Below, in pieces: positions 1 through 57,969 of a DNA stretch of 57,969 nt. The notes under the pieces were generated by a model. The model saw only the letters and a list, made by a program, of their open reading frames with translations. It searched no databases and was not told the DNA's origin. The stretch's first letter is position 1. Each line of letters starts with the position of its first letter. The stretch lies in contig JAICIO010000032.1 of the NCBI GenBank assembly GCA_025924315.1, positions 1 through 57,969 on the forward strand, read 5' to 3'. The translations under genes and the position numbers were made by a program. The stretch is from Phycisphaerae bacterium (lineage in GTDB: Bacteria > Planctomycetota > Phycisphaerae > Tepidisphaerales > Tepidisphaeraceae).

Positions 1-60
1 ACCCATGTAATCGCATCCTTGCGAGACATGATCGACTCCAGTTCGATTGTGCCGGGGTGA
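1..60 (+). CDS. C-terminal end of an unidentified gene (5' partial)
   Basis: Frame 1 is open from the window edge and stops at TGA 58-60, giving a 19-residue tail that ends SSSIVPG. The stop lies six bases before a strong intrinsic terminator (66-99), which is the main reason for reading this as the end of a real gene. Frame 2 stops almost at once. Frame 3 is also open, so the frame is not certain. Nothing can be said about function. Confidence 0.35.
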   Translation, partial: THVIASLRDMIDSSSIVPG

Positions 61-65
61 TCACT

Positions 66-99
66 CCCGAGCCCGGGACAAGCGGGCTCGGGCTATTTT
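66..99 (+). terminator. Intrinsic terminator of the gene ending at 60
   Basis: A perfect 10-bp stem (CCCGAGCCCG at 66-75 with CGGGCTCGGG at 83-92) has a 7-base loop and is followed by CTATTTTA. It insulates the upstream partial gene from the next one. Apart from this hairpin, I see nothing in 61-265. Confidence 0.75.
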
Positions 100-265
100 A
101 TGCCCCCGATACAGACCGACGCGAAAGTGGGGATGAGTCAGAGCAAGCGATTTCTTCCAACCTTTCCTGTGGCCGCATCCTCGCCCCAGGGTTTGCAGGT
201 TTTTAGCGGGCCGGTGATTCGCCCCCTCCGGCGCAGGCCGCAAGATTATGGATTAGACTCTTGTT

Positions 266-880
266 GTGAGGCGTCGGTCTTCGAAGCTCGTAACAGTGCT
301 GTCGCTCGCGCTCCTCGTGACCACAATCGGAGTGTGGTTGCGCAGCTTTTGGAGAAGCTACTCAATCGCGTACTTCGGCTCTTCAGGTCATCGCCTCGTG
401 CAGATTCATTACGGTGGGCTCGCACTCGCAGATGACAATGTCACGTTTCCACATCCGCGATTCGAACTGGATTCTTGGAGTCTCCGACCGACCTCCGATT
501 TTTGGCGCGGCGGCCCGGTGACAGCTTCGTTACGCACCAACAATGTCGGTTTTCACTACACTTGCTGGCAGGAACCAAGCAGCGGATTATCGTTGGGCGC
601 AGTGACGAGCGTCGGAACGACTCTCCAGCCGACCGTGATCACTCGCGTACTCGTGATTCCGCTTTGGAGCTTCATGATACTTTTCTCGGTCCTTCCACTC
701 AGAACGCCTCTGCATTTTGCGAATGCTTACATGGCTTCCTCACCAGGCAAATGCCCAAAATGCGGCTACGACCTCCGTGCCACGCCCGACCGCTGCCCCG
801 AATGCGGGACGGTTCGGCCACCGTCAGGCGAGAAATCGATGCCGGAACCCACCGTCGACGAGCCTGTGCACCGGGTCTGA
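266..880 (+). CDS. Small membrane protein with C-terminal zinc ribbon
   Basis: 204 residues from a GTG start. An Arg-rich N-terminus precedes a hydrophobic helix (about residues 8-27) and a second helix lies near residues 125-147. The tail carries two CPxC knuckles (C163, C166, C177, C180) in the context CPKCGYDLRATPDRCPEC, a four-Cys zinc ribbon seen at the end of many planctomycete membrane proteins. The middle part is probably extracytoplasmic and has no recognisable domain. It is a monocistronic gene between two intrinsic terminators. The function is unknown; the ribbon probably faces the cytoplasm and binds a partner or metal, which is an inference from topology. Confidence 0.8.
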   Translation: MRRRSSKLVTVLSLALLVTTIGVWLRSFWRSYSIAYFGSSGHRLVQIHYGGLALADDNVTFPHPRFELDSWSLRPTSDFWRGGPVTASLRTNNVGFHYTCWQEPSSGLSLGAVTSVGTTLQPTVITRVLVIPLWSFMILFSVLPLRTPLHFANAYMASSPGKCPKCGYDLRATPDRCPECGTVRPPSGEKSMPEPTVDEPVHRV

Positions 881-910
881 ACAGGCCCCCCGCTACTTTT
901 TCTGAGACAG

Positions 911-940
911 GGACTTGCGGCAACGCGAGTCCTTTTTTTT
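911..940 (+). terminator. Intrinsic terminator after the zinc-ribbon membrane protein
   Basis: A 9-bp stem (GGACTTGCG 911-919 with CGCGAGTCC 924-932, one G-T pair) is closed by a GCAA tetraloop and followed by eight T (933-940). It is a textbook rho-independent terminator 31 bases after the stop at 880. The rest of 881-1143 shows nothing further. Confidence 0.9.
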
Positions 941-1143
941 GTGCTTTGTCCGCGAGAGTCGACCCTTTGTGGCCTCCTGCGGAGAAATTCGCGCGGGGAA
1001 TGATTCGCCAAGGCGTCATCTTCCAGCGAACGGAGATCCGCGATGGGTTGGCTCACGAAAGGCGGCCCGGTCTATTAGATCAAGTTCGCTGTTGCGGGTA
1101 AGAAGAATGCGTCGGAGGTAAGTTCGTTCAACGCGGGTCAAAG

Positions 1144-2598
1144 GTGAGCATGATGCCTCGTTCAGTTGCGATTGGTCTGGATATCGGCACCGGTGGCGCG
1201 CGGGCCGTTGCGCTGGATTTTTCTGGCAGCGTCGTCGCGAGCGGGCGGGCGGATTTTTCTGGCGGGATGACGCGAACCGACGGTCCAAAAATAGAGCAGA
1301 GTGCCGAAGCGTGGACTCAAGCAGCGCAGGCCGCGCTGCAAAAACTCAGCGCATCGATTCCAGCGGACGCGGAAATCACCGGCATCGCGGTGGATGCGAC
1401 GTCCGGCACGTTTCTTCTCGCGGATGAACACAATCAGCCGCTCACGCCGGGCCTGATGTACAACGATATGCGCGGGACGGCCGAAGGCGCCGCCTCCGCG
1501 GATGCGCTGAGAAGTGTGCTCAAGCCGTACGGTGTTGAGATCGCTCCCGCCTTTGCGCTTCCCAAGATTCTGCATCTGGCGCGTCACGAGCCCGCCGTCT
1601 TCAAACGGTGCCGGCGAATCATCCACCAGACGGACTGGATCGTCGGCATGCTCTGCTGGCGATACGACGTGACGGATATTTCGACGGCGCTGAAAACGGG
1701 AGCCGATCCCGGCACGCTCACTTGGCCAAGGCGGATTGAAACCGAGCTGGGCATTCCGTTGGCGCTGCTCCCGCGGATCGTTTTACCGGGTGTGATGATC
1801 GGCAAGGTGACAACTGAAGCCGCGGCGATGACGGGAATTCCAGCGGGCGTCCCCGTCATCAGCGGCTGCACGGATGGGACCGCAGGTTGCCTGGCGTCCG
1901 GTGCGAGCAAAGCGGGCGATTTGAACACCACTCTTGGCACGACGCTGGTGTTCAAAGCGATCAGCCCGACACCGCTCATCGATCCCGATGGCGCCCTTTA
2001 CAACCACCGTCATCCGGCGGGCGGATTTCTGCCGGGCGCCGCGTGCAGCGCTGGCGCGGAATGGGTGGCGAAGTATTTCGAAAAAGGCGAACTCGATGAG
2101 CTGAGCAATCAGGTGGGTAATTCTCTACCGAGCGGGCAGATCGCATATCCGCTGGCGAAGACTGGCGAGCGTTTCCCATTTTCATCCGACACGGCGAAAG
2201 GCTTCGGGCTGGATACCATTGAAGATCCGGTCACGCGATTGGCGGCAGGGATGGAGGGGATCGCGTTCCTCGAGCGAATGGGGATTGAGAAGCTCGAGCG
2301 TCTGGGGCTTCCAATTTCCGATCGAGTTTTCGCCACCGGTGGCGCGGCGAGCAATCGGACGTGGCTGCGAATCCGCGCGAGCGTCAATGGCCGCAGTTAC
2401 GTCGTTTCGGAAAATCCAGAATGCGCCGCTGGCGCCGCAATCCTGGCGGCGAGCGCCAGTATCGGCGATTGTGGCAAGGCGATCCGAGCCATGGTCCGCA
2501 TCGCGCAGCAGATTGAACCGGATGCGCGTCTGGCGGATCAATATGATCGGCAATATCAGCGATTTTGCGATGCGTTGCGTGAACGGGGTTATTTGTGA
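1144..2598 (+). CDS. FGGY-family carbohydrate kinase
   Basis: 484 residues, the normal length for this family (xylulose, ribulose, fuculose, rhamnulose, glycerol kinases), which phosphorylates a sugar or polyol with ATP in the cytoplasm. The N-terminal ATPase-fold signature DIGTGGARAV is near residue 13. GCTDGTAG near residue 240 contains the likely catalytic Asp. The ATP-binding motif ATGGAASNRTW is near residue 397. GTG 1144 is the outer start, but ATG 1150 and ATG 1153 sit at better distance from the AAAGG ending at 1144. The stop overlaps the mutase start. The class II aldolase two genes on suggests a ketose such as fuculose or rhamnulose, but the substrate cannot be read from sequence. 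Confidence 0.9.
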   Translation: MSMMPRSVAIGLDIGTGGARAVALDFSGSVVASGRADFSGGMTRTDGPKIEQSAEAWTQAAQAALQKLSASIPADAEITGIAVDATSGTFLLADEHNQPLTPGLMYNDMRGTAEGAASADALRSVLKPYGVEIAPAFALPKILHLARHEPAVFKRCRRIIHQTDWIVGMLCWRYDVTDISTALKTGADPGTLTWPRRIETELGIPLALLPRIVLPGVMIGKVTTEAAAMTGIPAGVPVISGCTDGTAGCLASGASKAGDLNTTLGTTLVFKAISPTPLIDPDGALYNHRHPAGGFLPGAACSAGAEWVAKYFEKGELDELSNQVGNSLPSGQIAYPLAKTGERFPFSSDTAKGFGLDTIEDPVTRLAAGMEGIAFLERMGIEKLERLGLPISDRVFATGGAASNRTWLRIRASVNGRSYVVSENPECAAGAAILAASASIGDCGKAIRAMVRIAQQIEPDARLADQYDRQYQRFCDALRERGYL

Positions 2599-3953
2599 GC
2601 ATCTTTAAAGCCTGCGACATCCGCGGGGTGGCTGGGCCGGAATTGAATGAACCGATTGCACGCGCAATCGGTCGGTCGCTGGGCGCGATGATTCGCCGGC
2701 GGAATGCCGAGCCAGTGTGCCTTGGCGGAGACTTTCGCCGAACCACGCCTGCTATCAAGCAGGCATTGCTCGAAGGCCTGCTCGACGCGGGCGTGTCTGT
2801 GCAAGATGTCGGCCAAGTTCCGACGCCGGTCGTTTACTTCGCCGCCAAGCACTTACATTGCCGCAGCGTCGCGATCGTCACCGCCTCGCACAATCCCGGC
2901 AAATACAACGGCATCAAGTTCATGATCGGGGATGAGCCGGCGGTGCCTGATTTGATGCGGGAACTGGAAGCGGGGATCAATGCGCCGGCGAGTACCGAGT
3001 CGTGCGGATTCGTCCAATCGGCCGATGTGATCCTGCCGTACGAATCATCGGTCCGCACGCGCGCGGAAACACTCGGCGGCGAATCGATCGCGGGCATGAA
3101 GATCGTCATCGACGCCATGGAGGGCGCGTTCACGAAGATCGCGCCGCGGGTTTTCGAGGCCGAAGGATGCCGGGTGATCAGCATCGGCGGGCCAATCGAT
3201 CCGGACTTCGGACGTCGCTCGCCGAATCCCGCGGTCGATGAGAATCTGAGCGCGCTCGCCAAACGCGTGATCGCCGAAGGCGCGGATCTGGGAATTGCCC
3301 TCGACGGCGATGGCGATCGCGCGGCATTTGTTGATCACACCGGCCGCGTCGCTCGCGCCGAGCAGATCGGTGCGCTGCTCGCCACCCAATACTTCACCCA
3401 TCCCACGCTTATTTATGATCAGAAGTGTGCATCCGTGTTGACGAAGGCGGTGCGGGAAGCGGGTGGCAAGTCAATCATGCAGCCGAGTGGTTACGGCTTC
3501 ATCAAAACCGCGATGATTCAGAACCGGGCGGATCTGGGTGTGGAAGTCAGTGGCCACTATTTCTTCAAAACGCTCCGCGGCGGCGACGATGGACTGTTTG
3601 CTGCGCTGGCTGTGGCCCGTCTGCTGGCGAAATCGAAAACGTCGCTGGCCGGTTGGATTGAGGCGATTGGTTGGCCGACCATCACGCCTGATTTGCGCAT
3701 TCCTTTCCAAGGCGATTCCTCTCCGGTGCTCGAGCGGATCGCCGCGCATTGTGGCGGACGGATTGAGCGCATGGACGGCGTGCGCGCCGAATACGATGAT
3801 GGATGGGCGCTCGCTCGCGCTTCGATCACCGAACCGCTCATGACCTTCCGATTCGAGGGCAAAGACGCGAGCGGCCTGCGGCGGATCGTGGAACAGTTTC
3901 TCGCGGGCGTCCCTGATTTGCGCAGCAACGTGATGGAGAAGATCGATGCCTGA
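2595..3953 (+). CDS. Phosphohexomutase (phosphomannomutase/phosphoglucomutase family)
   Basis: 452 residues, full length for the alpha-D-phosphohexomutase family, which moves phosphate between C1 and C6 of a hexose phosphate. TASHNPGKYNG (about residues 95-105) holds the phosphoserine. ALDGDGDRA (about 235-243) is the metal-binding loop. EVSGHYFF (about 317-324) is the sugar-binding loop. The GTG start overlaps the kinase stop by four bases (GTGA), so translation is coupled, and the gene itself overlaps the aldolase by eight bases. A mutase between an FGGY kinase and a class II aldolase is not the usual fucose or rhamnose gene order. It could serve nucleotide-sugar synthesis instead. Confidence 0.92.
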   Translation: MSIFKACDIRGVAGPELNEPIARAIGRSLGAMIRRRNAEPVCLGGDFRRTTPAIKQALLEGLLDAGVSVQDVGQVPTPVVYFAAKHLHCRSVAIVTASHNPGKYNGIKFMIGDEPAVPDLMRELEAGINAPASTESCGFVQSADVILPYESSVRTRAETLGGESIAGMKIVIDAMEGAFTKIAPRVFEAEGCRVISIGGPIDPDFGRRSPNPAVDENLSALAKRVIAEGADLGIALDGDGDRAAFVDHTGRVARAEQIGALLATQYFTHPTLIYDQKCASVLTKAVREAGGKSIMQPSGYGFIKTAMIQNRADLGVEVSGHYFFKTLRGGDDGLFAALAVARLLAKSKTSLAGWIEAIGWPTITPDLRIPFQGDSSPVLERIAAHCGGRIERMDGVRAEYDDGWALARASITEPLMTFRFEGKDASGLRRIVEQFLAGVPDLRSNVMEKIDA

Positions 3954-4692
3954 TGTTCTTGACGAGCTTGTGGAACTGTCGAACACACTGGGAAACCCAG
4001 CGAACGATTACGCGATCATCGGCGAAGGCAATACCTCCACCTGCGGCGAAGATGATTCGTTCTGGGTCAAGGCTTCGGGGACGCAGCTCGCCACGGCGTC
4101 TCGCGAATCCTTCGTGCGCGTTCGCTCATCACCCATCCTGGCGGCGCTGAAGGACGCGAAGCTCGACGATCAGGGCGTGAAGGATCTGCTCAAGTCCTCC
4201 ACGATCGAGGGCAACAAGGCGCCGTCGATCGAAACGTTCCTTCACGCGATGTGCCTGAAGCTGGAAGGAGTGCGATTCGTCGGCCACACGCACCCCACCG
4301 TCGCGGTCGGGTTGCTCTGCGCGAAGAACAGCCGCGAGCTCTTCGGTGGGTCGCTCTTTCCCGATCAGATTGTCGTGACTGGCCCGCAGTACGCATACGT
4401 TCCTTATACCGATCCCGGCCTGCCACTCGCGCTCGCGGTTCAGAATTCAATTCGCGAGTTCATCGATCGCAATCGCCGCGTGCCGAAAGTGATTTTGATG
4501 GAGAACCACGGCGTGATCGCGCTCGGCGCCACGCCGCGCGATGTGCTCAATGCGACGCAGATGCTCGTGAAAACCTGCCGAATCCTCGCGCAGACGCTCA
4601 CCGCCGGTGGACCGCGCTTCCTTTCGGCAGCGCACGTGCAACGAATCGATCAGCGCCCCGACGAGCTCACCCGCCGGCGCGATTTCGCTTGA
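3946..4692 (+). CDS. Class II aldolase/adducin-family protein
   Basis: 248 residues. This family splits phosphorylated ketoses (fuculose-1-P, rhamnulose-1-P) or epimerises ribulose-5-P with a divalent metal. GEGNTSTCGEDDSFWVKASG near residue 26 is the phosphate- and substrate-binding loop. GHTHPT near residue 112 supplies two metal-binding His, and ENHGV near residue 186 the third. ATG 3946 lies inside the end of the mutase gene. The three coupled genes behave as one operon. With the kinase upstream, a kinase-aldolase route to DHAP plus an aldehyde is the simplest reading, but the substrate is unassigned. Confidence 0.88.
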   Translation: MPDVLDELVELSNTLGNPANDYAIIGEGNTSTCGEDDSFWVKASGTQLATASRESFVRVRSSPILAALKDAKLDDQGVKDLLKSSTIEGNKAPSIETFLHAMCLKLEGVRFVGHTHPTVAVGLLCAKNSRELFGGSLFPDQIVVTGPQYAYVPYTDPGLPLALAVQNSIREFIDRNRRVPKVILMENHGVIALGATPRDVLNATQMLVKTCRILAQTLTAGGPRFLSAAHVQRIDQRPDELTRRRDFA

Positions 4693-4767
4693 TAGCCGCA
4701 GCAATCTGCCGCCGCGTGCGTGATCGTGGTATGTTCGATCTTAACTTCACGTGCTCAGGAGAGGATC

Positions 4768-6420
4768 ATGGGGCAAGGAACAAGCCAAACGCTCGCGCCG
4801 CTCACGGCGCGAGCCGGGTGGAAAAAGCTTCAGCAGCACAGCGCCTCCATGCGCGACGCGCACTTGCGCGATCTCTTCGCCGCCGACGCAAAGCGAGGCG
4901 AGCGAATGACGGCGTCGGGCGCGGGGTTATATCTCGATTATTCGAAGAATCGGGTGACCGACGAGACGCTGCAGTTGCTCGTGCAATTGGCGAATGAAGC
5001 GAACCTCCGCGGACGGATCGACGCAATGTTCCGCGGGGACAAGATCAATTCGACGGAGAATCGTGCCGTGCTGCATGTGGCGCTGCGCGCGCCTCGTGGC
5101 GAGAAGATCGTGGTTGACGGCGAAGACGTGGTTCCGAAGGTCCACGAAGTGCTCGATCGGATGGCCGCGTTCGCGCAGCGCGTCCGCGATGGATCGTGGC
5201 GCGGGCAGACCGGGAAGCGCATCCGCAACGTCATCAACATCGGCATCGGCGGATCGGATCTCGGCCCGGTCATGGCGTCCGAAGCGCTGCGTCACTACGC
5301 GACGCGCGACATGACTTTCCGCTTCATCTCGAATGTCGATGGAACCGATTTCGTTGAGACGACGCGCGATTTGGACGCGTCGGAGACGCTCTTCATCATT
5401 TCTTCAAAGACGTTTACGACCGTCGAAACGATGACGAACGCACAGAGCGCGCGGAAGTGGCTGCTCGATCAGCTCGGCGGCGATGAGAGCGCGATTGCGA
5501 AGCATTTCGCGGCCGTCTCGACCGACGCCGCGAAGGTGTCGGCCTTCGGGATCGACACGAAAAACATGTTCGGCTTCTGGGACTGGGTCGGCGGACGCTA
5601 TTCGATGGATTCCGCGATCGGACTCTCGACCATGATCGCGATCGGCCCCGAACAATTCCGCGAGATGCTCGCCGGTTTTCACGAGATGGATGAGCATTTC
5701 CGCACGACGGAGTTTTCGAAGAATCTACCGGCAATCATGGGCCTGCTTACGGTGTGGTATGTCGATTTCTTAAACGCGCATTCGATCGCGGTGCTTCCGT
5801 ACGACCAGTATCTCAAGCGCTTTCCCGCGTTTCTTCAGCAGCTGACGATGGAGAGCAATGGCAAGCACGTGACGCTCGATGGGCGCACGGTGGATTATAT
5901 GACCGGCCCGGTGTACTGGGGCGAGCCGGGCACGAACGGTCAGCATTCGTTCTATCAGCTCATTCACCAGGGCACGCATTTGATTCCGTGCGACTTTATC
6001 GCGTTCGCGAAATCGCTCAATCCGATCGCGCGACATCACAATCTGCTGCTGGCGAATGTGCTGGCGCAGGCGGAGGCGCTCGCGTTTGGCAAAACCGCAG
6101 CGCAGGTGGAAGCGGAAGGAACGGCAAAGGAACTTGTGCCCCACCGCGTGTTCGAAGGCAATCGGCCGTCGAACATGATCCTCGCGGATCATCTCACACC
6201 GAAGATTCTTGGAGCGCTGGTCGCGCTGTACGAGCACAGCGTCTTCACGCAGGGCGCAATCTGGAACATCAATTCATTCGATCAATGGGGTGTCGAGCTC
6301 GGGAAGGTGCTCGCGCAGCGAATCGCGCCGGAGCTGGAGTCGCCATCGGAGCCACCGCTCAAGCACGATAGCTCGACGAACGCGCTGATCCGCCGGCTCC
6401 GCGCCGATGGGCGGCATTGA
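4768..6420 (+). CDS. pgi: Glucose-6-phosphate isomerase
   Basis: 550 residues from ATG 4768, preceded by AGGAGAGG (4757-4764). The frame is open back to 4720, but those residues are not needed and lack a Shine-Dalgarno site. The enzyme interconverts glucose-6-P and fructose-6-P in the cytoplasm. Both family signatures are present: [12 protein letters not shown] near residue 275, and the C-terminal block ending in [12 protein letters not shown] near residue 510. Length is that of the long bacterial/eukaryotic Pgi. It lies 75 bp after the aldolase gene, in the same direction, and may be co-transcribed. Downstream is a palindromic repeat at 6430-6508. Confidence 0.97.
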
Positions 6421-6429
6421 CGAGACCAC

Positions 6430-6508
6430 GTCATCCTGAGCGCAGCGAAGGATTTCGATTTCGATCCCGACATTCGATTTCGAGATTCTTCGCTTCGCTC
6501 AGAATGAC
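6430..6508. repeat. CATCCTGAG-type dispersed inverted repeat
   Basis: The left arm begins GTCATCCTGAGCGCAGCGAA at 6430. The right arm ends CGCTTCGCTCAGAATGAC at 6508. The arms are about 28 bp, imperfect, with a 23-base spacer. The element fills the gap between two convergent genes (pgi and the surface protein). A second copy with better-matched outer ends is at 51597-51696. Repeats of this type, often mistranslated as HPERSEG peptides, are scattered through many bacterial genomes. Confidence 0.85.
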
Positions 6509-6518
6509 ATCTCTACGG

Positions 6519-9500
6519 TCAGGTCAGCAACGGCAAGAGGTAGAGATAATTCGACGAACCGGCGTTCAGCAGGTTCGAAACGTTGTAAAGCATATTTCCG
6601 AGGATCAAACCATCGCCGGTATCGGCGGTCATTCCAACGTGGGCGTTCGTTGTCGCCATACCTGCACCCAGCAAACTCGTGTTCGTCGGCGTACTGCCCG
6701 ATGAGCCGATGTTCATATCGAAGATCGACGCGTTCGCACCAACTGTCGGATTCAGCAGCGTTGGCAATGCCAGCGTCTGATACGCCGATGGAAGCGACGC
6801 AAGCGCACCCGCCGGTACGGTGATCGACGAATTGTTAAAGACGCCAACCGCCTTGGCGAGGATCGCGTTCACATTGCTGGCAACCGTGTGCAAGTCCGCG
6901 GGCGCGGTGCCGAGCGTGTTAAACGCGGTGGTGTAAATGTTGCCGAGCAGCATGCCGTTGCCGGTGTGCGCGGCGGCGTCGATGAAGATCGGATCGGTCT
7001 TCAGCCCCATCCCGAGCAGATCAAGATTCAACCCCGGCACGCTGAGACCAACGAGATCGCCGGTCGGAACGGTCGGCAAGGTTGCGGGTGCGATGCCGGG
7101 AATTTGCGCGTTCAGGTTCGAGAGCAACTGCTGAAGGTTCGTGTTGACCGAGCCCGCGTCGAGCTGCTGCGGCAGCGGCGGATTGAACAGATTCGCCATG
7201 TCCGTCAGTGCATTGCCGAGCACGAGACCATTTCCCGAGTGCGCGATCATGGTGAAATGAATCGGGCTCGTGTCGACGTCGGCGCCGAGCAGGTCGATGT
7301 GTGTCGGTGCAATGGTGGCATCGAGCAATGGCGTTGTTGCAGCAGAACCGGTGTCGAAAGCGCCGGAGCCTACGCCGCTAACCATGAGAGTTCCCGAGTT
7401 CACAAGATCGGCGGTGTGCGAGAGGACGTTGTTCACCGCGTTGCCAACGCCGTTGAGGTTGAGCAGGCTCGTGTACCCGCGAAGCACATTGCCGAGCAAT
7501 ACGCCATCGCCCGACTCGGCGCTGACGGTGATGGTCATCGGGCCGCTCTGCACCTCGAGGCCGAGCAGATTCAGATCGAGCGCCGGGAACGTGAGCGACG
7601 TCAGCGGCGTTGACGAAATCGGTGTGGAAGAGAACGGGCCGGAGATCGGCGCGACCGGCGCCGTGCTGCCGGACGCGAGCTGTCCCATGAGCGAGATCAG
7701 CGCCGCCGATCCACCAGGATTCGCCAGACTTGCCGTGTTGTAGAGGAGATTGCCGAGAATTTGTCCGTCACCTGTCGTGGCCGAGACTTGGGCATTGACG
7801 TTGTTGCTCGCGAGGCTCAGGCCGAGCAGATTAATCGCCGCCGGTGGCGTATTCGACGACGACGGAATCAGATCAAGGATCGGCGTGGTCGAACCCGCCG
7901 GGCTGATCAGCGTCGGCGAGAGCAGTGCCTGCATCGCAGGCGACAGTCCGGTGACCGCGCTTGCAGGTAAGGTAATCGAAGACGCGTTCAGCGCGCCGAA
8001 GACTCTCGCGAGAACCCCGCTGACGGTGTTGCTCATTTGCGCCATCTTGTCCGGCGTCACGTTCAGACCGTTGAGCGCCGTCGTCCACAGATTTCCCAGA
8101 ACCTCGCCATCACCGCTCTGCGCTGACGCATCCAGCGTCACCGGATCGGTCTTCAGCTGCAGGCCAAGCAGGTTCATGTCGAGTTGTGGCACCCCGAAGT
8201 TTAGAACGTCGCCCGAGTCCGGCTGTTTGGTCGGGACATTCGCAGACGGAATCGCACCGAGCTGAGCGTTCAGCTCTCCGAGAACATCCGTCAGTTTCTG
8301 GTTGATGGTATCGATGTCGAACACGGATGGCAGTGGCGGATTGAAGAGGTTCGACAGCGCCGCCATCGCATTGCCGAGCACCAAACCGCTGCCCGCATGT
8401 GCGGAGATCGTCAGCCGCACCGGGCTCGTGTCCACCTGCACGCCGAGCGTGTCCGTGTGAATCGGCGCGACGAAAAGTTCCATCACCTGCGTCGTGGAAG
8501 CGGTCGCCGTGTCGAAGCTGCCGGGTCCGATGCCCGGGAGAGAGAGGTTGACTGAGTTGACGAGATCGACCGCGGTGCTCAGCACGTTGTTCAGCGCTTT
8601 GGTGGCCTGGCTCGTGTCGACGATGCTGCCGACGCTGTTGATAAGATTGCCGAGAATCTCACCGTTGCCGGATTTAGCGCTGATCGTGACCGTGATCGGA
8701 CTCGACTGAACTTCCAAGCCGAGCAGATTCAGGTCGAGCGGCTTGAGCGTAACCGTCGCGAGCGTATTTCCCGATTGCGCGGGCGGAGTGGGCGCGCTCC
8801 ACACTCCGCTGACGGGGATTGCGTACTTCGGCCCGAACTGAAACGTGCCCGCGTCGGGAGAGCCGGCGGTCGCGGTTTGACGCAGCGTCCACGTGGCCGT
8901 GTTCACATTCACCACGCCGATGCCGTCTTTATTGTCGCCGTTCCAATCGCCGACGATCGGATAGGTCTTCTTGCTGCCGAACTTGAACGTGCCCGCATTG
9001 GCGGAGCCGGAGTTGGGCGTCTGGCGCAATGTCCAGGTCGCGCTGCCGGGATCGAACGTGCCGATGCCGTCTTTGCCGTCACCGTTCCAGTCGCCCGCGA
9101 CGGGAATGGAATGTTTGGCGCCGAACTTGAAGCTGCCCGCGTTGGCCGAGCCCGCCGACGCGCCATAGCGCAGCGACCACTGCGCGGTCACCGGATCGTA
9201 CACGCCGATGTCGTCGCGTCCGTCGCCGTTCCAATCGCCCACGACCGGCAGGTTCCCATGCTTGCCGAAGACAAACACGCCCGCATCCGGCGCGCCCGCG
9301 GACGTGCCGTAACGCAGCGACCACGTCGCTGTCGCGGGATTGAATGTCCCGATGTCGTCCTGCCCATCGCCGTTCCAATCCCCGGCAACCGGCACGGCGG
9401 TGGTGCCGAACTGGAATGTCCCGACGTCCGCCGGCCCCGCCGACGCAGTCGAACGAAGCGACCACGTCGCAGTCGATGGCGCAAACGCGCCGATTCCACT

Positions 9501-9575
9501 AGACGCCATCAATTTGCGTTCTTCGAGAGCTTCGAGCGACAAACTGTGCGAGCGAGTAGACGTGCTTCGAGACAT
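6519..9575 (-). CDS. Giant planctomycete surface protein: LE-x-R motif, FG-GAP-like repeats and duplicated LNLLGL repeats
   Basis: About 1018 residues. The N-terminus carries LEALEERKLMAS, the planctomycete extracellular-protein motif, in place of a classical signal peptide. Residues 25-270 hold five tandem units of about 48 residues with VPVAGDWNGDGxD and ATWSLR, like Ca-binding FG-GAP/VCBS blades (the last is degenerate). The rest is eight units of the pattern LNLLGLxx-(20)-GDGxxLGN, arranged as two successive four-unit blocks (from about residues 277 and 663). The second ATG (9575) sits seven bases after GGAGG, whereas the first (9581) is too close, so I prefer 9575. Role: probably a cell-surface or matrix protein; no enzyme motif was seen. 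Confidence 0.88.
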   Translation of the reverse strand: MSRSTSTRSHSLSLEALEERKLMASSGIGAFAPSTATWSLRSTASAGPADVGTFQFGTTAVPVAGDWNGDGQDDIGTFNPATATWSLRYGTSAGAPDAGVFVFGKHGNLPVVGDWNGDGRDDIGVYDPVTAQWSLRYGASAGSANAGSFKFGAKHSIPVAGDWNGDGKDGIGTFDPGSATWTLRQTPNSGSANAGTFKFGSKKTYPIVGDWNGDNKDGIGVVNVNTATWTLRQTATAGSPDAGTFQFGPKYAIPVSGVWSAPTPPAQSGNTLATVTLKPLDLNLLGLEVQSSPITVTISAKSGNGEILGNLINSVGSIVDTSQATKALNNVLSTAVDLVNSVNLSLPGIGPGSFDTATASTTQVMELFVAPIHTDTLGVQVDTSPVRLTISAHAGSGLVLGNAMAALSNLFNPPLPSVFDIDTINQKLTDVLGELNAQLGAIPSANVPTKQPDSGDVLNFGVPQLDMNLLGLQLKTDPVTLDASAQSGDGEVLGNLWTTALNGLNVTPDKMAQMSNTVSGVLARVFGALNASSITLPASAVTGLSPAMQALLSPTLISPAGSTTPILDLIPSSSNTPPAAINLLGLSLASNNVNAQVSATTGDGQILGNLLYNTASLANPGGSAALISLMGQLASGSTAPVAPISGPFSSTPISSTPLTSLTFPALDLNLLGLEVQSGPMTITVSAESGDGVLLGNVLRGYTSLLNLNGVGNAVNNVLSHTADLVNSGTLMVSGVGSGAFDTGSAATTPLLDATIAPTHIDLLGADVDTSPIHFTMIAHSGNGLVLGNALTDMANLFNPPLPQQLDAGSVNTNLQQLLSNLNAQIPGIAPATLPTVPTGDLVGLSVPGLNLDLLGMGLKTDPIFIDAAAHTGNGMLLGNIYTTAFNTLGTAPADLHTVASNVNAILAKAVGVFNNSSITVPAGALASLPSAYQTLALPTLLNPTVGANASIFDMNIGSSGSTPTNTSLLGAGMATTNAHVGMTADTGDGLILGNMLYNVSNLLNAGSSNYLYLLPLLT

Positions 9576-9815
9576 CGACATTCCTCCCAGGAAATGATCG
9601 CGAGGAGCGATCGAAAGAGATCTGCCCCGGGCGCGATGAGTTTTTCGATTCGCTTGGTCAGCGGCGCCGTCAATGAGAGGCCCGCTGCGGATCAGGTTAC
9701 GAATTCATAACGACCAATACAACGAATTCCCCTGCGTTTCGAACGTTGGATGGCCGGTCGGTCGGACGGGTTACAGTGGACGTTCAAAAAGCGTAACCAA
9801 AATTTCTTTTTCGGC

Positions 9816-9843
9816 TTGACATATTCCTGTATGGGGATATAAA
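9816..9843 (+). promoter_or_regulatory. Promoter with dyad operator for the arsR operon
   Basis: TTGACA (9816-9821), 16 bases, then TATAAA (9838-9843). The spacer contains an imperfect dyad (ATATTCC and GGGGATAT, 9821-9840) that reaches into the -10 box, where an ArsR dimer could block polymerase. The expected start of transcription (about 9850) is two bases from the ATG at 9852, so the arsR message may be leaderless. The rest of 9582-9851 has no other feature I can support. Confidence 0.65.
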
Positions 9844-9851
9844 TTTCACAT

Positions 9852-10190
9852 ATGGCCCGAGCCGCTACAACACTCGATCCGTTCAACGCCGTCGCCGAGC
9901 CGAAGCGCCGCCAAGTGCTCGAAGCCCTGGCCGAGCGTGAGATGCCCGTGAACGATCTCGTCGGAAGGCTCGGTTGGCCTCAGCCGATGGTTTCCAAACA
10001 CCTCGGTGTGCTGAAGGAGGTGGGTCTCGTGAACGTGCGACGCGATGGACGTCAACGCCTCTACCAAGTCAACGGCGAGAAGCTCAAAACCATTCACGAC
10101 TGGGCCAAGATGTTCGAACGCTTCTGGGCGCACCAGCTGCTTCGCATCAAGGAACAGGCCGAGCGGAAGCACAAGGAACGAACCAACTAA
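9852..10190 (+). CDS. ArsR-family winged-helix repressor
   Basis: 112 residues. A complete ArsR-type winged helix: EPKRRQVLEAL (about residues 18-28), the recognition helix in QPMVSKHLGVLKEVGLV (about 43-60) and the wing VRRDGRQRLYQVN. There are no Cys residues, so it is not a classical metal sensor of the CxC type. It belongs to the subgroup paired with SRPBCC proteins, which typically represses its own operon. The dyad in its promoter spacer fits autoregulation. A conventional Shine-Dalgarno site is missing. It is followed by the SRPBCC gene after 25 bp. Confidence 0.93.
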   Translation: MARAATTLDPFNAVAEPKRRQVLEALAEREMPVNDLVGRLGWPQPMVSKHLGVLKEVGLVNVRRDGRQRLYQVNGEKLKTIHDWAKMFERFWAHQLLRIKEQAERKHKERTN

Positions 10191-10215
10191 CTCTTCACTG
10201 AAAGGAAGGACGCAC

Positions 10216-10683
10216 ATGCCCCCTGCCACAACAGTCAATCAGGAACAGATTCAGACGCTCACGATCCGCCAGGAGGTGGAAATCGTCGCCACGATCGAAA
10301 CCGCATGGGAAGCCGTGCTCGATCAATTGGGACCGAAGAGCGAAATGCCCGATGGCAAGCCATTCCCATTCACGCTGGAAGCGTGGCCCGGCGGACGATG
10401 GTTTCGCGATCTCGGAAACAGCACGGGCCATCTCTGGGCACATGTGCAGGTCATCAAACCGCCGAAGCTGATCGAGCTTTGGGGCCCGATGATGATGTCC
10501 CATCCGGCCGTCAATCATCTGCAGTATCGACTGACCGCCGAGGGGTCGAAGACGCGCCTGCAGCTCGTCCATCGCGCGATCGGCATCATCGACGAACAAC
10601 ATCGCGAAGGCTTATCGCAGGGATGGGGATACTGGGTGAAGCGGATGAAGGACCTCGCAGAGCAACGCGCGAGCAAACGCTAG
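10216..10683 (+). CDS. SRPBCC (AHSA1/START-like) domain protein
   Basis: 155 residues from ATG 10216, with GGAAGGA at 10204-10210. The frame is open upstream but overlaps arsR and is not used. Typical helix-grip fold features are TIRQEVEIVATIETAWEAVL at the N-terminus, WPGGRWFRDLG in the middle and a C-terminal helix GWGYWVKRMKDL. These proteins bind a hydrophobic small molecule in a deep pocket, and the ligand cannot be inferred. Its place directly after arsR is a common arrangement in which both are induced by the same signal. Confidence 0.88.
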   Translation: MPPATTVNQEQIQTLTIRQEVEIVATIETAWEAVLDQLGPKSEMPDGKPFPFTLEAWPGGRWFRDLGNSTGHLWAHVQVIKPPKLIELWGPMMMSHPAVNHLQYRLTAEGSKTRLQLVHRAIGIIDEQHREGLSQGWGYWVKRMKDLAEQRASKR

Positions 10684-10709
10684 TCGCACAACGAAAGAAG
10701 GAGACTGTC

Positions 10710-11507
10710 ATGACGAAGCCAACCATCGTATCGAAAGCGGAATGGACAGAGGCCCGCAAGGCGCACCTGGCGAAGGAGAAGGTGAACACGCGTCAGCGCG
10801 ACGAGCTGGCGCGCGAGCGACGAAACCTGCCGTGGGTGCGCGTGGACGAGAATTACGTGTTCGACGCGCCGCAGGGAAAGGTGACGCTCGCCGATCTCTT
10901 CCGCGGAAAGAGTCAGCTCATCGTTTATCATTTCATGTTCGGCCCCGAGTGGGCGGAGGGATGTCCGAGTTGTTCGCTGCTGGCCGATCATATGAACGGC
11001 GCCCTGCCGCACCTGGCAGCGCGCGACACGTCGCTCGTCATGATCTCGCGCGCGCCGATCGGAGAGATCGAGGCGTTCAAGAAGCGTATGGGCTGGCAGT
11101 TCCCGTGGGTCTCATCCTTCGGCAATGACTTCAATCACGACTTCAACGTCTACTTCACGCCGGAGGAAAAGGCCAAAGGCGAGGTCTATTACAACTACAC
11201 GATGCAGCCGTTCCCCAGCGACGAAGCACCCGGCGCGAGCGTGTTCTACAAGGACCCGGAGACCGGCGAGATCTTCCACACGTACTCGACTTTCGGCCGC
11301 GGACTCGACACGTTTGTCACCGCATACGTGCTGCTCGATCTCGTGCCAAAAGGCCGCGATGAAGACGAGCTGCCGTTCAGCATGCAGTGGGTACGCCATC
11401 ACGACAAGTACGAAGCCGGCGCGAAGTTCCTCGATGCGGAAAAGCCGTACTGGCCGAAGGTCGCCGAGAAGAGCGGATGCTGCCATTCTGCGGAGGCGAC
11501 ACGATGA
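10710..11507 (+). CDS. DUF899 (thioredoxin-like) family protein
   Basis: 265 residues from ATG 10710, with AAGAAGGAG just upstream (10695-10703). DUF899 proteins have a thioredoxin-like fold of unknown substrate. VYHFMFGPEWAEGCPSCS contains a CPSC pair near residue 86-89 at the position of the redox motif. The aromatic-rich block YNYTMQPFPSDEAPGASVFY and the HTYSTFGRG segment are family hallmarks. The last residues include CC. The stop overlaps the next ATG (ATGA at 11504-11507), so the two genes are coupled. It is the third gene of the ArsR operon, so probably stress- or xenobiotic-induced. Confidence 0.9.
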   Translation: MTKPTIVSKAEWTEARKAHLAKEKVNTRQRDELARERRNLPWVRVDENYVFDAPQGKVTLADLFRGKSQLIVYHFMFGPEWAEGCPSCSLLADHMNGALPHLAARDTSLVMISRAPIGEIEAFKKRMGWQFPWVSSFGNDFNHDFNVYFTPEEKAKGEVYYNYTMQPFPSDEAPGASVFYKDPETGEIFHTYSTFGRGLDTFVTAYVLLDLVPKGRDEDELPFSMQWVRHHDKYEAGAKFLDAEKPYWPKVAEKSGCCHSAEATR

Positions 11508-11770
11508 ACGCGCGAACCTGCTGCCGCGAGGCGAGCCAGTGGCTGGCGCCGAGCATCGGCCTGGCTCTTATCCCGAAGTGCCCGATGTGCGTCGCCGCGT
11601 ACGTTGCGACAATCACCGGCGCCGGCATCTCGCTGCACACCGCCGCGGGAATCCGGTGGGGTCTGCTGATTCTCTGCATCAGCGCGATCGGTTTGGTTGG
11701 AATCCGAGCGGCCTTACGCTTGGTCGCCAAGTCGAACAACGAACGGTGGCACCGACATTCCTGTCGGTGA
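11504..11770 (+). CDS. Small Cys-containing membrane protein
   Basis: 88 residues. CC at residues 6-7, then ALIPKCPMCVAAYVATITGAG, with a CPMC pair at the mouth of the first helix, and a second helix LLILCISAIGLVGIRAAL. It resembles short MerC-like or redox membrane proteins that often accompany DUF899 genes. Transport or electron transfer is only a guess. The final residues (from about NNERW on) and the TGA stop are encoded by a paired-hairpin repeat that begins at 11745, so the original C-terminus may have been shorter or different. Confidence 0.75.
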   Translation: MNARTCCREASQWLAPSIGLALIPKCPMCVAAYVATITGAGISLHTAAGIRWGLLILCISAIGLVGIRAALRLVAKSNNERWHRHSCR

Positions 11771-11846
11771 TCGGACGCGGTAGTCCGCGGCCGACTCGGG
11801 TCGAGGGATACCTCGCCCCGTCACAGGCAAGAATGCCTGTGCCACC
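11745..11846. repeat. Paired-hairpin inverted repeat with compensatory changes
   Basis: The outer arms are 25 bases (11745-11769 and 11822-11846), both starting GGTGGCAC in their own orientation. Each arm folds on itself (8-bp stem, four-base loop TTCC or TTCT). The arms differ at five positions: four of these form two compensatory pairs in the stem (C-G against A-T, A-T against G-C) and the fifth is in the loop. The 52-base middle contains further short palindromes, such as CGAGGGATACCTCG. The element lies between convergent genes and supplies the stop of the left one. Confidence 0.85.
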
Positions 11847-11861
11847 AGTCTCACCGGCGTC

Positions 11862-13160
11862 CTAAAGCGCCGCCGCGTGCATGGCGACCTTGCGGAAGGC
11901 GCTGGCGAATTGTTCGATCGCTTCGGCGTCGTCGTGCTTGAACCACGGCACGCCGAACACTCGATCCGCCAGCGCCTCCGATCGCGGAAGCGAGCCTTTC
12001 GGCTGTCGCACGTCGCGCTCCGTGAAGGCGATGCGGGTTGGCTTGCCGTCGTGATAGACGTCCGCCTCGTTCAGCACCGGATGCAGGTGCAGCGGGAAAT
12101 TCGCTCCGCGGCCGGTTGCAACGCCTTCGGCATTTAGAGCTTCGATGAACTTCGTCACCGGCAGACCGTTGAGCTCTTCGGGCAGATAATGCCCGAGCGG
12201 GTTGTACCATCCGCCCATCGTCGAGTTGCTCTTCGGATCGACTCGATGCGCGCGGATTCCAGGCACCCCTTCGAGCAAATCCCAGAACCGATTCATCGCC
12301 CGCTGAATCTTGCTCATACGCGACGGATAATGCTTCAGCTGCACGCGTCCCATCGCGGCGCAGGTTTGGTTGAGCCGGCCTTTGATCGCGCCGAGCGGCA
12401 AGCCGCTCATGAACTGATCCGGCGCGACGATGCGCTTCAGCTCGGGATCGGTGAGTTCGCCCTTCGTGCGCTCGTAATGCCCGAACGCCAGCGCGCGCTC
12501 ATAGATCGAGCGATCGTTTGTCCATAAGATCCCGCCTTCACCGACGGAAAGACTCTTCCCCGACATGAGCGACGCTGCCGCGACGTCGCCGAAAGTGCCG
12601 ACCATCCGGCCGTTGTACATCGCGCCGTGCGCATGCGACACGTCCTCGATCAATTTGACCCGATGCTTCTTGCAGATTGCAACGATTGAATCCATATCGC
12701 AGGGATGCCCGCAGTAATGTACGACCATCACCGCTTTCGTTCGCGGCGTGATACGGCGCTCGATGTCTCGCGGATCGATGCAAAGCGTGTCGGCGTCGAT
12801 ATCGGCGAAGACGGGTGTCGCGCCGAGCGACATCGCCTGCAAGGCGCTCGCCCAATAGGTGACGCTCGGCACGATCATTTCGTCGCCGCGGCCAAGGCCG
12901 ACGCCGAACATCGCTTCAAGCAGCGATGCGGTGCCGTTGCAGCTCGCCAGCGCATATTTGGCCCCCGCCCACCCCGCAAATTCGCGCTCGAATTGCTTTG
13001 TAATGTCGCCGTAGGACATCGATCCGGCGCGAAGCACCTCAATTACCGCGCGTTCGTCCTCGTCCGTCACAATCGGCCAATGAAATAGCGACTTGTCGAA
13101 TTGCTCGACGCTCTTTGCCCCACCATGAATCGAGAGCTTCTGTGTCGATGTCTTAATCAT
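11862..13160 (-). CDS. DegT/DnrJ/EryC1/StrS-family PLP aminotransferase
   Basis: 432 residues from ATG 13160; an in-frame extension to 13433 covers the divergent gene and is not used. The family transfers an amino group to a keto-sugar, or is a related PLP enzyme, in the cytoplasm. The internal-aldimine Lys is K202 in MSGKSLSVGEGG. IEDVSHAHGA is the cofactor Asp/His block, and SCNGTASLLEAMFG binds the phosphate. The C-terminus has the LHLHPVLNEADVYHDG substrate loop. It is divergent from the BNR gene with only 42 bp between starts. It could belong to nucleotide-sugar or antibiotic-type sugar synthesis, but no partner genes lie nearby. Confidence 0.9.
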   Translation of the reverse strand: MIKTSTQKLSIHGGAKSVEQFDKSLFHWPIVTDEDERAVIEVLRAGSMSYGDITKQFEREFAGWAGAKYALASCNGTASLLEAMFGVGLGRGDEMIVPSVTYWASALQAMSLGATPVFADIDADTLCIDPRDIERRITPRTKAVMVVHYCGHPCDMDSIVAICKKHRVKLIEDVSHAHGAMYNGRMVGTFGDVAAASLMSGKSLSVGEGGILWTNDRSIYERALAFGHYERTKGELTDPELKRIVAPDQFMSGLPLGAIKGRLNQTCAAMGRVQLKHYPSRMSKIQRAMNRFWDLLEGVPGIRAHRVDPKSNSTMGGWYNPLGHYLPEELNGLPVTKFIEALNAEGVATGRGANFPLHLHPVLNEADVYHDGKPTRIAFTERDVRQPKGSLPRSEALADRVFGVPWFKHDDAEAIEQFASAFRKVAMHAAAL

Positions 13161-13202
13161 GTTCTCTTGCCCTTCCGCGTCCTCCGCATCATAACTGCTG
13201 CG

Positions 13203-14471
13203 ATGCGAAATGCGTTGTTGCTTGTGGTTGGATGCACGATTCTCCTCAGTACCCCTCTGCTCGCGGATGCAAAGCCTCATCTCGAATTGATCACCGACCG
13301 CTCCGGCGCCAGCGAAGCCTGCGGTCCCGTCGCCATCCGATGGGGGTTCATGTGCACGATCGGCGCGCGTTTCGAAGATCGTGTTTACGCGCTCAACTTC
13401 ACACGCACGCCGGACACTGCATGGGACGCTCAAACGCCGATCGAAGCGCCTCTCGCGTTGTGGTCACGGCACAGCGGGAAATGGACATCCGTACTTCTCG
13501 ACGGCCCTAAGCGCACGTATCAGACGCCGACGCTTTTGCTTTCGCCGGATGGTCGCGCGAATGTTTTCACGGTGCACCCGTTTGATTCAACGATTCAGTG
13601 GTTCCGCGCCGACGACGCGTCCAATACGAAATTCACCCGCAGCGAGATCGATATTGGCTGGGGCTCTTACATGAGCGGCGCGATCGACCGGAAAGGCGAG
13701 GCGGCGCTCGTGTATTGGACCAACGGCCCGGATTACAAACAGTCAAAGCTCGGCTGCACACTGCTCGACACAATCACCGGCAAGTCGCGAAATCTGATCG
13801 TTGATTCGCCGGGCGCACCGTATTGCTATAACCACGTCTTCTTCGATCAGACCGGCGTGCACATTCTAAGCACTCGCAGTGAGGTGGCGGACTTCAACAT
13901 CGCGGATTCACGAAATCACTACACCGATCTGCACTATTACCACTGCGCGAATCCGAACGCTGCTGAGCCGAAATGGCAACAGGTCGTGGTTGTTCAAAAC
14001 GAACGCGCCCGGTTCCAAACGCGGGCGAATCTCGTCGATCCGAGCGGTCGCGTGCATCTGTTGTATCAGTACGTTCTCGACGACGGGCACGGCAAAACCG
14101 CAGGCGGACTCAAGATGGTCTATGCCGCATCGCGCGAGCCAATTTCGTCTGAACACGTTCCGGAGTTCGTGTCTCACGAGATCGAATCGCCCGGCGAGGC
14201 GCGGCTGTTTATGACGAAAGAGGGCGCGATCTACATCGTGACGTACGACACCAGCAACACGCTGCAATACGCGAAAGTGCTCGATCCCGTCGCGGGGAAG
14301 TTTTCGGACTGGAAAACGCTTGAAACGGACGTGACGTTCAACCGTCTCTTCCCGATCGACGCGCGAAGTGGGTCGACGCCATCGGATGAACTCGCCGCGA
14401 TCCTCATCCCCGCGATAAACATTCCGGAAAAGAACAACATGTACTATTTCACGATCGACCCGGCCCAATGA
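13203..14471 (+). CDS. Exported BNR/sialidase-like propeller protein
   Basis: 422 residues from ATG 13203 with a clear signal peptide (MRNALLLVVGCTILLSTPLLA). Repeated blocks such as RVHLLYQYVLDDG, GAIYIVTYDTSNTLQYAKV and RANVFTVHPFDSTIQWFRAD look like BNR-type propeller blades that alternate hydrophobic strands with Asp-rich turns. No catalytic set of a known family was recognised. It could be a glycan-binding or glycan-cleaving exoenzyme. It is convergent with the deacetylase gene (stops at 14471 and 14472 touch) and so stands alone. Confidence 0.75.
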   Translation: MRNALLLVVGCTILLSTPLLADAKPHLELITDRSGASEACGPVAIRWGFMCTIGARFEDRVYALNFTRTPDTAWDAQTPIEAPLALWSRHSGKWTSVLLDGPKRTYQTPTLLLSPDGRANVFTVHPFDSTIQWFRADDASNTKFTRSEIDIGWGSYMSGAIDRKGEAALVYWTNGPDYKQSKLGCTLLDTITGKSRNLIVDSPGAPYCYNHVFFDQTGVHILSTRSEVADFNIADSRNHYTDLHYYHCANPNAAEPKWQQVVVVQNERARFQTRANLVDPSGRVHLLYQYVLDDGHGKTAGGLKMVYAASREPISSEHVPEFVSHEIESPGEARLFMTKEGAIYIVTYDTSNTLQYAKVLDPVAGKFSDWKTLETDVTFNRLFPIDARSGSTPSDELAAILIPAINIPEKNNMYYFTIDPAQ

Positions 14472-16190
14472 TCAGAAGGTGAACGTCGCAGGCTTCTTCA
14501 CTTCGATCGATTGCGTCACCGCGCGCCACGCAAATCCCCAGGCGTGGAAATCGGACGTGCGGTCCAAATACAGCACCGTCGCATCCGCCAAATCGCGTTC
14601 TCCGCTGAGCGTCACGGTCGCATCGCCTGCGTCGAATTTCTCGACGCGTACTTTTCTCCGTGCGCGTTCCCAGTCGTTGATCTCCCGCGCCGTCCACCAC
14701 TCCAGGCCTTCCTCGCGCGCCCGCCGCACGCACATCCGAAACGCCTCCGCCACCTCCGGCTTGACCGTATGAAACGGATGAAAAAGCTGATGCAGAATTC
14801 CGTGGCGCCGCTTTACGCTCGCAAGCAGCGGCTCGAACACGTGCGTCGGCGCCCACGCCGGCATGTCCCACACATGCGTGCACAGTTCCATGCAGTCGAT
14901 CGTCTCGCCACGAAACGTGACGGGAATGTACGGATGACACGTGCCGAAGGTAAAGCCGCATTCACCGGTCTTGCTCGGCGATTTCGTCTGATCCAGCTCG
15001 ATGCCAACCCTCGCACACCACTCGAAGAATTCGCAATCCCCCTCCCAGCGCGTGCCGTGATTCTTGTTGCTGACAGGCCGTTCGCCGAATTGCTCAGACA
15101 GATCGCGGTGCTGTCGCCGCCAATCTTCCTCGGACCAGTTTGTCCCCTCGCCGAGCGCGTCGTAATGCGTCGCGAGCTCATGCCCTGCCGCTCGAATCTT
15201 CGCGGTGAGCGCTGCGTCGTAACCCGGCAGGATGATGCACCACGTCGTCTTGATCTTCGTTTCATCGAGCAGCCGAAGCAGATCCTCCGCCTTTTCCGGC
15301 TCATTTCCGTCACTGTCGTGCGAGATGTGCGCCAGCGCCGATAGTCTTCTTGGATAGAGCCACAACATCGCGAGCGGCACATCGTGCTGCTGTGCGAGAT
15401 AGAAGATCGACCGCAACAACAGTTCGCGCCACAGATCCGCGATGGGTTCGAGAAAGGCACGAAACTTTCCACCGCTCTCCGGCACCGGATCGCGATCGAA
15501 ATCCCAGTCGAGCACCGCGCCGTCGTCCGCCTTCAACACGTGATCATCCACCGCGCCGGACCCGTCCGCGGCCGGAACGCCATCGCGAGACACTCCTATG
15601 CCCTGCTGAATGCGAACGATCGTGCCGGTGAGATTCACCGCGATGAAGATCGTGCGGCCGTTGCCGATCACGTTCTCGACGACCCCGGGACGATCAGTCG
15701 GTTGACCGTGCTTTCCGTTGACCGTCGCGAGAACTCTCGCGCTCGTCGCGGTCACAGTCGATCCGCCGAAAAGATGTAGCGGACGAGTGACGTGACCGAG
15801 CGCAGGATGCGAATCCTCGCGCGCGGCGAGATAACCTTCCCCAAGAGATCGCACCCCGCCGCCCCACGACGAAATCTCTGGCTCGACCGGCGCAACGCCC
15901 AGCAACGAACCCATCCCGCACGTTCCGCCGATCGACAGCCATGCGCCTCCGCGTCCAATCCAGCGCGTCAGCTTCTCGCGAAATGAATCGGAGAATTCTG
16001 CGTCGCCGATGGTGACGAGAAGCCGAAGGCGATCCAGCGATCGTTCGAGATCGCCGAAGTCGATCCGCTGATGAAACAATCCCGCGTGATCGAGGATCTC
16101 GAAAATGTAATTCGGATAGGTCACCGTCCGCGCGGTGTTCGGCCGTCGCTCCGGCAATACGCAAATCCCAATCGGCAGATCTTCACACAT
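14472..16190 (-). CDS. Amidotransferase-like domain fused to a polysaccharide deacetylase
   Basis: 572 residues, no signal peptide. Residues 1-220 resemble the glutamine-amidotransferase-like fold used as an accessory domain in GH42 enzymes (RLLVTIGDAEFSD, GRGGAWLSIGGTCGMGS). No nucleophile elbow is evident, so it is probably non-catalytic. Residues 285-480 form an NodB-like deacetylase: HDSDGNEPE near residue 291 holds the metal Asp, with GHELATHYDALGEG and HPFHTVKPE further on. A short C-terminal beta domain follows. It is the last gene of the six-gene minus-strand operon and overlaps the MFS gene by eight bases. A cytoplasmic deacetylase would act on imported sugars rather than on the wall (inference). 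Confidence 0.85.
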   Translation of the reverse strand: MCEDLPIGICVLPERRPNTARTVTYPNYIFEILDHAGLFHQRIDFGDLERSLDRLRLLVTIGDAEFSDSFREKLTRWIGRGGAWLSIGGTCGMGSLLGVAPVEPEISSWGGGVRSLGEGYLAAREDSHPALGHVTRPLHLFGGSTVTATSARVLATVNGKHGQPTDRPGVVENVIGNGRTIFIAVNLTGTIVRIQQGIGVSRDGVPAADGSGAVDDHVLKADDGAVLDWDFDRDPVPESGGKFRAFLEPIADLWRELLLRSIFYLAQQHDVPLAMLWLYPRRLSALAHISHDSDGNEPEKAEDLLRLLDETKIKTTWCIILPGYDAALTAKIRAAGHELATHYDALGEGTNWSEEDWRRQHRDLSEQFGERPVSNKNHGTRWEGDCEFFEWCARVGIELDQTKSPSKTGECGFTFGTCHPYIPVTFRGETIDCMELCTHVWDMPAWAPTHVFEPLLASVKRRHGILHQLFHPFHTVKPEVAEAFRMCVRRAREEGLEWWTAREINDWERARRKVRVEKFDAGDATVTLSGERDLADATVLYLDRTSDFHAWGFAWRAVTQSIEVKKPATFTF

Positions 16191-17511
16191 CGCGCGACAT
16201 CCTCGGCGAGAGAAACCCCACGGCGACGATCGCCGCGATCAGCATGATGAGCGACAGCGCGACGTTCGGCGTATGATCCATCAGCCATGCCAATCCGAGG
16301 GGCGCGAGCCCGGGGATCAGACACGCGGTGTAATAAATCGCCAGGTACTGGTGCATGCGTGACTGATCGGCGCTGCGCATCACCGCGAGCAGCACGTAGA
16401 ACAAACTCCCAAACGCCGCGGTGGTGATCATGAGCAGCGGCACGAGCTGAAATCGTCCCCACGAGAGCATCGACAGTGGAACTGCGAGAAGGATGAGCAC
16501 CGCCAACCCGCCCGCGACGCGCGCGGGACCGATGCGATGCGAGATGTATCCGAACAAGAGCAGGCCCGGAATCATGACGTACGGGCGAGACGCGACGAAC
16601 AGCGCCTTATCGTCCGCGCCGGTGAATCCGCGATATTTCACCGCGTACGCGAGCATCACGGGCGTGAGGCTGACGAGCGCGATCGCGAACGGAGCGATGC
16701 GCAGCGTCGCGCGGAAACGATCGTCGGTTTGCACCGTTTGCCAGAGCATCGCGAGGTAGCCGCCGAACGTCAGCTTCGGCTCATTCGAGACCGGCGGTTT
16801 GTATTCCTTCAAGCCGAGGATCACGAACAGGCAGACAAAGCCGTTGCTCGCGAAGATCAGCATTGCGACGGCGTAATTCCTGGGATACGGCAAGGGCGAA
16901 TGGCTACTGATGAGCCATCCCGCGAGACCCGCGGTCAGTAATGTCGAAGCCTGCCCCAATGCGCCCGCCTGACCCATGATCTTCGATCGCTTGCTGTCGG
17001 GGAAAATGCGCGCAAATAAATCCCAGCACGGCAGGATCGTCACGCCCAGCGCCAGCGAATAGCAGATCACGCATGCGGAGAAAATAACGACCATTGCACG
17101 CTCGGACTCAACGCGCAACAGGGCGATCGCCAGCGCGAGAATCGGCAGATACATCGCCGCCACCGAAGCGGCATAGACGCGCGTGCGTGACGCTCGCGCG
17201 CCCATCAGCCAGCCGAGGAGCAAAATTGGAATGTACGAGATGCTGTAATCGACAACGGTCGGCAGCGCGACGATCCATGTCGGCGCATGCAGCCGCATCG
17301 CGAGCGTCGGCACGAAGACGGACATGTCGCCAAAGGGGCTGGCGCCGAGGCTCACCAGCACAATCAGCATGTAGAGCAGATAATTCCGTTTTGCGTATTG
17401 AGAGAGATAGGCTTCCTGATCCGCAGCAAGCGGTGATTCAGGCGCGCCATTGGTCACGGTCGCCATCGCCGCGCCGGGACCTTCGATACTCGCATCGAGT
17501 GAATCAGTCAT
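16183..17511 (-). CDS. MFS transporter
   Basis: 442 residues with about twelve hydrophobic helices, for example YLLYMLIVLVSLGASPFGDM, YIPILLLGWLMGARASRTRV (with the basic loop between helices 2 and 3) and LPLLMITTAAFGSLFYVLLAV-type segments in the second half. A cytoplasmic loop near residues 235-265 separates the halves. It is likely an inner-membrane symporter for a sugar or oligosaccharide, judged from the genes around it. Its ATG overlaps the stop of the transglutaminase gene by four bases, and it overlaps the deacetylase by eight. It is the only transporter in the six-gene operon, so the likely entry point for the substrate. Confidence 0.88.
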   Translation of the reverse strand: MTDSLDASIEGPGAAMATVTNGAPESPLAADQEAYLSQYAKRNYLLYMLIVLVSLGASPFGDMSVFVPTLAMRLHAPTWIVALPTVVDYSISYIPILLLGWLMGARASRTRVYAASVAAMYLPILALAIALLRVESERAMVVIFSACVICYSLALGVTILPCWDLFARIFPDSKRSKIMGQAGALGQASTLLTAGLAGWLISSHSPLPYPRNYAVAMLIFASNGFVCLFVILGLKEYKPPVSNEPKLTFGGYLAMLWQTVQTDDRFRATLRIAPFAIALVSLTPVMLAYAVKYRGFTGADDKALFVASRPYVMIPGLLLFGYISHRIGPARVAGGLAVLILLAVPLSMLSWGRFQLVPLLMITTAAFGSLFYVLLAVMRSADQSRMHQYLAIYYTACLIPGLAPLGLAWLMDHTPNVALSLIMLIAAIVAVGFLSPRMSRDV

Positions 17512-18356
17512 GAAGCGTTTTCAATCGGCGGCGCGCCGTAATAGACCGCGATACCATCGGCCTTGGGATGAATGCTCGGCCAGGTGTTTACGATTTCGCG
17601 ATGATCGCGCATCCACTCGAGCGTCGGCAATTCGCCTTCTTCTGTTTGTGGAATGAATCCGCGCGGAAACATGTCGGTGTCCGCCAAAACCCAACGATCG
17701 CCCAGGAGAATCTCGCTGTATCGGTGGCTGATGCCTTGAACCAGCCTCGCTCGCCAACCGCCAGCTTGCGCGAGCTGTGTCACGACAAATGCTTGATGTC
17801 CGCAGCGGCCTTCATGCAATGCGAGCAGCTCGAGCGCGTCGTTCACGCATCCGCGGAGGCCCCAATCGCCCGTGAGTTTTTCGCCGAACGGATTGCACCA
17901 AATGCCGACGTGTTTGCCGAACGCTTTCGCCTCCGCGTACGCGTGCTTCGCCCACGGCGCTTCGAGATCTTCGGGATACGCTTCCGCCTGATCGGTCGGC
18001 GGACAACATTCCCGACGTAGCGTGTCGATCGCATCCGCTTCCAGCGGCTGTTCGACCGGCGGCCAGAACATCATCTGTTGCACGAAGTCGATCAACGCAA
18101 CAAAGCGCTCCCGATCCGTGTCGGCTCTTGCCCAGACGCGAGAGATGATCCGCTGCAGCTCCGCTTCGCGATCGATGCCCTTGAGTTGTTCACGAACGAA
18201 GGCGATTTTCTCGGCGCGATAGCCGAGCGCGATCTTCCAATATGTTTCCGGTGTCCACGGCGGAAGCTCGCCCATCAGGAACCAGGGACGCACCGGTGCA
18301 CCGCGCGGACACCACTCCGGGTCGAACTGATAATTCCAATCGAGCGTCCACGCCAT
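17508..18356 (-). CDS. Transglutaminase-like protein (second copy in the operon)
   Basis: 282 residues, no signal peptide. The papain-fold triad is visible: C185 in HEGRCGHQAF, H211 in ISHRYSEI and D226 in LADTDMF. The first 130 residues are a Trp-rich alpha region (WTLDWNYQFDPEWCPRGAP). Bacterial members are peptidases, amidases or cross-linking enzymes. It is coupled to the MFS gene by a four-base overlap and separated by 12 bp from the barrel protein upstream. It is not a close copy of the other transglutaminase-like protein of this operon (20291-21517), so the two probably act on different bonds. Confidence 0.85.
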   Translation of the reverse strand: MAWTLDWNYQFDPEWCPRGAPVRPWFLMGELPPWTPETYWKIALGYRAEKIAFVREQLKGIDREAELQRIISRVWARADTDRERFVALIDFVQQMMFWPPVEQPLEADAIDTLRRECCPPTDQAEAYPEDLEAPWAKHAYAEAKAFGKHVGIWCNPFGEKLTGDWGLRGCVNDALELLALHEGRCGHQAFVVTQLAQAGGWRARLVQGISHRYSEILLGDRWVLADTDMFPRGFIPQTEEGELPTLEWMRDHREIVNTWPSIHPKADGIAVYYGAPPIENAS

Positions 18357-18368
18357 CCGCGGTGTTCC

Positions 18369-20294
18369 TCACGATTCATAGTACACGCGAACGATCCCCG
18401 TCACAGTCAAAGTCGGCAACGCGAGTCGGATTTCCCGCTCATCCACAAACTGCGTCTGGAGATCGCATTCGCCAGATTCAGGAGAACTCCATGTCACGCG
18501 CCGCGGTTGTCGCGCGGGTCGCAGCCGGAGCACCAATCCAATTCGCGGCGTGGTCGCGATTTGAGGAAATACGTTGCAGTAACGATTCACGAGATGCACC
18601 GCCTCGCCGTCAGGCAATCGCGTGTGATTCAACGTGACCAGCGCGAGCGGCGGATCAATTCGTACGGATGGCGTTGGCAGCGCGCGATCGACCGCCTCCG
18701 CCCATGCTCCGATCGGCTGCCGAAAGCCCGTGTGCATGCCGATCATCTTCCGCGAACGCGCATATTGCTTTTCAACGCGCTCGGAAAAGTGCTGATGCGC
18801 GCTGCCGTGCCACGTTGTTCGCCGTGGTTGGAGTAGTTCATTGAGCTGCGCGCTATTGCCCGTGCTGACGACTTTGCCGCCATGATCTAAAAACGTGTGC
18901 ACGGCCGCGAACCAATCATCCGACAGCACTTCGACATGCGGGACGAGCAGCAGCCGATAGCGCGATAGTTCTTCCAAGTCGGGTGGGCGATCCGCGATCA
19001 CAACATCGAAAGGCTGGTTCAGATCCTCGAGCAGCCCCCCGGTCATCTTCGCGGGAGAATCGGCGGCGCTGGTCCAGAGATCGGATCGCCAGGAATACAG
19101 AATCGCGATGTCGTTGAAGTCGTGCTCAATGGCGTAAAGGCTCGATGCAAACTCGTGATGGAATTCGCGCATCGACCGAGCCGCGTCCGCGAGCGCCGGA
19201 TTCTCGCGATAGTTGAGATCCCAGAAATCCGCTTGCCCACCGAGCGAGCGCCCCTCGGCCGTCAGCGTCTTCACCATGTCGACCGTCGGCGCCGACTCCA
19301 TCACGCGCGTAATGATAAACGGACAACGTTCACCGCTCGTCAACGCACTGCCGAGGCGCAAGCTAAATGCATTCGACACGGGCGGTGCCGAGAACCCGTC
19401 TTCGCTGAAAATCATGTCGAACACGCCGCTCGCCATGATCGCGGTTTGCTCGGCGATTCCGATGTGGCCGTTGGATGTGTAAATGATGCTGCGTCCAATC
19501 GCGGATTCGACTTCGAGACGCACGGTGCGATAAAAGTCGATTGCGCGCTCGATTCGCCATTCGAGATAGCGCATCGTCTTCGGGTCAGCGATTGGCACGA
19601 GATCGCGCGGCCGCTGCGTTGGCCCCACATACTCGAATACGCGCATGTCCGCGACGATGGTCGGCGGATTCCCCATGTCGCTGATGAGGTTGCGGCCCGT
19701 CGCGCGAGAGTAATTGTCCTGGCAGTGTCGGCAGCGGCAGTGAATGAAGGGCGTGCAGTTATCCCAGAAGACGCCGTCAGCGCCGTAGTCGCCGACGCGA
19801 ATCTTCAAGCGATCGACGAGCAGCGCGCGCCATCCGGGTTTGTTCGTGCACGCGAACTGCCGGCCGGGGTTGTCGAAGGCCCACGTGAACGGCTGCAATT
19901 CCGCGGCCATTTCGGAAATCTCTTCGCGCGTGAACTGCGTGGAATCGAAGTTGTTGTCATTCTGGTAGACGATCACCCCAACGCCAACGGCATGCATCGA
20001 CGCGATGTATTTTCGCTCGCGTTCGACGCCTTCGTTTAATAACTCATTCCGCGCGAAGCCTCGCCATCCGCCGTGCTCGGGCCGAACGCGATGCTCGGGC
20101 AAGGCGGTGTGATAGACCAGATTGCACGGCCGCTTCACAATGGCGGGACCGACCGGCTTTGGATCATCGATGTCGAGCGAATAGAACAATCGCCCGCGAC
20201 GAAGGATCTGCTGGTACTGCTCGCGCGACGGGAATCTTCCGTCGGCCCACAACTCGGGCGAGAGCAGGAAATCATCGTGCAGATCCATCGTCAC
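18369..20294 (-). CDS. GH42-like TIM-barrel protein with trimerisation-type and C-terminal beta domains
   Basis: 641 residues, no signal peptide. Residues about 40-340 look like a glycosidase barrel: VGVIVYQNDNN, GADGVFWDNC and IIYTSNGH are strand ends with acidic residues. Residues 400-520 resemble the beta-galactosidase trimerisation domain (RYRLLLVPHVEVLSDDWFAA, HGGKVVSTGNSAQ). The tail is a beta sandwich. The general layout is that of GH42 and related clan-A proteins, but I cannot place the two catalytic Glu with confidence. A CxCxxC cluster (HCRCRHCQDNYSR) near residue 190 is unusual and could bind metal. It overlaps the preceding gene by four bases and is a central enzyme of the operon. 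Confidence 0.75.
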   Translation of the reverse strand: MTMDLHDDFLLSPELWADGRFPSREQYQQILRRGRLFYSLDIDDPKPVGPAIVKRPCNLVYHTALPEHRVRPEHGGWRGFARNELLNEGVERERKYIASMHAVGVGVIVYQNDNNFDSTQFTREEISEMAAELQPFTWAFDNPGRQFACTNKPGWRALLVDRLKIRVGDYGADGVFWDNCTPFIHCRCRHCQDNYSRATGRNLISDMGNPPTIVADMRVFEYVGPTQRPRDLVPIADPKTMRYLEWRIERAIDFYRTVRLEVESAIGRSIIYTSNGHIGIAEQTAIMASGVFDMIFSEDGFSAPPVSNAFSLRLGSALTSGERCPFIITRVMESAPTVDMVKTLTAEGRSLGGQADFWDLNYRENPALADAARSMREFHHEFASSLYAIEHDFNDIAILYSWRSDLWTSAADSPAKMTGGLLEDLNQPFDVVIADRPPDLEELSRYRLLLVPHVEVLSDDWFAAVHTFLDHGGKVVSTGNSAQLNELLQPRRTTWHGSAHQHFSERVEKQYARSRKMIGMHTGFRQPIGAWAEAVDRALPTPSVRIDPPLALVTLNHTRLPDGEAVHLVNRYCNVFPQIATTPRIGLVLRLRPARQPRRVTWSSPESGECDLQTQFVDEREIRLALPTLTVTGIVRVYYES

Positions 20295-21517
20295 CTCGTC
20301 GCCGCTCGTGAGAAGTGATCACGATTGCTGGTTCGATACGGAAACATCTCCAGCCTCTCTTCGCCGGCCGGGATGTACCACACAAAATCCGTCTCGCAGT
20401 AATTCACCGATCCGTGGCTCGGCGGAGCGCTCGGCGGATTCGAGATCACATCATTGAACCGCCAAACGCCGACATGGCGAAAACTTTTGCCGGTTCTGAG
20501 CTGCTGATTGAGGATTTGAAGCAGCCGCGGATCGTTTGACGTAAACCCGGGCCCGCGGCGCATGAGTTCGCGAAGATCGCTCCGTCGCGAGTGATCCGCC
20601 AGCTCGATCGCCGACATCGGTGTTTCCGATTCGTAATGCAGATCGTAGCTGGCGTCGTGCGCGATCCACTTTTTCATCCGCCTGTCCCAGATCTCGGTCA
20701 TGAAGTGGCCATGCGGACTGTTCACATCCTGAGTGATCGCGACGCCCCGCGAATCGTGGCCGAGCGCCGCCGCGAGAGAGGAAAGGACAAAACCATAATG
20801 CACGCACATCGCAATCGGGTTTTCGTAACCGTGGCCCCAGTTCCCTTGCTGCCACGCGAGCACCGTCCATGGATCGTGCGGCGAATACGATCGACCGAAC
20901 GCTTCATACGTCCACGCGCGCGTCACCCAAGTTCGAAGCGCCAGGATCTGCCGCCACGGATCCGTGATTTTGCGGATCGACGCCGGGACCAGATCCCTCA
21001 ACTCGCGCACACGCGGACGCTTTGGGTTTTCGTAAATGATCTTCGGCGGACGCGCATCTCGTTCGTCATGCACCCGGATGCGAATGAGATATTCACCACG
21101 AAGAACGCCCGATGCGCCCATCGACTCGTTCTGCCAACTTCGCCCGCGATCGAAACTCAGGAAGCTTTTCGGATTGGCATGACCGTTCTCAATGCCGAGC
21201 ATCCATGTGTTCATCGCGGGGCTGTCACAACGGACAATGATCTCGTTGACGCCAGACCTGACTGCGATCGGCATGCGCCGCCATTGCCACGACGATTCCG
21301 CCTTTGCATCAGCGCGAATCGTTCCGGCGATCTTTCCGTTGATCTCGACCTTCAGCGGATGTTCGCAATTGGGATACGGGCGCACGAACAACCACAAGTC
21401 AGCATGCTTCGCTTTCGACGAGACGCGAAGCAGTTTGCGCGCCCAGCGCCAGCGCGCGATCTCTTCGTTCGCATGCAGCAGCACTCGCCCGCGGTCGGTG
21501 AAGATCAGGCGGCTCAT
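20291..21517 (-). CDS. Transglutaminase-like protein (first copy in the operon)
   Basis: 408 residues from ATG 21517, which overlaps the upstream stop (ATGA); the longer frame to 21706 runs into the propeller gene and is rejected. Residues 1-150 are a beta-rich domain resembling a carbohydrate-binding or ornament domain (RLIFTDRGRVLLHANEE, VNEIIVRCDSPAMNTWMLG). The papain-like triad is C238 in NPIAMCVHYG, H271 in GHFMTEIW and D288 in IAHDASYD. There is no signal peptide. The substrate is unknown. With the propeller, barrel, deacetylase and MFS genes it forms a translationally coupled cassette. Confidence 0.85.
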   Translation of the reverse strand: MSRLIFTDRGRVLLHANEEIARWRWARKLLRVSSKAKHADLWLFVRPYPNCEHPLKVEINGKIAGTIRADAKAESSWQWRRMPIAVRSGVNEIIVRCDSPAMNTWMLGIENGHANPKSFLSFDRGRSWQNESMGASGVLRGEYLIRIRVHDERDARPPKIIYENPKRPRVRELRDLVPASIRKITDPWRQILALRTWVTRAWTYEAFGRSYSPHDPWTVLAWQQGNWGHGYENPIAMCVHYGFVLSSLAAALGHDSRGVAITQDVNSPHGHFMTEIWDRRMKKWIAHDASYDLHYESETPMSAIELADHSRRSDLRELMRRGPGFTSNDPRLLQILNQQLRTGKSFRHVGVWRFNDVISNPPSAPPSHGSVNYCETDFVWYIPAGEERLEMFPYRTSNRDHFSRAATR

Positions 21518-22668
21518 CGGAAGAGGTCCGAAATTTCCCAGAGATAACTGCTGCGATAGGGTACGTCGTTCTCGCAGGCGTAGAGCGTTCCGTCGGCGGC
21601 GAAGGAGACATGATGGATCTGAAAACACGGCTCGCCGTTCTGATCGGCGACTTTGCCGATGAGCTCGTATTTTCCGCGATGGAAGTCGAAGCGGATGATC
21701 TCGCAATTTCCGTTGCGCCCCGTGACGCCATACGCCAACCCATCCGGCCCGGTTGCCATCGCGGCGAGTCGGCTCGGGCGATCGCTGATGGCCGTGCCGA
21801 GGTACTCACTTTTTCCCGTATCCGTTTCGACGCGATAGAGCGAGCCATTTGCCCCGCTCGCGTAAAGATAGCCGTCGTGAAAATTGAACAAGCCCTCGGC
21901 CTTCACGGTCCCGTACTTTCCATCCGGCCGCGCCAGACCATGCTTCAGAAACTCGATTGCGCCTTTGCGCGGGTCGAGCTTGCAGAGATGCTGACAATCA
22001 ACGCCTGGGCTGTTCTGCCAGGCGCGCGTCAATTGCCAGCTGCTCCACACGCAGCCGTTGTCATCGAGCACAAGGTTTTCCGGCTGACACATTCCACCGA
22101 TGCCTGTGCCGAGCAGGCCGTGGTCGCGCACCTCGCCCGTTCTCAGATTCAGCGATGCGAGCTTTTCCGGAGCGAAGCATTGGCAGTAAATCATCTCGCG
22201 CTGCGGATCGAGCGCGATCGACTGGATGTACACGTGCGGAACTGGAATTGTGATTTTTGAAATCTCGCCGCTCTTTGGATCGAATCGCACAATCGCCCCG
22301 CCGGGCGCTTGTTGAAACTTGTCGACGCAATGAAGCAGCGCGATCGCGCCGTAAATGCAGCCGTCTTTCCCACGCTCCAGGCTGCGATGGAATTTCGCAT
22401 CGAACGGATTGGCGATCTTGCTGTAGCCGAGGTCGATGAAGCGATCGGACTTGCGGTCGTAGGCTTTGAAAATATCCGAATTGAACGAGGTGATGCCGAG
22501 GTAAATGCGCTCCTGCGACGACTCGTAGAGCGAGCAATCGAAGCTGATCCACTTCTCGCGCCAGGCGGGATCGTTGCGAACGTCGTCGTATTCCCAACGA
22601 TCCTCGACCTCGTCCTCCCATTGCGAGCCGAAGTGCTGGTCGTACAGCTTGATCGATCGAATCTTCAT
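21514..22668 (-). CDS. Beta-propeller protein (SMP-30/NHL-like)
   Basis: 384 residues, no signal peptide. It is built from repeated blades with the pattern GxIYGAIAL / RFDPKSGEISK / DGYLYASGANGSLYRVETDTGK / GLAYGVTGRNG. Such propellers include lactonases, gluconolactonases and pure binding proteins. The Glu/Asn/Asp metal set of SMP-30 is not obvious, so enzymatic activity is open. It heads the six-gene coupled cassette, 12 bp after the stop of the large phosphoesterase gene, and overlaps the transglutaminase gene by four bases. Confidence 0.75.
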   Translation of the reverse strand: MKIRSIKLYDQHFGSQWEDEVEDRWEYDDVRNDPAWREKWISFDCSLYESSQERIYLGITSFNSDIFKAYDRKSDRFIDLGYSKIANPFDAKFHRSLERGKDGCIYGAIALLHCVDKFQQAPGGAIVRFDPKSGEISKITIPVPHVYIQSIALDPQREMIYCQCFAPEKLASLNLRTGEVRDHGLLGTGIGGMCQPENLVLDDNGCVWSSWQLTRAWQNSPGVDCQHLCKLDPRKGAIEFLKHGLARPDGKYGTVKAEGLFNFHDGYLYASGANGSLYRVETDTGKSEYLGTAISDRPSRLAAMATGPDGLAYGVTGRNGNCEIIRFDFHRGKYELIGKVADQNGEPCFQIHHVSFAADGTLYACENDVPYRSSYLWEISDLFR

Positions 22669-22680
22669 CGCGACGAGACT

Positions 22681-25467
22681 TTAATCGTCATCGTCCTCAT
22701 GTTCCAACTTGGTCAGCGCACCACGGCGGATTTGGGGCATGGGCGACTGCGGGCCGTGAACCGTCTGCCACGTGATCTCGTCGAGGCGCTCGGCGGGCGC
22801 CGCGTCGGCGTGAGTAAAGTCCATCCGATCCGATTCAATCGCAAGTTTTCGCCGCGGATCGCCGGCGCGAAGGTCGCTGGCCTTCGGGTTCAGCTCGCAG
22901 ACGATCTTCTGCGGCGGAACGATCGCCTCGAACGGCTCGGCATTCTTCGGCGCATGGTCCCAATCCATGATCGGATCCGCGACGGCGTCGTATTGCGAGA
23001 GTGGCTCGAGGCCAAGCAGCAGCTCCATCGTCTTGAGCATGCTGTCGGTGTTGGCGAAGCGGTGATCGATGCTTGAGCGCTTGATCCACGGGCTGATGAC
23101 ATACGCGCCGGAGCGGTGGGCATCGACGTGATCGACGCCACTCTGCGCATCGTCTTCCAGCACGAAAATCGCGGTATTCTTCCAGATCGGACTGCTGCTG
23201 ACGGCCTGAACGATTTCCCCCAGCGCGTAGTCGTTGTCCGCGAGCATCGCCCGCGGGGAGTGCTGGCCGGATTTCGCGCCGACGGTGTGGTCGCTCGGCA
23301 GGCGAATGAGCATGAGCGCCGGGACCGCGGATCCATCCGGCGACTTCTTCAGCATCATTTGAAACTCGCGGTTCCATTCCGAGAAACGGCTGGGCATCTG
23401 GCTCTTGCCGAAACTCGTGCGCGGGTAGCGATACTCGCGATGACCGGTCTGAGCGGCGAGCTCTGCGGTGAGCGGGCTGTCAGGATAATCGAGATCGAAG
23501 CGGCGGTAGTCGAAATCGGTGATGCCGTCGAGATCATGACCCGCGGGTTGGAGACCGCGTTCGGTGGGATAATTATCCGGCCCGCCGGTGATGCCGGCTT
23601 CAGCGTTGTCGATGTAGCAGAAGAAACCGTAATTGCGAATCGACAAGCCAGCCTTGCGCGCGTCGGTCCAGATGTATCGCCCGGTTCCCGCGACATCGGG
23701 CATCGGCGGGGTGCCGTTCTTCAATTCCGGCGCGGTTGCCAGCGGGCGACCATCGGGGCCGTTCTCGGGCGCGCCGCCGGCGCTGAGGCCGTTGTTCTGC
23801 CCTTCGTAATCGAACTTCCGCCCGCGTTTGGAATAGTGGTACGGAACGTTACGCGCGGTGTACGCGTTTGCCATACCCTGCGTGCTCCAGGTCCAGCCGT
23901 CGCCGCTCACGTCGCCGCAGACGTAAAAGTTGTCGAGCAGCACGAATCGCTCTGCCAGCGCGTGCTGGTTCGGAGTGACCTCGCGGCCGAACTGCGCGAG
24001 CGACGGCGCGCCGTTTCCCTGTGGAAGATCACCGAGGATCTGATCGTACGTGCGATTCTCTTTCACGATGTAAATGACGTGCTTAATCTTGCCGGACGAA
24101 AGCCCGAGATCGCGGAGCGGATTCTCAGGCTTGGCGGCGAGACGATCGAGCCGATTCTCCTTGAGCACTTGATGGGTCGCTTTCGCCAGCTGCGATCCCC
24201 CTCGCGGGAGATCGACCGCGATCACGTTTCCTTCGAGGACATTGAGCACGAACGCATTCTGACGCGAGCGCTCGTACGGATCCGGTCCATCGTTCGGATT
24301 GCGAGCGGCGCCGCCTTTTCCGTTGGCGACAAGCAGCTGCCTGCCGTCGTGCGTGACGGCGAGAGCGGTGGGATACCAACCGGTCGGGACATAACCGAGC
24401 AGCGTCTGATGCTCCAGATCGACAACCGCGACGGCATTCATGTCTCCGAGCGCGGCGTAGAGCGATTTACCGTCGGGCGAAAGGGCGAGCGCGATCGGCG
24501 TCGCGCCGGGAAGATCGCGAGCCGCGCGAGGACGAAGAAGAACCGTGCCGGTCACCTGGTTTGATGACACATCGACGATCGAGATCGTGTCGCTCAGCGA
24601 ATTGGCGACGAACAATTGTCGCTCGTCGCGCGAGAGCAGCACCGCGACGGGCTGGGCGCCGGTTGGGATCCTCGCGAATAGTTTCGGATGCATGGGATCG
24701 TGTGTGTCGAGCACGTAGACCGCGTCGTCTCGTTCCGAGGCAATGAATGCGCGTGAGCCATCCTGCAAAACCGCGATGCCCAGCGGGAAGTTCGATGTTC
24801 CGCCATGGCTCGCGGTGAAGGAATATCGGCCGACCTCTTTCTTCGTTCGCGTGTCGTAGATGCTCACGCTGCCCGGCCGCTGGAACGGATTGCCTCCGCC
24901 GGCGGAGTTGTTTGTGACATAGAGGAACCCGCGCGCATCCAGCGCCAAACCCGCGGGAAAGTCGCGCGGACGCGTCTTGATTTCGTTCGTCCATGAGAGA
25001 TGCCCGTCCTGCCAGAGCGTGAGCACAGCGATGGCGTCGTGATTGCCTTGCGCGGCGTAGACGATGTTGTCGCGCGAGATTGCCAGGCCGTAATAGAGGC
25101 CATTCGTCTGCGACGAGCCCGGCGCGGTCTCACTGAAATCGCCTTCGCCCGCGGCTTTCGTCGCCGCGGGCGAAGCGCTTGGCTTCTCGCGCTCGTTGAG
25201 GAAATCGACGTGCGAAACGCCTTTGCCATCGCTCGTGCGAATGCTCCAGAGCGCTTCGTGAAAACCCGCGTCGGTGGTGATCGCGAAGCGGCCGTCCGGG
25301 CTGACCGCGAGGTTGATCGGCAGGCTGCCGACGCTCTGCGTCGGCTTGCCCTCGATATCAATCGACTTGCCGTTTACGAGCGGATCGTGCAACGATGATT
25401 TCGTCGCACACGCCGCGGGGAGAAGACAAATTCCAATGACGCAAACGCTGATTACGAATTTGATCAC
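22681..25467 (-). CDS. YncE-type propeller fused to an alkaline-phosphatase-like phosphoesterase
   Basis: 928 residues. The N-terminus is a signal peptide ending near LLPAACATKS, possibly a lipoprotein although the lipobox is imperfect. Residues 90-440 form a YVTN-type propeller (AVLLSRDERQLFVANSLSDTIS, SPDGKSLYAALGDMNAVAVVD). Residues 465-900 are a phosphoesterase domain of the phospholipase C/acid phosphatase type: HVIYIVKENRTYDQILGD at its start, FVLEDDAQSGVDHVDAHRSG with metal-binding Asp/His near the end. This two-part exported protein is known in several soil phyla, with substrate undefined. It sits 12 bp before the propeller gene of the cassette and may lead the same transcript. Confidence 0.9.
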   Translation of the reverse strand: MIKFVISVCVIGICLLPAACATKSSLHDPLVNGKSIDIEGKPTQSVGSLPINLAVSPDGRFAITTDAGFHEALWSIRTSDGKGVSHVDFLNEREKPSASPAATKAAGEGDFSETAPGSSQTNGLYYGLAISRDNIVYAAQGNHDAIAVLTLWQDGHLSWTNEIKTRPRDFPAGLALDARGFLYVTNNSAGGGNPFQRPGSVSIYDTRTKKEVGRYSFTASHGGTSNFPLGIAVLQDGSRAFIASERDDAVYVLDTHDPMHPKLFARIPTGAQPVAVLLSRDERQLFVANSLSDTISIVDVSSNQVTGTVLLRPRAARDLPGATPIALALSPDGKSLYAALGDMNAVAVVDLEHQTLLGYVPTGWYPTALAVTHDGRQLLVANGKGGAARNPNDGPDPYERSRQNAFVLNVLEGNVIAVDLPRGGSQLAKATHQVLKENRLDRLAAKPENPLRDLGLSSGKIKHVIYIVKENRTYDQILGDLPQGNGAPSLAQFGREVTPNQHALAERFVLLDNFYVCGDVSGDGWTWSTQGMANAYTARNVPYHYSKRGRKFDYEGQNNGLSAGGAPENGPDGRPLATAPELKNGTPPMPDVAGTGRYIWTDARKAGLSIRNYGFFCYIDNAEAGITGGPDNYPTERGLQPAGHDLDGITDFDYRRFDLDYPDSPLTAELAAQTGHREYRYPRTSFGKSQMPSRFSEWNREFQMMLKKSPDGSAVPALMLIRLPSDHTVGAKSGQHSPRAMLADNDYALGEIVQAVSSSPIWKNTAIFVLEDDAQSGVDHVDAHRSGAYVISPWIKRSSIDHRFANTDSMLKTMELLLGLEPLSQYDAVADPIMDWDHAPKNAEPFEAIVPPQKIVCELNPKASDLRAGDPRRKLAIESDRMDFTHADAAPAERLDEITWQTVHGPQSPMPQIRRGALTKLEHEDDDD

Positions 25468-25478
25468 GGCTGCAAAAT

Positions 25479-26033
25479 CTATCGATTGAGGTTCGACCCC
25501 GCCAGCGCCGCTGCGACAATTGCGCCGGCTTCGATTTTTCCGTCGAACCTGCGGCCGTTGATGAAGAGCGTGGGGGTTCTCTTCACACCGTTGCGCACAC
25601 CACTTTCGAAATCCTCTTTAATCCGCCGACGATGTTTGTCTTGCGAGCGGCTGCTTTCGAATTTGTAAATCTCGAGGCCCAGCGTGAGGGCGAGATGGCT
25701 CAGGTCGATATCGGCCAGCTCTTTCTGATGATCGAATAGCGCCTGGTGCATCTCCCAGAACTTCCCTTGATCCGCGGCGGCTTCGGCAGCTTCAGCGGCG
25801 GCGCTGGCGTGCGGGTGGATCGAGCTTTGCGGGAAGTGACGGAAGACGAAGCGCAGACGATCGCCGAGTTCCTTTCGCACTTCCTTGATGACGGGCACGA
25901 AGTTCAAACAGTTCGGGCACTCGTAATCGCCGTACTCGACGATGGTGATCGGTGCATCCGCCGGTCCAAGCGCGTGGTCGCGTGGCAGGACCGGGTCATC
26001 CAGCAGATTGCTCGGTTCGCTCGAGGTCGCCAT
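25479..26033 (-). CDS. DsbA-family thioredoxin-fold protein
   Basis: 184 residues from ATG 26033. A TTG start at 26099 would add 22 residues; neither has a clear Shine-Dalgarno site, and the ATG matches the usual family length. The redox motif is C39-P-N-C42 in VEYGDYECPNC. RTPTLFINGRRFDG is the cis-Pro loop typical of DsbA/Na+/H+ antiporter-type family members. No signal peptide was found, so it is probably cytoplasmic or membrane-associated. It lies 11 bp before the phosphoesterase gene and is likely co-transcribed with it. Confidence 0.87.
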   Translation of the reverse strand: MATSSEPSNLLDDPVLPRDHALGPADAPITIVEYGDYECPNCLNFVPVIKEVRKELGDRLRFVFRHFPQSSIHPHASAAAEAAEAAADQGKFWEMHQALFDHQKELADIDLSHLALTLGLEIYKFESSRSQDKHRRRIKEDFESGVRNGVKRTPTLFINGRRFDGKIEAGAIVAAALAGSNLNR

Positions 26034-26122
26034 TGCCGGATCATGCACCGACGAACGGCACGCTCGCAAGTGTGATTCGCGACGAAGAGAAATGAACAAT
26101 TTCAGGAGGGGTGAGCGACGGC

Positions 26123-26749
26123 TTATTGCGGCGTGAGCAATTCACCAAGGCGGATTGAGACATCGAGATCGAGCGACCGCTCCAGCAGCTTGTATTTTCG
26201 GCGCCTCAGAAACGCCTTCTGCGCTTTCTCCATCTGCGTCGAATCGACCCAGCACTGAACGCGCAGGCGGCGGTCCTTCCGCTTGACGATAATCGCGGTC
26301 GCGGAGACGCGCCGGCTGTCCAATCCATCCGCCGCGCGGAGCATCGCCAGAAGCAATCGCACCTTCCGCGGACGATCCTTGTCGCGCAGGTATTCGCTCC
26401 TGGCAAGCGATGGGACTTTCCCGCAGTGATAACGCACGAGATATGCGACCGAGCGCCGCTCGCGCGCGCTCAGCGGAAGCAGTTTGTCCTGGATCACGAG
26501 TTGCGCGCCGCTGATGTGATGATCGCGCGCGCCGAAGCGTCTGCCGCAATCGTGCACCAGCGCCGCCACGCGGAGTAGGTCGCGGTGGCGTCCGCTCAGT
26601 CGATGAATTGGTTGAAGAAGATCGAAAAACCGAAGTGCAATATCGGTGACGCGTCGCTCGTGCATCGAGCAACCGAGAGCGCGACGGGCAAAGGCCGGGC
26701 GTCGCTTCCCGCGGCTGCTGACGAGATGTTGAAGCACTGTGCCGATCAT
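26123..26749 (-). CDS. Stand-alone HD domain of the Ppx/GppA C-terminal type
   Basis: 208 residues. LLRVAALVHDCGRRFGARDHHISGAQLV carries the HD motif (residues near 65) and the second His pair. VRYHCGK and LLAMLRAADGLDSRR match the later helices of the C-terminal domain of exopolyphosphatase/GppA. The N-terminal ASKHA phosphatase domain of that family is absent, and no reading frame upstream supplies it. It could be a nucleotide-binding or hydrolysing module (e.g. for (p)ppGpp-like ligands), which is an inference from family. It is first in the minus-strand run. Confidence 0.75.
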   Translation of the reverse strand: MIGTVLQHLVSSRGKRRPAFARRALGCSMHERRVTDIALRFFDLLQPIHRLSGRHRDLLRVAALVHDCGRRFGARDHHISGAQLVIQDKLLPLSARERRSVAYLVRYHCGKVPSLARSEYLRDKDRPRKVRLLLAMLRAADGLDSRRVSATAIIVKRKDRRLRVQCWVDSTQMEKAQKAFLRRRKYKLLERSLDLDVSIRLGELLTPQ

Positions 26750-26857
26750 CGTCCGTCACGATCGATATCGGCAATACAGACGGCAAAGTTAATCATTGTG
26801 TTGTAATAATTGCGCATCCGGGTTAGCAAATGTGCCCTTCACAAAGAGGAACGGCAC

Positions 26858-27274
26858 ATGGCGCTGGCGATCATCGTGACATTGGAAAAAGAACTGCCGG
26901 ATGCGATGGCGGCTTATACAAAAGCGAAAGCCGGCAAAGCGCTGGCGCGCGAATCGGATAAGTTAGACACCGTGGTTCGGCGAAAAAATGTCCCGGCCAT
27001 CACCTCGATGCTTTCCGAAAGCCAGGCGGCGCTGATCGAGCAGCTTCGCGCTGACGGTTTCGATCCATCGAAAATGCGCTTGCCGCCCGAACAATGGTTC
27101 CCCGCTTCGGATGGAGTCAAGACGGTCCGCGCGCTTCAAGAATACGTCGCTGCAAATCTGAACGATTTCAAGCAGCCGAATCCGATTCTGCGAGACCTGA
27201 AGGCGAGCGAAACCCTGCTCGCTGAAGCCGAAAAAGCCCGGGTTCGCTTTCATTTCACGAAGACCGATCTATAG
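26858..27274 (+). CDS. Conserved-looking hypothetical protein
   Basis: 138 residues from ATG 26858 with AAAGAGGA at 26843-26850. It is Ala/Lys-rich and mainly helical, without Cys, signal peptide or membrane segment. The segment KAGKALARESDKLDTVVRRKNVPAITSM and a later LPPEQWFPASDGVKTVRALQEY are the most conserved-looking parts. I do not recognise the family. The good ribosome site and codon use support a real cytoplasmic gene; it stands alone between divergent and convergent neighbours. Confidence 0.7.
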   Translation: MALAIIVTLEKELPDAMAAYTKAKAGKALARESDKLDTVVRRKNVPAITSMLSESQAALIEQLRADGFDPSKMRLPPEQWFPASDGVKTVRALQEYVAANLNDFKQPNPILRDLKASETLLAEAEKARVRFHFTKTDL

Positions 27275-27353
27275 CTTGCGGCGAAATGCGCATTGACGCG
27301 CGTGCGGTACCCGCTACGTTGAGAGAGGAAGGACGGGAATCACCGCATCGCTC

Positions 27354-27734
27354 GTGAAGCACGCTCGCACACAATTCGCCGCTCGCTTGCGCCGATCAAC
27401 GGTGCTCGCCCTGCTTCTTTACGAGGCGATGTTCCTCAACGTCCTCGTCCCCATTCACACGCGAGGCGCGATCACACTCGACGGGAAATCCGTCCGATCG
27501 TGCTGCGCCGCGCACGAATCGCAGAAATCCTCGCAGCGCACCCCGACGCAGAAAGACCGCGAGAACTGCGCGATCTGCAACTTCGCCGCGAGGCTAAGCA
27601 CCCCGCCGGTTATCTGCTGGACTCCGCCGAAACTCGGCCTGGTCCAACTTCTCCCCTTCCCGCCACCCGTCGTCGCAACTTCGACAACTCCTCATCTCCC
27701 CTACCTCAGCCGCGGACCACCGGCGATGGTCTGA
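27354..27734 (+). CDS. Small exported Cys-rich protein (DUF2946-like)
   Basis: 126 residues from GTG 27354. The basic N-terminus and a hydrophobic stretch (STVLALLLYEAMFLNVLV) look like a signal or anchor. After it come SCCAAHE and ENCAICNFAARLSTPP, a CC plus CxxC arrangement as in DUF2946-type small metal-associated proteins. The C-terminal part is Pro-rich. Upstream, TTGACG (27293) and TACGTT (27315) with 16 bases between could be a promoter. Function is unknown; copper or other metal handling is suggested only by the family resemblance. Confidence 0.6.
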   Translation: MKHARTQFAARLRRSTVLALLLYEAMFLNVLVPIHTRGAITLDGKSVRSCCAAHESQKSSQRTPTQKDRENCAICNFAARLSTPPVICWTPPKLGLVQLLPFPPPVVATSTTPHLPYLSRGPPAMV

Positions 27735-27828
27735 ACAGCCCGTTGCGCCGCATTGGCGCGATTCTGTTTTTCAATCGATCTTCAGCACCCGCATGCGCCG
27801 CTCGCTGCTGGTTGCAGGAGTCATTCAG

Positions 27829-28866
27829 ATGTTTTCATCACGATTTCGTCGTGATTCAAACGCGCGCCTCGGCGCATTCACGCTCGTCGAGCTTTTGGTT
27901 GTGATTGGAATTATTGCTTTGCTGATGGGAATTCTCCTTCCCGTGATCAGCCGAGCGCAACAAGCCAGCCGCGCCACCAAATGTATGTCCAACCTGCGCA
28001 CGATCGCGCAGGCGTTTATCAACTACACGACCGACAACAAAGGCTTCGTCGTCCCCGCGTACAACCTGCCCTTCGCGCCGGGCGCGGCGACGAATTTCAC
28101 CGGCGGCCCGCAACAACCGCTCGATGGCTGGGCCTGCATCCTCGATCGCGATGGTTACATGCGCAGCGCGCCGCAGACCGAATCCACCGCGTTTTACTGT
28201 CCCGACACGTTTGACGTACCCGGACTCGAAACCGGCGCCACCGGCGCGCAGGTGAACGCCAACCGCGCCAACCCGCGCGGGTGGGTTGACTGGCCAATGA
28301 TCTTCACGACGGTCGGCGGGGATACGAACCCGAAACAAGCGGTCACCATCCCGGATCGCGGATTCAACAAAATCATCCGCGTGAGCTACTGGATCAACGC
28401 CTATCACCCCACTGGCCAGACGCTCACGCCGCCGCAGATCGCACAGCGCGATCTCTACTATTCCACTGTCGTCGGCTACGGCCCGAGCAGCGAGCTTTCC
28501 ATCCGCGCGAAGAAGAGCTCACAGATCCATCATTCATCCCTCACGATCACCGCCGCTGACGGCGTGTTCATGGGCCGGCAGTCCGTCGATCTGCTCGGTA
28601 TGACGAACAACACGATCGGCTATCGCCACCGCGGGCCCAAGGGCCCAAACACCGCCGCCAACGTTGCCTTCGCCGACGGGCATGTCGAAACGCTTTATGG
28701 CGATCATTTCCCCTGCGCCTACGCCACCTCCGCCAGCTACAGCAGTAACAACGGTCAAACGACGCTCGCCGAACAACAACAATGGAACTACAGCGGACCC
28801 ACCGTCTATCCGAACCCCGAGGGCGCCTATCAGACTTTCATCAATGCAAACCCCGGTGCGAATTAG
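27829..28866 (+). CDS. Type II secretion-type pseudopilin (DUF1559-like)
   Basis: 345 residues from ATG 27829 with GCAGGAG eight bases upstream; the frame extends to 27793 but without need. The prepilin motif GAFTLVELLVVIGIIALLMG (cleavage after Gly, then Phe and Glu5) is followed by the amphipathic helix SRAQQASRATKCMSNLRTIA. The C-terminus has NVAFADGHVETL, the H-x-DG type block of the planctomycete pseudopilin family, which is greatly expanded in this phylum. Members are thought to form short pili or surface structures. The surface Kelch protein gene lies downstream. Confidence 0.93.
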   Translation: MFSSRFRRDSNARLGAFTLVELLVVIGIIALLMGILLPVISRAQQASRATKCMSNLRTIAQAFINYTTDNKGFVVPAYNLPFAPGAATNFTGGPQQPLDGWACILDRDGYMRSAPQTESTAFYCPDTFDVPGLETGATGAQVNANRANPRGWVDWPMIFTTVGGDTNPKQAVTIPDRGFNKIIRVSYWINAYHPTGQTLTPPQIAQRDLYYSTVVGYGPSSELSIRAKKSSQIHHSSLTITAADGVFMGRQSVDLLGMTNNTIGYRHRGPKGPNTAANVAFADGHVETLYGDHFPCAYATSASYSSNNGQTTLAEQQQWNYSGPTVYPNPEGAYQTFINANPGAN

Positions 28867-29039
28867 CTTGGGCGATATACGAGGAATGTTTGGGCCGAGA
28901 CCGGTAGCAAACCGCAAATTCATCATAATTTCATCTCGACGGCGATACTGGCGCGGCCTTATAAGGGTTTTGCTTGCAGTGGGTAATCGCAATCCCTCTC
29001 CCATCAAAGGGTAACCGAGAACGAGGCTCCGCGTCTGTC

Positions 29040-30476
29040 ATGCTCGCTGAATTGCTCGAACGGCGACAATTTCTTTCCGCCACGGTGCTTGCGGTCAACG
29101 CCGGTGGCGCATCGTTCACCGATTCAATCGGCGTTCATTGGCAAGCGGATCGTGGCTTCTCGGGCGGAATGCGAAGCACCACGCCGGCGGGGATCATCGG
29201 GACATCCGACACGCCGCTCTACGATCAGCAGCGCGTTGGCAAGAGCTTCAGCTTTTCCGCGCCCGTGAAGAATGGGACCTATGAGCTGGAGCTACGCTTC
29301 GCGGAGAAGGATTTCACCGAATCAGGCGATCGAAAGATCACAGTGACAGCGGAGGATCACCGGGTCATCACGCGGATGGATCTGGTGACGTCGGCCGGCC
29401 CCGTGACACCCTACATTCGCACCTTCACCGTGACGGTCGCCGACGGCCACTTGAGCCTGGGGTTTGCCGGTGAGAAGAGCAAGGCGTGTGTCGCGGGCAT
29501 TCGCTTGATCAAAGGTGAGGCGCTCTCGACCAGGCCGATGACGTGGCAGAGCGCCCCGGCCGATCCGATCGATCGCGAAGAGTCACAGAGCTTTGTCGCA
29601 AATGGGAAGTTGTACGTGCTGGGCGGATACATCAGCACGCCGGATTTCAAAGCGACGACGCGCGTCGACGCGTACGACCCGACCGCGCAGAAGTGGACGC
29701 GCATGGCAGATCTCCCCGTGAAGCTGACGCACGCGGGGACCGTCGTGGACGGCGACATGGTGTGGTTCGTCGGCGGATATGTCGGCGATTTTCCCCCGCG
29801 ACCACCGGGCGGTGGCCCGCCGGCGACGTCGGCGGTTTATCTCTACAGCATCTCGCGCAACAAGTGGTATTCGGGTCCGTCGCTGCCTTCGGCGCGCGGC
29901 GCGGGTGGCGCGGCGATGGTTGGCCGCAATCTCTATTTCTTCGGCGGAGGGAACAAGAGTCGCACCGCCGACGAGGAAGACGTATATCGCATCGACGTCG
30001 ATCACTCGTCGCGCGGGTGGACCCGCATCGGCGAAATGCCAAACCCGCGGAATCATCTCGGCGCGGTCGCGGTCGGTGGGAAGATTTATGCGATCGGCGG
30101 ACAGCACTTGCTCGAGAAGGAATCGGTCAACCAGAACGAAATGGACGAGTACGACCCGGCCACGAACAAGTGGCACGTGCGTCAACCGATGCCGCGGCCG
30201 TTCTCGCATTTCAATGCGGCCACGGTGGTCTACAATGATCGCTACATCATCACCGTGGGCGGAGAAAGTCCACATGACGTCGGCAAGGCGGACGTTTATG
30301 CCTACGACACACAGCAGGATCATTGGGGCCAACTCACTTCGCTGCCGGAGGCCCGGCGCGCGGGCGTGGCGGGGATCATCGGCGAGCGGCTTTTTCAATC
30401 GACCGGCTATGAGCACGACGACGGGCAAACCAGCACAACGTTCGCACTGGCCGACATTTCTGATCTTTTCGAGTGA
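29040..30476 (+). CDS. Surface protein with LE-x-R motif, malectin-like domain and Kelch propeller
   Basis: 478 residues from ATG 29040. A TTG at 28974 with AAGGG before it would add 22 residues and is a fair alternative. ELLERRQFLSA at residues 4-14 is the planctomycete extracellular motif. Residues 18-155 look like a malectin-type carbohydrate-binding domain (NAGGASFTDSIGVHWQADRG, ELELRFAEKDF). From residue 180 there are about six Kelch repeats with GG doublets (YVLGGYISTP, MVWFVGGYVGD, NLYFFGGG, KIYAIGGQ). It is probably a glycan-binding surface protein. Confidence 0.85.
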   Translation: MLAELLERRQFLSATVLAVNAGGASFTDSIGVHWQADRGFSGGMRSTTPAGIIGTSDTPLYDQQRVGKSFSFSAPVKNGTYELELRFAEKDFTESGDRKITVTAEDHRVITRMDLVTSAGPVTPYIRTFTVTVADGHLSLGFAGEKSKACVAGIRLIKGEALSTRPMTWQSAPADPIDREESQSFVANGKLYVLGGYISTPDFKATTRVDAYDPTAQKWTRMADLPVKLTHAGTVVDGDMVWFVGGYVGDFPPRPPGGGPPATSAVYLYSISRNKWYSGPSLPSARGAGGAAMVGRNLYFFGGGNKSRTADEEDVYRIDVDHSSRGWTRIGEMPNPRNHLGAVAVGGKIYAIGGQHLLEKESVNQNEMDEYDPATNKWHVRQPMPRPFSHFNAATVVYNDRYIITVGGESPHDVGKADVYAYDTQQDHWGQLTSLPEARRAGVAGIIGERLFQSTGYEHDDGQTSTTFALADISDLFE

Positions 30477-30648
30477 CCTCTCGTCGAATTAATCCAAAAT
30501 TCTCGAAAATCGTGGAAGAGTTTGCGCCCTGCGGTCGACTATGGGATACGTTTTGCGATCCGTCGGCCGAGCCCTCGTTCGTCCACTTTGAAATGGACAA
30601 AGCAGAGTGGCGAGCGTGGTCGGCGGATCGTTCTTTTTGCGCTTTCCG

Positions 30649-30674
30649 GCAGCGGCACTTCAGTGCCACTGCTG
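30649..30674. repeat. Single hairpin after the ABC ATPase gene
   Basis: GGCACT-TC-AGTGCC (30654-30667) is flanked by CAGC and GCTG. It lies one base beyond the stop of the minus-strand ATPase gene (30676). It resembles one half of the paired-hairpin elements found elsewhere in the window and may also act as an mRNA 3' end. The rest of the gap 30477-30648 shows nothing. Confidence 0.55.
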
Positions 30675-30675
30675 T

Positions 30676-32169
30676 TTACGAAGTAGCTTCGGCAACATTC
30701 GCCATCAATCGCACAACGCGCTCCTGCGTCGCCTGCGCGCGGGGCACTTCGCCGACGAGGCGCCCTTCACGCATGACGAGGATCCGCGTGGAGAGATTGA
30801 GCACTTCCGGCAACTCCGACGAGATCAACATGATCGCAACGCCCTGCCGAGCAAGGTTGTCGATGATCTGGTGAATGGCGGCCTTTGCGCCGATGTCCAC
30901 GCCACGCGTGGGCTCATCGACGATGAGCAACTTCGCACCGCGGCCGAGCCACTTCGCCAGCGCGATCTTCTGCTGGTTTCCGCCACTCAATCCCGCAACG
31001 GGTGCTTCGAGCGACGGCGTCTTCACGCGCAGTCGATCGAAATAATCCGCCGCCTGACGCCGCTCTTCCGCGAAGTCCAGCAGGCCCATGCGCGAGAGGC
31101 GATCGAGCGACGCGAGGGAAAAGTTTCCGCGGCCGGACATGCCCAGCACGAGGCCTTGTCGCTTGCGATCCTCCGGAACAAGTCCGATACCGCGCGACAT
31201 CGCCTGCCGAACCGAGCCGAGCCGGAGCGGCTTGCCGTTGAGCTCGATCGAGCCACTGGCGCTCGGATCGAGGCCGAAAATTGCGGTGGCGATTTCGCTT
31301 CGACCCGCGCCGACGAGCCCGGCGAAGCCGACGATCTCTCCGCGGCGGATGTCGAACGAGACGTCGTTGAATTTTCCCGGCGAGGTGAGATTGCGAACCC
31401 GCAGCATCACATCGCCGGCGGAGCTATCGAGGTGCTGCGGGAAATAATCGGTGACCGATCGGCCGATCATCATGCGGACGATCGCGTCCTGCGTCGCCTC
31501 GGCGCGCGTCATCGTGCCGACGTATTTCCCGTCGCGCAGCACGCTGATGCGATCGCACAGCCGGAAGACTTCCGGCATGCGATGCGAGACGTAGATCATC
31601 GTGACGCCTCGCGCGCGGAGGCGCTCGATCAAACCAAACAGCGCCTGCGATTCGGGTTCCGACAGGGAGCTGGTCGGCTCGTCGAAGATGAGGATGCGCG
31701 CATTGGTCCCCACCGCGGCGGCAATTTGAACGAGTTGCTCTTGCGCGGTCGAAAGGGCGCGCATGCATTGGCACACATCGAGCGACACGTCGATCTGCGC
31801 GAGCAGTTTCTCGGCCTTGGCGATCATCGCCTTGCGATCGAGGAACAATCCGAATTTTCGCGGATAGATCCCCATGCAGAGGTTTTCCGCGACGGTGAGA
31901 TCGGGGCAGAAGGCGAGCTCCTGGTGGACCATGCCGATCCCCGCGCGCATGGCATCGCGCGGGGATGAGATCGATTGCGACTTGCCGTCGATGTTGACGG
32001 TCCCGCTATCCGGCGAGTAAATCCCCGCGAGGATTTTCCCCAACGTCGATTTCCCCGCCCCGTTCTCCCCCATCAGACCGTGACATTCGCCCCGCTCGAT
32101 CGAGAGCGAGACATTGTTCAGCGCCGTCACGCCGGCGAAGGTCTTGGTGATGGAATCGAAGGCGATCAT
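30676..32169 (-). CDS. Sugar ABC transporter, dual ATPase subunit (RbsA/XylG type)
   Basis: 497 residues with two ABC domains, the standard size for pentose/hexose CUT2 importers. Domain 1: Walker A GENGAGKSTLGK near residue 35, Walker B ILIFDEPTSSLS. Domain 2 has the degenerate loop GLVGAGRSEIATA in place of a normal Walker A, then signature LSGGNQQKIALAKWL and Walker B LLIVDEPTRGVD. It drives uptake from the cytoplasmic side. It is the last gene of the permease-binding protein-ATPase operon. The start at 32169 has no Shine-Dalgarno site because a repeat (32177-32255) ends just before it, which could lower expression. Confidence 0.95.
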   Translation of the reverse strand: MIAFDSITKTFAGVTALNNVSLSIERGECHGLMGENGAGKSTLGKILAGIYSPDSGTVNIDGKSQSISSPRDAMRAGIGMVHQELAFCPDLTVAENLCMGIYPRKFGLFLDRKAMIAKAEKLLAQIDVSLDVCQCMRALSTAQEQLVQIAAAVGTNARILIFDEPTSSLSEPESQALFGLIERLRARGVTMIYVSHRMPEVFRLCDRISVLRDGKYVGTMTRAEATQDAIVRMMIGRSVTDYFPQHLDSSAGDVMLRVRNLTSPGKFNDVSFDIRRGEIVGFAGLVGAGRSEIATAIFGLDPSASGSIELNGKPLRLGSVRQAMSRGIGLVPEDRKRQGLVLGMSGRGNFSLASLDRLSRMGLLDFAEERRQAADYFDRLRVKTPSLEAPVAGLSGGNQQKIALAKWLGRGAKLLIVDEPTRGVDIGAKAAIHQIIDNLARQGVAIMLISSELPEVLNLSTRILVMREGRLVGEVPRAQATQERVVRLMANVAEATS

Positions 32170-32176
32170 CAGAGTG

Positions 32177-32255
32177 AGAAGCCAGGAGCCAGTAGCCAGA
32201 AGCCAGGAGAAGAAGCCGCGTTTTACTGGCTTCTGGCTCCTGGCTTCTGGCTTCT
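32177..32255. repeat. AGAAGCCAG-type inverted repeat between ABC genes
   Basis: The left half (32177-32220) is made of AGAAGCCAGGAGCCAG-like units and the right half (32226-32255) is their complement, with a TTTTA loop. It sits in the operon, 6 bp after the binding-protein gene and 7 bp before the ATPase gene (minus strand). It should form a long stable RNA hairpin. The units are simple and internally repeated, unlike the GTAG-type elements of this window. Confidence 0.8.
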
Positions 32256-32261
32256 ATCGCT

Positions 32262-33278
32262 TTACTTTCCCAGCCACTTCTCCCAATTCTTCCCGAACTC
32301 GTCCGCGTTCTCTTTGGTAACGCGCTGAAGTGGGTCGATCACGCGAACGTTTTCTGGGGTTTTGTTGTTCACGATTTTGTCGAGTAGCAGCTCGACGGAC
32401 TTGTGGCCCCAACCGTAGCAGTCCTGCGCGAGAAGGACTTGGACGTGGCCGTCCTTCAGGTAATTGAGCATCGCCGGGAGCGCATCGACCGAGACGCACT
32501 TCACGGTTCCCGGCGCCCACTTAAGCGCGTCGGTGGTGAAGAGCGGCCATCCGCCGACGAGCGCCCAGCCTTGAATGCCGGGGTTCGCATTCTGCGCGTT
32601 CTGCAGCGCCTCGGCGGCTTTCTCCGGCGTTTCCTGGTGGAAGAACGCGCCTTTGCCTTCGCCGTTCACCTCATGCATGTCCGGATGCTTCTTCAATTCA
32701 TCGCGAACGCCTGCGACGCGCTTCTGAAGATTCGGCGCGCTCTGATTGCCAGCGAGGATCGCGATCGTGCCGGTGTTGTTCATCGCCTTGGCGAGCTCGT
32801 CGAGCACACGCCGGCCACACGAATCATCGTCTGTGCCGTAGTAGCAGAAGCGCTTGCTGTCCGGCGCGTCGGAGTCGAAGCACATCACGCTGACGCCCTT
32901 CTCGATCGCGCTATTGATCGCGGGCGTGACAGTCGCGGCTTCGGAGCAGCTGACGGCGATACCGTCCACGCCTCGGCGCGTCAGCGCTTCGATCGCTTCC
33001 GCCTGTTTCGTCGCGTCTTCGTCGGTGGGTGTGCGGATGTCGATCTCGACATCGGCATTGTACTTCGGGCCAAGCTCCGCGGCGGCGTCCTTGGCGCCTT
33101 TGTGGGCGGCCTGGAAAACGGCGTTCGACTGACTCTTGGCGACGATGCCGATGACGATTTTGCGTTTTCCGCCGGCGCTCGGTCCGGTGGTGCTCGAGGC
33201 CGTGCCGGAACCGGACTTGCTGCATCCGATGACTAAAGCCGCAAGAGAAAGTGCAATGATCCCAATCGCTCGCTTCAT
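32262..33278 (-). CDS. Sugar ABC transporter substrate-binding lipoprotein
   Basis: 338 residues. The signal peptide MKRAIGIIALSLAALVIGC ends in a lipobox with Cys19, so it is membrane-anchored on the periplasmic side. The periplasmic-binding-protein type 1 fold is visible: KIVIGIVAKSQSNAVFQAAH, TRRGVDGIAVSCSEAATVTP, GTIAILAGNQSAPN and GIQGWALVGGWPLFT. It belongs to the ribose/rhamnose/autoinducer-2 binding class; the sugar is not deducible. It is followed in the operon by a strong hairpin repeat, which may protect its message and favour higher amounts than the ATPase. Confidence 0.94.
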   Translation of the reverse strand: MKRAIGIIALSLAALVIGCSKSGSGTASSTTGPSAGGKRKIVIGIVAKSQSNAVFQAAHKGAKDAAAELGPKYNADVEIDIRTPTDEDATKQAEAIEALTRRGVDGIAVSCSEAATVTPAINSAIEKGVSVMCFDSDAPDSKRFCYYGTDDDSCGRRVLDELAKAMNNTGTIAILAGNQSAPNLQKRVAGVRDELKKHPDMHEVNGEGKGAFFHQETPEKAAEALQNAQNANPGIQGWALVGGWPLFTTDALKWAPGTVKCVSVDALPAMLNYLKDGHVQVLLAQDCYGWGHKSVELLLDKIVNNKTPENVRVIDPLQRVTKENADEFGKNWEKWLGK

Positions 33279-33309
33279 GAACTCCTCCCAGAGTTTGATT
33301 CGCCTTTGT

Positions 33310-34404
33310 TTACGATGCCCGTCCGCCCAATCGTGCCAGCCGTCGCTCGTTAATGAGCGCGCTGATCTGATCGAGCGAGACCGCCACGACGATGGCGCAT
33401 CCGATGATGATCAATCGGTATTCCTGCTTCAAGTTTAGTGTATAGATTCCGTTTTCAATCATGGCGATGACGAGAGTTCCTAAGAGCGCGCCGAGGGCAG
33501 TCCCACGACCGCCAGAGAGACTCGCGCCGCCGACAACTGCCGCGGCGATCACCGTTAATTCGTAAGTGTTTCCCGTGCTGGTCGACGCAGTGCCGAATCG
33601 TCCCAGCGAAACCATCCCGGCAACACCAGCGGATAAGCCCGACAGCGCGTAAACCCACAGCTTAATCCATTTCACGCGCAGCCCGCTGTAGCGCGAGGCC
33701 TGCTCGTTTCCGCCGATCGCATAGACCTGTCGGCCGGCGACCATCAATCGCAGGTAAATCCCGCCGAGGATCACGCAGATGAGCATCGTGATTCCGGGGA
33801 TGACATTTACTCCGCCAATTTGATATTTCATCAAGGGAGCGGTGGCTTTTGGCAATACCAGCGTTTTTGGATCGAGCGTGTTCGTGAGCGTGTCCCACGG
33901 AATAACATTTGCCAGCCCGCGGAAGATGCTCATCGTGCCGAGCGTCACGATGAATGGATGGAGATCGAGCGCTACGATCAATAATCCATTGAGCAATCCG
34001 CAGAGCAGTCCGATCGCAAGCGGCATTGCCACCGAAAGCACAATGATCGTTGAGGTTGAGTAGTGCGGAGAAATCCGAATGAGCAGCGCTGCCGATCCGA
34101 GTGCGGAGACTGCCATGATCGCGCCGACGGAGATATCGATGCCCGCGGTGATGATGACGAACGTCTGCCCGACGGCCATAATCGCGTAGTACGACATGGG
34201 CGTCGCGATGCCATCGATCAGGTTGTCCTTGTTGAGGAATGTATTGGGATGCCCCGGGCGCGCGTCGTACCAGCCATAAGTCGAAAGGATCGCCCCCAGG
34301 ACGACAATAACAACAACAAGCCCCAGCTCCTGCATTCGCGGCAGACGAAATTTCCGGACCGAGCTGCGCGGTGAGCTGATCTCCGCGATCGATTGCGTTT
34401 CCAT
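33310..34404 (-). CDS. Sugar ABC transporter permease (RbsC type)
   Basis: 364 residues from ATG 34404 (the frame extends with TTG to 34428). About ten hydrophobic helices; the signature GGNEQASRYSGLRV is the EAA-like cytoplasmic loop of the CUT2 permeases. TAGIDISVGAIMAVSALGSA and AAVVGGASLSGGRGTALGALLGTL are hallmark segments of that group. It forms the homodimeric channel with the dual ATPase. It is first of three minus-strand genes, 31 bp before the binding protein, and divergent from the HAD gene with only 42 bp between starts. Confidence 0.94.
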   Translation of the reverse strand: METQSIAEISSPRSSVRKFRLPRMQELGLVVVIVVLGAILSTYGWYDARPGHPNTFLNKDNLIDGIATPMSYYAIMAVGQTFVIITAGIDISVGAIMAVSALGSAALLIRISPHYSTSTIIVLSVAMPLAIGLLCGLLNGLLIVALDLHPFIVTLGTMSIFRGLANVIPWDTLTNTLDPKTLVLPKATAPLMKYQIGGVNVIPGITMLICVILGGIYLRLMVAGRQVYAIGGNEQASRYSGLRVKWIKLWVYALSGLSAGVAGMVSLGRFGTASTSTGNTYELTVIAAAVVGGASLSGGRGTALGALLGTLVIAMIENGIYTLNLKQEYRLIIIGCAIVVAVSLDQISALINERRLARLGGRAS

Positions 34405-34446
34405 TCGCCATTTACGATAACAACCCAACGCGAAGTTTCATACATC

Positions 34447-35310
34447 ATGGAAGATAACCGACGTAAAACCACAGCGAAGAAAGCCGTCCCGCCGGCGCCG
34501 AGCGATCCACCGACCATCAAGCTCGTCGCGATCGATCTCGACGGGACTTTGCTCGACAGTAGCAAAAAAATCAGCGAGCAGACGGTTCGAGCGCTGCAAT
34601 GCTTAACCGGCGCTCGCGTGGTAATCGCCTCAGCGCGCCCGCCCAGGTCCGTGCGACACATTTATCGCCAGCTGGGGCTGGACACGTGGCAGATCAACTA
34701 CAACGGCGCGCTGATTTGGGATGAGGCGAACCAACAGCCGATTTTTCATCGGCCGATGAAAGCGTCACTCGTGCTCGAGATGGTCGAGATCGCGCGGGAC
34801 ATGTTTGACGAAGTTCTGATTCACGCGGAGATCATGGACAAATGGTTCACCGATCGCGACGACATGAGTCATACGACAGAGACGGGCAAGCTCTTCAAGC
34901 CGGATGGAATTTGTCCGGTCGAAGAGTTCTGCGCGCAGCCGATTACGAAGCTGATGATGCTCGGCGATCCGCCGATCCTCACGCGGATCGAGGCATTGCT
35001 GCTCGAACAATTCAACGACAAAGTTTCGATCCTGCACACCGATCGCGATCTGCTGCAGATTATGGATAAGCGCGTGAGTAAAGCCGTCGCGCTGCAGAAG
35101 GTCGCGACGCATTACGGAGTGAAGGCGGAGGAAGTGATGGCCGTCGGTGACGCGCCGAACGACCTCGGCATGTTGCAATACGCGGGCGTCGCTGTCGCGA
35201 TGGACAATGCGCACGACATGGTTAAGAAGATCGCGGATTGGATCGCGCCGTCCAACGACGATCACGGCGTTCATGCGGCGCTGGTGAAGTACGGTCTCTG
35301 TGCTGTCTGA
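34447..35310 (+). CDS. HAD-superfamily sugar-phosphate phosphatase (Cof/YidA type)
   Basis: 287 residues from ATG 34447; the frame is open upstream but overlaps the permease start region. Motif I LVAIDLDGTLLDSS holds the nucleophile and acid Asp (about residues 30-40). Motif II is VVIASARPP. Motif III and IV are SKAVALQKVATHYGV and MAVGDAPNDLGMLQYAG. The cap is of the C2 type. The family dephosphorylates sugar phosphates or pyridoxal phosphate. A divergent promoter region shared with the ABC importer suggests a role in the same sugar's metabolism. Its stop lies three bases before a 71-bp inverted repeat. Confidence 0.9.
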   Translation: MEDNRRKTTAKKAVPPAPSDPPTIKLVAIDLDGTLLDSSKKISEQTVRALQCLTGARVVIASARPPRSVRHIYRQLGLDTWQINYNGALIWDEANQQPIFHRPMKASLVLEMVEIARDMFDEVLIHAEIMDKWFTDRDDMSHTTETGKLFKPDGICPVEEFCAQPITKLMMLGDPPILTRIEALLLEQFNDKVSILHTDRDLLQIMDKRVSKAVALQKVATHYGVKAEEVMAVGDAPNDLGMLQYAGVAVAMDNAHDMVKKIADWIAPSNDDHGVHAALVKYGLCAV

Positions 35311-35313
35311 TTG

Positions 35314-35384
35314 TTCGTAGCACGGGCTACCAGCCCGTGCCCTTCTTCTCTCAAGCTGCACGGGCTGGTAGCCCGTGCTACGAA
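35314..35384. repeat. GTAG-type paired-hairpin element (REPIN-like), copy at truD
   Basis: Perfect 27-base arms at 35314-35340 and 35358-35384, with a 17-base spacer. Each arm reads TTC-GTAG-CACGGG...CCCGTGC, so it folds on itself with a short loop, and the pair also folds together. The layout GTAG-hairpin...hairpin-CTAC is that of two inverted REP units. It starts three bases after the HAD stop and its last base directly precedes the truD ATG (35385). The arm differs from that at 53606-53676 only in the inner seven bases, with one compensatory pair. Confidence 0.9.
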
Positions 35385-36680
35385 ATGCTTCCCTACCTCA
35401 CGACCAATTTTCCGGGCATCGGCGGGTCGATTAAGAATCGGCCGGAGGATTTCTTCGTCCAGGAGATTCCGCTCTACGAACCATCCGGCGAAGGCGAACA
35501 CGTCTACTGTGAGATTCAGAAGATCGGCATTCCGACGTTCGAAGCGATCAATCGCATCGCCGCGAGTTTAAGGATTTCCGCGCGCGACATCGGCTACGCG
35601 GGATTGAAAGACGCGAAGGCGATAACGCGGCAGGTGCTTTCGATCCTCGGCACGACGGAAGAAGCGGTGATGTCGCTTCGCGTGCCGGATGTAACGGTGC
35701 AGTGGGCGGCACGACACGGGAATAAGTTTCGTCTCGGTCATCTCGCAGGGAATCGCTTCGCGATCAAGATCCGTGGCGTGAATCCGCCGGATGTGATCAA
35801 GCTGGAGCCGGTGATGGACGAGCTGCAGCGCCGCGGAATGCCGAACTATTTTGGGCAGCAGCGATTCGGCCGACGGGGCGACAACCACAAGCTCGGCGGT
35901 GCGCTCATCCGTGGTCGACCGGAGGAATTGCTGGCGCTCTTGCTCGGCTCGCCGGATCCGTCGATCGACGATCCGCCGATGCTCAAAGCGCGACGCTCGT
36001 TCAGCGAAGGGCGATTCGAAGACGCGATGCGTCAATGGCCGCGACACGGTGGGATGGAACGGCGCGTGCTCGCCCGGATGATCAAGACCGGCAAAGCCGG
36101 AGCAGCCATTCGCATGATCGATCAGCGCTTGCGTCGATTGTGGGTCTCGGCGCTCCAGTCGGAGATTTTCAACGACGTTCTCGCGAGACGTATCGAATCG
36201 ATCGATCGAATGTGGCTCGGCGATCTCGCGATGAAGCACGAGAACGGCGCCGTGTTTCGTGTCGAAGACGCGACAGCCGAGCAATCACGGGCGGATCGCT
36301 TTGAGATTAGCCCGACCGGGCCGATCGTCGGCCATCGGATGACGCTGCCCGAACGCGAGGAACTCAAACTCGAAGAGGCGGCGCTGAAATCGCACGGTCT
36401 CACGCTCGGACATTTCCGCCAGGAAGGTCGCAACCAATCGCCCGGCGCGCGGCGGTCATTTCGAGTTCAACCGAAGGAGATCAACCTCGCCGCGGGTGTG
36501 GACGAGCACGGCGCCCACATCACCGTCGCCTTCACCCTTCCGCCTGGCTCATACGCGACGGTGCTGCTTCGAGAGTTGATGAAGAACGATTCAAGCGACT
36601 TTGCCGGCGCCGGCGAGGCGAGCGCGCCGGGCGGCGATGAAGGATCGGACACAGAGCACGACGAAGATCAAGCTGAGTAG
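35385..36680 (+). CDS. truD: tRNA pseudouridine(13) synthase
   Basis: 431 residues from ATG 35385; the open frame upstream is only the translated repeat. The enzyme makes pseudouridine at position 13 of certain tRNAs. NRPEDFFVQEIP is the N-terminal motif; D76 in GYAGLKDAKAITRQ is the catalytic Asp; GMPNYFGQQRFGRRGDNHKLGGALI matches the family's NYFGxQRFG block. There is an insert of the TRUD domain. A Shine-Dalgarno site is missing because the GTAG-type repeat abuts the start. The 3' end overlaps the next, convergent gene by 90 bp. Confidence 0.95.
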   Translation: MLPYLTTNFPGIGGSIKNRPEDFFVQEIPLYEPSGEGEHVYCEIQKIGIPTFEAINRIAASLRISARDIGYAGLKDAKAITRQVLSILGTTEEAVMSLRVPDVTVQWAARHGNKFRLGHLAGNRFAIKIRGVNPPDVIKLEPVMDELQRRGMPNYFGQQRFGRRGDNHKLGGALIRGRPEELLALLLGSPDPSIDDPPMLKARRSFSEGRFEDAMRQWPRHGGMERRVLARMIKTGKAGAAIRMIDQRLRRLWVSALQSEIFNDVLARRIESIDRMWLGDLAMKHENGAVFRVEDATAEQSRADRFEISPTGPIVGHRMTLPEREELKLEEAALKSHGLTLGHFRQEGRNQSPGARRSFRVQPKEINLAAGVDEHGAHITVAFTLPPGSYATVLLRELMKNDSSDFAGAGEASAPGGDEGSDTEHDEDQAE

Positions 36681-36962
36681 CGCCATCGCGGACATGCTGA
36701 AGAGTGCCATCCCATGCGGTCGCCTGGCGATGAGCGCCCTCGCCGCCGCGAAGAAGCCGAATGTTCCCACCACAGCGGCGCCATGCATCGCGTGCATGCG
36801 AAGGTTCGGCATCCCTGCGACCGCACCGCAGATCGCGAGCAGCACACCTTCGGCCGCGGGAATCAGCGCCGTCGGGCTTCGATGTTCCACAGGCACCGCC
36901 ATGTAGCTCCAAACGCCCAGTGCGATGAGCAGTACGCCAATGACGATTGCGATCTTTGCCAT
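36591..36962 (-). CDS. Small four-helix membrane protein
   Basis: 123 residues. Four hydrophobic segments: IAIVIGVLLIALGVWSYMAV, LIPAAEGVLLAICGAVAGMP, HGAAVVGTFGFFAAARALIA and FSMSAMALLSLIFVVLCVRSF, followed by a basic tail. This layout matches a widespread family of short uncharacterised inner-membrane proteins; no catalytic residues stand out. The 3' end overlaps truD on the opposite strand by 90 bp. The start has GAGGA about 12 bases upstream. A GTAG-type repeat lies just beyond its 5' end. Confidence 0.8.
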   Translation of the reverse strand: MAKIAIVIGVLLIALGVWSYMAVPVEHRSPTALIPAAEGVLLAICGAVAGMPNLRMHAMHGAAVVGTFGFFAAARALIARRPHGMALFSMSAMALLSLIFVVLCVRSFIAARRARLAGAGKVA

Positions 36963-36978
36963 AACTGTCCCATTCCTC

Positions 36979-37050
36979 GTGTAGCCGGCGAGCTTGCTCG
37001 CCGTTGCGTTTCAAGCGACAAACCACGGCGAGCAAGCTCGCCGGCTACAC
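36979..37050. repeat. GTAG-type paired-hairpin element (REPIN-like)
   Basis: Perfect 26-base arms at 36979-37004 and 37025-37050, with a 20-base spacer. Each arm starts GTGTAGCC and contains the hairpin CGGCGAGC-TT-GCTCGCCG. It fits between the 5' end of the small membrane protein and the 3' end of the DMT-type gene. The stem sequence shares nothing with the element at 35314 except the GTAGC border. Confidence 0.9.
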
Positions 37051-37057
37051 GCAGATA

Positions 37058-37417
37058 TCAATGCCCAAGCGCCGGCGTCGTCGCCGGTTCAAAGAAGAAT
37101 ACAAAGAAAACCGCCAACAGAATACACGCGAAGCCGGCGATGTAGTTCCAGCGGATCGGCTGGCTCTCGAAATAAAACTTCACGAAGACGATAAAGACGA
37201 GCAGCGTGATGACTTCCTGAATGATCTTCAGCTGCGCAACGGTGAACCGATTGCTGCCGTATCGATTCGCCGGGACCTGGAAGCAGTACTCAAAGAACGC
37301 GATGAGCCAGCTCACGATGATCACCTTCCATAGCGCCGAATCCTTGTGCTTGAGATGGCCGTACCACGCGAAAGTCATGAACACGTTTGAAATCGTAAGA
37401 AGTAGGACGGTTAGCAT
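37058..37417 (-). CDS. DMT-superfamily-like small membrane protein (DUF486)
   Basis: 119 residues from ATG 37417 (a GTG at 37441 would add eight residues). Four helices: MLTVLLLTISNVFMTFAWYG, ALWKVIIVSWLIAFFEYCFQ, VITLLVFIVFVKFYFE and YIAGFACILLAVFFVFF. VPANRYGSNRFTVAQLKIIQEV between helices 2 and 3 is the family's conserved stretch. It is half the size of full drug/metabolite transporters, so it may act as a dimer. The transport substrate is unknown. Confidence 0.87.
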   Translation of the reverse strand: MLTVLLLTISNVFMTFAWYGHLKHKDSALWKVIIVSWLIAFFEYCFQVPANRYGSNRFTVAQLKIIQEVITLLVFIVFVKFYFESQPIRWNYIAGFACILLAVFFVFFFEPATTPALGH

Positions 37418-37445
37418 GGCGGGCGTTTTATCAGATCGCACGAAA

Positions 37446-37478
37446 TGAAAAAGGCCCGACCGAAAATGGACGGGCCTG
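37446..37478 (-). terminator. Intrinsic terminator of the small basic protein gene
   Basis: Read on the minus strand, AGGCCCG (37477-37471) pairs with CGGGCCT (37458-37452) and is followed by TTTTC. It ends the transcript that includes the gene at 37525-37761, and shields the DMT gene downstream. Confidence 0.75.
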
Positions 37479-37494
37479 TGCGGGGAAAAGATTC

Positions 37495-37519
37495 GTAGCC
37501 GCGAGGTGGCCTCGCGCGG
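37495..37519. repeat. Solo GTAG-type hairpin
   Basis: GTAG (37495-37498) is followed by CGCGAGG-TGG-CCTCGCG (37500-37516). It has the same TTCGTAGC border as the element at 35314 but only one arm. It lies five bases after the stop of the small basic protein gene (37525, minus strand). Confidence 0.7.
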
Positions 37520-37524
37520 AGGGA

Positions 37525-37761
37525 CTAGCGCTTGCGATCGCCTTTGTCGCCTTGGCCGGGCTTCGACACGGTCTTCGCATGCTTACGACGATCCGCGGCG
37601 AGCGAACGTCCGACGTCGTCGCTTTCGTTGAACCGACCCTTGTCGTCGCGGCGCACATAACGCTTATCGCGACCGGTGTCGATCAGTTCGCGCTTGTGTG
37701 AGCTTCGGCCTTTGCTCCTGCTGGAGCTTTTGCTCTTGGTCGAGCTTGATGCACGTGGCAT
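37525..37761 (-). CDS. Small, highly charged conserved protein
   Basis: 78 residues, Ser/Lys-rich at the start, then ELIDTGRDKRYVRRDDKGRFNESDDVGRSLAADRRKHA and a GQGDKGDRKR tail. The RRDDKGRFxESxDVGRSLAxDRR core recurs in many bacteria in short proteins of unknown role. There are no hydrophobic segments, and the protein is likely disordered and nucleic-acid-binding in character (inference from charge). It lies upstream of the terminator at 37446-37478. It follows the LigD-type gene on the same strand by 52 bp... the order on the minus strand is LigD-type gene first, so they could share a transcript. Confidence 0.75.
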   Translation of the reverse strand: MPRASSSTKSKSSSRSKGRSSHKRELIDTGRDKRYVRRDDKGRFNESDDVGRSLAADRRKHAKTVSKPGQGDKGDRKR

Positions 37762-37813
37762 TGCGGTCTCCTTTCGTTGCAGGGTGGCCTTGCAATTTAA
37801 ATGCCAGCGACAC

Positions 37814-38584
37814 TTATGCCTTGGAAGTCGCCTTGCGTCGTTTCGCTGTCGCAGCTTTCCGCGGCTTTTTGGCTGACTTTTTTGTCGTTCCCTTCGCCTT
37901 CAGCGCCGCGGCTTTAGCGATGATCTCTTGAAGCATCTTCCCCGTCGCGCCACCTTTGGCGGGCATGTGCGACTCCCAGACATCAGGCTTATCCTGAGCG
38001 AGGATGTCTTCGAAGTCGCCAAAGCTCTTCACGCTCTTGGGCGCGACCTTCAGGACATCGATCGCCCCCGCCCATTCGTCGCGATGCTTGATGAGGAGCC
38101 ACGTGCGGCTTTCGCCCTGGGCATCCGTTCGCCCGTAACGCCCGCCGGTGCGAACGAGCACCCACGAGCCTTTGAGCTTCACGCCTTCGAGATGGAATTT
38201 CAGCTCACCCTTCTGAAGGGCCGCGTCGACATCTTCGAAGCCCGGCTCCGGGTACCACGTTCCGTCGTCCCACAGCACGACGATTCCCGCCCCGTAGCCT
38301 TCTGGAATGACGCCTTCGAAATCGCCGTAGTCGATCGGGTGATCTTCGACGCGCATCGCCAGGCGCTTGTCCTTCGGATTGAGCGACGGTCCCTTGGGCA
38401 CCGCCCAGCTCACCAGCGTTCCATTGTGTTCGAGGCGAAAGTCGTAATGCAGGTGGCTCGCGAGATGCTTCTGGACGCAAAACATCCGCGACTTCTGCCT
38501 CTTCGTTTTCGCCTTCTGGCCGCTTGGTTCCGGCGTTTTCGCGAAGTTTCGTTTGGCTTTGTATTCCTTGAGCGATCGCTGGGG
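37814..38584 (-). CDS. LigD-type 3'-phosphoesterase domain protein, stand-alone
   Basis: 256 residues from ATG 38584, with GGAG six bases upstream (a TTG at 38602 is rejected). FCVQKHLASHLHYDFRLEHNG (H47 and D49 in HYDFRLE) and EDHPIDYGDFEGVIPEGYGAG carry the Mn-binding and active residues of the 3'-phosphoesterase domain of bacterial DNA ligase D, which cleans 3' ends for end joining. No ligase or polymerase domain is attached and no Ku gene is in the window. The C-terminal 30 residues are a Lys/Ala-rich tail (TTKKSAKKPRKAATAKRRK) that probably binds DNA. Confidence 0.92.
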   Translation of the reverse strand, partial: PQRSLKEYKAKRNFAKTPEPSGQKAKTKRQKSRMFCVQKHLASHLHYDFRLEHNGTLVSWAVPKGPSLNPKDKRLAMRVEDHPIDYGDFEGVIPEGYGAGIVVLWDDGTWYPEPGFEDVDAALQKGELKFHLEGVKLKGSWVLVRTGGRYGRTDAQGESRTWLLIKHRDEWAGAIDVLKVAPKSVKSFGDFEDILAQDKPDVWESHMPAKGGATGKMLQEIIAKAAALKAKGTTKKSAKKPRKAATAKRRKATSKA

Positions 38585-38855
38585 CATGAGGATCTCCGGC
38601 AACGATCGTAATCAACGACCCATAAAGCGCGAACGGCGCATTCGACATAAACGGTTTAACTTCTGGATCGCTGAACCACGAGAGCGGAACAAAATCCGGG
38701 CTTTCCCGACCCGGGCGCAAATCGTGGGGTACATCTTCTCTGCCAGAAGTTCCGCCCCCAATAGATCAACCCTTTCACCAAACCGCGAGTGCGTTCTCGC
38801 GCGGGGGATCTGTTGCCTGGCGGTGGGATTTCACTTCGCCACCGGGAGCACGATT

Positions 38856-39020
38856 ATGCTGCGCGCCACACTTGTCCGTTGCCTCAAAGACGAACAGGGC
38901 AACGAAGTTCTCGAATACGCCATCCTGATGGGTCTGATCGTTTTGGTCGCTCTCGCGCTGATCGGTACGGTCGGCACGAAGTGCGCCAAGATGTGGAACT
39001 CGATCAGCAATATGATTTAG
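38856..39020 (+). CDS. Flp/Tad-type pilin
   Basis: 54 residues from ATG 38856 with GGGAG seven bases upstream. DEQGNEVLEYAILMGLIV is a class III prepilin site: cleavage after Gly, then Glu-Tyr at positions 5-6, and a single hydrophobic helix to LIGTVGTK. Mature pilin would be about 40 residues. Flp pilins are assembled by the Tad machine, none of whose genes are in the window, so this one is an orphan. It is followed by a GTAG-type repeat. The preceding gap 38585-38855 shows nothing else. Confidence 0.87.
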   Translation: MLRATLVRCLKDEQGNEVLEYAILMGLIVLVALALIGTVGTKCAKMWNSISNMI

Positions 39021-39041
39021 TCTCGCGGGTTCCGTGAACGC

Positions 39042-39118
39042 GTAGGGTGCGCTTCAGCGCACCGGTTATTCATTGTGCGCACAGATTGCAATAACCGGTG
39101 CGCTGAACCGCACCCTAC
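39042..39118. repeat. GTAG-type paired-hairpin element (REPIN-like)
   Basis: Arms of 28 bases at 39042-39069 and 39091-39118, with one mismatch. Each arm starts GTAGGGTGCG and contains GGTGCGC-TTCA-GCGCACC (one arm has an unpaired base next to the loop). The arms extend beyond the hairpin by ACCGGTTAT-type sequence. The element separates the convergent pilin and MGMT-like genes and includes the stop codon of the latter (39115-39117). Confidence 0.9.
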
Positions 39119-39456
39119 TCAAGCGCAATGAAACACTGCGCCAGGTCCACGCGACCGTTGTGGATCGGGACACCTTCGCGCTGGAGCATCTCGCGCTTTT
39201 TCGCGATGCCCCAGCCGAAGCCGGTGAGCGCGCCGCTCATGCCGACGACCCGATGGCACGGGACATCCGGGGCATATGGGTTTTTGTTCAGCGCGTTTCC
39301 GACCGCGCGATACGCCTTCGTGCCCAACTTCCGGGCGATTTCGCCGTACGTGGTCACCTTTCCGGGCGGAATCCGCGCGGTCAGCGCCCAGACTTTCTCA
39401 TTGAAGCTCAGGCCGTCGCTCAATTCGCCGGCCTTGATCTGTTTTTCCACATCCAT
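39115..39456 (-). CDS. MGMT-family DNA alkyltransferase, DNA-binding domain only
   Basis: 113 residues. FNEKVWALTARIPPGKVTTYGEIA is the helix-turn-helix and arginine-finger region of O6-alkylguanine alkyltransferases. PCHRVVG with C67 is the alkyl-accepting site, so it is not one of the alkyltransferase-like proteins that have Trp here. The N-terminal ribonuclease-H-like domain of Ogt is missing. It could repair alkylated bases or flag them to excision repair. The last codons and stop come from the neighbouring repeat. Its partner genes are not evident. Confidence 0.9.
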   Translation of the reverse strand: MDVEKQIKAGELSDGLSFNEKVWALTARIPPGKVTTYGEIARKLGTKAYRAVGNALNKNPYAPDVPCHRVVGMSGALTGFGWGIAKKREMLQREGVPIHNGRVDLAQCFIALE

Positions 39457-39734
39457 CCCCTGCCATCCGTTCCGGTTCTAAGAAATTGACGGGCCGCACG
39501 TCATTCCAGTAGCGATCCGAGGCATTTTCGCCGGCGGAGGCGTGGTGGCGCTGTTGCAAATGAGCCCGCCGAGAGCAGTTCCGCTCGCCCCGCCGACGAT
39601 TGCACCCGGTTTGCCTGTACGATCGTGCAAGCGATTTGCAGAATTTGCAATGTGTCGCGCTCGCGGCTAACGGACCTATAATCGAGCGTGTCTGATCGAG
39701 CGGCGAGCTCATGGTTGTTTAAGGACGACGCATC

Positions 39735-40697
39735 ATGAAAACGCATAAGGCGCGTCTGCTGGCGATGGCTTCGCTGACCCTGGCCGCGTTCGCATTCCCG
39801 GCTCGCGCTGCCAAGCCAACCGACCCGTTCAAGTCGAACGCCGACGTCTACCCACTCACGAGCGAGACGACCAAGGAGCAGGGACAACAGCCGGCGCCGG
39901 CGCAATACCCGTGGGCGCAGTCGAGCAACGAATACGTCCAAGACTGGCCCGCGACAGAAATCCGAGCTATTCCGGGCGCGCGAGCGGGAGCGGTCAAGGC
40001 GAAGTGGGAGTACTACCGCGCGAAGGACAACCTCTACTCCACCGTCGATTTGCTTAAAGAAGATTTCGAGGATTCGCAGAAGGCTCAGTCCGCCAAGACC
40101 GTGGCCGACACCGCTCACGATCAGCTCGACGCGGCTCGCCAGCGTGTGCTGGGACGGCTATCGCAGGACCCGCGCTATCAGGCGCTGCGCAAGCTTCGCG
40201 ATCAGGCCGATCAGCAGGTGCAGCGACTGCGCGAGCAGCATTCAACGCCGCAGCAAGTCGCCGCGGCGGCGCAAGTGAAGATGGAATACGCCCGTCAGCT
40301 CAGCGAAATGGAACACGATGCGCTCGTGTCCGATCCCAACTATGACGAAACGAAAGCGCGCCTGGTGGTCGCCAGTCAGGACGTCACGCGCATCCGCAGC
40401 GCATTCCAGCGCGCCCTCGTTCGCGGGGATGACTTCCGCGAGGCGCGCAGGGATTGGGAGGACGCGCGCATTGATTATGTCGTCGCGGCCACGTACCGCG
40501 ACTCCGTGATCGACGTCGCCAACGCCGCCATCAACTACGCGTACGACCTGCACTATTACGACGTCTACAAGTACCTGCACATGGGTTCATACGGCTACTA
40601 TCCGTATTGCAACAACTACGGAACGGGCTACTACGGCGTCGGCTACAATTACGGCACGCCCGTCGTGAACGGACACTCATCGATGTTCCGATATTGA
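39735..40697 (+). CDS. Exported coiled-coil protein with Tyr/Gly-rich tail
   Basis: 320 residues. Signal peptide MKTHKARLLAMASLTLAAFA ending near ARA. Residues 80-245 are mainly helical and charged (QKAQSAKTVADTAHDQLDAA, LRKLRDQADQQVQRLREQHS), suggesting a coiled coil. The tail is Tyr/Gly/Asn-rich (MGSYGYYPYCNNYGTGYYGV), like secreted adhesive or stalk-like proteins. I do not recognise the family. The gap before it, 39457-39734, holds no gene I can support. Confidence 0.75.
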   Translation: MKTHKARLLAMASLTLAAFAFPARAAKPTDPFKSNADVYPLTSETTKEQGQQPAPAQYPWAQSSNEYVQDWPATEIRAIPGARAGAVKAKWEYYRAKDNLYSTVDLLKEDFEDSQKAQSAKTVADTAHDQLDAARQRVLGRLSQDPRYQALRKLRDQADQQVQRLREQHSTPQQVAAAAQVKMEYARQLSEMEHDALVSDPNYDETKARLVVASQDVTRIRSAFQRALVRGDDFREARRDWEDARIDYVVAATYRDSVIDVANAAINYAYDLHYYDVYKYLHMGSYGYYPYCNNYGTGYYGVGYNYGTPVVNGHSSMFRY

Positions 40698-40812
40698 GCA
40701 GCTTCTCTTGACGGCATCGCCCACGCCTTCGGCCTTGGGCCTCTACGGTTTACAACGACCTCGATTCCGCATATCAGATGTTTCGTGCCACCAACGCGGG
40801 CGCGAATCAATC

Positions 40813-41712
40813 ATGAAAACGCGATTATCCATCGTGACCTGTGCGGTCTGCATCGTGATCATCGGCGCGGCGCCCGCATCGAAGCCTGCTCCAACGCAGT
40901 CGGACATGACGCCGCGCGTCGCGGAGAACACCTTCTCCGAGCCGGATGTCCCTTACGTCGAAAACGGCTCGGAGAAACAGAAGCTTGACATCTACGCACC
41001 ACTGGATGCTCACAACTCGCCGGTGCTGGTTTTCGTTCACGGCGGAGAGTGGGCCAAGGGCGACAAATCCGAAGTCAGTTTCAAGCCCAAGTTTTTCAAC
41101 GAGCACGGCGTGATTTTTGTAGCGGTGAATTATCGGCTCAGCGGAACCGATCATCATCCGGCGCAGGTAAACGACGTCGCGGCCGCGGTGAAATATGTGC
41201 ACGATCACATTCACGACGTCGGTGGGGATCCGACGAAGATCGTGCTGATGGGTCACTCGGCCGGTTGTCATCTGGTGACGCTCGTCGGTCTGGATCCGAG
41301 GCCACTTGCGACCGTCGGAATGAAGCCGAGCGATCTCGCGGGCGTGGTCAGCTGGAGCGGCGGCGCGTTCGATCTGGTCGAAAAGGAAAAGTCCGGCGGA
41401 AATTATCCGCAGTGTATTCGCGCGAACTTCGGCGACGACCCCGCGAAGTGGCGCGATGCGTCGCCGATGAACCACATCGGGGATTTCAAGCCCCTTCCGC
41501 GGTTCCTCTTCGCGAGCGCTGAACAGGGCAATCCAAGTTCACGCGAAGCTTCAGACAAGATGGCCGAGAAGATTCGCGCCGCCGGTGGGAAAGCCGAAAG
41601 CATCGTGCTGAAGGGCAAATCGCCCACGCTGGCGAATCACCAGATCGGCATGCCCGGCGACACGACCGGCGATACATTGCTCGAGTTCATCAAAAAGTGC
41701 ACTTCGGCGTGA
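40813..41712 (+). CDS. Exported alpha/beta-hydrolase (carboxylesterase type)
   Basis: 299 residues from ATG 40813. A signal peptide with hydrophobic core IVTCAVCIVIIGAAPA. The hydrolase fold is marked by LVFVHGGEWAKGDK (oxyanion HGG), the nucleophile S149 in VLMGHSAGCH and a likely catalytic His in the C-terminal segment TLANHQIGMPGD. This HGG group contains esterases and lipase-like enzymes. The exported location suggests deacylation of polymers, for instance acetylated glycans, but no substrate can be named. Confidence 0.88.
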   Translation: MKTRLSIVTCAVCIVIIGAAPASKPAPTQSDMTPRVAENTFSEPDVPYVENGSEKQKLDIYAPLDAHNSPVLVFVHGGEWAKGDKSEVSFKPKFFNEHGVIFVAVNYRLSGTDHHPAQVNDVAAAVKYVHDHIHDVGGDPTKIVLMGHSAGCHLVTLVGLDPRPLATVGMKPSDLAGVVSWSGGAFDLVEKEKSGGNYPQCIRANFGDDPAKWRDASPMNHIGDFKPLPRFLFASAEQGNPSSREASDKMAEKIRAAGGKAESIVLKGKSPTLANHQIGMPGDTTGDTLLEFIKKCTSA

Positions 41713-41716
41713 TGTT

Positions 41717-41796
41717 TAGCCGCCGGGCGTGCCCGGCGCGGATTCGAACGAACACCACACCTGCGCGAGAATCAGGCCGCGCACGCGCGGCGGCTA
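41717..41796. repeat. TAGCC-type paired-hairpin element with compensatory pair
   Basis: The arms (41717-41741 and 41777-41796) share TAGCCGCCG. The left hairpin is CCGGGC-GT-GCCCGG; the right, in its own orientation, CCGCGC-GT-GCGCGG. The two differences between arms are a matched pair (G-C against C-G), so the stem is kept. It lies four bases after the esterase stop. The border is TTAG/CTAT in place of GTAG/CTAC. Confidence 0.75.
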
Positions 41797-41854
41797 TAAT
41801 AAACGAGCGATTGCGCAATTTGGTCATTCCAACGTCTCCACCTAAACTCGGCTC

Positions 41855-42607
41855 GTGGAACACGTCGAAGGTCGTCAGTCCGTTTTCGCGGCGCTGCAAG
41901 CGCGGCAGCGGAAGATCCAGGTCATTCTCATTAAGCATGGCACGCACGCCGACGGTATCGCGGAGATCGTTGCCCTCGCCGAGCAGCTCGCGACGCCTGT
42001 TCGCTATGTCGAGACGCGCGAGCTCGATGCGATCACGCACGGCTCCTCCCACGGCGGACTCCTTGCTGTTTGCTCCGCTAAGCCCCGAACGACCGTTGAC
42101 GATCTTCTTCAGCAAATCGATCGCCTGAACGAACCACCGCTGCTGCTCCTGCTCGAAGGCGTGGACGACGCCCGCAACCTCGGCTTCACCTTGCGCAGCG
42201 CCGAATCCCTCGGCGTGCATGCGCTGTTGATCAAAAAACACTTGTGGGATTTCGATCCGGTGGAAGTGGCTCGCCCCGCCTCCGGGGCGTACGAACGAAT
42301 GCCGCTCGTGCAGATCGACGACGTCGCTCCGCTCAAATCGCTGCAAAAACGCGGGCTGAAACTCTACGGGTGTCTCGCAAACGCGAAGCGAACGATGTAC
42401 GACGTGAATCTCGCGGAGCCGACGATCCTCGCGCTCGGCGGCGAAAAACGCGGAATTTCCGGCGCGGTTCGTGAGATCTGCGACCGCTTCATCACTATTC
42501 CAACCAGGCCCGACAGCGCCAGTTCGCTCGCGCTCTCCCACGCGGCGAGCATCGTGATGGCAGAGGCGATGCGGCAACGCTTCGTAAGGATGAAGGATGA
42601 AGGATGA
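41855..42607 (+). CDS. SpoU/TrmH-family RNA 2'-O-methyltransferase
   Basis: 250 residues from GTG 41855. The N-terminal 75 residues (EGRQSVFAALQAR...) form the RlmB-type substrate-binding domain. The SPOUT knot motifs are motif 1 LLEGVDDARNLGFTLRSAES, motif 2 LALGGEKRGIS and motif 3 PDSASSLALSHAASIVMAEA. It methylates a ribose in rRNA or tRNA; the target is not readable. Motif 3 has SLALS where SLNVS is usual. The last residues (RMKDEG) and stop run into a purine-rich repeat. Confidence 0.92.
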   Translation: MEHVEGRQSVFAALQARQRKIQVILIKHGTHADGIAEIVALAEQLATPVRYVETRELDAITHGSSHGGLLAVCSAKPRTTVDDLLQQIDRLNEPPLLLLLEGVDDARNLGFTLRSAESLGVHALLIKKHLWDFDPVEVARPASGAYERMPLVQIDDVAPLKSLQKRGLKLYGCLANAKRTMYDVNLAEPTILALGGEKRGISGAVREICDRFITIPTRPDSASSLALSHAASIVMAEAMRQRFVRMKDEG

Positions 42608-42672
42608 AACAAAAGAAGGCTGAAGGAGACGCCGCTTGTGCGGCTTCACCCTTCAGCCTTCATCCTTCAGCC
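42590..42672. repeat. GGATGAAGG-type inverted repeat
   Basis: AAGGATGAAGGATGAA on the left and TCATCCTTCAGCC on the right enclose the inner stem AAGGCTGAAGG (42616-42626) with CCTTCAGCCTT (42650-42660) and GCCGC-TTGT-GCGGC. It separates two convergent genes and overlaps the methyltransferase stop. It may serve both as a terminator. It belongs with the simple-unit repeat at 32177-32255 rather than with the GTAG type. Confidence 0.75.
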
Positions 42673-42682
42673 GTGCTCTGGC

Positions 42683-43585
42683 TTACTTGTTGAGGATCTT
42701 TTCCTGCGGCGTATTCGCTGTTGCGTCCTTGTTCATCGCGGCGGTCTTCTGATGCGTCGGCTTGGACGACTTCGAAGAATCGCTTGCGAAGGTTGTCGAG
42801 CGGACCGTGGTCGGAAGGATCAGCACTTCCACGCGGCGGTTCTTTTCCTTGCCGCTCTCGCTCGTGTTGCTGGCGATCGGACGCTGATCGGCGTAACCGG
42901 TCACCGCCAGGCGCTGTTCGTTCACGTGACCCTTCCGCAATTCCGACGCGACCGCAATTGCGCGGTGGGCCGATAGGTACCAGTTGTCGAGGTGCCCGGC
43001 CTTGATCGTGTTCGGATTCACGACGCGGGTGTTGTCGGTGTGACCGGCAACCATGAGCTCATAACCGCTGGCGGCTTGGCTGTTGAGGATCTGAGCGAAC
43101 TTGGCGATGACTTCCTTCGCCCGCGGATTCACTTCGGCGCTGCCGGGAGCGAACGTCACGTCGCTCTTGAACTTCACGATGCCGCGAGCGGCGTCGAAGT
43201 CCACCAGATCCGGATTCTGCTGGGCAAAGGTGCTGAGTGTGCTGCTGAGCTCCGGCGGAAGAGCCGTGCCGGTTCCGCGATTCTTGATCGCCTCCTCGTA
43301 CTGCGCGTTGAGCGCGTCGTATTGCTTCTGAAGCTCCTGAAGCTGCGAGGTGAGGTTCGCGGCCAGCCCGCCCTGAGCCGAGTTGCCCTGGTTGAGCATG
43401 CTGAGCTGATTCTTGAGCGAGTCAGCTTCAGCGCGCGCCGCAGCGCCATCCGTCTGCGACTTGCTGAGCTGCTCGGACAGCGAATCGCGATCGAGCTTCA
43501 GTGCGTTGTACTTTTCCGTGGAAACGCAGCCCGTCAGTGCCAGACCGACCGCTGCCATACCGAGAAGATGAGCCATCCTAGCCAT
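42683..43585 (-). CDS. OmpA-family outer-membrane lipoprotein with coiled coil
   Basis: 300 residues from ATG 43585 with GGAGG six bases upstream. The signal peptide has the lipobox LALTGC. Residues 25-110 form a coiled coil (LKLDRDSLSEQLSKSQ, LQELQKQYDALNAQYEEAIK). Residues 130-265 are an OmpA/MotB domain: VAGHTDNTRV and LSAHRAIAVASELRKGHVNE with the peptidoglycan-binding Asp and Arg, and KNRRVEVLILP. It probably ties the outer membrane to peptidoglycan. It is monocistronic. Confidence 0.92.
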   Translation of the reverse strand: MARMAHLLGMAAVGLALTGCVSTEKYNALKLDRDSLSEQLSKSQTDGAAARAEADSLKNQLSMLNQGNSAQGGLAANLTSQLQELQKQYDALNAQYEEAIKNRGTGTALPPELSSTLSTFAQQNPDLVDFDAARGIVKFKSDVTFAPGSAEVNPRAKEVIAKFAQILNSQAASGYELMVAGHTDNTRVVNPNTIKAGHLDNWYLSAHRAIAVASELRKGHVNEQRLAVTGYADQRPIASNTSESGKEKNRRVEVLILPTTVRSTTFASDSSKSSKPTHQKTAAMNKDATANTPQEKILNK

Positions 43586-43649
43586 ACAATGCCTCCGTGC
43601 GGATAAATTGTGGTCGAAGCGACGCGAGCTTTACGCTATCTACAATTTG

Positions 43650-43845
43650 CGGTTCAGTAAGGTCCCCGGAACCGGAGAACCGCCCGACTGAACCGTACGA
43701 TCTGTGCCCGGACCCCGACGATGCCGGTAATTTGCCCGGATATTTTCAAATTTCAAGTACTAAAATCGAAAAACGCGCAAAATCTGCTTTTCTTCCTTCC
43801 CTCAACCCCAACATATAGCGGTTCAGCATCCGCTGAAGTTTTGTC
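43650..43845. other. Structured intergenic region
   Basis: Between the divergent OmpA and radical SAM genes lie two hairpins: CGGTTCAGT (43650-43658) pairing with ACTGAACCG (43687-43695), and TTCAGC-ATCC-GCTGAA (43822-43837) followed by GTTTTG. Both include GCGGTTCAG. The second looks like a weak terminator, so a small plus-strand RNA is possible. A 73-codon frame here has no coding character. Confidence 0.35.
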
Positions 43846-43857
43846 GATGTAAATGAT

Positions 43858-44958
43858 TTGTTCGGGATCGTCTTTCGCTCTATTGTGCAAAAAGTGTCAT
43901 CCGTTCCCCTACCCATTCACGGTCGTGGCGCGTCGAGCAATCCGCCGAATCGATTCGAGCCGATCGATCTCGAGCCGGAATTCGACAATCTCGATCCGGA
44001 TGAGTTAACGATCGCGCCGAGTACGAAATTCTTTCGCGACACGACGCGGACCATCATCGCGCACAACGATTCGCCCGATGTCGGATTCGAGTACAGCATC
44101 AACCCCTATCGCGGATGCGAGCACGGGTGCATCTACTGCTACGCGCGGCCCACGCACGAATACCTGAGTCTCGGCAGCGGATTGGATTTCGAAAGCAAAA
44201 TCTTCGTCAAGCTTGATGCAGCGCAATTATTGCGAAAAGAACTAAGCCACAAAAAGTGGGACCCGAAGACGATCTCGATCAGCGGCGTAACCGATTGCTA
44301 TCAGCCCGCCGAGAGACAATTCAAGATCACGCGGCAATGTCTCGAAGTGCTGTGGGAATTCCGCAATCCCTGCGGCGTGATTACGAAGAGTCATCTGATT
44401 ACGCGTGATATCGATCTACTGAGCGAAATGGCGAAGGAGAATCTGTCGGCGGCGTTCATTTCGATCACGTCGCTCGATCCAGAGGTCTCGGCGAAGATGG
44501 AACCGCGCGCCGCCAGTCCCGCGCGCCGGCTCGATGCTCTAAAGAAGCTGAGCGACGCGGGCATTCCGTGCGGTGTGATGGTCGCGCCGATCATTCCCGG
44601 GCTGACCGATCACGAGATGCCGATGATCCTGAAGGCCGCCAAAGACGCGGGCGCGCGAACGGCAGGTTATGTTCCGGTCCGCCTGCCCTTCGCGATCAAG
44701 GACATGTTCGAAACGTGGCTGAAGCAGCATTACCCGGATCGTGCATCAAAAGTTTTGAATCGCATCCGCGAACTGCGCGGGGGAAAGCTCAACGACAGCA
44801 ACTTCGTCAGTCGCATGCGCGGCGAAGGCGTCTGGGCGGAGCAACTTAAGACGATGTTCGATCTCGCAAAGCGCAAAGTCGGACTCGATGGAGATTTTCC
44901 GACGCTCTCGAACGATAAATTCCGTTCGCCAGCCCCTCCTCAACTGACGCTCTGGTAA
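43858..44958 (+). CDS. PA0069-type radical SAM protein
   Basis: Up to 366 residues. The outer start is TTG 43858; GTG 43885 or 43894 would remove 9-12 residues and fit the short N-terminus of relatives better. PIHGRGASSNPPNRFE is the family's N-terminal tag. CEHGCIYCYARPTHEY carries the CxxxCxxC iron-sulfur site. SISGVTDCYQPAERQFKITR, VITKSHLITRDIDLL and GVMVAPIIPGLTDHEM follow as expected. It is related to spore photoproduct lyase, and the function of this group is not settled (DNA repair has been suggested). Confidence 0.93.
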   Translation: MFGIVFRSIVQKVSSVPLPIHGRGASSNPPNRFEPIDLEPEFDNLDPDELTIAPSTKFFRDTTRTIIAHNDSPDVGFEYSINPYRGCEHGCIYCYARPTHEYLSLGSGLDFESKIFVKLDAAQLLRKELSHKKWDPKTISISGVTDCYQPAERQFKITRQCLEVLWEFRNPCGVITKSHLITRDIDLLSEMAKENLSAAFISITSLDPEVSAKMEPRAASPARRLDALKKLSDAGIPCGVMVAPIIPGLTDHEMPMILKAAKDAGARTAGYVPVRLPFAIKDMFETWLKQHYPDRASKVLNRIRELRGGKLNDSNFVSRMRGEGVWAEQLKTMFDLAKRKVGLDGDFPTLSNDKFRSPAPPQLTLW

Positions 44959-45123
44959 TTCTGCATCACCACAATCGGCACGCATAACTCCCACCGCACT
45001 CGAATTTAGCTAATTTTTGCTTTTCATTTGTATGGCGGGCGGTATGGTAGCCGGTTCGCCCGACTTGGAGTTTATCTCCCCTCGTGAACCGTCTTCGCCG
45101 CAACCTGACGCGCGGAGGGCTAC

Positions 45124-45615
45124 ATGCGACTCTCTCGGCACAACGTCATCGCCGTCTCGTTACTCCTGCTCACGCTCGCCCTCGTCTTTTATGGCAACCG
45201 CCTCTGTGAGTGGGCCAGTGGCCAGCCGCGGGGCAACGAACTGCTGTTTATCGCAGCCTCTGGCGGGAACGTCGCAGACATTCATCGCGCGCTTTCCCAA
45301 GGCGCATCGGTCGATGCACGCTCTGAGGGGAATTTAACGCCCCTAATGATCGCATGCAGCAGTCGTCATCCTCATATCGTAAAAACGCTGCTCGAGCTCG
45401 GCGCAGATCCCGATGCACACGCCGGCTACGGCATCACACCCATGTATAACGCGATCATCGCGGACGATGCGGAAGTCGTTCATATCCTCATCAGCGCCGG
45501 TGCCGACATTCAGGTCGTGCGTTACGGCGAGACGCTGGTCGAAGTCGCAAACCGATATCAATCCTATCGCGCCGCCAGTGCCTTGAAACAGCGAGGCGCC
45601 CCAAACGACGCTTGA
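45124..45615 (+). CDS. Membrane-anchored ankyrin-repeat protein
   Basis: 163 residues. One N-terminal membrane helix (VIAVSLLLLTLALVFYG) and then three to four ankyrin repeats: NELLFIAASGGNVADIHRAL, LTPLMIACSSRHPHIVKTLL and ITPMYNAIIADDAEVVHILI. The repeats would face the periplasm if the helix is an uncleaved signal anchor. Such proteins are protein-binding scaffolds with no fixed function. It is followed by a strong terminator. Confidence 0.88.
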   Translation: MRLSRHNVIAVSLLLLTLALVFYGNRLCEWASGQPRGNELLFIAASGGNVADIHRALSQGASVDARSEGNLTPLMIACSSRHPHIVKTLLELGADPDAHAGYGITPMYNAIIADDAEVVHILISAGADIQVVRYGETLVEVANRYQSYRAASALKQRGAPNDA

Positions 45616-45626
45616 TCCGTAACGAA

Positions 45627-45656
45627 AACGAGCCGCCCTTGCCGGGGCGGCTCGTT
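45627..45656 (-). terminator. Terminator between convergent genes
   Basis: A perfect 12-bp stem (45627-45638 with 45645-45656) has a six-base loop. Read on the minus strand it is followed by TTCG, with a TTTT run inside the stem border (CGTTTTCG). It therefore ends the minus-strand gene best, but it can act in both directions. Confidence 0.75.
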
Positions 45657-45685
45657 CAGTACCAATTGATTATAGTGCGACTGCG

Positions 45686-46120
45686 CTACTCTTTCTCGTC
45701 CAGCGTCGCGACCGGTTGTCGGCCTGCGAAACCGGTTTGCATTTCGTGCCAGTAGGCGACTTTTTCTTCGCCCAGCTTCCAGCAGAGGTAGACGTCGTGG
45801 CCCTTGTGCCGGCCGACGAAGTCCACCAAACCCATCTGATAATCTTTAAGTTCGACCCCCACGCCTGACAGCTCATCCACGAGATTCTGCAGGCGGTCGA
45901 GCGTCCCTTCGAGATTCGATTCGGCTTCGGTGCGGTCCTTATTCGGGACCTGTCCTTCAAGCTTCGACTGCAGCGTCGTCGCACGCTCGTGCGCGACGAC
46001 GATGTCCTTGACGATCCGGCTAACCAGCGGAAGCGTCTTGTTGGCTTGCGCCAGCGTGAAACGCTTCTTCGGTTTGCTGGGAGTGACGCTTGGAGGAATG
46101 AAAAACTGAGGACCGGCCAT
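45686..46120 (-). CDS. DUF2203 family protein
   Basis: 144 residues from ATG 46120 (AAAGGA lies about ten bases upstream; the frame extends to 46156). RFTLAQANKTLPLVSRIVKDIV is the family's N-terminal helix. VGVELKDYQMGLVDFVGRHKGHDVYLCWKLGEEKVAYWHE and GFAGRQPV form the conserved C-terminal block. It is predicted to be soluble and cytoplasmic with helix-rich start and beta-rich end. Function is unknown. The 46121-46419 gap contains no gene and only short dyads. Confidence 0.9.
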   Translation of the reverse strand: MAGPQFFIPPSVTPSKPKKRFTLAQANKTLPLVSRIVKDIVVAHERATTLQSKLEGQVPNKDRTEAESNLEGTLDRLQNLVDELSGVGVELKDYQMGLVDFVGRHKGHDVYLCWKLGEEKVAYWHEMQTGFAGRQPVATLDEKE

Positions 46121-46419
46121 AGCGATGCGTCCTTTCTGGTGCGGCGCCCGCAACACAGGGGTGATAAATCAGCCACAGAAGCCGCTGCTCTCGATCCCAA
46201 AGCCCCGCGCGATTATGACACGCTGCCAGACCCTGTCAATCGAGCTACTCTAACGTTATCGGCAAACGATATGCCGAAGCCGTAAGAGAGGAAATCTGGA
46301 CCACCCGTGCCGTTACCGTCCGCGAAGTCCAACCGGCTTCTCACTCGCACTGCGACGCTGTCGCGGATGATCTGTCGGATCAGGGAAATCAGAACCGGTT
46401 GGCAGTATATTCCTCCGCC

Positions 46420-47373
46420 ATGATCCGAAGCCTTGCTCTGTTCTGTTTGTTGTGTGCGTTGCTGATTCCGTCCGGGCCCGCCCGTGGCGCGGAAAACCCA
46501 AGCGCGCCCAATCACGCCTATCTCTTCTGCTCGTTCCGGGGCAATGGCGAGGACGGTTTGCACCTGGCTTGGAGCGCCGATGGCCTGAAGTGGACGGCGT
46601 TGAAAGGCGACAAGAGTTTCCTCAAGCCCGTCGTTGGTTCGGAAAAGATCATGCGCGATCCATGCATCTACCAGGGGCCGGACGGCACCTACCAACTCGT
46701 CTGGACGACCGGTTGGCATGGCCACGACGTCGGGCACGCGACATCGAAGGACTTGATCCACTGGAGCGAAGAGCAGGCGATCGCCGTGATGGACAAGGAG
46801 CCCACGGCGATGAACTGCTGGGCCCCTGAGATCATCTGGGACGAAGACAACAGCGACTATCTGATCTTCTGGTCGACAACGATTCCGGGAAGATTTCCCG
46901 AAACCGAAAAAGCGGGCGGCGGGATGAATCACCGGATCTACTGCACGACGACGAAGGATTTCAAAGACTTCACGCCAACGAAGTTGTTCTTCAACCCAGG
47001 CTTTGATGTGATCGACGCCACGATCGTCAAAGACGGCGACAAGTACCGCATGATCTTCAAAGACGAAACCGAAGTCCCGCCCGCCAAGCACCTACACACC
47101 GCCGTCGCGGACATGGTCATGGGACCTTATACGAGCGTCAGCGAGCCGTTCACGATCGACTGGGTGGAAGGCCCGACGGCACTGAAGGTGGATGACGGTT
47201 GGATCATCTACTACGACCAGTACACGCGGCACAAATACGGCGCTTCGCGCACGAAGGACTTTGAGTACTTCAAGAACATCTCGCGGGAGCTAAGCTTCCC
47301 AAAAGACACACGTCACGGCACCGCGTTTCAAGTCAGCCAGCAGGTATTGCAAAAGTTGACGCAGGAGAAGTAA
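46420..47373 (+). CDS. Exported GH43-like five-bladed propeller glycosidase
   Basis: 317 residues from ATG 46420. The signal peptide is LALFCLLCALLIPSGPARG. Propeller features of GH43/GH117-type enzymes: MRDPCIYQGPDGTYQLVWTT (conserved Asp), NCWAPEIIWDEDNSDYLIFW (the CWAPEI segment) and WVEGPTALKVDDGWIIYYDQY (likely catalytic Glu in EGP). Probably releases arabinose, xylose or galactose-type residues outside the cytoplasm. It is monocistronic and convergent with the DUF4105 gene. Confidence 0.82.
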   Translation: MIRSLALFCLLCALLIPSGPARGAENPSAPNHAYLFCSFRGNGEDGLHLAWSADGLKWTALKGDKSFLKPVVGSEKIMRDPCIYQGPDGTYQLVWTTGWHGHDVGHATSKDLIHWSEEQAIAVMDKEPTAMNCWAPEIIWDEDNSDYLIFWSTTIPGRFPETEKAGGGMNHRIYCTTTKDFKDFTPTKLFFNPGFDVIDATIVKDGDKYRMIFKDETEVPPAKHLHTAVADMVMGPYTSVSEPFTIDWVEGPTALKVDDGWIIYYDQYTRHKYGASRTKDFEYFKNISRELSFPKDTRHGTAFQVSQQVLQKLTQEK

Positions 47374-47394
47374 GGCGCCAAACAAAAACGCAAT

Positions 47395-47448
47395 CCGCGG
47401 ACCTGCGCTCCAGGCCTCCATATTTAGCGGCGGAGCGCAGCTCCGCGG
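47395..47448. repeat. Paired-hairpin inverted repeat
   Basis: CCGCGGACCTGCGCTCC (47395-47411) pairs with GGAGCGCAGCTCCGCGG (47432-47448) with one mismatch. The right arm contains the palindrome GGAGC-GCA-GCTCC. It lies between convergent genes. It has the same layout as the GTAG-type elements but no GTAG border. Confidence 0.75.
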
Positions 47449-47469
47449 GTTTCTTCCTCCCCACCGCGA

Positions 47470-48618
47470 TCACTTCCGCGGATCCGGCAGGCCTTCGCGG
47501 ATCTGCTGCGAGAAATCCGCCGCGTCGTCGGCGCGTTTCGACTTATCGGTAATTCGACTCCTCGCTTCCAGTTCTTCAAACGGCATGCTCGTGTCGATCC
47601 GCTTGTTGCGATACGCCTGATGTGCCGCGTGTCCCGCGAGCAGCGTCTCCCACGAGATCGCCGCCGCTGGATTCGTCTCCTGCGCCAGGTAAATGATCGA
47701 CGTGATGCAATTGTCCGTCAGCGCGTTGTACCACTGCGGCTGTTGCGCCAGGCGATTGGCGCCGTTCAGATACGTCAGCAGAAACTCCTGCGCCTGATCG
47801 CGACTGAGCGTGGAACGATAGAGATAAAGTTGTTCCTTGCGGAAATTCGTCCGCACGCGAATCACATCGCGCTCGTCCGCAAATACATAGATCAGTTCGA
47901 ACTGGCGGAAGAATCCCTGGACCGCCGAATACGATTCGCCCTTTTCGCGTCGCGTTTCGATCGAGATCGCCAGATGCTGACCGTCGTTGAACTCGAAGCT
48001 CACGATTCCGTGCGCAATAGCCTTCCCGCCCCAGTAGCACATGAAGAAATCCGCTCCGCGAATGTTCGCGAGGTTGTACGTCCGATCCTCCCATCGCGGG
48101 GTGAAATCCTCGTCGGACGTGTGGTAATCAAAGTTTCGAATGTTGTGAACGACGACGCGGTTGCCGTCGATCTCGGCGGTCGTGACTTTCGAAACATCAA
48201 TCGCCCACTCGCGATCATTCCGCGCCGGAAGCCACAAGTACCACACGAGCGTGATGACGAAGAGTGCGAGAAAGATGGGCCAGCGATATCGCTTGGGACG
48301 AAAGAAGAAGAGCGCGCCAACCGCCGCGAGAAAGAAGAGCGCGGCGAGGACGGGCCGCTGCAAACCGGGACGCGTGTCGGCGTAGTAAATCGCCAGCGTC
48401 GCCCAACCGAGCATGCACACCGCGGCGAAATACGCGATCGCCTTCCCGATCCATCGAAGAGCGCGCCGAACTACACGAAGAGGTCCTCGCCGCGTTTCAA
48501 CCGGCGCATCGGAAGGCACGGGCGCTGATGCGACTTCGCTCACAGACGCGCAGTGTGACCGCTCGCTTGGCCTGGAACATGGGACTTTAGGCCAACTGGC
48601 GCCCGTAAGCGCATCCAT
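47470..48618 (-). CDS. DUF4105 membrane protein
   Basis: About 382 residues from ATG 48618 (the frame reaches 48645). Three hydrophobic helices between residues 60 and 150 (AIAYFAAVCMLGWATLAIYY, VLAALFFLAAVGALFFF, IFLALFVITLVWYLWL). The large C-terminal domain has the DUF4105 hallmarks: DREWAIDVSK, NIRNFDYHTSDEDFTPRWEDRTYNL, CYWGGKAIAHGIVSFEF and NALTDNCITSIIYLA. NALTDNCIT and the His residues look like a papain-like catalytic arrangement, which is an inference. Probably a periplasmic-facing enzyme. Confidence 0.85.
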   Translation of the reverse strand: MDALTGASWPKVPCSRPSERSHCASVSEVASAPVPSDAPVETRRGPLRVVRRALRWIGKAIAYFAAVCMLGWATLAIYYADTRPGLQRPVLAALFFLAAVGALFFFRPKRYRWPIFLALFVITLVWYLWLPARNDREWAIDVSKVTTAEIDGNRVVVHNIRNFDYHTSDEDFTPRWEDRTYNLANIRGADFFMCYWGGKAIAHGIVSFEFNDGQHLAISIETRREKGESYSAVQGFFRQFELIYVFADERDVIRVRTNFRKEQLYLYRSTLSRDQAQEFLLTYLNGANRLAQQPQWYNALTDNCITSIIYLAQETNPAAAISWETLLAGHAAHQAYRNKRIDTSMPFEELEARSRITDKSKRADDAADFSQQIREGLPDPRK

Positions 48619-48668
48619 GTCGGCTTGACACCCGCCCCCCGCCACCTATCATTCTCCGCACGTTTTCC

Positions 48669-48752
48669 GCGGCCATGGCGGAATTGGCAGACGCGCTAGA
48701 TTCAGGTTCTAGTGTCCGTAAGGACGTGGAGGTTCAACTCCTCTTGGCCGCA
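48669..48752 (+). tRNA. tRNA-Leu (anticodon CAG)
   Basis: The 84-base cloverleaf has a seven-base acceptor stem GCGGCCA (48669-48675) pairing with TGGCCGC (48745-48751), followed by discriminator A. The anticodon loop TTCAGGT has CAG at 48703-48705, and CTAGA/TCTAG form the anticodon stem. A long variable arm (GTGTCCGTAAGGAC) marks it as class II. GGTTCAACTC is the T loop. The 3' CCA is not encoded. It reads CUG codons. Confidence 0.95.
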
Positions 48753-48887
48753 CTCGAAACTCGCCGAAACGCTCGCCTCGCCGCGAGCGTTTTTTGTTGC
48801 GCATGTCGATTGCGATCTTAAACAGGCGCCGTCGTTTACAGTAATGTGTACGGCGTGCCAACGTGCGCCCGACGAAAGGAATTGTGC

Positions 48888-51578
48888 GTGATCCGATGTC
48901 TTCTCGCGGTTTGCCTTGCTCTCGTTCTCTCCCTCAGCGCGTTTGCTGACGATCCGCCTTCGACGCACGAGCTTCAGCAACGTCTGGATGCCATCAAGCA
49001 ACAGTTGCCGCGGTTCAAAACGCAGCTCGATGCGCTGAAGTCGCAGGGGCAGGACATTTCCTATCCGCTGGTCAGCTACACGGTGCTCGACAACTTCACG
49101 AAGTTCGTCGAACCCGATCTGTCGATGTCCGTCCCCGACAACTGGGGATTCGTCGCGGTGAACGGCGCGAAGGTCGATTACCATGTCGAAAAGAGCGATC
49201 CGCACGGCGGCGATTACTGCGTGAAGTTCACCTCGACGCAGAAGCAGACGCCGAATGTTTACGGCATGCTCGAATACAGCAACGTCGTGAAGCTCACTGC
49301 TGGGAAGACGTACACCCTGAGCGCCTGGACGCGAAGCGAGACCGCAGGCCAATCGAGCATCGCCGGCGGAGCAAGCTGGCAGATTCGGATGCCGCTCAAA
49401 TCAACGAAGAATCAGTGGCAGCGCATGCAGCTCACGTTCACACCGGAAGAGCGCGACTGCGCTTTTCAGCCGCGCGTGCTCGTCGAAAGCGAAACGCCGG
49501 GGCTCTGGCTTGATGATGTCGCACTCGTGGAAGGCAAGGAGCCGGAAGCCGGAAACAACTTGCTCGCATCCGGCGGATTTGAAGGCGGATGGACGCAGCG
49601 GCGCGCCGATCGCGAGCTCACTGAAATGGACGGCATCGCGAAACGCCTGGACGCCCAGTTGAAGGAATACAGCAACGGAAAGAAGCTGCCCGAAGTCCCG
49701 CGCTGGACTGGCCGCGAGCGTCCCAAGATCGTCGGGCCGTCGTTCATCGGGCCGGTGAAGTTTCCGCACTCCGATGAGATCATTGAGCGGCCGATCTTCT
49801 TCGTCGGCTACGGCCACTTCAAACAAGTCCGCGAAGATGTCGAAAAGTTTCCTGCGTACGGGATCAATATTGAGCAGTGCGGCGAATGGGGACCCAGTTC
49901 GATTTACCCCAAGGAAGGCGAGACCGACGACAAGATGCTGAACCAGACGCTCGACACGCTCGACCGCTGCGAAAAGGCCGGCGTTGCGCTCGACCTCTTG
50001 ATCAGCCCGCACTATTTCCCGGACTGGATGATCGAAAAGTATAAGCTGCGCACGAGCCGCGCGGATTTCTTCGGCTACACAATCTATGCGCCGCAGGGCC
50101 AGGAGCTGCTGAAGAAACTCATCGCCCACATCATGCCCAAGCTCAAGGACAAGCCCGCCCTGTTCAGCGTGTGTCTGACGAACGAACCGATCAATGTCGA
50201 ACCGCCGAGCGATTACTCGCGGAAGGCTTGGCATGAGTGGCTGACGAAGCGATACGAATCCGTCGACAAGCTCAACAAAACCTGGAAAAGCAACTACAAG
50301 ACGATCGATGAGATTCCGCAGCCGACGGACGGGGGAAAATCGACAACGCCGATCTGGTCCGATTTCGTCCGCTGGAACGACGAATGGTTCGCGGGCTTCC
50401 ACAAGATGCTCGCGGATGCGGTTCACGCCGTCGCGCCGAACATACCGGTACACGCCAAGGGAACGACATGGCACTACTACCGCGCGAGCGAGATGAACGC
50501 GGGGATGGAGCCCACGCTCTTCGGCGCGTTCAGCAACATCAACGGCAATGACAGCGTGAATCTGTATCGATTCGACAACGCCAAAGACGACGCGCCCGAG
50601 CGCGGCGGAGTCGATTTTCCTGAAGGCTGGATGGAAAACGCGATCGGATACGAGTTGCAGCGCGCCGGACACGAAGCCCCAGTCTTCAACAGCGAAAACC
50701 ATCCCGTCTTCGATCGCGACATGCGACCGATTCCCGCGCAGCATTTCTACAACACCATGTGGCAAGGCGCGATTCACGGCCAGAGCGCCACGACGATCTG
50801 GGTGTGGGAGCGCGAAAAGGACAACCCTCGCGGCGACTTCGCAGGCAATGTGATGGAGCGCCCGGCGTGCGCGGAAGCGGTCGGCCGCGTCTGCCTCGAT
50901 CTCAACCGCGTCGCGCCCGAGATTACCGCGATTCAAAAAACCCCGCCGGATGTGTGCATTCTTTACAGCCCGACGTCACTCGTCTGGGATCGCCAAAAGC
51001 CGGACCTCACGCTCATTCGCACGTTCGTCGCGCTCTCGTTCACGGGCCTCAAGACCAGCTTCGTCACCGAACGACACCTGGAAGCCGGCGAGCTGCGCGA
51101 TGTGCCGATGATCGTCATCCCCGATGCAACCCACATCTCCGCCGCAGCGTTTGAGACGCTGAAGATGTACAAAGAGAAGTTGCTCTTCGTGGGCAACGAT
51201 CCGATGCTCACGCGAGACGAATACGACAATCCATTGTCAGGCAAACTCGACGGCGAACATCTGCCGTTCGATCCCATCAAGGGAAAATGGCAGAGCATCT
51301 ACCAAGCGATCCTGCCGAAACTTTCCGCGGACAAAATCAACCCATGCGTGAGCGTGGTGGACGAGAGCGGAAAACCCTTCTGGGGCGTCCAGTGGCAGTG
51401 CGCCGACACACCGGAGGGAACGGTCGTAAATCTCTACAACTGCTCGCACGATACGAAGACGTTTCGCATTGAGCCGGGGAAGAAGTTGGTCGACCTTCTC
51501 ACCGACGAGCTGATCGCCGCCGATCAATTGATCACGATGAAGTCGATGGACGTGAAACTTGTTCGGATCATTAAATGA
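48888..51578 (+). CDS. Exported GH42-like beta-galactosidase, large form
   Basis: 896 residues from GTG 48888 with AAAGGA seven bases upstream. Signal peptide ends at SLSAFA. Residues 60-215 form a carbohydrate-binding-like beta domain (DYCVKFTSTQKQTPNVYGML, YTLSAWTRSE). The barrel starts near residue 280: FFVGYGHFKQVRED, HYFPDWMIEKY, then E433 in VCLTNEPIN (acid/base) and E603 in FNSENHPVFD (nucleophile). A trimerisation-type domain follows (VCILYSPTSLVWDRQ, MIVIPDATHIS). It likely acts on beta-galactosides outside the cytoplasm. Its stop overlaps the next frame by four bases. It is a paralogue of the gene at 53680-55902. Confidence 0.85.
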   Translation: MIRCLLAVCLALVLSLSAFADDPPSTHELQQRLDAIKQQLPRFKTQLDALKSQGQDISYPLVSYTVLDNFTKFVEPDLSMSVPDNWGFVAVNGAKVDYHVEKSDPHGGDYCVKFTSTQKQTPNVYGMLEYSNVVKLTAGKTYTLSAWTRSETAGQSSIAGGASWQIRMPLKSTKNQWQRMQLTFTPEERDCAFQPRVLVESETPGLWLDDVALVEGKEPEAGNNLLASGGFEGGWTQRRADRELTEMDGIAKRLDAQLKEYSNGKKLPEVPRWTGRERPKIVGPSFIGPVKFPHSDEIIERPIFFVGYGHFKQVREDVEKFPAYGINIEQCGEWGPSSIYPKEGETDDKMLNQTLDTLDRCEKAGVALDLLISPHYFPDWMIEKYKLRTSRADFFGYTIYAPQGQELLKKLIAHIMPKLKDKPALFSVCLTNEPINVEPPSDYSRKAWHEWLTKRYESVDKLNKTWKSNYKTIDEIPQPTDGGKSTTPIWSDFVRWNDEWFAGFHKMLADAVHAVAPNIPVHAKGTTWHYYRASEMNAGMEPTLFGAFSNINGNDSVNLYRFDNAKDDAPERGGVDFPEGWMENAIGYELQRAGHEAPVFNSENHPVFDRDMRPIPAQHFYNTMWQGAIHGQSATTIWVWEREKDNPRGDFAGNVMERPACAEAVGRVCLDLNRVAPEITAIQKTPPDVCILYSPTSLVWDRQKPDLTLIRTFVALSFTGLKTSFVTERHLEAGELRDVPMIVIPDATHISAAAFETLKMYKEKLLFVGNDPMLTRDEYDNPLSGKLDGEHLPFDPIKGKWQSIYQAILPKLSADKINPCVSVVDESGKPFWGVQWQCADTPEGTVVNLYNCSHDTKTFRIEPGKKLVDLLTDELIAADQLITMKSMDVKLVRIIK

Positions 51579-51596
51579 ACTCGAAGCTTCACTTCT

Positions 51597-51696
51597 GTCA
51601 TCCTGAGCGCTGGGTACTTGCGCAGCGGGTGATGCAAGGATCTCGATATCGAGAACGTGTTCCGAAATCGAGATCCTTCGCTGCGCTCAGGATGAC
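51597..51696. repeat. CATCCTGAG-type inverted repeat within a reading frame
   Basis: The outer ends GTCATCCTGAGCGC (51597) and GCGCTCAGGATGAC (ending 51696) match perfectly; AAATCGAGATCCTTCGC is the inner right arm. The left arm is broken by about 24 extra bases (51611 to about 51634) that the right arm lacks. It overlaps the 5' end of the gene below and supplies its likely ATG at 51692. Confidence 0.85.
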
Positions 51697-53611
51697 GATT
51701 CTTGTGATTTCGATCGTCAGCACGGTTGATCTCTGTGCGCAAGATCTCGCGCACGCGCAATGGCGTGTCCACGACGTCACCGGCGGATCAGAAACCACCC
51801 TTCGTATCGAACCGAAAACCGACGCTCACTCAAATCCCTGGTCATCCTCCGCGACGGTGATCGACACGACCGGCAAAGACCGCGCCGTCACACTCTCGTT
51901 CTGCATCCCCTTCGACGCCACCGGCTGGATGTGGCACGACGATCCCGAAACCTCTCGTCCGATTGAAGGCGACAAACTCTTCGACCATCTCAGCGACAAA
52001 TGCGCCGGCGTGAACGACAGCGCCTCGCTCTATCCCTTCGCCGTTCTCTCACACGGCGATAGAGCATTCGTCATCGCGGTTCCCATCACCCCGCCTCGTT
52101 TACCAAGGTTCGTGTACGATCCGGAGGCGAAAGAATTGCGAGCAGAGTTCGACTTCGGCCTCTCGAAAGACATCGCCGCGTTTCCGTCGCGGGCCGACGC
52201 AACCGTCATCACGTATGAAGTTCCTGCGAAGTGGGCCTTTCGCCAGGCGATCGCGAAGTATTGGGAGCTTTATCCGGATGCGTTCAAACGTCGCGTGAAG
52301 CGTGCGGGCATCTGGATGCCCTTCGGCGACCCTCGCGGCGTGCAGGGCGCGGAGGACTTTGGCTTCGGCTATCACGAGTTCTCCGACATTCAGATCAAAG
52401 ACCCAAAAGATGGCAAGGCGATGCTCGACCGCGATCAGCGGGTCGGCGCGGAGAGTTACGTTTACGTCGAAGCGCCCACGTACTGGCAGTACTACCACGG
52501 CGAAGGCCACGGCAATTACGAGCAGCGGCTCGCCCAGCTGCGCACGGATGCCGACCACGGCGATCGCATGTCGCAGGCGACGCTGGTCAGCGGAATCATT
52601 CGCGACAACGGCATGCGCGATTTATATCTCCAGCCGGTCGCATACACCCCGCAGGCGCCTTGGGGCAGCGATCCCGATCCGCACATTCCCGACGACGCGA
52701 AGAAAGGCTGGCCGAGCAAAGGCCACTATGAAATGGATCGCGTCGAGACCGCGCTCGGCTGGCGCGACAAGCCAGACATCGGCGTCGATGGCGTATACGT
52801 CGATTCAATGGAAGGCTGGGGCGAAATCCTCAACTACAACCGCGAGCACTGGCGCGTCTCGCAATACCCGCTCACGTTCGATCCGAAATCGCACCGCGTT
52901 GCGCTGTTGAACTTCTGGGGCACGTACGAATGGGTCCGCCAGGTGAGCGACCGCCTGCACGGCAAGCGGCGAATGCTCATGGGGAACGACGCGTATTTCC
53001 GCCGCTGGCAGCTCGCGCCGTGGGTGGACATCCCCGGCCGCGAGTACACGTGGATCAGCAAAGGGAAATTCGATCCGGTGCCGGACGAGCGCTACTTCTT
53101 CTTCAAGACGATGAGCGGCGCAAAACCGTATCTCATGCTCATGAACAACCGCTATGAACAAGCCGAATTCATGGAGCCCTACATGCAGCGGAGCCTTTTC
53201 TTCGCGGTATTTCCGAGCATGTTTCAGGGACAGACGAGTGCGCACGATGTGTCGTACTTCGATAATCCCGAGTGGTACAACCGCGATCGCGCGCTTTTTA
53301 AGAAATACATTCCGCTGATACGAAAGGTGGACGAGGCGGGATGGCGACCGGTGCCATACGCGAATGTCGAGCCGAAGGGAATTCGGATCGAACGGTACGG
53401 CGACTTCGCGAAGGGGAATCTCGCGTTCACAGTGCACAATCCAACGGACAAAGAAACAAATGTGGTCCTGAAGCTCGATGGCGATGCGCTGAAACTTCGA
53501 AGCTCATTCACCGCGGATGAGTGGATCAGCTCTCATAAGCTTGCAACAAGCGGTGATTCAATCAAACTCCAACTCGCGGCGCAAGGTTACGCTGCGATCG
53601 GCATTAAGTAG
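51692..53611 (+). CDS. Exported TIM-barrel glycosidase-like protein
   Basis: 639 residues from ATG 51692. The frame is open from ATG 51575, which overlaps the stop of the upstream gene (ATGA), but codons 3-40 from there are a translated repeat. Residues after the start (TILVISIVSTVDLCAQ) form a signal-peptide core with no basic N-region; the repeat-encoded RSFAALR would supply one. A beta sandwich (about 30-180) precedes a barrel: RAGIWMPFGDPRGVQ, VDGVYVDSMEGWGEILNYN (an Asp likely nucleophile), KRRMLMGNDAYFR. It may be an alpha-glycosidase-type fold; I cannot assign the family. The stop TAG (53609-53611) lies in the next repeat. Confidence 0.8.
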   Translation: MTILVISIVSTVDLCAQDLAHAQWRVHDVTGGSETTLRIEPKTDAHSNPWSSSATVIDTTGKDRAVTLSFCIPFDATGWMWHDDPETSRPIEGDKLFDHLSDKCAGVNDSASLYPFAVLSHGDRAFVIAVPITPPRLPRFVYDPEAKELRAEFDFGLSKDIAAFPSRADATVITYEVPAKWAFRQAIAKYWELYPDAFKRRVKRAGIWMPFGDPRGVQGAEDFGFGYHEFSDIQIKDPKDGKAMLDRDQRVGAESYVYVEAPTYWQYYHGEGHGNYEQRLAQLRTDADHGDRMSQATLVSGIIRDNGMRDLYLQPVAYTPQAPWGSDPDPHIPDDAKKGWPSKGHYEMDRVETALGWRDKPDIGVDGVYVDSMEGWGEILNYNREHWRVSQYPLTFDPKSHRVALLNFWGTYEWVRQVSDRLHGKRRMLMGNDAYFRRWQLAPWVDIPGREYTWISKGKFDPVPDERYFFFKTMSGAKPYLMLMNNRYEQAEFMEPYMQRSLFFAVFPSMFQGQTSAHDVSYFDNPEWYNRDRALFKKYIPLIRKVDEAGWRPVPYANVEPKGIRIERYGDFAKGNLAFTVHNPTDKETNVVLKLDGDALKLRSSFTADEWISSHKLATSGDSIKLQLAAQGYAAIGIK

Positions 53612-53676
53612 CACGGGTTTTCAACCCGTGCATCCGCTACTCAAACAACTGCACGGGTTGAAAACCCGTGCTACTT
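53606..53676. repeat. GTAG-type paired-hairpin element (REPIN-like)
   Basis: Perfect 26-base arms at 53606-53631 and 53651-53676, with a 19-base spacer. Each arm reads AAGTAGCACGGG, loop TTTTCAA, CCCGTGC. It shares GTAGCACGGG and CCCGTGC with the element at 35314-35384; the inner base pair C-G is T-A here. Its left GTAG contains the TAG stop of the upstream gene, and its right end is three bases from the ATG of the next gene. Confidence 0.9.
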
Positions 53677-53679
53677 CAA

Positions 53680-55902
53680 ATGCAAAATCTCCTCGTCGTT
53701 GTCAGCTTCTTTCTCACAGTGACGTCCTTAGCCGCCGGTCCGACCACCGCCGAGGTGCGTGCCAGGCAACGGGCCGACGCAATGAAGCATCTGCCCCAGG
53801 TGAAGCAGCGATTCGAGAAACTGCAATCGCAACTCAAAGGCAACGAGCAACTGCAATCCAGCCCGTATATGCAGCTCGACGTCGCGATCGTGCAGCGGTT
53901 CCTTCAACGAGTCGAGTCGCCGACGAAAGAGCAGAAGCAGCTGCCGGAGTGGGACGTCGAGCAGCTCAAAGAACTCGATTACGCTTTAGATGATGCGAAT
54001 CGTCTGCTCACGATAAAAGACCCATCGATGCTCCGCGTGCCGAAGTCGCTCGTCGAAGAGCCCGAGCTGCACGGTGACACGTTTCTCGCGCGGGCGGCGC
54101 TGCCGGGCGATGAAGCGCCATTCCTTCGCCCCACCTACTTCGGCGGGTATGGTCATTTCAACCAGATCTTCACCGATCTGCCGAACTTTCCCGCACTCGG
54201 TGTGAACCTGATCCAGGATGGACGTCACGGGCCGAATGGGAATCTCCGTCCGGATTACACGCTCGACCCAAAGTTCGTCGAACTGATGAAAGCGAATTTC
54301 GCGGCGGCGAAGAAGGCGGACGTGATGATCGATGTTCTCACCTCGCCGCACTATTTCCCCAGCTGGGCGATCGCTAAAGATCCGGAGATGAACAACGGCT
54401 CGCCGTTCATGAACATCGACCACCCCGCCGAGCGAAAGGTGATCGAGGCATGGCTGCGGCAGGTCGCGCGGCTGCTGAAAGACGAGCCCGCCCTCTTCAG
54501 CTATTGCCTAAGCAACGAGCCTGCCTACGGCTCGAGCGGTCGCGACAAGTGGAGCGCGCCCGCGTGGCACGATTATCTCAAGGAGAAACACAAGACGATC
54601 GACGCGCTCAACGCGCTCTACGGCACGAAATACAAAAGCTTCGATGAAGTCCCCTGCGGCGGAGGCGATGACATCGGCGGAAAGCGCTGCAGCTACGACT
54701 GGTATCGCTTCAACTTCAAACACTTCGCCGCGTGGCACAAGTGGATGAGCGATGTGATCAAGAGCGAAGACCCCGATGCGCGCACGCACGCGAAGATCAT
54801 GGTCTTCTTCGCTTTCGATCGCGACAAGCTCGGTTATGGCATCGATCCAGAAGAATTCGCCGACGCAACCGACATCGCGGGCTGTGATGCTTACTCGCAA
54901 GTCTTCGGCGGAGTCGGCGCACTCGATGACACCTCATCGAAAGACTACGCGTATTACTGGCAGGTCGAGGAGATGTGCTACGACCTGCTCAATTCGTTTC
55001 GGAATCAGCCGGTGTTCAATTCCGAAGCGCATCCGATTGGGAACGCCACCGGCGCGTATCCGTTCCCGGCCGTTCACGAATATGCCGCGATCTGGCAAGG
55101 CGCGATGCATCACCAGGGCGCCGAGACAACCTGGGTATGGGAAGAAGCGGTCGATCCCGCGGGGTCGCTCAATGACAGCGTCTACTTTCGCCCCGCGCTG
55201 ATCCAAGGCAGTGGCAAAGCCATTCTGGACTTGAATCGTCTCGGCAACGATGTCGCCGCGATCAATGGCTCGTCCGCGCGCGTCGCGCTGCTCTACTCGC
55301 AACCGTCGCTCATCTGGCAGGAGGGTTACGGACAGGCAGTGAAATCGCTCTACACCGCGATGGATCTCAGCGGGCAGAAGGTTCGCTTCGTCAGCGAGCG
55401 TCAACTAATGGAAGGCCGTGTGTCGAAGATTCCATTCATTGTCCTCCCGCGCGCGACGCACATCAGCGACGGCGCGTTCGCGGCGCTTCAGAAATACCAA
55501 TCCCTCGGCGGAAAGATCATCCTGGCGGGCGACGAATGCGCCGCGTACGACGAATACCACCAGCCGCGCAAACTGCCGGACGATTTCGCCAAGCTTCCAA
55601 AGATCACCCTCGGCGACGATCGCGCCGTCGCGAAGCAGATTCGTCCGATGCTCGCATCGCCGTTCGTGAAGATGACCAACCTGACGGCGGTCGGATCGAA
55701 CGATCCCGCCTGGGGCGTCGAGTACCGCACGATCGGACACGAAGGCGCAACGCTCGTTCCGATGATCAACCTGATGAAGAAGCCGCAAACAGTGAAGCTT
55801 GACCTTTCGGGCAAGGCGATTGATTTGATTTCTGGCCAGTCCATCGACCTATCCAAAATCCCGCTCCCCTCGATGCAGCCGCTGCTCCTGCGCGTGAAAT
55901 GA
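53680..55902 (+). CDS. Exported GH42-like beta-galactosidase, short form
   Basis: 740 residues from ATG 53680; a GTG at 53668 inside the repeat is an alternative. Signal peptide MQNLLVVVSFFLTVTSLAAG. A helical N-terminal stretch (residues 25-105) replaces the binding domain of the paralogue. The barrel has TYFGGYGHFNQIFTDL, HYFPSWAIAKDP, E280 in YCLSNEPAYG (acid/base) and E449 in FNSEAHPIGN (nucleophile), then GAETTWVWEEA. The trimerisation-type domain includes VALLYSQPSLIWQ and LGGKIILAGDECAAYDEY. The two paralogues flank the middle gene, and the three probably attack one glycan together. Confidence 0.85.
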   Translation: MQNLLVVVSFFLTVTSLAAGPTTAEVRARQRADAMKHLPQVKQRFEKLQSQLKGNEQLQSSPYMQLDVAIVQRFLQRVESPTKEQKQLPEWDVEQLKELDYALDDANRLLTIKDPSMLRVPKSLVEEPELHGDTFLARAALPGDEAPFLRPTYFGGYGHFNQIFTDLPNFPALGVNLIQDGRHGPNGNLRPDYTLDPKFVELMKANFAAAKKADVMIDVLTSPHYFPSWAIAKDPEMNNGSPFMNIDHPAERKVIEAWLRQVARLLKDEPALFSYCLSNEPAYGSSGRDKWSAPAWHDYLKEKHKTIDALNALYGTKYKSFDEVPCGGGDDIGGKRCSYDWYRFNFKHFAAWHKWMSDVIKSEDPDARTHAKIMVFFAFDRDKLGYGIDPEEFADATDIAGCDAYSQVFGGVGALDDTSSKDYAYYWQVEEMCYDLLNSFRNQPVFNSEAHPIGNATGAYPFPAVHEYAAIWQGAMHHQGAETTWVWEEAVDPAGSLNDSVYFRPALIQGSGKAILDLNRLGNDVAAINGSSARVALLYSQPSLIWQEGYGQAVKSLYTAMDLSGQKVRFVSERQLMEGRVSKIPFIVLPRATHISDGAFAALQKYQSLGGKIILAGDECAAYDEYHQPRKLPDDFAKLPKITLGDDRAVAKQIRPMLASPFVKMTNLTAVGSNDPAWGVEYRTIGHEGATLVPMINLMKKPQTVKLDLSGKAIDLISGQSIDLSKIPLPSMQPLLLRVK

Positions 55903-56190
55903 AGCTCGATCGCGGACCGGGGAGGCGAAGCCCCCGCCGAGCCGAGCATTTGGTGATTCGAGAGGGCTCCCGCTGAATGTCGCCTAGAAACGCCACGGAA
56001 GCCGTCAAGCACCTATGCGCCGCTATCGACAGATGGCCCTTAGAGCCGTTTCTGTCGCGATTCAAAAATGTTCACGGATTTCTCATTCCCCCCCAACTTT
56101 GCGCCATGGGATGATCAGCCCAAATCGCCCGGCTTTTCAGAGGCGATCCACAATCCCTTGTGTGCTAAGTCTCGATAGAGTCGGCGATTG
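55903..56190. other. Non-coding stretch before the glycosyltransferase
   Basis: Of the 514 bases between the genes, this part has no coding frame with any character. One hairpin, CGACAGA (56027-56033) with TCTGTCG (56051-56057) and an inner GGC/GCC, could mark the end of the glycosidase transcript. Otherwise I see nothing. Confidence 0.4.
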
Positions 56191-56220
56191 TTGACACGGC
56201 GGGCGCCGAAAACCTAGAAT
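56191..56220 (+). promoter_or_regulatory. Candidate promoter of the glycosyltransferase gene
   Basis: TTGACA (56191-56196), 18 bases, TAGAAT (56215-56220). Both boxes are close to the sigma-70 consensus. It would give a leader of about 190 bases before the ATG at 56417. Confidence 0.5.
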
Positions 56221-56226
56221 CCGGCC

Positions 56227-56416
56227 TTCTAAGGACGAAGACGACTGCGGGTGGTCGCAAAGCTCGTTGGATGTGCGCAGCGGGGAGTTGGCGGCGTCTA
56301 ATGAGGACGATCGAAGTCTTGATCCGCCGCGTCGAGCCCCGCCCTCATGCTTTAGAAGCTTGAGTCACGTGAGTGAAACGCAACGTTGCCCTTCAGCAGA
56401 TTGAGAATTCGCCAAT
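56227..56416 (+). ncRNA. Candidate structured leader of the glycosyltransferase gene
   Basis: The leader contains AGACG (56239-56243) pairing with CGTCT (56295-56299) around a segment with GTCGCAAAGC (56254-56263) and GCAGCGGGGAG (56277-56287). A second helix is ATGAGG (56301-56306) with CCTCAT (56343-56348). GTCGCAAAGC and the later GCGGGG bear a faint resemblance to parts of the c-di-GMP-I riboswitch, but the AAACC portion is missing, so a known class cannot be claimed. Confidence 0.25.
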
Positions 56417-57969
56417 ATGTGGGAGCACCTTTTCAAGATCGCGTTTGTTACGGTCTACGTGATCATCCTGTTCACGGTCGCGTTCTACGGCTTCCACCGA
56501 TACATCCTGGTCTACCTCTACATCAAGCACAAGAACAATTCGTATAAACCGAAAGCTCACTGGACCGACCTTCCGCGCGTGACCGTCCAGCTGCCGATGT
56601 ACAACGAAGACATCGTCGCCGAGCGCATCATCAAGGCGACATGCCAGATCGATTACCCGCTCGAGAAGCTCGACATTCAAGTGCTCGATGACAGCACCGA
56701 TCAGTCCGCCGACATCGCCCAGGCCGCGGTCGACGAGATGGTCGCTAAGGGTTTCCCTGTCACCTACATCCATCGCGACAATCGCGTGGGTTACAAAGCC
56801 GGGGCGCTCGAAGCCGGCCTGAAAGTCGCCAAGGGCGATTACATCGCGATCTTCGATGCCGACTTCGTCCCGCCCAAGGACATCCTGCACAACGTCATCG
56901 ACTTCTTCACCGACGACCAGATCGGCTGCGTGCAGGTGCGCTGGGATCACCTCAACCGCGACGCGTCGCTGCTCACCAAGTCGCAGGCGATCTTCCTCGA
57001 TGGCCACTTCGTCATCGAGCACACCGCCCGCAACCGCTCCGGTCGCTTCATGCACTTCAATGGCACGGCCGGCGTGTGGCGCCGCAGCACCATCGGCGAC
57101 GCCGGTGGTTGGCAGCACGACACCGTCACCGAAGATCTCGACCTCAGCTACCGCGCGCAGGTAAAGGGCTGGCAGTTCATCTACCTTCCGCAGTTCTGCG
57201 CCCCCGCGGAGCTTCCGCCGGAGATGATCGGCTTTAAGCAACAGGCGCACCGGTGGACTAAGGGCTCAATGCAGACCTGCATCAAGTTGCTGCCCGGCAT
57301 CCTCAAGAGCAAGCACCTGAGCCGCCGCATCAAGAGCGAAGCGTTCTTCCATCTCACCAACACCGTCGTCTATCCGATGATGGTGCTGCTGACGATCATG
57401 ATGTACCCGGCGTTCATCTATGCCGACGGTCCGATCAAGCATTACACCTGGAGCAACTCGCTCTTCACCGTGTCGCTGTTCGTCCTCGCGACATGCTCGG
57501 CCAGCACGTTCTTCGTCTTCGCGCAAAAAGAACTCTTCGGTAAGCAAGCCGGCTGGAAGTCGTTTATCTATCAACCGTTCCTCATGGCACTTGGCATCGG
57601 CGTGTCGATCAACAACGCGAAAGCGGTTATCGATGCGATCTGGACCGCCATCAACCGCAAGCCCAGCGAGTTCGTCCGCACGCCAAAGTATGGCGTTCGT
57701 GGAAAAGTAAAGAACGACTGGAAGCACCGCGAAGATCCGCTCATCGCCAAGGCGATGGCCGGCAAGAGCGCGGATCTCACCGTCAATAAGCCCAACTTCC
57801 TCACGCTCAAGCGGCTCACGCTTCCGATCATCGAAATCGCGTTCGGCTGCTACATGAGCAGCTTCATCTTCATCAGCCTGTGGTACAGCTACGCCCGCGG
57901 AAGCGTGCCGTTCCTGATGATGTTCGCCGGTGGATACTTCTACGTCGGCTTCACCTCGCTGTACGTCCT
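56417..57969 (+). CDS. Cellulose-synthase-like GT2 glycosyltransferase (3' partial)
   Basis: 517 residues are visible from ATG 56417 and the frame is still open at the window edge. An N-terminal helix (VTVYVIILFTVAFYGFHRYI) leads to the GT-A domain: VTVQLPMYNE, D147 and D149 in FDADFVPP, TEDLDLSYR near residue 237 and the QxxRW motif at 276-280 (QAHRW). Then come membrane helices (YPMMVLLTIMMYPAFIYA and others). It is a processive beta-glycan synthase of the cellulose/glucomannan class that polymerises and exports a polysaccharide. Product is open. No Shine-Dalgarno site was seen. Confidence 0.93.
   Translation, partial: MWEHLFKIAFVTVYVIILFTVAFYGFHRYILVYLYIKHKNNSYKPKAHWTDLPRVTVQLPMYNEDIVAERIIKATCQIDYPLEKLDIQVLDDSTDQSADIAQAAVDEMVAKGFPVTYIHRDNRVGYKAGALEAGLKVAKGDYIAIFDADFVPPKDILHNVIDFFTDDQIGCVQVRWDHLNRDASLLTKSQAIFLDGHFVIEHTARNRSGRFMHFNGTAGVWRRSTIGDAGGWQHDTVTEDLDLSYRAQVKGWQFIYLPQFCAPAELPPEMIGFKQQAHRWTKGSMQTCIKLLPGILKSKHLSRRIKSEAFFHLTNTVVYPMMVLLTIMMYPAFIYADGPIKHYTWSNSLFTVSLFVLATCSASTFFVFAQKELFGKQAGWKSFIYQPFLMALGIGVSINNAKAVIDAIWTAINRKPSEFVRTPKYGVRGKVKNDWKHREDPLIAKAMAGKSADLTVNKPNFLTLKRLTLPIIEIAFGCYMSSFIFISLWYSYARGSVPFLMMFAGGYFYVGFTSLYV

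Follow-up and report, generated by a model that had tools for sequence, protein, structure and literature searches.

The closest described systems include the CAZyme clusters of Planctomycetota, of which, to the knowledge of the authors of a survey, none had been functionally characterised (PMC11131199). Another point of comparison is Agd3 of Aspergillus fumigatus (CE18 + CBM87), whose N-terminal domain was reported to be nearest to 3RHT and whose CE domain to 3QBU, and whose bacterial homologues sit in putative exopolysaccharide operons (PMC7229062). The six-gene cassette considered here lies in the window, that is, the whole stretch of 57,969 nucleotides that was analysed. It is similar to the CAZyme clusters and polysaccharide utilisation loci of Planctomycetota (PMC11131199) in the co-localisation of sugar-active genes with a transporter, but it differs from them in that its enzymes have no export signals and in its TG-like (transglutaminase-like) and GATase/CE4-like proteins. 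A description of this gene set was not found in the literature searched, and no SusC/SusD pair, as in polysaccharide utilisation loci of the Bacteroidota type, was present among the scanned window proteins. On balance, we lean modestly towards reading the cassette as a probably cytoplasmic operon for the catabolism of an imported amino-sugar oligosaccharide that is N-acylated or bears peptides.

The initial annotation placed six coupled genes at 14472-22668, and all six ORFs were found there as one minus-strand run from 22668 to 14472 (Table 1). From 5′ to 3′, the order is the propeller (g1), TG1 (g2), the GH42M barrel (g3), TG2 (g4), the MFS carrier (g5) and the GATase + CE4-like fusion (g6). 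The computed junctions, in the order of transcription, are −4 (g1/TG1), −4 (TG1/barrel), +12 (barrel/TG2), −4 (TG2/MFS) and −8 bp (MFS/fusion), the same overlaps of 4, 4, 4 and 8 bases and single 12-bp gap as had been given. For TG1, a longer ORF starting with TTG was rejected in favour of the ATG at 21517.

Table 1. Genes of the cassette and its flanks (positions in the window).
Feature	Position	Strand	Remarks
g1: beta-propeller-like, 384 aa	21514..22668	-	predicted cytoplasmic
g2 (TG1): transglutaminase-like (papain-fold), 408 aa	20291..21517	-	C238/H271/D288
g3: barrel + GH42M/GATase-like domain, 641 aa	18369..20294	-	GHL6/GH151-like
g4 (TG2): transglutaminase-like, 282 aa	17508..18356	-	C185/H211/D226
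g5: MFS transporter, 442 aa	16183..17511	-	MFS_1 (PF07690) match, 6e-12
g6: GATase1/ThuA-like domain + CE4/NodB-like barrel + C-terminal beta domain, 572 aa	14472..16190	-	
Upstream gene: 928 aa lipoprotein, lactonase/YncE-type propeller + phosphoesterase (PF04185)	22681..25467	-	
DegT/DnrJ/EryC1-type PLP aminotransferase	11862..13160	-	start ATG 13160
BNR/sialidase-like secreted protein, convergent with g6	13203..14471	+	start ATG 13203, signal peptide

The beginning of the cassette at 22668 is less clear-cut than had been assumed. Since the phosphoesterase gene ends merely 12 bp before g1, a gap equal to that between g3 and g4, it is probably on the same transcript as the cassette, and the transcript is probably longer than six genes; a DsbA-like gene, in turn, stops 11 bp ahead of the lipoprotein phosphoesterase gene. 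On the other side, the DegT gene lies on the cassette strand just past the 3′ end, beyond the BNR-like gene, whose family was assigned by eye and which has no Pfam or NCBIfam match. BNR-like genes are also seen near the same type of DegT in another genome (G007). In a crude hydropathy scan, the five soluble cassette proteins show no signal peptide, in agreement with the initial annotation, while the neighbouring phosphoesterase and the BNR-like protein each show one. An anti-phage defence system was considered as well and rejected, no PADLOC model matching any of the eight proteins of the run.

TG1 and TG2 belong to the transglutaminase-like superfamily, which also takes in the cytosolic PNGases. 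The Pfam model Transglut_core scores TG1 with 24.4 bits (3.8e-5), above the cut-off of 23, and TG2 with 20.5 bits (E 5.9e-4), slightly below it; a Hydrogenedentota relative of TG2 reaches 22.1 bits, and the two families can be aligned profile to profile (2.4e-6). The full C-H-D triads ascribed to both proteins earlier hold, being unchanged across six aligned TG relatives in the case of TG1 and three in the case of TG2. The likeness to the superfamily consists of the TG core and this triad. Extra domains of the PNGase type were not recognised by Pfam in either protein, and what they share with PNGases is the superfamily. TG1 and TG2 may be amidases, proteases or acyl-transfer enzymes; in the catabolic reading, either or both would remove amide-linked substituents from the substrate. 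A single-sequence structure of TG1 reached a pLDDT of 40 and was left out of the analysis.

Relatives of these two proteins are scarce. Among 392 genomes of the phylum, the one close relative of TG1 is in G118 (53%), and a further 19 genomes have distant relatives; no TG1 relative was found by whole-genome searches of 32 genomes that hold g6 relatives, none in plasmids, and neither TG1 nor TG2 was found in viral contigs. TG2 has no full-length relative in the 392 genomes, and as sole query it found none in GTDB genomes; distant full-length relatives were found in two Hydrogenedentota genomes only, among the 32 searched whole. Next to the TG1 homologue of G118 is a Gfo/Idh gene, and SGNH and MBOAT genes of exopolysaccharide type are found at a distance of about 1.4-3 kb; glycosyltransferase and O-antigen-ligase-like genes, recognised by eye, are also near. 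DegT enzymes mostly serve nucleotide-sugar synthesis. Both points would suit an operon that tailors a self-made polysaccharide or envelope glycan, in which the DegT enzyme makes the amino sugar and the fusion deacetylates the product. This explanation is nevertheless unlikely: the scanned neighbours of the window cassette include no glycosyltransferase, polymerase or flippase, the cassette enzymes carry no export signal, and the relatives of the fusion adjoin heparinase, sulfatase, aldolase and importer genes.

The GH42M/GHL6 barrel g3 matches Glyco_hydro_42M of Pfam above the cut-off (1.8e-6). Its barrel is weakly similar to the GH151-type fucosidase 6TVK (7.7e-5, in two weak stretches) and to GH42 (0.0065). 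It shares the GH42M domain and the barrel with the GH42, GH151 and GHL6 enzymes that carry a trimerisation (GATase-like) domain, but is too distant from them for a GH family or a sugar to be assigned. In the alignment of its relatives, which are merely 20-23% identical over the length, Asp178, the candidate nucleophile, and the cysteines C186/C188/C191 of a C-x-C-x2-C stretch are invariant. On the basis of this conservation, g3 would release sugar, probably by a retaining mechanism with Asp178 as nucleophile. For the propeller g1, relatives (28-51% identity, mostly full-length) were found in 13 other planctomycete genomes; the protein may be a lactonase- or epimerase-like enzyme, or a scaffold. 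Relatives of the propeller and of TG1 occur together in 8 genomes, where 0.7 would be expected (p 1e-8); this is not counted as linkage because they mostly lie on separate contigs and taxonomy confounds the comparison. The MFS carrier g5 would import the substrate; the MFS of the Hydrogenedentota TG2 locus proved to be unrelated to it.

The fusion g6 matches Polysacc_deac_1 of Pfam below threshold (0.043). In its AlphaFold model (35 sequences, pLDDT 91.9), residues ~1-270 match GATase1/ThuA-like structures (3rht, Z 18.8), residues ~277-513 match CE4-type deacetylases (3qbu, Z 20.1; 1z7a, Z 19.9), and the latter part has the fold of a CE4/NodB barrel. Invariant residues include D292, D294, E338, H342, H378, R381 and H471. 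CE4 motif 2, HxxxH, is missing, there being a single invariant His342 with no His at +4. In the model, g6 has a CE4-like scaffold, but one CE4 signature fails, and a noncanonical N-deacylase or amidase is as likely. Among the families assigned initially, those of TG1, the barrel and the MFS carrier were borne out by Pfam, with TG2 just under the cut-off, but the deacetylase label of g6 has to be taken as provisional because the canonical HxxxH metal motif is absent. In the catabolic reading, g6 would take off an N-acetyl or similar group.

The domain order of g6, with the GATase1-like domain ahead of the CE4-like barrel, is that of Agd3, and 3RHT and 3QBU are among the top matches of its model. 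Together with the bacterial Agd3 homologues in putative exopolysaccharide operons (PMC7229062), this speaks for the tailoring of a self-made glycan. As regards CE18, g6 shows the Agd3-like order, but HxxxH is absent. Of the 50 fold matches listed for the model, none is Agd3 itself, which does not speak against kinship. The model can be superposed on the PelA deacetylase (9cgy) over 423 residues (Z 15.6, rmsd 6.8). From both Agd3 and PelA, however, g6 differs in having no signal peptide, in its HDxD motif with a single His and in its low sequence identity, and its gene neighbourhood looks catabolic, unlike theirs. A scan of GTDB genomes gave 143 relatives of g6 across phyla. In the 392 phylum genomes there are relatives in six other genomes, two of them weak, besides a paralogue in the same genome (49%), which has heparinase II/III and sulfatase genes, sugar ABC genes and two DegT genes as neighbours.

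The initial annotation had suggested looking for co-occurrence of all six families. The full set was seen in this genome alone, across 392 Planctomycetota genomes and 80 loci with g6 relatives (the best 80 of the 143), and at these 80 loci no homologue of TG1, TG2, g3 or g5 lies within reach of the g6 relative. Conservation of the whole set is rejected; what recurs is its parts, in pairs and often a few bases apart. A set found once, with parts recurring in pairs only, could be a chance assembly or loosely related cargo, sharing a transcript without a common pathway. This is quite unlikely, given that four of the junctions overlap, that the same families are repeatedly found in close pairs in unrelated planctomycete families, and that the pairing of fusion and DegT spans phyla.

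As for this last pair, there are 31 DegT hits, and 19 of them share the strand of the fusion at a distance within 450 bp, against 1.8 expected under uniform placement; at three loci (L076, L089, L150) a DegT 57-59% identical to the window copy lies 0.1-3.5 kb from the g6 relative. A window-type DegT specific to the fusion was considered and rejected: 13 of the 119 genomes of relatives have one (52-68% identity), and none of the 7 loci read holds a fusion. The amino sugar may then be handled by the nearby DegT aminotransferase, to judge from this family linkage. The fusion is also found with a propeller at about 10 loci. Between this propeller and g1, hhalign finds a distant relationship (1.6e-5; two control propellers gave 0.09 and 0.19). 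At L085, a homologue of the phosphoesterase lipoprotein (31% over 925 aa) lies ~4 kb from the fusion gene.

A TG and a GH42M/GHL6 barrel are same-strand neighbours in L072, with 12 bp between them, and in L073, with 83 bp between them and a barrel below the Pfam cut-off; in L160 they belong to one cluster. At each of the three loci there is also a sugar-acid aldolase (DHDPS or HpcH type), together with an epimerase or a Gfo/Idh gene. Same-strand TG/barrel neighbours within 100 bp are expected 0.003 times base-wise, or with a gene-order chance of ~0.03 by our own estimate; within 10 kb, 2 were seen against 0.7 expected, which is not significant alone. Because the TG and barrel of L072 carry probable signal peptides, the guild as a whole is not tied to one compartment. 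In L195 (G180:C71, 2605-10519), a g1-type propeller is followed 12 bp on by a GH42M barrel and then by an M19 dipeptidase, and this row faces a DegT and a PIG-L deacetylase that overlap by 8 bp. A NodB-type deacetylase comes a few bases after a g1-type propeller in L191, and a propeller, a 749-aa protein and a TG stand in a row in L192. The 749-aa protein, taken by eye for a barrel, was not borne out as one (hhalign probability 1%, FN3 match only). To the eye, the neighbour of the propeller in L193/L194 may be TG-like. In Hydrogenedentota (L158, L159), the TG2 relatives immediately follow, on the 3′ side, a gene that encodes two Amidohydro_2 domains; L159 has a sugar MFS and a DegT in the vicinity as well.

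The compact cluster of L076 (Caldilineaceae, 1074-11782) looks like a fuller version of the cassette pathway: it contains DHDPS-like, epimerase, DegT, Amidohydro_2-like and DppA-like D-aminopeptidase genes, followed by a second DegT (59% to the window copy), an isochorismatase-like gene, Gfo/Idh and the g6 relative. Its D-aminopeptidase and the M19 dipeptidase of L195 would also suit the recycling or breakdown of muropeptides, a special case of the catabolic reading in which the TG-like proteins are peptidases or amidases and the fusion a GlcNAc/MurNAc deacetylase; the CE4-like barrel of g6 is, besides, nearest in fold to a peptidoglycan deacetylase (3qbu). Such a role is decidedly improbable, as heparinase II/III, sulfatases and sugar-acid aldolases better suit glycans containing uronate, and AmpD-, NagZ- and MurQ-like genes were not seen, by inspection, in the loci read. 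Across the loci elsewhere, the neighbours comprise Gfo/Idh dehydrogenases, sugar-acid aldolases, heparinase II/III, sulfatases, amidohydrolases and importers of sugars or oligopeptides. Other amide-cleaving families (Amidohydro_2, M19 dipeptidase, DppA-like, nitrilase-like) occur in clusters without TGs or alongside them, and clusters without g6 carry PIG-L or NodB deacetylases. It is as if functions were exchanged between clusters, with other amide-cleaving families replacing the TGs, and PIG-L or NodB replacing g6. The pairwise links were found post hoc and are few of each, with the same small family set returning in unrelated lineages. The whole is best seen as a mix-and-match guild of Planctomycetota, Armatimonadota, Chloroflexota, Hydrogenedentota and others, of which the present set is one lineage-specific combination.

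The catabolic operon is supported by the coupling of genes without signal peptides and by the recurring family pairs elsewhere. Counting against it are the single occurrence of the full set, the absence of HxxxH from g6 and the exopolysaccharide-type genes near the G118 homologue of TG1. The initial proposal, that a saccharide decorated with amide or acetyl groups is imported and broken down in the cytoplasm, survives as a category, with the absence of export signals, the pairwise links and the catabolic-looking neighbours in its favour, but not as one fixed pathway. A more far-reaching proposal is doubtful, namely a new cytoplasmic pathway of TG-like glycan amidases with a propeller, a GH42M barrel, a noncanonical CE4-like N-deacylase and DegT, in which M19, Amidohydro_2 and PIG-L are interchangeable. 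Should the catabolic reading hold, bacterial TG-fold proteins of hitherto unassigned function would gain a part in sugar metabolism, a widespread GATase + CE4-like family (the 143 relatives) with an altered metal site would be defined, and there would be a handle on the use of amide-decorated sugars by Planctomycetota and Armatimonadota.

Several other genes of the window may be mentioned. On the plus strand, an FGGY kinase, a phosphomannomutase/phosphoglucomutase, a class II aldolase and a glucose-6-phosphate isomerase stand in a row at 1144-6420, and the first three overlap. The minus-strand gene at 6519-9581 encodes a repetitive protein of 1020 aa that has an 'EALEERKLM'-type start and matches FG-GAP weakly. 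At 10305-11507 (+) there is a DUF899 protein (PF05988, 2.6e-97), whose long ORF overlaps the ORF 10045-10683 in another frame. Finally, the gene at 28974-30476 (+) encodes a Malectin domain and a Kelch propeller similar to N-acetylneuraminate epimerase (NANM).
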